Assembly (NCBI GenBank): GCA_903930515.1
Contig: CAIYYW010000197.1
Span: 1-21,860, forward strand
DNA length: 21,860 nt
Direction: 5' to 3'
From: an uncultured delta proteobacterium
GTDB taxonomy: Bacteria; RBG-13-61-14; DRUE01
A program made the translations under genes and the position numbers. This document shows, piece after piece, positions 1 through 21,860 of this stretch; within the stretch, counting starts at the first letter, position 1; every line of letters starts with the position of its first letter. The notes beneath the pieces were generated by a model, which saw nothing but the letters and a program-made list of their open reading frames with translations, was not told the DNA's origin and ran no database searches.

Positions 1-1017
1 ACCCTCGGTTACATTGATTTTCTTTTCGATATCGTTTTTATTTCCGCCGTGGTGCATGTAAGCTTCGGTGTCTATTCCTATATGACACTTTTCTATTTAT
101 TCCCTATTTTTTTCTTATCAATTGTCATTCGTAACAAGAAAATATTTCTTTTTCCCATGATAGCAGCGATATTTTACGGAATAGTGTTGTTTATCAATGG
201 ATCATTATTTGAAAGCGAAAATATCCTTAATTTGTCTCTGCACACCTTTTCATTTTTTCTGATAGCCTTTGCCGGGAATAATCTAAAGGAGAAGCTGGAT
301 AAGCAAGAAAATTATATTAAACGCCTTGAAGAAGAAAAGATAAAGATGCAGGGATATGAGAGGCTCTATCGTGTGAGTGCTGATCTCGCGCACGAATTGA
401 GAAATCCCCTTGCTGCTATTTCGGCTGTGGCCCAGTTTCTGAAGGAGGGAAAGAATAGCAACGACTTTGTCGAAATGCTCAGTACCGAGACAGCGCGGTT
501 GTCGAATCTTGTTAACGATTTTTTGATGTTTTCGAGACCAGCGGATGCTCCCAAAGAAGAGGTAGATTTGTCTGATATGATGAGGATCATCATTTCGCGG
601 AATGATAACGGTAAACAAATAGTGTCGGATATTGAAGATGGTATCATTATTTCAGCAAACCGGATGTTAATTGAGGTGGCACTGACCAATGTAGTCAAAA
701 ATGCTATGGAGGCGGCACAGTCAGCTGTGTTTGTGAAACTCAATAGACTGTTTTCTGATATGAGAAGAAATAAAAGAGAAGTTATTTTAGAAGTTGAAGA
801 CGACGGGCAGGGCATCGACAAATCGATTAGAGACCGGATTTTCGAGCCTTTTTTTACGACCAAGCCGAATGGCACCGGCCTCGGACTTGCGATCACGTAT
901 CGTGTTATAACAAGTTTCGGTGGTTATATTGTCGCTGATGTGTCGTCTCATGGCGGCGCGAAGTTGACCATTGTTTTGCCGGATGAAAACAGACAAAACG
1001 AAAAGGACGGACGCTGA
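1..1017 (+). CDS. Membrane sensor histidine kinase, PilS/AtoS/NtrB-like, 5' partial
   Basis: Autophosphorylating sensor kinase, probably the partner of the regulator 3 bases downstream. The reading frame is open to base 1, so the true N-terminus lies outside the window; the GTG at 49 is only the first in-frame start codon. Numbering from that GTG: hydrophobic segments fill about residues 1-75 (four membrane segments counting the upstream codons), followed by a charged coiled-coil-like stretch at 78-105. The H-box is HELRNPLAAI with phospho-acceptor H115. The N-box lies around N218, the G1 box DDGQGI is at 251-256, the F-box around FEPFF and the G2 box GTGLGL at 275-280. No PAS domain is visible between membrane and H-box. 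All catalytic motifs are intact. Base composition is AT-rich compared with everything after about 2100. The signal sensed is unknown; a pilus-regulating (PilS-like) role is only a guess from architecture. Confidence 0.93.
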   Translation, partial: TLGYIDFLFDIVFISAVVHVSFGVYSYMTLFYLFPIFFLSIVIRNKKIFLFPMIAAIFYGIVLFINGSLFESENILNLSLHTFSFFLIAFAGNNLKEKLDKQENYIKRLEEEKIKMQGYERLYRVSADLAHELRNPLAAISAVAQFLKEGKNSNDFVEMLSTETARLSNLVNDFLMFSRPADAPKEEVDLSDMMRIIISRNDNGKQIVSDIEDGIIISANRMLIEVALTNVVKNAMEAAQSAVFVKLNRLFSDMRRNKREVILEVEDDGQGIDKSIRDRIFEPFFTTKPNGTGLGLAITYRVITSFGGYIVADVSSHGGAKLTIVLPDENRQNEKDGR

Positions 1018-1020
1018 CAT

Positions 1021-2412
1021 ATGAGGGCATTGATTGTTGATGATGAGATAAACATCCGTAAAGTTTTGAGAGTGATACTCGAAGAGAGCGATTTTGAGGT
1101 CCACGAGGCTGCAAATGTTTCTGATAGTGTCATAACAATAAAGGAAAATTATTTTGACGTAGCGATCATCGATATCAGGTTGCCGGATGGATCAGGTATC
1201 GATGTGCTCAGGACGATAAAAGAGAATAGCCCTGCAACAGTCGTATTGGTAATTACTGCCTTTGCGTCAACTGAAACCGCTGTTGAGACTATGAAAGCCG
1301 GGGCTTATGATTATGTGACGAAACCTTTCAATCTCGATGAGATCAGGATAATCCTCAAGAATATCAGCGAAAAAATATTGCTCGAAAACAGGGTCAAAGA
1401 ACTTCAGCAATATGCTGATGAGTATCAGAACATGATCGGCAAATCCGAGGCCATGCAGCGGCTTTTCAAAGTAATTGATAAAGTGGCACCATTTGATTCC
1501 CATATATTGATTATCGGTGAGAGTGGTTCCGGAAAGGAACTTGTCGCAAAGGCTCTGCATAACGGAAGCAGGAGGGCCAATAAGCGGCTCGTGGCCATAA
1601 ACTGCGCGAGCTTGCCTTCGGAACTTCTTGAAAGCGAGCTTTTCGGATATTCTAAAGGTGCTTTTACCGGCGCCTATGCCTCCAAGAGGGGTTTGATAGA
1701 GGATGCAGACGGCGGGACTCTATTTTTAGACGAGATCGGCGAGATGCCGCTTTCTCTTCAGGCAAAACTGCTGAGGTTTCTCGAGGACAAGAAGATCAGG
1801 CCCCTGGGAAGCGGAAAAGAGATTGATGTTGATGTCAGAGTCGTCGCAGCAACTAATAAAACATTCAGGGAGTTGATCGAAAGGGGGGAGTTTAGAGAAG
1901 ATCTTTACTACAGACTTTCGACATTCGAATTAATGGTTCCTTCATTACGGGAACGGCGTGAAGATGTCCCTATTCTTGCCGACCATTTTATAAAGCTTTT
2001 TTCGAGAAAATTCGAAAAAAAGATTACGAAAGTGGATCCGGGTTTTATGGACTATATAATGCAGAGTGAATTACGTGGCAATGTAAGGGAGCTGAAAAAT
2101 ATCATTGAGCGGATGCTCATCCTTTCCAGCGGCGAGGTGGTTACCCTCAAAGACCTTCCGCCCGGAATTATGATGGGGGAAGGGGATACCGCGGTCAATG
2201 TTTTTTCCCAGCCCAAACTCAAGGACGCCCGGAAAATTTTTGAAAGACAGTTCATCCTGCGCCAGTTGATTGAGCATAATTACGATGTCCCGGCCACCGC
2301 GGAATCGCTCGGGATGGACCGCACCACCCTCTACCGGAAAATGAAACAGCTCGGGATCAATCCCGAGGAGATGGAGCCGGATAAAAATACCGAGTCCAAG
2401 AGCTCTTCTTAA
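1021..2412 (+). CDS. Sigma-54-dependent response regulator (NtrC family; PilR/AtoC-like front, NtrX-like tail)
   Basis: Two-component regulator that activates sigma-54 promoters when phosphorylated, presumably by the preceding kinase (3-base gap). Receiver domain 1-120: acidic pocket D7-D8, phospho-acceptor D51, conserved K101. AAA+ domain about 138-365: Walker A GESGSGKE at 166-173, the sigma-54 contact loop GAFTGA at 213-218, Walker B GTLFLDE at 232-238, and GNVREL at 353-358. A Fis-type helix-turn-helix lies at about 418-445. The receiver and AAA+ parts look PilR/AtoC-like. The last ~100 residues (KDARKIFER, then LGMDRTTLYRKMKQLGI) look like NtrX. Base composition changes at the same place: by hand count about 40% GC at 1861-2100 and about 54% at 2101-2340. 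The gene may therefore be a recombinant or an assembly chimera. The length (463 residues) is normal. The 3' end overlaps the opposing membrane-protein gene by 56 bases. Confidence 0.93.
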   Translation: MRALIVDDEINIRKVLRVILEESDFEVHEAANVSDSVITIKENYFDVAIIDIRLPDGSGIDVLRTIKENSPATVVLVITAFASTETAVETMKAGAYDYVTKPFNLDEIRIILKNISEKILLENRVKELQQYADEYQNMIGKSEAMQRLFKVIDKVAPFDSHILIIGESGSGKELVAKALHNGSRRANKRLVAINCASLPSELLESELFGYSKGAFTGAYASKRGLIEDADGGTLFLDEIGEMPLSLQAKLLRFLEDKKIRPLGSGKEIDVDVRVVAATNKTFRELIERGEFREDLYYRLSTFELMVPSLRERREDVPILADHFIKLFSRKFEKKITKVDPGFMDYIMQSELRGNVRELKNIIERMLILSSGEVVTLKDLPPGIMMGEGDTAVNVFSQPKLKDARKIFERQFILRQLIEHNYDVPATAESLGMDRTTLYRKMKQLGINPEEMEPDKNTESKSSS

Positions 2413-5119
2413 AAATTGCGAGCAGGGTTAAAAAAATCATCGGCAGACCGAACCCGTAAAACTGGCCCAATCCGATTCTCCAACTCCAGGGGCGGAACAC
2501 GAATTTTAAATGGTGCCGGCCCGGATTAACCCGCACCGCTCGGAACAGATACTGGGCGCGATAAATCCGGATCGGTCCGTCATCCAGAATTGCCTGCCAG
2601 CCCGGAAGATTTGCGTCCGTCATAATCAGCCAGGCCGGTTTTTCCAGATTCACCTCAATCTCCACCAGGTCGGTCTCGTCCCGCAAAATCTCAATGCGAT
2701 CCCGCTCAGCCGGGCCCGCGGTCTTTAGCTCCGGTTCCTGCCCGGGATTTTTTCCAATCAAGAAAATTTGTTCCCGGGAAAATTTTCCCTCCCGGATCAG
2801 GCTCAGGGCTTGTCCTTCGGTCTCCACCCATTCAATCTTCCGGGTCAGGAAAAATCTGGAAACTTTATTAACTCGCTCATAGAGAAAAGGCCCGGAGTCG
2901 TCCAGCAAACGATAGTTCGGGTCAGGTTCGCCCGCCAGTTCCAGCGACCCGAAAACCGAATAATCCTGAACGGAATTTCCCTTCGGGCCGGGCAGGGTCG
3001 CGAGTCGGATCGTCATCCGCTCCGGAATCATCGCCGGATATTCTCGCCAGCCGGCTCGTTCCGATTCCGGATCACAGTAAAAGCGATAGAAAAGCAGGCG
3101 CGCTCCGGTTTCCGATCGGCCCAGAATAATAAATTCCGCGCCATCGGATCTGGAATCCGTTCCGGGCTGAATCCCGGTTTCAAAAATCAGTTCGCCGGGG
3201 CCGATCGGCTGATCCGGCTGAAGCCGGCCGGGAGGATGAATTAAAATCCCGGCCCGGGTTTTTCCCCCGAGCGAAAAATCGTTCCGGGCGAAATAATTCC
3301 GGGCCGGCGCCAGCAATTTCCCGGCTTGGAATTGATCAAGCAGGCTGAAGTTCCCCTGCCGATGATTGCTCAGCAAGTATCCGAAAAGCAAATCCTGTCC
3401 CGGGGAAGAAATTTTATCCAGCTTCAACGGCAAATAAAATCTCCCCTGTTCCAGAAAATCCCGGACCGCCTCGCCTTGATCTTTCCATTGATTGAGCGCG
3501 GAGAGAAACTCGTAATATGGCCGCGGGTAGAGCGAACCTCGCTCGCGGAGGTCCCGGAGCTGAAAAATCGACGCGGTATCCGGGGGTAGAATATTTTGAT
3601 CCGGGCTGTAAAATCGCCAGCGATGAGCGTCCAACTCAACCCGGTCCAGAAATTTCGGCCGCTGAATCTTAAAGGCTTCCGGGCCGTAAAACGGCGAGGT
3701 CAGGACGAAGCAGGAAAAGAGTTCCAGGCTGGAAATCAGCGTTAAGGAAACCGCGATCCATTCGGTTTTTTTGGAGCGGGAAAGGCGCCAGGATAAAATC
3801 AGAAGCATCAGGGAGGCGATCAAGAAAGCCGAAATGGGGAGCAAAAAATGCCTGGTGGGCAAATGGCCGCGGAACCGGAAGAAATGAAGGAATAGCCAGA
3901 GCGATATGCCGGCGAGCAGGACAAAATAGGCTTTGAGCTTTTGCCCGTTTTTGATCTGGTCCAGGCCGAATCCGGCCGCGATCACCACCGAGAGCGCCAT
4001 TACCGGCTGAAGATACCGGAAGTTTTGAAGTCGGTTGATAAAGAAAATGGAGGACAAAGAATGGAAGCCGGGCAAGCCGAATAAAATTCCCGCCAGAAAC
4101 AAGGAAAACAGCCAGAAGAAAACAAGGATGCCGGCGGATTTTTTCAGGTTAAGGATGGAGAAGAGCGCCAGCGAGACCAGGAAAAATCCCAGGTAGGAGG
4201 GAACCACCATAAACGGAAGGAATTCGGCGCTGAAATGGCGCGGCGGGCTTAGCCAGGGATCAAAAATCGGGGTGAAAAGCGCGATCAGATGATTGAGGTC
4301 AAAATAAAGTCTTCCCAGTCCTTCCGGATGATAACTCCATCCCTGAAAGACCGCTTCCAGCACCCGGGGAAACGCCGGATGAATCAGAAAAGTGAGCAGG
4401 AAGAGGAAAAACGCCAGAAAGATCCGGGGACGGGCTTGGGGGAAGATTTTGTCCGGATCAGATATTTTCTCGGCCGCGGAAAAAAAAGCAAAGGCGAAAA
4501 TATAAATTTCAAAGGCAAAAACCGGCTCGGGATGAAAGCCTCCGAGTTGGAGAAATTTGATTCCGAGATAGCAGAGCAAATCGCTTAATTTCAGATTACG
4601 GAACAGGCGGATCAGGAAGAGCAAGGTGAGCGGGAAAAACATCTCCACATTAAGGTCGACAAAGTTATGGAATTGGCGGAAGTATCCGCTGAACATATAT
4701 CCGATTGCCGAGAACAGCCCGGCGAGATGGGAAAGCCCTAGACCCCGGGCCAGCAGGTAGGTAAAAAATCCCAGCAGGATGAATTTTAAAAGCAGGGCGA
4801 ATTCAAATCCCGAATCCGTTCCCCACAGAAAGGACAGGAGCTTGATCGGATGAAAGATCGTGGCGGCCGTGGCCATCACCAACGGCGAGCCGAACCCGCG
4901 ATAGGGGTCCCAAAGGGCGAATTTGCCCTGCTGAAGCGCGGAGGCCTCAACCCGGTCACCCGGATAAAAAAGCTGAACCGGAATCGGATCCCAGACAATT
5001 TCAAAAAGCATTTTTTTTCCTGAAATCCAGCGGGTGCTGAAGGCAAGCGTGGCCAGCAAAGACAGAATCAGGAATGCGCTCAGATATTGCCTTTTCGGAA
5101 TTGCTCTTAACGAGACCAT
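2357..5119 (-). CDS. YfhO-family polytopic membrane protein (putative GT-C-like)
   Basis: About 920 residues if started at the ATG at 5117-5119. YfhO proteins are large GT-C-like membrane proteins linked to glycosylation of cell-surface polymers; the substrate here is unknown. A first membrane helix near residues 11-31 is followed by the family hallmark around residues 45-80 (VWDPIP, then the FALWDPYRGFG stretch), roughly ten further hydrophobic helices to about residue 480, a long soluble and presumably extracytoplasmic region, and a last helix near the C-terminus. Just before that helix is the typical YfhO ending: LPGWQAILDDG, YRAQYLFRAV, then a PGRHHLKFVFRP stretch. An upstream in-frame ATG at 5179 would add 20 residues encoded largely by a palindrome, so it was not chosen. 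No clear ribosome binding site precedes 5119; a TATAAT box ends 6 bases before it, so the transcript could be leaderless, or the gene may be read from the upstream operon. Confidence 0.85.
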   Translation of the reverse strand: MVSLRAIPKRQYLSAFLILSLLATLAFSTRWISGKKMLFEIVWDPIPVQLFYPGDRVEASALQQGKFALWDPYRGFGSPLVMATAATIFHPIKLLSFLWGTDSGFEFALLLKFILLGFFTYLLARGLGLSHLAGLFSAIGYMFSGYFRQFHNFVDLNVEMFFPLTLLFLIRLFRNLKLSDLLCYLGIKFLQLGGFHPEPVFAFEIYIFAFAFFSAAEKISDPDKIFPQARPRIFLAFFLFLLTFLIHPAFPRVLEAVFQGWSYHPEGLGRLYFDLNHLIALFTPIFDPWLSPPRHFSAEFLPFMVVPSYLGFFLVSLALFSILNLKKSAGILVFFWLFSLFLAGILFGLPGFHSLSSIFFINRLQNFRYLQPVMALSVVIAAGFGLDQIKNGQKLKAYFVLLAGISLWLFLHFFRFRGHLPTRHFLLPISAFLIASLMLLILSWRLSRSKKTEWIAVSLTLISSLELFSCFVLTSPFYGPEAFKIQRPKFLDRVELDAHRWRFYSPDQNILPPDTASIFQLRDLRERGSLYPRPYYEFLSALNQWKDQGEAVRDFLEQGRFYLPLKLDKISSPGQDLLFGYLLSNHRQGNFSLLDQFQAGKLLAPARNYFARNDFSLGGKTRAGILIHPPGRLQPDQPIGPGELIFETGIQPGTDSRSDGAEFIILGRSETGARLLFYRFYCDPESERAGWREYPAMIPERMTIRLATLPGPKGNSVQDYSVFGSLELAGEPDPNYRLLDDSGPFLYERVNKVSRFFLTRKIEWVETEGQALSLIREGKFSREQIFLIGKNPGQEPELKTAGPAERDRIEILRDETDLVEIEVNLEKPAWLIMTDANLPGWQAILDDGPIRIYRAQYLFRAVRVNPGRHHLKFVFRPWSWRIGLGQFYGFGLPMIFLTLLAIFKKSSWTRYFYPAPSPRD

Positions 5120-5125
5120 CAATTT

Positions 5126-5154
5126 ATTATATCCGCTCGCGCCTTCTGCTCCAA
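5126..5154 (-). promoter_or_regulatory. Candidate promoter for the YfhO-family gene
   Basis: On the minus strand a perfect TATAAT (5126-5131) lies 17 bases from TTGGAG (5149-5154), a -35 box with only the TTG conserved. The -10 box ends 6 bases before the preferred ATG, so transcription would begin almost at that codon. The position, just after the operon's last gene and a palindrome, fits an independent transcription start. The weak -35 and absent leader leave it uncertain. Confidence 0.4.
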
Positions 5155-5167
5155 AAACCAATCTCGT

Positions 5168-5205
5168 GGGGCGCGACATTCCGGTCGCGCGAACTAGAAC
5201 GCCCC
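5168..5205. repeat. Nested GC-rich palindrome between two genes
   Basis: An inner perfect inverted repeat GCGCGAC / GTCGCGC spans 5171-5190 with a 6-base loop. An outer pair GGGGCG (5168-5173) / CGCCCC (5200-5205) encloses it and shares bases with it, so two alternative hairpins are possible. The element covers the last four codons and stop of the PilZ/HEAT gene. On the minus strand no T-run follows directly (the first short T-tract comes about 13 bases later), so it is a poor intrinsic terminator. It could be a REP-like dispersed palindrome or an mRNA 3'-end stabiliser. Confidence 0.55.
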
Positions 5206-6033
5206 GCTTTGTCTTTTTAAAAGGAGTTTCAGGGCATTGGATTTGATCTGGTTGCGGAGGTTCTGGGACTTGGCGATTACCGCGAGCTGGCGCTGGTTGA
5301 GGCCGTTCAAAAGGGTGAGCGCAAGCGGGAGCGAGGTTTTGGGATGGACCACCATCTGGTACCGGATTTCCTCGTTCTGCCCCCAGGACGCGTTGCGGGA
5401 CAGTTCGGAGATGATTTCTGCGGTGATTGAGGGATGCTTGAACATCTGGAGCACTTCTCCCGCGGTCAGATGCGGGTTCTGGATGATGAACCGGAACAGC
5501 ATCCGGTCGCCTTCCTGGATCAGGATGGAGAGCGCCTTGCGGTTGCCGCGCCTGGCCAGGGAAATCTTCTCGAGCTTGCTCAGCTTCCGGACCGCCTGGT
5601 AGAGGTTGGACATATCCATCCCGGCGAGGGAAATCTTCTTCTCAATCGCCTTGACTTCCTCTTCCGAATCCGGCTCCGGGTCCAGCGCATTCAATTCTTT
5701 GTCCGCCGGCCCAGCCTCTCCCGCTTCCGGCTCGGCCGTGGGTTCCGGCTCAGGCTCCGGCGGCGCCGCGGCCGGGATTTTCTCTTGTAACTGTTTGAGC
5801 CAATCCGCGTTTTCCTCAAGATTAAGCGCGACCCCCGCGGGAAAAATCGCGACCACTTCGGCCCGGGCCGGGACCGGGTTTTCTATTCCGGGCAGTCGGA
5901 GTTCCACCTGAATTTTTTTCCGCAACTCGAGTTGGAATTCTCCGGGAAGGAACAGGCCGAAATTTTTCAGGTTGGACTCAAACTCCTGCCGGAACTCATC
6001 CCAGTTGGAAAAATTTCGCTCCAGTTTATCCAT
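5194..6033 (-). CDS. PilZ-like plus HEAT-like repeat protein, function unknown
   Basis: A 279-residue cytoplasmic protein with no signal peptide or membrane segment. The start chosen is the ATG at 6031-6033, which shares one base with the stop of the gene before it (TGATG), implying coupled translation; a longer open frame to 6093 only shadows that gene. Residues about 22-85 resemble a PilZ-type beta-barrel (ELRKKIQVELRLPG, then PARAEVVAIFPAGVAL), but the usual RxxxR and DxSxxG c-di-GMP-binding signatures are not evident, so nucleotide binding is doubtful. Residues 88-126 are a Pro/Glu-rich linker. Residues about 143-275 are helical HEAT-like repeats (RRGNRKALSILI, NPHLTAGEVLQMF, HPSITAEIISEL, HPKTSLPLALTLL), a pattern I associate with conserved uncharacterised proteins of deltaproteobacteria and relatives. 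It is the last of three coupled signalling-type genes. The domain calls are by eye. Confidence 0.7.
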   Translation of the reverse strand: MDKLERNFSNWDEFRQEFESNLKNFGLFLPGEFQLELRKKIQVELRLPGIENPVPARAEVVAIFPAGVALNLEENADWLKQLQEKIPAAAPPEPEPEPTAEPEAGEAGPADKELNALDPEPDSEEEVKAIEKKISLAGMDMSNLYQAVRKLSKLEKISLARRGNRKALSILIQEGDRMLFRFIIQNPHLTAGEVLQMFKHPSITAEIISELSRNASWGQNEEIRYQMVVHPKTSLPLALTLLNGLNQRQLAVIAKSQNLRNQIKSNALKLLLKRQSGAF

Positions 6034-6785
6034 CAGCCCTTCAGGCCCTGCGCTTCCAGCTCCCGTTTGGCTTCCCGGCAATTGGCGTTGCACCGGAGCG
6101 CTTCGCGGAACTCCTGGATCGCCTGATCTTTTTTGCCTTCATCCTTGAGGATTTTTCCCAGGAACACATGCACGGAATCCATATTGGGGTTCATCTTGAT
6201 CGCCTGCCGGATCTTTCCCTTGGCCATTTCCCTGCGCGATTCCAGCTTGAACTCCGGGTTGGAATAGATGCTCCAGCCCAGGTATCCGAAGTATTCCGGC
6301 TCGTCCGGCCGGAGCTCCACCGCTTTTTCAAACATCTTCTGAGCATTCCCCCAGTCCCGGGCCCGGACCGATTTGATCCCTTCCTGGAGATATTTCTCCG
6401 CCTCCAGTCCTCGCGAGGGAGCTCCCGACTTTTCCGGAGGCCGCAGCTTGGCCAGGTATTGCTCCCGCCGCTCCTGGTTCCGGAGCGACTCGTAGGCCTT
6501 GATGATCTCGGTATTGATCTCCTCCAGTTTCATTTCCAGCTCCGGGTCCATCCGGGCGGAAAAGTTTGCCCGCTCAAATCCATTCATCCGGTCCCGATAG
6601 GCCTGTTCCACTTCCGGGTCCTGCGCGGATTGCTCCACCCCGAGCAGGCCGAAATAATTCATCCCTTTCATCTGGAGATAAAACTCCCCGATCTGGTCCG
6701 GGGATTCTTTTTCCTCTTCCGTCTCCTCCATCTCAACCGCTTCCGGCGCCTCCGCGGAAATCACGATCCCTTCGGTTCGGACCAA
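6033..6785 (-). CDS. J-like domain plus TPR protein (HPD motif absent)
   Basis: A 250-residue cytoplasmic protein. The start is a TTG at 6783-6785, chosen because a strong purine-rich site (GAGGAGGAGG) lies just 3-4 bases upstream; no ATG or GTG nearby is so placed. It overlaps the preceding PATAN gene by 25 bases and its stop overlaps the next start by one base. Residues 1-35 are acidic and probably disordered. Residues about 43-115 follow the DnaJ J-domain pattern (NYFGLLGV, then AYRDRM, then IIKAYESLRNQERREQYL), but the HPD tripeptide needed to stimulate DnaK is missing, so it is probably a protein-binding J-like fold, not a co-chaperone. Three TPR-type helical pairs follow at about 127-160, 161-200 and 203-234 (AQKMFEKAVELRPDEPEYFGYLG; AIQEFREALRCNAN). 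Probable scaffold role; specific function unknown. Confidence 0.78.
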   Translation of the reverse strand: MVRTEGIVISAEAPEAVEMEETEEEKESPDQIGEFYLQMKGMNYFGLLGVEQSAQDPEVEQAYRDRMNGFERANFSARMDPELEMKLEEINTEIIKAYESLRNQERREQYLAKLRPPEKSGAPSRGLEAEKYLQEGIKSVRARDWGNAQKMFEKAVELRPDEPEYFGYLGWSIYSNPEFKLESRREMAKGKIRQAIKMNPNMDSVHVFLGKILKDEGKKDQAIQEFREALRCNANCREAKRELEAQGLKG

Positions 6786-7552
6786 AACCTCCTCCTCGCC
6801 GGAGCCAATTCCCGGATCCGGGAAACGGTTTTGCCCTCCGGTCCGATCAGTCCGCAGAGCGCGAAGAGATAGATCAGCTTGCGGGCAAAGGGGTAGGCGG
6901 GTTCCAGGTTGATCAGGTCGGCCAGGGTTTTGCTGCCGTCAATTGCTTTTGAGAATTCCAGCTCCGGGTCGGTCAGCTTGAACAACTCCAGCCGTTGCCG
7001 ATAGTTTTCCAGCCCGTCCAGGGGCCGGGTTCCCAGCAAGTTCAATTCCCGGTCCAGCGATTCCTCGGGAAAGTAATGATAAACCCCGTCCTTGAGCAAA
7101 TGATGGAAAGCGAATTCAAAACGGGTGATCCTGGAGAGGAATTCAGTCTCGGAATAAAACCGGTATTGTCCTTCCTGGAAGCTGAACGCAGTGCTGATCT
7201 TATGAAGGGTTTGAGACTTCATCACCTGGTACAGCTCCTTGGGCTTGAGCTTGCCCAGCTTGACCAGGGCGGCTCCCTGCTGGAGGTTCTCGCTCATCAT
7301 CAGCTCCAGGCTCTTTTCAAAATCCTCCTCGCTGATCTTTCCCTGCTTGACCAAATACCTCCCGAGGGTCTCGTCCCGGAGCGTGCTTTCCACATAAGCC
7401 GGAATCCCCTGCACCAGGAACACCGCCTTGCTGATCCCCTCCTGCGCCAAGGCCAGTCTCCCGGTCTGCTCCTGGTCGTAAAGATGGTTGAGCAGCCTGG
7501 GGACCGGGTGAACGCCCAACTCGCCTTGAAATAATATTTGCGGCTGGTTCAT
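6761..7552 (-). CDS. PATAN / DUF4388-domain protein
   Basis: A 263-residue cytoplasmic protein. Residues about 8-60 show the PATAN/DUF4388 pattern: FQGELGVHPVPRLLNHLY, then TGRLALAQEG, AVFLVQGIPAYVES and ETLGRYLVKQGKI, the last leading into a helical extension to about residue 130. PATAN domains are known from cyanobacterial PatA-type regulators and are common in deltaproteobacterial signalling proteins, where they are thought to mediate protein-protein contacts. The C-terminal half (to 263) is helical and unrecognised. The ATG at 7550-7552 overlaps the stop of the upstream ComEA-like gene in an ATGA junction. The gene overlaps the next one by 25 bases. The tight coupling with the J-TPR and PilZ/HEAT genes suggests the three products act together; that is inference. 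Confidence 0.8.
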   Translation of the reverse strand: MNQPQILFQGELGVHPVPRLLNHLYDQEQTGRLALAQEGISKAVFLVQGIPAYVESTLRDETLGRYLVKQGKISEEDFEKSLELMMSENLQQGAALVKLGKLKPKELYQVMKSQTLHKISTAFSFQEGQYRFYSETEFLSRITRFEFAFHHLLKDGVYHYFPEESLDRELNLLGTRPLDGLENYRQRLELFKLTDPELEFSKAIDGSKTLADLINLEPAYPFARKLIYLFALCGLIGPEGKTVSRIRELAPARRRFWSEPKGS

Positions 7553-8082
7553 CCCTGGTCCCGGATCGTGAAATAGTTTTGGATCCGCTCCATCATTTTT
7601 TCCTTGATCCAGGGAAGCTGTTTCAACTGCTCGAAATTTTCAAAGCCTCCCAGCCCCCCCCTGAGCTTCAACAACTCCGCGCTTTTTTTATAGCCGATCC
7701 CGGGAAGCAATTCAAAGTCGACCGCGCCGGCCTGGTTGAGCAGCATTTTTTTGCCGCTCGCCAACCGGACCGAACTGGAGGCCCCTCGGCGGATTAGTTC
7801 GCATTGAGCGCCGGAAACCCTGAGCAAATCCAGTTCCTTCAACGGCTGCTCCGGGCAGGATTTTGCGAACTGTCCCGCGGTTTGAATCCGGCCCAGGTCC
7901 AATAGATATTCCTGATCTTCCCGGACCGCCTCGGCAAATGATTCCAAGCCCGGCCGGCTTTTCCGGGAGGGAAAAGATTTAAGAACGGCCGGAAGGACCG
8001 CGATCAAAAGCAAAGCGGCCAAAACCAGGATCAACTCATTATTCGCCCTGGCGGAATTTTTTTCTTGCCCTTCTTTTTTCAT
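7549..8082 (-). CDS. Membrane-anchored helix-hairpin-helix protein, ComEA-like
   Basis: A 177-residue protein: a short basic N-terminus, one membrane helix at about 16-34, a roughly 80-residue linker, and a C-terminal helix-hairpin-helix DNA-binding domain at 115-172. The first hairpin is canonical (FELLPGIGYKKSAELL). The second position, normally a G-I-G turn in ComEA, reads LPWIKEK and is degenerate. ComEA-type proteins bind incoming DNA outside the cytoplasmic membrane during natural transformation; whether this protein does so is unproven. The start chosen is the ATG at 8080-8082 (MKKEGQEK, a typical n-region), which overlaps the end of cimA by 44 bases; the frame is open 10 codons further to another ATG at 8112. 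The stop overlaps the next gene in ATGA. No other competence gene is in the window. Confidence 0.75.
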   Translation of the reverse strand: MKKEGQEKNSARANNELILVLAALLLIAVLPAVLKSFPSRKSRPGLESFAEAVREDQEYLLDLGRIQTAGQFAKSCPEQPLKELDLLRVSGAQCELIRRGASSSVRLASGKKMLLNQAGAVDFELLPGIGYKKSAELLKLRGGLGGFENFEQLKQLPWIKEKMMERIQNYFTIRDQG

Positions 8083-9649
8083 CTTTATAAAGTTTATAGT
8101 CAATGCTATCAATCAATGCCTGCCAGCTTGCCTCAATGATATTGTCCGAAACCCCCACGGTTCCCCAATGATCCTTGCCGTCGGTGGATTCAATCAAGAC
8201 CCGGACCAGGCTCGCGGTTCCCAGCCCGGCCGGAAGCACCCGCACCTTGTAATCCACCAGGCTCACCTCTTTCAAGCGTGGATAAAAACGCTCTAAAGCC
8301 TTGCGCAAAGCCGCGTCCAGAGCGTTGACCGGCCCCACCCCGGAAGCCGCGGTGTGTTCAACCGCCCCTTCCGCTTCCACCATTATGGTCGCCTCGGCCC
8401 GGGGCACCTTGTCCTCCGACCGCTTCTCGTCAATCACGCGGAATCCTTTGAAGTTGAAAAACCTCTTCCTCTTCCCGATCGCCTTTTTCATCAGGAGTTC
8501 AAAGCTGGCCTCGGCCCCGTCAAACTGATATCCGCGGCGCTCCAGCTTTTTCACTTCCTTGAGAATCATCCGCGCGATCGGGCTTTGGGCGTCCAGCCGA
8601 AGCCCGGCTTCCCGGGCCTTGTATAAAACCGTGCTCCTGCCGGCCTGGTCCGAGATCAAAATCCGTCTCCGGTTCCCCACCCGGGCCGGATCAATATGCT
8701 CATAGGTCCTGCTGTTTTTGAGAACGGCGTCCGTATGTTGCCCGCCCTTGTGAGCGAAGGCGCTGTCTCCCACAAAGGGCTGATGGTTTTCGGGAGGCCG
8801 GTTCACCAGTTCCCAGACCAGGTGGGAAATTTCCCGGAGTTGCTTGAGGTTCCCCACCGGGATCGCCCGGTAGTTGAGCTTGAGCATCAGGTCCGGGATC
8901 AGCGCGCACAAGTCCGCGTTGCCGCAGCGCTCCCCGAAGCCGTTGATCGTGCCCTGGACCATCTCCACTCCCTGCTCCACCGCGAGGATGGAATTGGCCA
9001 CGGCTAATCCGCAATCGTTATGGCTGTGGATGCCGAACCGGGCTGGGAATATCCGGATCACTTCCTGGCAGGACCGGACCACCTCCCCCGGCATAGCCCC
9101 GCCGTTGGTGTCGCAGAGGCAGATCAATTCCGCGCCCGCCTCAAAGGCCCTGGCCAAACAGTCCAGGGTATAACTCCGGGAATCGCGGTACCCGTCGAAG
9201 AAATGCTCGGCGTCGAAAAAAACCTGCTTGCCCTGCTGGCGCAGATAGTCAATGGTGTCTGCGATCATTCTCAGGTTTTGATCCAAGCCGGCGCGGAGCA
9301 CTTCCCGGATATGAAGCTCCCAGGTCTTGCCAACGATGCTCACGATTTTTACCGGGAGTTTTCCCAGCAAACTCAATTGCGGGTCCTTGCCCGGGGTCAG
9401 ATCCTTTTTCACCGTGGACCCGAACGCGACCAGCCGGGTCCGCTTCAAGCCCAGCCCGAGGATTTGCCGGAAAAATTTCAGGTCCTTGGGGTTAGCGCTC
9501 GGCCATCCCCCCTCCAGATACTGGATCCCCAACTCGTCCACCTTCTCCGCGATCCGAAGCTTGTCCTCGAAACTGAAATTCACATCCTCGCTCTGGCTTC
9601 CGTCCCGAAGCGTGGTGTCATAGATCAATATTTGTCGTTTTTGGCTCAT
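8039..9649 (-). CDS. cimA: (R)-citramalate synthase
   Basis: Condenses pyruvate and acetyl-CoA to (R)-citramalate, the first step of the threonine-independent isoleucine route. At 536 residues it has the usual length. The catalytic TIM barrel carries YDTTLRDGSQ (10-19), LCDTNGG (178-184), the metal-binding HSHND (208-212) and NGFGERCGNADL (236-247). Later come HKGGQHTDAVL and the VGNRRRILISDQAG region, then the C-terminal LeuA-type allosteric domain, where isoleucine feedback is expected. GWPSANPKD near residue 48 separates CimA from isopropylmalate synthases, as the family is usually described. The ATG follows the lysC stop with no gap (TGAATG), and the 3' end overlaps the ComEA-like gene. 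Pairing with lysC puts aspartate-family and isoleucine supply in one transcript. Confidence 0.96.
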   Translation of the reverse strand: MSQKRQILIYDTTLRDGSQSEDVNFSFEDKLRIAEKVDELGIQYLEGGWPSANPKDLKFFRQILGLGLKRTRLVAFGSTVKKDLTPGKDPQLSLLGKLPVKIVSIVGKTWELHIREVLRAGLDQNLRMIADTIDYLRQQGKQVFFDAEHFFDGYRDSRSYTLDCLARAFEAGAELICLCDTNGGAMPGEVVRSCQEVIRIFPARFGIHSHNDCGLAVANSILAVEQGVEMVQGTINGFGERCGNADLCALIPDLMLKLNYRAIPVGNLKQLREISHLVWELVNRPPENHQPFVGDSAFAHKGGQHTDAVLKNSRTYEHIDPARVGNRRRILISDQAGRSTVLYKAREAGLRLDAQSPIARMILKEVKKLERRGYQFDGAEASFELLMKKAIGKRKRFFNFKGFRVIDEKRSEDKVPRAEATIMVEAEGAVEHTAASGVGPVNALDAALRKALERFYPRLKEVSLVDYKVRVLPAGLGTASLVRVLIESTDGKDHWGTVGVSDNIIEASWQALIDSIDYKLYKDEKRRARKKFRQGE

Positions 9650-10903
9650 TCAGTTCTTCGCCCGCTTTTTCGGTTTGGACCCGGCCGGCGCCTTGGCCAG
9701 ATTGAATGCGGAATGGAGTTCGCGCACGGCCAGCTCGGTGTATTTGGCGTCAATCAGGCAGGAGACCTTGATCTCACTGGTGGAGATGGCCTGGATGTTG
9801 ATCCCGGCCTGGCCCAAAGTCTCAAACATCCGGCCGGCCACCCCCGCGGCGCTCCTCATCCCCACGCCCACGATGCTGACTTTGGCCACATTCGGGTCAA
9901 TCTTGATCTCGCCCGCGGCTAGTTTCCTGCTTGCGACATCGGCCAGCTTCTTCGCCCGAGCCATATCTTCCTTGCGCACGGTGAAGGTCAGGTCGGTGTA
10001 ACCCTTCTCGCTCACATTCTGAACGATCATATCCACGATAATGTGGGCGTCTCCCAGGCTTTTGAAAACAGTCGCGGCCACCCCGGGCTGGTCCGGTACC
10101 CGGGATACCGTGATCTTGCATTCGTTTTTGTCATAAGCCACTCCGCTGACAACCGTCTTTTCCATTTCCTTGTCCCCCTTTACCACCAAAGTTCCCGGCA
10201 GGTCCATCAGACTGGACAGGACCGCCAGTTTGACATTGTAATTCTTCGCCAGTTCCACCGACCGGATCATCAGCACCTTGGCGCCCGCGCTCGCCATCTC
10301 CATCACCTCGTCGTAACTGATTTTGTCCAGCTTGCGCGCGTCCGGGCAAATGTTCGGGTCCGCGGTGTAAACCCCGTCCACATCCGTGTAAATCTCGCAC
10401 AAGTCCGCGTTCAAGGCCGCGGCCAAAGCCACCGCGGTGGTGTCCGATCCCCCCCGTCCCAAAGTATGGATATTGCCCTCCTGGTCCACGGCCTGGAACC
10501 CGGCCGCCACCACGATGGATCCGTGATTAAGCAATTTCCGTATTTTCTGCGTTCCGATCTTTTTGATCCGGCCGTCCTTGTAAACCCCCTCGGAAAAGAT
10601 CGGGATTTGGTTCGCCACCAGCGAGCGGGCCTTCCCGCCGATACTCTGGATCGCGATCGCAAGCAGCGCCACCGAGACATTCTCTCCGGTGGAGATCAGG
10701 GCGTCATATTCGCGCAGGTCCGGCAGTTCGGTCAAATCCAGCGCCAGCTTAATCAGCCGGTTGGTCTCCCCGGCCATCGCGCTCACCACCACCACCACCT
10801 GGTCCCCCTGCCGCTGTCTCGAAAGCGCCTTCTGCGCCACATTCCGGATTCGCTCCAGGGTACCCACGCTGGTCCCCCCATATTTCTGCACAATCAAAGC
10901 CAC
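9650..10903 (-). CDS. lysC: Aspartate kinase
   Basis: Phosphorylates L-aspartate, the entry step to lysine, threonine, methionine and diaminopimelate. The start is the GTG at 10901-10903, set by AAGGAGGT ending about 7 bases upstream, giving 417 residues; the frame is open 18 codons further but that part only overlaps tsaE. Kinase domain: KYGGTSVG at 7-14, STGE at 71-74, LGRGGSDTTAVAL at 148-160 and TDVDGVYTADP at 173-183. Two ACT domains follow at about 264-330 and 341-400 (VPDQPGVAATVF; SIVGVGM), as in single-function, feedback-inhibited aspartokinases. A basic tail ends the protein (KPKKRAKN). It sits 5 bases after tsaE and directly against cimA. No lysine riboswitch is seen or would fit in that gap. 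Confidence 0.97.
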   Translation of the reverse strand: MALIVQKYGGTSVGTLERIRNVAQKALSRQRQGDQVVVVVSAMAGETNRLIKLALDLTELPDLREYDALISTGENVSVALLAIAIQSIGGKARSLVANQIPIFSEGVYKDGRIKKIGTQKIRKLLNHGSIVVAAGFQAVDQEGNIHTLGRGGSDTTAVALAAALNADLCEIYTDVDGVYTADPNICPDARKLDKISYDEVMEMASAGAKVLMIRSVELAKNYNVKLAVLSSLMDLPGTLVVKGDKEMEKTVVSGVAYDKNECKITVSRVPDQPGVAATVFKSLGDAHIIVDMIVQNVSEKGYTDLTFTVRKEDMARAKKLADVASRKLAAGEIKIDPNVAKVSIVGVGMRSAAGVAGRMFETLGQAGINIQAISTSEIKVSCLIDAKYTELAVRELHSAFNLAKAPAGSKPKKRAKN

Positions 10904-10908
10904 TGATC

Positions 10909-11391
10909 CTACCTCCTTTGATCTTCGGTGATAACCCGGATAAGCCGCTCCTGCCATTTTGCCGGGTCGTCGGTTTCAATTTTCAATCCCCGCTCAGTTT
11001 CTCCGATCACCGATAATTTTATCCATAATGCGCCTTTTGGGACAATGAGCGGGAATTTGTCCGCCCATTCCACCGCGCAAACCCCGTCTCCGAAAAAATA
11101 TTCCTCGTACCCAATCCCGGAAAGCTCGTCCGCGGAGCCGATCCGGTAAAGGTCAAAATGATAAAGCCAGAGCCGGCCCGGATATTCCCGGAGCAAAATG
11201 TAAGTCGGGCTTGCCACCGGCACGCTCAAATCGCAACCCAGTCCGGAGGCGATCCCCTTGACCAGCTCGGTCTTTCCCGCTCCCAGTTCTCCGGAAAGCG
11301 CGACCAACTCTCCCTCGGCCAAGACCTTTCCCAGCTCCGCTCCGAATTGAATGGTATGTTTCGCGCAGCCGGTTTTCAGCTCCCAATTCAT
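10909..11391 (-). CDS. tsaE: tRNA t6A biosynthesis ATPase TsaE
   Basis: ATPase that works with TsaB and TsaD to add threonylcarbamoyl to A37 of ANN-decoding tRNAs. At 160 residues it is the normal size. Walker A is GELGAGKTE (34-42); SPTY follows at 61-64, then HFDLYR (78-83), GIGYEEYF (92-99) and VEWADKF (107-113), all TsaE hallmarks. The ATG at 11389-11391 overlaps the nnr stop (ATGA junction); a longer open frame upstream is a shadow of nnr. The stop lies 5 bases before lysC. tsaB and tsaD are not in the window. Confidence 0.96.
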   Translation of the reverse strand: MNWELKTGCAKHTIQFGAELGKVLAEGELVALSGELGAGKTELVKGIASGLGCDLSVPVASPTYILLREYPGRLWLYHFDLYRIGSADELSGIGYEEYFFGDGVCAVEWADKFPLIVPKGALWIKLSVIGETERGLKIETDDPAKWQERLIRVITEDQRR

Positions 11392-12974
11392 TCTTCGGTT
11401 CCAAAATGTTGATCCAGGATCCATCTCCGCGCCGGCCGGATTTTCCCGATCAAATCCGTGGCGATGATCCCGATCGCGACCGATTCCTGTCCCGCTAAAT
11501 CTCCGGCCTTGCCGTGCAGATACACTCCCAGGATCGCCGCGTCCACCGGATCGTATTCCTGAGACAACAGCCCGGCGATGATCCCGGTGAGCACATCCCC
11601 CATTCCCGCGCTCGCCATCCCGGCATTGCCGGAGTGGTTGATGAAGACTTCCCCGAACGGGCCCGCGATCACGGTGTTGGCTCCCTTTAAGACCACGATC
11701 GCCTGCCAGTCCTTGGCGAATTTCCGGGCCACCCCGACCCGATCCTTCTGGATTTCGGGAACGGGCAGGCCGCAAAGCCGGCTCATCTCTCCGGGATGCG
11801 GGGTCAGGATCAAAGGAGCCTGGATTTTCTTGAGGATGTCCATCTGGTTCGCGAGCGAATTCAATCCGTCCGCGTCCACCACCACCGGCGCGGTTGCCGA
11901 GACCAGAATTTCTTTTACAAATTGGTCAATCTCTTTTCCCTGCCCGATTCCCGGCCCGAGCGCGATCGCGTTTTTCCCGCGGATGAATTCCAGGGCGGCC
12001 GGGATGGAAACCTTTCCGAACTTCCGGTCCTGATCCGGGATCGGCTCGGTCATTACTTCGGTGAGCTTGACTTCAAAAATGTCGTTGAGCGAGGCCGGGA
12101 CCGCGAGTGTGACCAACCCGGCTCCGGAGCGGAGCGCGCTTTCCGAGGCCATTGCCGCAGCGCCGGTCTTGCCAGGAGAGCCGGCGAAAATAACGGTATG
12201 TCCGTGATCGCCCTTGTGGCTGTCCGGCGCCCGGGGAAGGAGCAGGGGGAAGGCCAGATCCTGGTCGGTCACGAAAGTTTTTATATTTTTGGAAAGAGCA
12301 GCCGGGATGCCGATGTCAATCACTTCCAGTTCACCGGTCAGTCCGGCGCCCGGGAAACAGTAATGACCGATCTTGGCCAGGCCGAAAGTGACCGTGGCTT
12401 CCGCCCGGACCGCCACTCCCATAATTTCTCCGGTGGACGCGTTGACCCCGCTCGGGAGATCCAGCGCGAGCACGGGGATGGCGTATTCGCCGGTGATCTC
12501 GTTGATGAATTCAACGGCCGCGCGGGGAAGGCCCTTGATTTCGGAATCAAGGCCGGTGCCGAAAATGGCGTCAATGATCAGATCGGTCTCGGTAAGCCTC
12601 TGCTTCAGGTTCCGCAATTGATCCTCGTTCTCCACTTCAATCAACTCGCCGGTCAGTTTCAAATACCGGTCCAGGTTGAGTTTGGCGTCTCCCGTCAGCG
12701 CTTCTTTCCTGCCCAGCAGCGCTACGGTGGGAAATACCCGCCGGTTGAGCAGGTATCTCGCGATCACAAACCCGTCTCCGCCGTTGTTGCCTTTGCCGCA
12801 AAAGATCACCGTGTCTTCCAGGAGCGGGAATTTGCTCTCAATAAATTCAAACGCCCCTTTGCCCGCGGATTCCATCAACACCTCTCCGGGAATCCCGAAC
12901 TCCTCAATCGCCCTCCGATCCAGCTCCCGCATCTCCTCGGCGCTGACAACCTTGTTCTTCCACAAACGATTCAT
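11388..12974 (-). CDS. nnr: Bifunctional NAD(P)H-hydrate epimerase / ADP-dependent dehydratase
   Basis: Repairs hydrated NADH and NADPH: the N-terminal NnrE (YjeF_N) domain interconverts the R and S hydrates and the C-terminal NnrD domain dehydrates the S form. At 528 residues it is the usual fused form. NnrE covers about 1-220, with the Rossmann motif GKGNNGGDG at 60-68 and LDLPSGVNASTG further on. NnrD covers about 240-510, with SHKGDHGHTVIFAGS, the GALRSGAGL-like SALRSGAGLV, LTPHPGEMSRL, and the catalytic NAGMASAGMGDV at 450-461. The start overlaps the acpS stop by four bases and the stop overlaps the tsaE start by four bases, so three genes are translationally chained. Confidence 0.96.
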   Translation of the reverse strand: MNRLWKNKVVSAEEMRELDRRAIEEFGIPGEVLMESAGKGAFEFIESKFPLLEDTVIFCGKGNNGGDGFVIARYLLNRRVFPTVALLGRKEALTGDAKLNLDRYLKLTGELIEVENEDQLRNLKQRLTETDLIIDAIFGTGLDSEIKGLPRAAVEFINEITGEYAIPVLALDLPSGVNASTGEIMGVAVRAEATVTFGLAKIGHYCFPGAGLTGELEVIDIGIPAALSKNIKTFVTDQDLAFPLLLPRAPDSHKGDHGHTVIFAGSPGKTGAAAMASESALRSGAGLVTLAVPASLNDIFEVKLTEVMTEPIPDQDRKFGKVSIPAALEFIRGKNAIALGPGIGQGKEIDQFVKEILVSATAPVVVDADGLNSLANQMDILKKIQAPLILTPHPGEMSRLCGLPVPEIQKDRVGVARKFAKDWQAIVVLKGANTVIAGPFGEVFINHSGNAGMASAGMGDVLTGIIAGLLSQEYDPVDAAILGVYLHGKAGDLAGQESVAIGIIATDLIGKIRPARRWILDQHFGTEE

Positions 12975-13363
12975 TTCCTTCCCTCCGATCCCTCCATCAC
13001 CGCGACCGCGAACGCGTATTCATCCTCGTGGCTCAGGCTCAGATGAATCTTTTCCGCCCCCATCTCAGCCGCTCTTTTTTCCGCCTGGCCCAAAAGCCTG
13101 AGCTCCGGCTTGCTTCCTGGTTTCGCCAGCACTTCAATCTCCTTGAACCTGATCCCGCCGAACACTCCGGCGCCCATGGCTTTTTGCACGGCCTCTTTGG
13201 CCGCGAACCAGGCCGAGAATTCCTGGCCCGGACGAGCCCGGCTTTTCCCTTCTTCAATCTCCCGGTCAGTGAAGGCTTTTTTCAGGAACCGGTCCCCGTA
13301 ATTCTTCAGCAGCTTCTCGGTCTTGCTGATCCGGACCGCGTCTATGCCCACTCCGATTACCAT
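12971..13363 (-). CDS. acpS: Holo-[acyl-carrier-protein] synthase
   Basis: Transfers 4'-phosphopantetheine from CoA to acyl carrier protein. 130 residues, normal for AcpS. The family signature starts at VIGVGIDAVRI, with metal-binding D8. FTDREIEEG follows, then FAAKEAVQKAMG with metal ligand E57, and LSLSHEDEYAFA near 108-119 with the conserved His. The ATG at 13361-13363 has GAGGG five bases upstream; the in-frame TTG at 13399 lacks support and would add residues not typical of the family. It lies 36 bases after pdxJ and overlaps nnr by four bases. Confidence 0.95.
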   Translation of the reverse strand: MVIGVGIDAVRISKTEKLLKNYGDRFLKKAFTDREIEEGKSRARPGQEFSAWFAAKEAVQKAMGAGVFGGIRFKEIEVLAKPGSKPELRLLGQAEKRAAEMGAEKIHLSLSHEDEYAFAVAVMEGSEGRK

Positions 13364-13399
13364 TTTTCCCTCGCTTGATTCAAAACCGCGGCTTGCCAA

Positions 13400-14128
13400 T
13401 CACCCTTTGGACCGGATCAGTTCCACCATTTCCCGGACCGCCTGGGGTAGTCCCACGAACACGGCTCGGGCGATGATGGAATGTCCGATGTTGTATTCTT
13501 CAATCTCTTCAATCTGGAGCAATCTTTTGAGGTTGTGATAGTTGAGTCCGTGTCCGGCAAAGATCTGAAGACCAAGTTTGCGTCCGGCCTTGACCGATCC
13601 GAGGATGGCTTGGAATTCATGGTTTTCTTCCGGCAGGCTCTTGGCCTCGCAATATTTTCCGGTATGGATTTCCACCGCGTCCGATCCGGCCTTGTGGCTG
13701 GCTCTGATCTGGTCCAGGTCCGGATCAATGAAGAGGGACGAGCGGATCCCGGCTTCCTTCAGCATATTCACCGTGCGGGTGAGGGCGTCCTGGTGCCGCA
13801 TCACATCCAGGCCCCCTTCGGTGGTGATCTCTTCGCGCTTTTCCGGGACCAGGGTGGCGGAGAAGGGTTTGAGATACAGGGCGATCTTCAACATCTCCTG
13901 GGTGTTGGCCATTTCCAAATTGAGCCGGGTCTGGATGGTTTCCTTGAGGATTTTCAGGTCCCGGTCCTGGATATGGCGGCGGTCTTCGCGGAGATGCACG
14001 GTGATCTGGTCGGCGCCGGCCTGCTCCGCGAGATACGCGGCATAAACCGGGTCCGGGTTGGGAACGGTTTTTCGCGCCTGCCGCAAAGTGGCGATATGGT
14101 CTATATTTACTCCCAGCCTCGGATACAT
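13400..14128 (-). CDS. pdxJ: Pyridoxine 5'-phosphate synthase
   Basis: Last ring-closing step of the DXP-dependent vitamin B6 pathway: condenses 1-deoxyxylulose 5-phosphate with 3-amino-2-oxopropyl phosphate. 242 residues, usual length. Signature motifs are GVNIDHIATLRQAR (6-19), HLREDRRHIQDRD, then a phosphate-binding GHGLNYHN region and IGHSIIARAVFVGL near the C-terminus. The ATG at 14126-14128 is set by AAGGAGGAG located four bases upstream; the longer open frame to 14176 runs into a non-coding-looking spacer. pdxJ next to acpS is a widely conserved pair. Confidence 0.97.
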   Translation of the reverse strand: MYPRLGVNIDHIATLRQARKTVPNPDPVYAAYLAEQAGADQITVHLREDRRHIQDRDLKILKETIQTRLNLEMANTQEMLKIALYLKPFSATLVPEKREEITTEGGLDVMRHQDALTRTVNMLKEAGIRSSLFIDPDLDQIRASHKAGSDAVEIHTGKYCEAKSLPEENHEFQAILGSVKAGRKLGLQIFAGHGLNYHNLKRLLQIEEIEEYNIGHSIIARAVFVGLPQAVREMVELIRSKG

Positions 14129-14233
14129 TTGCTCCTCCTTGTCAAGGGACACGGTTGCTTGAACCTCAAATCTCAAATTTCAGAAAGAACAACCAACCAT
14201 AAACTACAAACCAAAAATCTCTGTGGTAAGCAT
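14129..14233 (-). other. 105-base spacer between glmM and pdxJ
   Basis: The longest gap inside the ftsH-to-PilZ/HEAT gene run. Apart from the pdxJ ribosome binding site it holds no recognised element. On the plus strand 14160-14215 is A/C-rich and nearly free of G, unlike the coding sequence on either side. A TTGACA on the minus strand at about 14140-14145 is too close to the pdxJ start to be its -35 box. No hairpin with a T-run is seen. Confidence 0.6.
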
Positions 14234-15583
14234 TCAGGATATGGCTTTGCGGAAGCTGTCCGCGATCTCCTGGGCCAACTCCTTGACCAGATGCTCCTTT
14301 TCGCCTTCCACTAAAATCCGCACCAGGGGCTCGGTTCCCGAATAGCGGACCAGGACTCGGCCTTTCCCTCCCAGCTTGGACTCGGCCTTGCTGATGGCCT
14401 TTTTCACCTTTTCCATCTTCTCAATCGGCTTCCGCTCTTTCACCCGAAGGTTGATCAGGGACTGCGGATACTTCTCCAACAGCATCGCCAGCTCGGATAG
14501 TTTTTTGCCTTTCTTCTGCATCACCGCCAAAAGGTTGAGCGCGCCGATGATCCCGTCGCCGGTGGTGGCATGATCAAGGAAGATCAGATGTCCGCTCTGC
14601 TCTCCGCCGAAGTTGTAATTCTTTTCAATCATTTCCTGCACCACATATCGGTCTCCGACCCGGGTCCGCACCACCTTGCCTCCCGCGGCTTCAATCACCT
14701 TGTTCAGGGCCAAATTGCTCATCACGGTGGTGACTAATGTTTTCTTGTTCAGCTTCTTCTCCTTGAGCATCTCTGTCCCGCAGATCGCCATCATATAATC
14801 TCCGTCCCAATAGGCGCCGTTCTCGTCCACAATCGCCACCCGGTCCGCGTCCCCGTCCACCGCCACCCCGATGTCGGCCCTGGTTTTGCGGACTTCCTTG
14901 CCGATCAATTCCGGATAGAGCGCGCCACAGTTCTTGTTGATGTTCTCGCCGTTGGGGGATACCCCGACTGAAACCACTTCCGCTCCCAGTTCCGCGAAGA
15001 TCACCGGAGCCACCTTGTAGGACGCTCCGTTGGCGCAGTCCACCGCTATTTTCAGCCCGTCCAGGGTCATCCCTTTGGGGAATACGCTTTTGCAGAATTC
15101 AATGTATCGGCCCTGGGCGTCGTCCACCCGGAAGGCCTTGCCGATTTCGCGCGCGGTCGGACGGAGCGAGTCAATCTTTCCGGAAAAAATCAATTCCTCA
15201 ATCATCAACTCGTCCTGGTCCGGAAGCTTGAAGCCGTCTCCGGCGAAGATCTTGATCCCGTTATCCTGGTAGGGGTTGTGGGAGGCGCTGATCATAATCC
15301 CGGCGTCCGCTCTCATCGCCGTGGTGATGAAGGCGATGGCCGGGGTGGGAAGGGGTCCGAGCAGGATGGCGTCCACGCCCATTGAACAAATCCCGGAGGC
15401 GATCGCTTGCTCCAGCATATAACCGGAGAGGCGGGTGTCCTTTCCGATCACGATCTTGTGCCGGTGGTTTTTGTTCTTGAAAATGTATGCGGTGGCCCTC
15501 CCGACCAGGATCATCATTTCGCTGGTCAGGGGATGCACATTGGCAATGCCCCTGATCCCGTCAGTCCCGAATAATTTTCTCAA
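14234..15583 (-). CDS. glmM: Phosphoglucosamine mutase
   Basis: Converts glucosamine 6-phosphate to glucosamine 1-phosphate on the way to UDP-GlcNAc for peptidoglycan and LPS. 449 residues, typical. Motifs: LFGTDGIRG at 4-12, active-site loop ISASHNP with phospho-serine S101, metal loop DGDADR at 243-248, sugar-binding GGEQSGH at 326-332, and phosphate-binding [10 protein letters not shown] at 413-422. The start is a TTG at 15581-15583, supported by GGGAGGT about 7 bases upstream and by the family's usual N-terminus (MRKLFGTDG). It lies 18 bases after folP. In Geobacter-type operons cdaA and a ybbR-like gene usually lie between these two; they are absent here. Confidence 0.97.
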
Positions 15584-15601
15584 GCCCGTAACCTCCCAAA
15601 C

Positions 15602-16825
15602 TCAGGCAAAGATGTTTTTCCCTGCCCGGATTGCACCTGCCATTATAGCAAATCCTCTGATTTTTTCAGGTTCATGCACCCGGAGGATATTCGCGCCGCA
15701 AAGAATCCCGGCAACCACGCTCGCGGCCGTGCCTTCAACCCGGTCGTCCTTCTCGGCCTTGAGCACGGCGCCGATGAATCTTTTGTTGCTCGGTCCCAAA
15801 AGAATCGGCCGTCCCAGCGATTTCAGTCTCCATAAATCCCGGATCAGTTCCAGGTTATGGTCAACCGTTTTTCCGAAGCCGATCCCGGGATCAATAATTA
15901 TTTTCTCCTCGTCCACCCCGGCCTCCAAAGCGCGTTGCATCCGCTCGCGCAAAAACCCGACCACCTCTCCGAACAAATCATTGTAGGTCGGATTTTCCTG
16001 CATATCCCTGGGGCTGCCCTTGATGTGCATCAGCACCAGACCGGCTTTGCTCTTCGCGGCCACCTCGGCCATCTTGGGATCAAATCCCAGGCTGCTGGTG
16101 TCATTGATGATGCTCGCGCCTATTTCCATTGCCTGTTTCGCCACTTCGGCCTTGCGGGTGTCAATTGAGATCAGGGCCTTGCCGATCCGGGATTTGATTT
16201 TCTCCAATACCGGCATCAGCCGCTTCAACTCCTCTTCCAGGCTCACCGCTTCCGAGCCGGGCCTGGTGCTTTCCGCGCCCATGTCAATGATCTCGGCGCC
16301 GGAAACTGCCATTGCCTCGGCCCGCTCAAGGGCTTTTTCCGTGTCAAAATATTTTCCGCCGTCGTAAAACGAGTCCGGGGTCAGGTTGATGATCCCCATC
16401 AGGACCGGTTTTTCTCCCAGTTCCAGAACTCCGCCGGGCAGTTCCAGTCGGAATTTTTTCCGCTCGGATCTTTCAATGGTCCGGACCAACTCCTCTCCCA
16501 GCTTGGGCAGCTTGAACGGCTGGGGCTTAAGCTTTTCCGCCAGGTTGAGGAATTGCTGGTAGGTCCCCATCACGATCACCTTGCATTTCTTTTCCTGGTT
16601 GGTCAGGGCCTTGGACGGGGTCGCGGCCTCTCCGCCCAAAGCCAGCATTTCTTCCTTCAGTACCAGCGCGGAGGGGGATGAGAGATTATCAATCTGGATG
16701 CAGTAATGGCGCGCCTTTCTCGCCATTTTGTCCAGGCCCATCGGAGTGCACCTGGTTTGAGATAATCTCTGTTCGGCTTCCTCCCCATCACGGATCGCCG
16801 TGAGCAGGGGATTAAAATCGGTCAT
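15602..16825 (-). CDS. folP: Dihydropteroate synthase, long form
   Basis: Joins p-aminobenzoate to hydroxymethyl-dihydropterin pyrophosphate in folate synthesis. 407 residues: the catalytic TIM barrel starts near 140 (MGIINLTPDSF at 143-153, DMGAESTRPG at 181-190, SIDTRK, INDTSS, DPGIGFGKT, LLGPSNKRF). An extra N-terminal part of about 135 residues precedes it (CTPMGLDKMARKARHYCIQI; KEEMLALGGEAA). Such long DHPS proteins are known from deltaproteobacteria and some other lineages; the role of the extension is unclear to me. No ribosome binding site stands before the ATG at 16823-16825, but the ftsH stop is 5 bases away, so translation is probably coupled. Confidence 0.95.
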   Translation of the reverse strand: MTDFNPLLTAIRDGEEAEQRLSQTRCTPMGLDKMARKARHYCIQIDNLSSPSALVLKEEMLALGGEAATPSKALTNQEKKCKVIVMGTYQQFLNLAEKLKPQPFKLPKLGEELVRTIERSERKKFRLELPGGVLELGEKPVLMGIINLTPDSFYDGGKYFDTEKALERAEAMAVSGAEIIDMGAESTRPGSEAVSLEEELKRLMPVLEKIKSRIGKALISIDTRKAEVAKQAMEIGASIINDTSSLGFDPKMAEVAAKSKAGLVLMHIKGSPRDMQENPTYNDLFGEVVGFLRERMQRALEAGVDEEKIIIDPGIGFGKTVDHNLELIRDLWRLKSLGRPILLGPSNKRFIGAVLKAEKDDRVEGTAASVVAGILCGANILRVHEPEKIRGFAIMAGAIRAGKNIFA

Positions 16826-16830
16826 TGAAA

Positions 16831-18747
16831 TTAAGTTCCCCGGACCGGCTCCGGCTTGATGATGGATGGGACCGGACTTTTCTCTTTGGAGCCGCTCTTG
16901 GCCGCGGCCTTTTCCGGGGCTTCCTTCTCGTTCGCTATTTTGATCGGCGCCAATTCCTGTCCGGCCATCAGGCGGTTGATGTCATCCTCTTCCAGGGTCT
17001 CCCGCTCGAGCAGTCCCAGGGCGATCCGGTGCAGGGCGTCTAAATTCTGGCTGATGAGTTCCTTGCTCTTATCAAAGGCCTCGGAGACGATCCGCTTGAT
17101 CTCGCGGTCTATCTCCAGGGCGGTTTCCTCGCTGTAATTCTGATGATAGGCGAGTTCCTTTCCCAGGAAGATTTGCTCGTCGCGCTTGCCAAAAGTCAAA
17201 GGCCCGAGCTTATTGCTCATTCCCCAGTCGCACACCATTCTCCGGGCAAGGTCGGTCGCCCGCTCCAAATCGGAGCTGGCCCCGGAGGTCATCTCCCCGA
17301 ACACGATCTCCTCCGCGGCCCTTCCGGACACCAGCACGGTCACCGAGGTTCGGGCCTGGGTCTTGGTGATCAAATAGCGGTCTTCCTTGGGCAACTGCAG
17401 GGTGACCCCCATTGACATTCCGCGAGGGATGATGCTGACCTTATGCACCGGATCGGCCTCGGGGAAAAGCTTGGCCACCAGCGAATGACCGGCCTCGTGA
17501 TACGCGATCATCTTGCGCTCCGGATCCGAGATCACGCTCTTGCGCGCCAGTCCCATCATCACCTTGTCCTTGGCGTCCTCGAAATCATCGTCGCTCACCT
17601 TCTTCTTGTCCTTGCGCGCCGCGAGCAAAGTGGCCTCGTTCACCAGGTTGGCCAGGTCCGCCCCGGAAAATCCCGGAGTGCCCCGGGCGATTTTATCCAA
17701 ATCAATATCCTCGTCAAGCGGCTTGTTCCGGCTATGCACCTTGAGGATTTCAAGGCGGCCCTTCCGGTCCGGCATCGGAACCACGATGTGCCGGTCAAAC
17801 CGGCCGCGGCGGAGCAGGGCCGGGTCCAGGATGTCCGGCCGGTTGGACGCGGCAAAGACAATGATCCCTTCCTTGTTGTCCACCCCGTCCATCTCCACTA
17901 ATAGCTGGTTCAGGGTCTGCTCGCGCTCGTCGTGGCCCCCTCCCAATCCGGCTCCGCGATGCCTTCCCACCGCGTCTATCTCGTCAATAAAAATGATGCA
18001 GGGCGGACTGCGCCGGGCCTGGTAGAACAGATCCCGCACCCTTGCCGCGCCCACTCCCACGAACATCTCCACGAATTCGGAACCGCTGATGCTGTAAAAG
18101 GGAACCCCGGCCTCCCCGGCGATTCCTTGCGCCAATAAAGTCTTGCCGCATCCGGGCGGGCCCACGATCAATACCCCTTTGGGAATTTTTCCGCCCAGCT
18201 TGGTGAATTTTTTAGGGTCTTTGAGAAAATCAATGATCTCCCCGACCTCAACCTTCACCTCGTCCATCCCGGCCACATCCTCAAAGGTGATTTTCTTCGC
18301 GGCCTGGTCCAGCAGCCGGGGCTTGGCCCGGCCAAAGGTCATGGCCTTGCCCTGGGTGCCCTGGACCTGGCGGAGGAATATATACAAGATCACCACGCTG
18401 CCTCCGATGATCAGCACCCAGGTGATCAGTTGAATAATATTGGAATTACGGTCCGGGTCCTTGTAACTGACCTTGATGTTCTGGTCCGTCAATACCTTGG
18501 CCAGCTCCGGGTCTTCCTTCGGGCCCGAAGTCAAGAAAAAGGCGCCGTTGGTGAACTTGCCTTCAATCCGGTTCCCGATCACGGTGACTTCGGAGACCTG
18601 GCCGCTCTTCACCGAGTTGAAAAAGGTGGTATAGTCAATACTGGTCACTTTCTTCTGGCCCGAGGTCTTCCAGAACCAAAAGATCATAATTGAAAGCGCG
18701 AACAGAAAGACAAAAGACAACAAACTCTTCAGGAAATCTTTCTTCAA
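16831..18747 (-). CDS. ftsH: ATP-dependent zinc metalloprotease FtsH
   Basis: Membrane-bound AAA+ protease that degrades misfolded membrane proteins and regulatory proteins. The start is set to the TTG at 18745-18747: AAGGAGG lies 8 bases upstream, and the alternative GTG at 18804 would lie upstream of the predicted transcription start. This gives 638 residues. Membrane helices lie at about 8-26 and 106-126 with the small extracytoplasmic domain between them. AAA+ domain: Walker A GPPGCGKT at 196-203, Walker [10 protein letters not shown] around 251-259, and the SRH ending RRGRFDRHI. The zinc site is HEAGH at 417-421, and a Pro-rich tail ends the protein. It is the first gene of the long minus-strand run. 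tilS, which often precedes ftsH in deltaproteobacteria, is not present. Confidence 0.97.
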
Positions 18748-18794
18748 TACCGATTCCTCCTTAAAAGGTCCTTGCTTACCGCCGTATTTTAGTG

Positions 18795-18823
18795 ATTTTA
18801 ACACTCATTTGGGTTGCTTTCAA
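18795..18823 (-). promoter_or_regulatory. Sigma-70-type promoter for the ftsH operon
   Basis: On the minus strand TTGAAA (18818-18823) and TAAAAT (18795-18800) are separated by exactly 17 bases. Transcription would start near 18788, leaving a leader of about 40 bases that contains the AAGGAGG site before the ftsH TTG. It lies in the 186-base gap behind the preceding gene, the natural place for an operon promoter. It is a sequence match only. Confidence 0.6.
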
Positions 18824-18933
18824 TCCCCGCGGCGAGGCAAATGGGGAAGGGGAGAAGGGGAAGAGCCGCCCTGGCCTTGAAAGATCAAAAGCGATTTTAC
18901 CGGAGAGGTTCGCCTGGAAGGCGGGGACGGGGA
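18824..18933. other. Spacer upstream of the ftsH promoter with a G-tract
   Basis: Between the stop of the beta-propeller gene and the ftsH promoter. The plus strand has three GGGG runs in a purine stretch at 18843-18865 and two more at about 18922-18932. A small inverted repeat, CGCCT / AGGCG with a 3-base loop, is at 18911-18923, but no T-run follows on the minus strand, so no terminator is called. No ORF is supported here. Confidence 0.5.
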
Positions 18934-19929
18934 TTATTGCTTAACCCATTTGATCGGGGCGATGGAAAGGGAGCCGGGTTTTGCGCCAATTGGGGTTTTC
19001 CAGCCCCGCCATCCGCAACTGGTGATATACCAGTTTCCGTCCTGATCTTGGATGTATTCCGCGGCGTGGGCCGACAAGGTGGTCACATATTCCGCGGTTT
19101 GGCCCTGAGCCGCGGACACTCCTGTCTCAGCTCCTATTCCTCCACCAGCGTAAATCCCGAAGTCGTAGGGATTTTTACTGCGGATGATCACGGTGTTGGA
19201 ATAGGTTGAAGGCTGAGTGGAAGCAGTGAGGCAGACCGAGAGATAGTAATAGCCGTTGAAATATATAACGAACGGCGACTCGCAGGCGGAGATGTTGATC
19301 CATTTCGGATAAACCGGCGCCGGCTTGATTGCCTTGAAGGCCGTTCCTTTCCAAGTCCAGTGATTGAAATCGCTTGACTCAAAAACCGAGACGGTGTTTT
19401 GCGAGTCAACCGCATACATCAGCCATTTCTGATCGGCGATTTTAATCACCATGGTGTCCCGCAGATTGGAGAATGGGCGGTCAATTACATAAGCTTGGAA
19501 AGTCCAATTGATTCCGTCCGGCGAGGTATAATGCCGGATCTTGTCAGGACCGGCATAAAGATGGTAAACCCCATTATCCTTGATCACATGCGGCGCCCAT
19601 TTCGGCTTTTGGTCCGGATCGTCCTTGAAAATCACGGGAAGTTCTTTCATTTCCTGATTGAGCGAAGGCCCGACCGCGTGGGCAAAGCCCGGAGTATAAA
19701 GAGTATCCAGCAGGCTGTCGCCTCGGGAAACAATCCCGACCAGTCTCCAGTTTCCCTGCGCGTCCTGGAAAACCGCGTGGTCGTTGATGGCGTCGCCCGA
19801 TTTGACCGGCTGGAACAGAACCCGGTAAGGACCGGCAATGACCGGGACAGATTTTTCCTGACCGGGGGCGACCAGGGCGGCCAGAAGGGAAATTGCGGCG
19901 AGAGAGATTTTTAAGCCAAGTCGTTTCAT
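18934..19929 (-). CDS. Secreted five-bladed beta-propeller protein, GH43/GH32-like
   Basis: 331 residues with a Sec signal peptide (basic MKRLGLK, hydrophobic core to about residue 22, APGQ-type cleavage region). The rest looks like the five-bladed propeller shared by GH43, GH32, GH62 and GH68 glycosidases: DHAVFQDAQGNWRLVG, WAPHVIKDNGVYHLY, TSPDGINWTF, then SPFVIYFNGYYYL and YIQDQDGNWYIT. Candidate catalytic acids by pattern are D50 (INDH), D158 (LRDT) and E217 (CESP), matching the Asp-Asp-Glu layout of these families; this is inference. Likely substrate is a plant or microbial polysaccharide or fructan, unspecified. The ATG has GAGG five bases upstream and follows the DUF362 gene by 7 bases, so the two form a transcription unit. 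Family assignment is by eye. Confidence 0.75.
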   Translation of the reverse strand: MKRLGLKISLAAISLLAALVAPGQEKSVPVIAGPYRVLFQPVKSGDAINDHAVFQDAQGNWRLVGIVSRGDSLLDTLYTPGFAHAVGPSLNQEMKELPVIFKDDPDQKPKWAPHVIKDNGVYHLYAGPDKIRHYTSPDGINWTFQAYVIDRPFSNLRDTMVIKIADQKWLMYAVDSQNTVSVFESSDFNHWTWKGTAFKAIKPAPVYPKWINISACESPFVIYFNGYYYLSVCLTASTQPSTYSNTVIIRSKNPYDFGIYAGGGIGAETGVSAAQGQTAEYVTTLSAHAAEYIQDQDGNWYITSCGWRGWKTPIGAKPGSLSIAPIKWVKQ

Positions 19930-19936
19930 TCTTGCC

Positions 19937-21139
19937 TCAGATTTTAAGTTTATCGTTCAGACTCTTTTTCAGTTCGGCCGGCAGCTTGCCGGAAACATCG
20001 GCCAGGCTGATTTTGGGAATTCCGCCGAAGAGATGAAAGGCCCGGTTGAGCGCCGGCTCTTGCCAGATGGTCTGGAAATCATAGCTGTTCATTGACTCTG
20101 TCCTGCCAGCTTCCCTAATCCCGCCCAGGAGCAAGACCACGCCGCGGTTGAAAGCGGAGTTGGTTGCGAGATAGGGGTCGCGGTAAATGCGTTTTTCCGA
20201 ATCCGGGGTGAGCTCGCGGTTGATCAGGAACCAGGCCAGGGAGACCATATCGTTGCCGGCCAGGTTGTCGGAGGCGAACACGATCCCGGTTTCGGGCTCG
20301 GTGATATAGCCATTGTCCGGGCCGAAGGTGGTCAGGACCTTGGTGGAAGCGGTGAGAATAAGCCGCAGTTTGTTTTTGAGCGAAGGGATGGAATTAGCCT
20401 CCGCGGTCTTTTCGTAAATGGTCGCGGCGTCGCGGTGATATTCCAGCCGCGAGTCAAAGCGCATATACCCGACCACGGCTTTAAGTCCGAGCGTGGTTCC
20501 CAGGATCATATGCCGGGCCACCCGGGGCATCAGTACCAGATGATCGGCCTCTTTTAATTTCTTCGGGACCATGATCCCGTTCTTCCAGTGCGAGCCGGAG
20601 GCCGGGCCGTCCTCAAAAAAAGCCTCCCAGCCTTCCTCTTCCGGGAAATACAATTCCGCTCCGCCCGCTTCCGCGGCCGCGAGCAAGCCGTTTTCCCTCA
20701 TCAATTGTCGGGTGCTGCCCCGCATCCCGTCCGGGCTGAGCTTTACTTTTTGGATCCCGCCCATGTCCATCACGATCACCCGGCCCGCGCCTTTTTCCTT
20801 GAGCAGCCGGATCATCGCGGTCAGGCCCGCGGGATTGGTCGTGGCCGGATAAGGCTGGTTGGAATTGCAGGCCGGCTTGATCAGGACCCGGTCGCCCTTT
20901 GAAAGCCAGGAAAAATCAGTGGCGGCAAGCGCGGCGTTCCGGACCGCTTCCATAATCGCATGGCCGGACGCGCCTTTGGCCAATGCTTCAATCGCAATTT
21001 TGGCTTCTGGTCCGATCCCGGGCAATTTCAAGGACGACGCTGAACTTTTAAAAGGCAGAAATGCCGCGGCGGTCCCGATCATACTTAGGATTCCGAAGTC
21101 ACGCCGGCTGATCAAACCGCTCCTTAATTTATCCTTCAA
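19937..21139 (-). CDS. DUF362-domain protein with Tat signal
   Basis: About 400 residues. The N-terminus has a twin-arginine signal (SRRDFG at 11-16, then a hydrophobic stretch ending in AAAFLPF), so it is probably exported folded. The DUF362 core begins at GDRVLIKPACNSN, followed by TTNPAGLTAMIRLLKEKGA and VIVMDMGG. Some DUF362 proteins carry 4Fe-4S clusters; no CxxCxxC motif is seen here. The reaction is unknown. The start is set at the TTG at 21137-21139, with GAGGAA six bases before it. The in-frame GTG at 21163 would begin almost at the predicted transcription start and has no usable ribosome binding site. It is followed after 7 bases by the exported propeller protein, suggesting a shared extracytoplasmic task. 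Confidence 0.82.
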   Translation of the reverse strand: MKDKLRSGLISRRDFGILSMIGTAAAFLPFKSSASSLKLPGIGPEAKIAIEALAKGASGHAIMEAVRNAALAATDFSWLSKGDRVLIKPACNSNQPYPATTNPAGLTAMIRLLKEKGAGRVIVMDMGGIQKVKLSPDGMRGSTRQLMRENGLLAAAEAGGAELYFPEEEGWEAFFEDGPASGSHWKNGIMVPKKLKEADHLVLMPRVARHMILGTTLGLKAVVGYMRFDSRLEYHRDAATIYEKTAEANSIPSLKNKLRLILTASTKVLTTFGPDNGYITEPETGIVFASDNLAGNDMVSLAWFLINRELTPDSEKRIYRDPYLATNSAFNRGVVLLLGGIREAGRTESMNSYDFQTIWQEPALNRAFHLFGGIPKISLADVSGKLPAELKKSLNDKLKI

Positions 21140-21172
21140 TGCCCATTCCTCTTGCGAAAACACCTTGATTAC

Positions 21173-21201
21173 ATTATATGTTGCGGCGGCCTTTTCCGCA
21201 A
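21173..21201 (-). promoter_or_regulatory. Promoter for the DUF362 / propeller gene pair
   Basis: On the minus strand TATAAT (21173-21178) lies 17 bases from TTGCGG (21196-21201). Transcription would start near 21166, giving a leader of about 27 bases before the preferred TTG start. The -35 box is only half-consensus but forms one arm of a perfect palindrome, which suggests control by a repressor or activator. Confidence 0.5.
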
Positions 21202-21210
21202 TTCTTGCGG
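21196..21210. promoter_or_regulatory. Operator-like palindrome over the -35 box
   Basis: CCGCAA-TTC-TTGCGG is a perfect 6-base inverted repeat with a 3-base centre, and its left arm coincides with the -35 hexamer. A third copy of TTGCGG occurs at 21181-21186, within the promoter spacer. No T-run follows, so a terminator reading is unlikely. The binding protein, if any, is unknown. Confidence 0.4.
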
Positions 21211-21243
21211 CACAAAATTGGAATGGTCAATCAATCGCGCCGC

Positions 21244-21495
21244 TTAAGTCCTCTTCTCCTCCTGATCGCCCCCCCTCATCCTGATCAAATAAATGATCGG
21301 CACCGGCAGGATCAGGGCGAGGCTGAGCAGGGACAAATGCCAGCCTTTGGCGATCAAGGAACTGTGGAGTTGCGCCACCCGGGCATCCGGCGCCGCCAGC
21401 CCGCAAACAAAAAGGCCGAACCAGAAATAAGTGTAGAGCACGATGTGAAAATGATATTTAAGAAAAACCTTGACTTTAGCGATCAAACTGTTCAT
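21244..21495 (-). CDS. Small membrane protein, function unknown
   Basis: 83 residues, with two probable membrane helices: about 18-35 (IVLYTYFWFGLFVCGLA) and about 52-71 (WHLSLLSLALILPVPIIYLI), then a charged tail (RMRGGDQEEKRT). The ATG at 21493-21495 has an excellent ribosome binding site, GAGGAGGTG, six bases upstream, which supports real translation. It follows the partial membrane-protein gene by 12 bases and is probably co-transcribed. I do not recognise the family. Confidence 0.7.
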   Translation of the reverse strand: MNSLIAKVKVFLKYHFHIVLYTYFWFGLFVCGLAAPDARVAQLHSSLIAKGWHLSLLSLALILPVPIIYLIRMRGGDQEEKRT

Positions 21496-21507
21496 TGCGT
21501 CACCTCC

Positions 21508-21860
21508 TCAAATATTGGGCACGATCAGAACAATCGCCAGGACCGGGATATCAATCAGGATCAGGCCCCATAACACCGCGGTTTTTTTCAGCTCGCCCCA
21601 TTGCTCTTGGCACTCCACGAACCGAAACTCAATGGTAAAGACAAAGACGAACACGAACCAGGCGATGAAGTTGATCAGGGGGATGCCGATCACCCTGGTG
21701 GGATATCTCATCCCATTCGGGAAAAATTGCGCGAAAAAATCCGCGAACACATTGGGAGGGGTGGTCAGGAAAACATGATGGCCGAAGTTATAGGGATCAA
21801 CCACTCCCGGGCCGATAGTGGCGACATCAGGCAGACAAGGCACCCAGACCCACCAGTTAT
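21508..21860 (-). CDS. Integral membrane protein, 5' partial, possibly CruF/DUF422-like
   Basis: The C-terminal ~117 residues of a protein whose frame is open to the window edge; the GTG at 21843 is internal, since codons NWWVWV precede it. After a loop with FLTTPP come YPTRVIGIPLINFIAWF and a first helix (FIAWFVFVFVFTIEF), a polar stretch (VECQEQWGELKK), and a second helix (VLWGLILIDIPVLAIVLIV). The IGIPLINFIAW motif recalls the GVPLSNY-LGW stretch of carotenoid-biosynthesis CruF/DUF422 proteins, but the match is weak and the rest is missing. The next gene, a small membrane protein, lies 12 bases downstream. Confidence 0.6.
   Translation of the reverse strand, partial: NWWVWVPCLPDVATIGPGVVDPYNFGHHVFLTTPPNVFADFFAQFFPNGMRYPTRVIGIPLINFIAWFVFVFVFTIEFRFVECQEQWGELKKTAVLWGLILIDIPVLAIVLIVPNI

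Follow-up and report, generated by a model that had tools for sequence, protein, structure and literature searches.

A chimeric sigma-54 regulator gene in a binned deltaproteobacterial genome, very probably a misassembly of two organisms

Does the 463-aa sigma-54 regulator gene near the left end of this deltaproteobacterial contig belong to the organism in whose genome it is binned, or does it join parts of different origin? The window, meaning the whole stretch of DNA that was analysed, is the complete 21,860-bp contig C197, with a genuine contig end at base 1. It was binned in a draft genome of 401 contigs totalling 3.65 Mb (completeness 93.5%, contamination 2.4%). A first-pass annotation had proposed that the gene is chimeric, with a break inside a motif shared by sigma-54 activators. 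The relevant features are:

1-1017, + strand: PilS-like sensor kinase gene, 5′ end cut by the contig end (Pfam 6TM_PilS, HisKA and HATPase_c; identity to Nitrospirae-type proteins)
1021-2091, + strand: front of a PilR-like sigma-54 response regulator gene, residues 1-357, with the receiver, the AAA+ domain and part of the lid (identity, tree)
2087-2112, + strand: junction interval, GGGAGCTGAAAAATATCATTGAGCGG, coding for REL-KNIIER (GGGAG in contig C132, PilR conservation, GC breakpoint at 2107)
2092-2412, + strand: native ntrX tail, with the end of the lid and a Fis-type HTH (identity to the same-genus NtrX, NCBIfam NtrX, DNA colinearity)
2357-5179, - strand: native YfhO-like membrane protein gene (55% identity to the same-genus YfhO-like protein over its full length)
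2092-21860, no strand: native body of the contig (colinearity with contig G001:C348, GC of 56%)

Comparisons drew on G001, the one same-genus genome (locus L142 and contig G001:C348), and on L061, a locus of the Nitrospirae MAG ZodW_Metabat.371. Donor-type genomes besides L061 carry the label Nitrospirae-type from having been retrieved as relatives of the L061 genome.

Base composition changes sharply inside the gene. A rise in GC from about 40% to about 54% near position 2100 had been claimed, and the measured values are 39.2% in 1861-2100 and 54.2% in 2101-2340, a step matched between neighbouring 240-bp blocks at 0.7% of window positions. By maximum likelihood, a single GC breakpoint for the entire window falls at 2107 (lnL gain 72; positions 2074-2290 lie within 2 lnL units), and GC is 42.4% in 1-2086 against 56.0% in 2087-21860, the latter like the rest of the bin. 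The background consisted of 600 pieces of the same length, taken from 20 further contigs of the bin and from the native part of C197. None of these 600 pieces, which overlap each other and do not represent 600 independent samples, has a GC content as low as that of 1-2086 (mean 55.9%, SD 2.2%) or lies as far from the genome in tetranucleotide distance (0.545, against a mean of 0.224 and SD of 0.033). The tetranucleotide distance to L061 is 0.36 for 1-2086 and 0.68 for the adjoining native block. Third-position GC rises inside one reading frame, from 0.47 in the regulator front (0.45 in the kinase) to 0.69 in the tail. The proposed shift in codon choice at the break was likewise recovered: AGA/AGG to CGN arginine codons number 18:7 in the front and 1:5 in the tail, and TTA accounts for 4 of 37 and 0 of 11 leucine codons, respectively, although the tail is short and individual codon counts are weak. 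The further statement that everything upstream is AT-rich holds for 1-2086 as a block, which lies beyond all 600 control pieces, but not throughout, as the stretch 1501-1800 reaches 51% GC.

The upstream genes resemble those of another phylum. The kinase shares 50-62% identity with PilS-like kinases of about 25 Nitrospirae-type genomes, transmembrane domain included, while its best other match in its own genome reaches 32%. Its match to PF25323, the PilS transmembrane domain, scores 27.1 bits where the cutoff is 27 and is by itself marginal; the assignment is supported because the identity to the relatives spans the transmembrane part. Residues 1-356 of the regulator are 63-73% identical to nine Nitrospirae-type PilR proteins, in agreement with the PilR/AtoC-like front described earlier, with 69% identity to the L061 PilR against 39% to the G001 NtrX. 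A maximum-likelihood tree of this front, like that of the tail built with seven of the nine donor-type PilRs, places it among Nitrospirae PilRs with support of 100/100. As in known PilS/PilR two-component systems, a kinase with a PilS six-transmembrane match stands beside a PilR/AtoC-type regulator, in the same kinase-regulator order as in L061, where the pair is flanked by prepilin-like and type II/IV secretion platform genes (named by reading their sequences). In contrast, C197 carries only a fragment, in which the kinase lacks its start and the regulator its tail, and the window lacks target genes. Positions 1 to about 2091 are thus almost certainly a fragment of another, Nitrospirae-type organism, in which the last part of a pilS-like gene is followed by the front of a pilR-like one. 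The exact donor was not found in the collections searched, where the closest donor-type proteins reach only 62% (kinase) and 73% (regulator front), and the source species is therefore absent from those collections.

The binned genome has a kinase/sigma-54 regulator pair of its own on contig C107 (locus L152, 12374-14586), the nearest that it offers to the foreign pair. The kinase is 32% identical to the window kinase and the regulator 47% identical to the L061 PilR, and this is possibly the organism's own PilS/PilR system.

The regulator tail has different relatives. Residues 357-463 are 78% identical to the G001 NtrX and 28% to the L061 PilR, and residues 366-463 share 20-32% identity with the donor-type PilRs of the nine genomes. 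The tail groups with the G001 NtrX in its tree (support 95/91), and NCBIfam NtrX (NF051870) is the best family both for the tail and for the G001 protein, which bears out the earlier description of an NtrX-like C-terminus. The identity switch from the L061 PilR to the G001 NtrX occurs within one 20-residue step, and the same break appears against eight further donor-type genomes beyond L061. Compared separately, the two halves do not share a full-length orthologue and each has different closest relatives, with conflicting trees, so that the gene is indeed chimeric; no full-length protein resembling both halves to an even degree turned up among 60 relatives or the 80 best genome-contig loci. 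The 463-aa frame as a whole scores 384 bits against NCBIfam NtrX, under the 600-bit cutoff and below the AtoC and NtrC models.

From this point on the contig matches the same genus. The DNA of 2077-17651 is colinear with G001:C348, where the 13 native genes that were checked all keep their order, and positions from about 2092 to 21860 are native. The ntrX and yfhO-like genes overlap tail to tail by 56 bp (2357-2412), and G001 has the same 56 bp (L142:15655-15710). The surrounding DNA of the two genomes is about 65% identical. Further along, a minus-strand DUF4388-DnaJ-TPR gene occupies two frames in C197 (7552-6767 and 6800-6036) against one 506-aa frame in G001 (L142:10506-12026), which suggests a single-base frame slip at 6767-6800, either real or an assembly error.

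The missing front half of the native ntrX is found elsewhere in the bin. Contig C132 (3,244 bp) encodes a 716-aa NtrY and residues 1-362 of NtrX, which are 78% and 84% identical, respectively, to their G001 counterparts, and it ends at its own base 1 inside GHVRE. Since its direct k-mer overlap with the window is only GGGAG, the fit was established through alignment to the same-genus contig. The last base of C132 corresponds to G001 contig position 3237; the alignment of the window to that contig starts at 3223 with base 2077, and window base 2091 therefore also corresponds to 3237, so that C132 and the window abut without a gap. The C132 tail and window 2092-2412 together form one open 468-aa frame (the G001 NtrX has 469 aa), and the bin contains just one NtrX tail and no second. 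As in G001, the two parts yield a complete NtrX beside NtrY. Measured against the NtrY/NtrX system as modelled by NF051870, the G001 NtrX differs in scoring 474.5 bits, below the curated cutoff of 600, and it is classed as NtrX-like on its best-matching family and its gene neighbourhood. Taken by itself, the C132 front scores almost equally against NtrC (415.8 bits) and NtrX (412.2 bits). Neither C132 nor the G001 contig had any match in an Rfam search.

These comparisons also locate the join. The relatives change, and C132 stops, inside the GNVREL(KNIIER) motif, where the first-pass annotation had placed the break. The terminal GGGAG of C132 is identical to window 2087-2091, and the k-mer comparison showed no further overlap. 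On the right-hand side the Nitrospirae-type PilRs retain the motif through NIIER or NIIEK and then diverge; the two source genomes therefore probably have 2087-2112, some 26 bp, in common, with the right edge estimated from these relatives in place of the donor itself. The open reading frame passes cleanly through the join, which speaks against misassembly, though any join inside a shared in-frame motif would be expected to do the same.

The two origins, the position of the break and the fit of C132 are best explained by a misassembly of two organisms, to which we assign a probability of roughly 0.92 and in which the act of joining is ascribed to the assembler by inference. An assembler would have linked a Nitrospirae-type pilS/pilR fragment to the binned genome's ntrX tail, with the roughly 26 bp encoding the conserved REL-KNIIER motif as the bridge. 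The real genome order would then be ntrY, ntrX and the convergent yfhO-like gene, and ntrY with the front half of ntrX would have been left over as the separate contig C132, stopping at the join. Near-identical regions in different genomes are known to create chimeric contigs (PMC4381813). The present case resembles such metagenome contigs in that two organisms meet close to a contig end, probably at a short sequence that they share, and the true partner contig, here C132, stops at the same point. It differs in that the probable shared sequence encodes a short protein motif, where a transposon or rRNA gene would be usual, and the join therefore leaves an intact, plausible-looking gene. One detail fits less simply: the 5-bp overlap between C132 and the window is shorter than the k-1 overlap expected from a plain de Bruijn branch, and trimming of ends must therefore be assumed under misassembly.

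Of the two causes first offered, recombination and misassembly, the latter is favoured because the native ntrX front sits on C132 and ends exactly at the break. Recombination would mean that a Nitrospirae-type pilS-pilR fragment entered ntrX at the conserved motif in some of the cells, yielding a living hybrid in which the DNA-binding tail of NtrX is rewired to the sensor input of a foreign PilR. The hybrid frame is intact and its domains are joined at a homologous place, so that the protein could in principle fold, and the event, if real, would offer an interesting example of regulators exchanging domains. Yet the bin holds the native ntrX front together with ntrY, and with only one ntrX tail a true fusion would need a mixed population for C132 to be continued at all. 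The foreign part is also cut off by the contig end at 2.1 kb, and its composition is that of another organism. Such interphylum recombination in part of the population, which needs coexisting recombinant and native forms and an assembly that halted exactly at the break, is very improbable.

A misassembly within a single genome, in which a PilS/PilR pair of the same organism, perhaps transferred in, was mistakenly joined to ntrX, has a slim chance of being correct. The bin encodes several sigma-54 regulators, and the motif could join paralogues. Against this, none of the 600 bin pieces matches the composition, the remainder or a second copy of the foreign PilS/PilR pair is missing from the bin, G001 has no regulator above 43% apart from NtrX, and C107 already carries a different PilS/PilR-like pair of this genome. 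The joining of two same-genome paralogues was accordingly rejected on the composition, the missing remainder and the conflicting trees. As for a single, unchimeric gene with an ordinary gradient in composition, sigma-54 activator tails do vary, and so does GC within genes, as the stretch 1501-1800 illustrates. This reading is negligible in probability: the closest relatives of the halves differ with strong opposing tree support, and C132 supplies the missing half. It was rejected on the 600-piece background, the bin search and the conflicting trees.

Under misassembly of two organisms, the 463-aa gene is almost certainly not a real feature and should not be annotated; for the present, C197 is best trimmed at about 2091, with C132 marked as adjoining it. 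Given an intact frame of normal length that matches all expected domain models, an automatic pipeline would take it for a genuine regulator, so that the genome would be credited with a spurious PilS/PilR-NtrX fusion and deprived of its true NtrX. In other respects the bin is of respectable quality (completeness 93%, contamination 2.4%), and contamination estimates can evidently miss a foreign contig end of 2 kb.

Two other contig ends in the bin are low in GC. On contig C1 (locus L144), positions 1-1250 have 37% GC and adjoin native sequence of about 58% GC encoding a serA-like gene; this end could be a second chimeric end or an acquired gene. On contig C350 (locus L161), the end at 1-2000 has about 42-52% GC and was a compositional outlier in the bin scan, with an apparent radical-SAM protein followed by apparent phosphate transport genes of normal GC.
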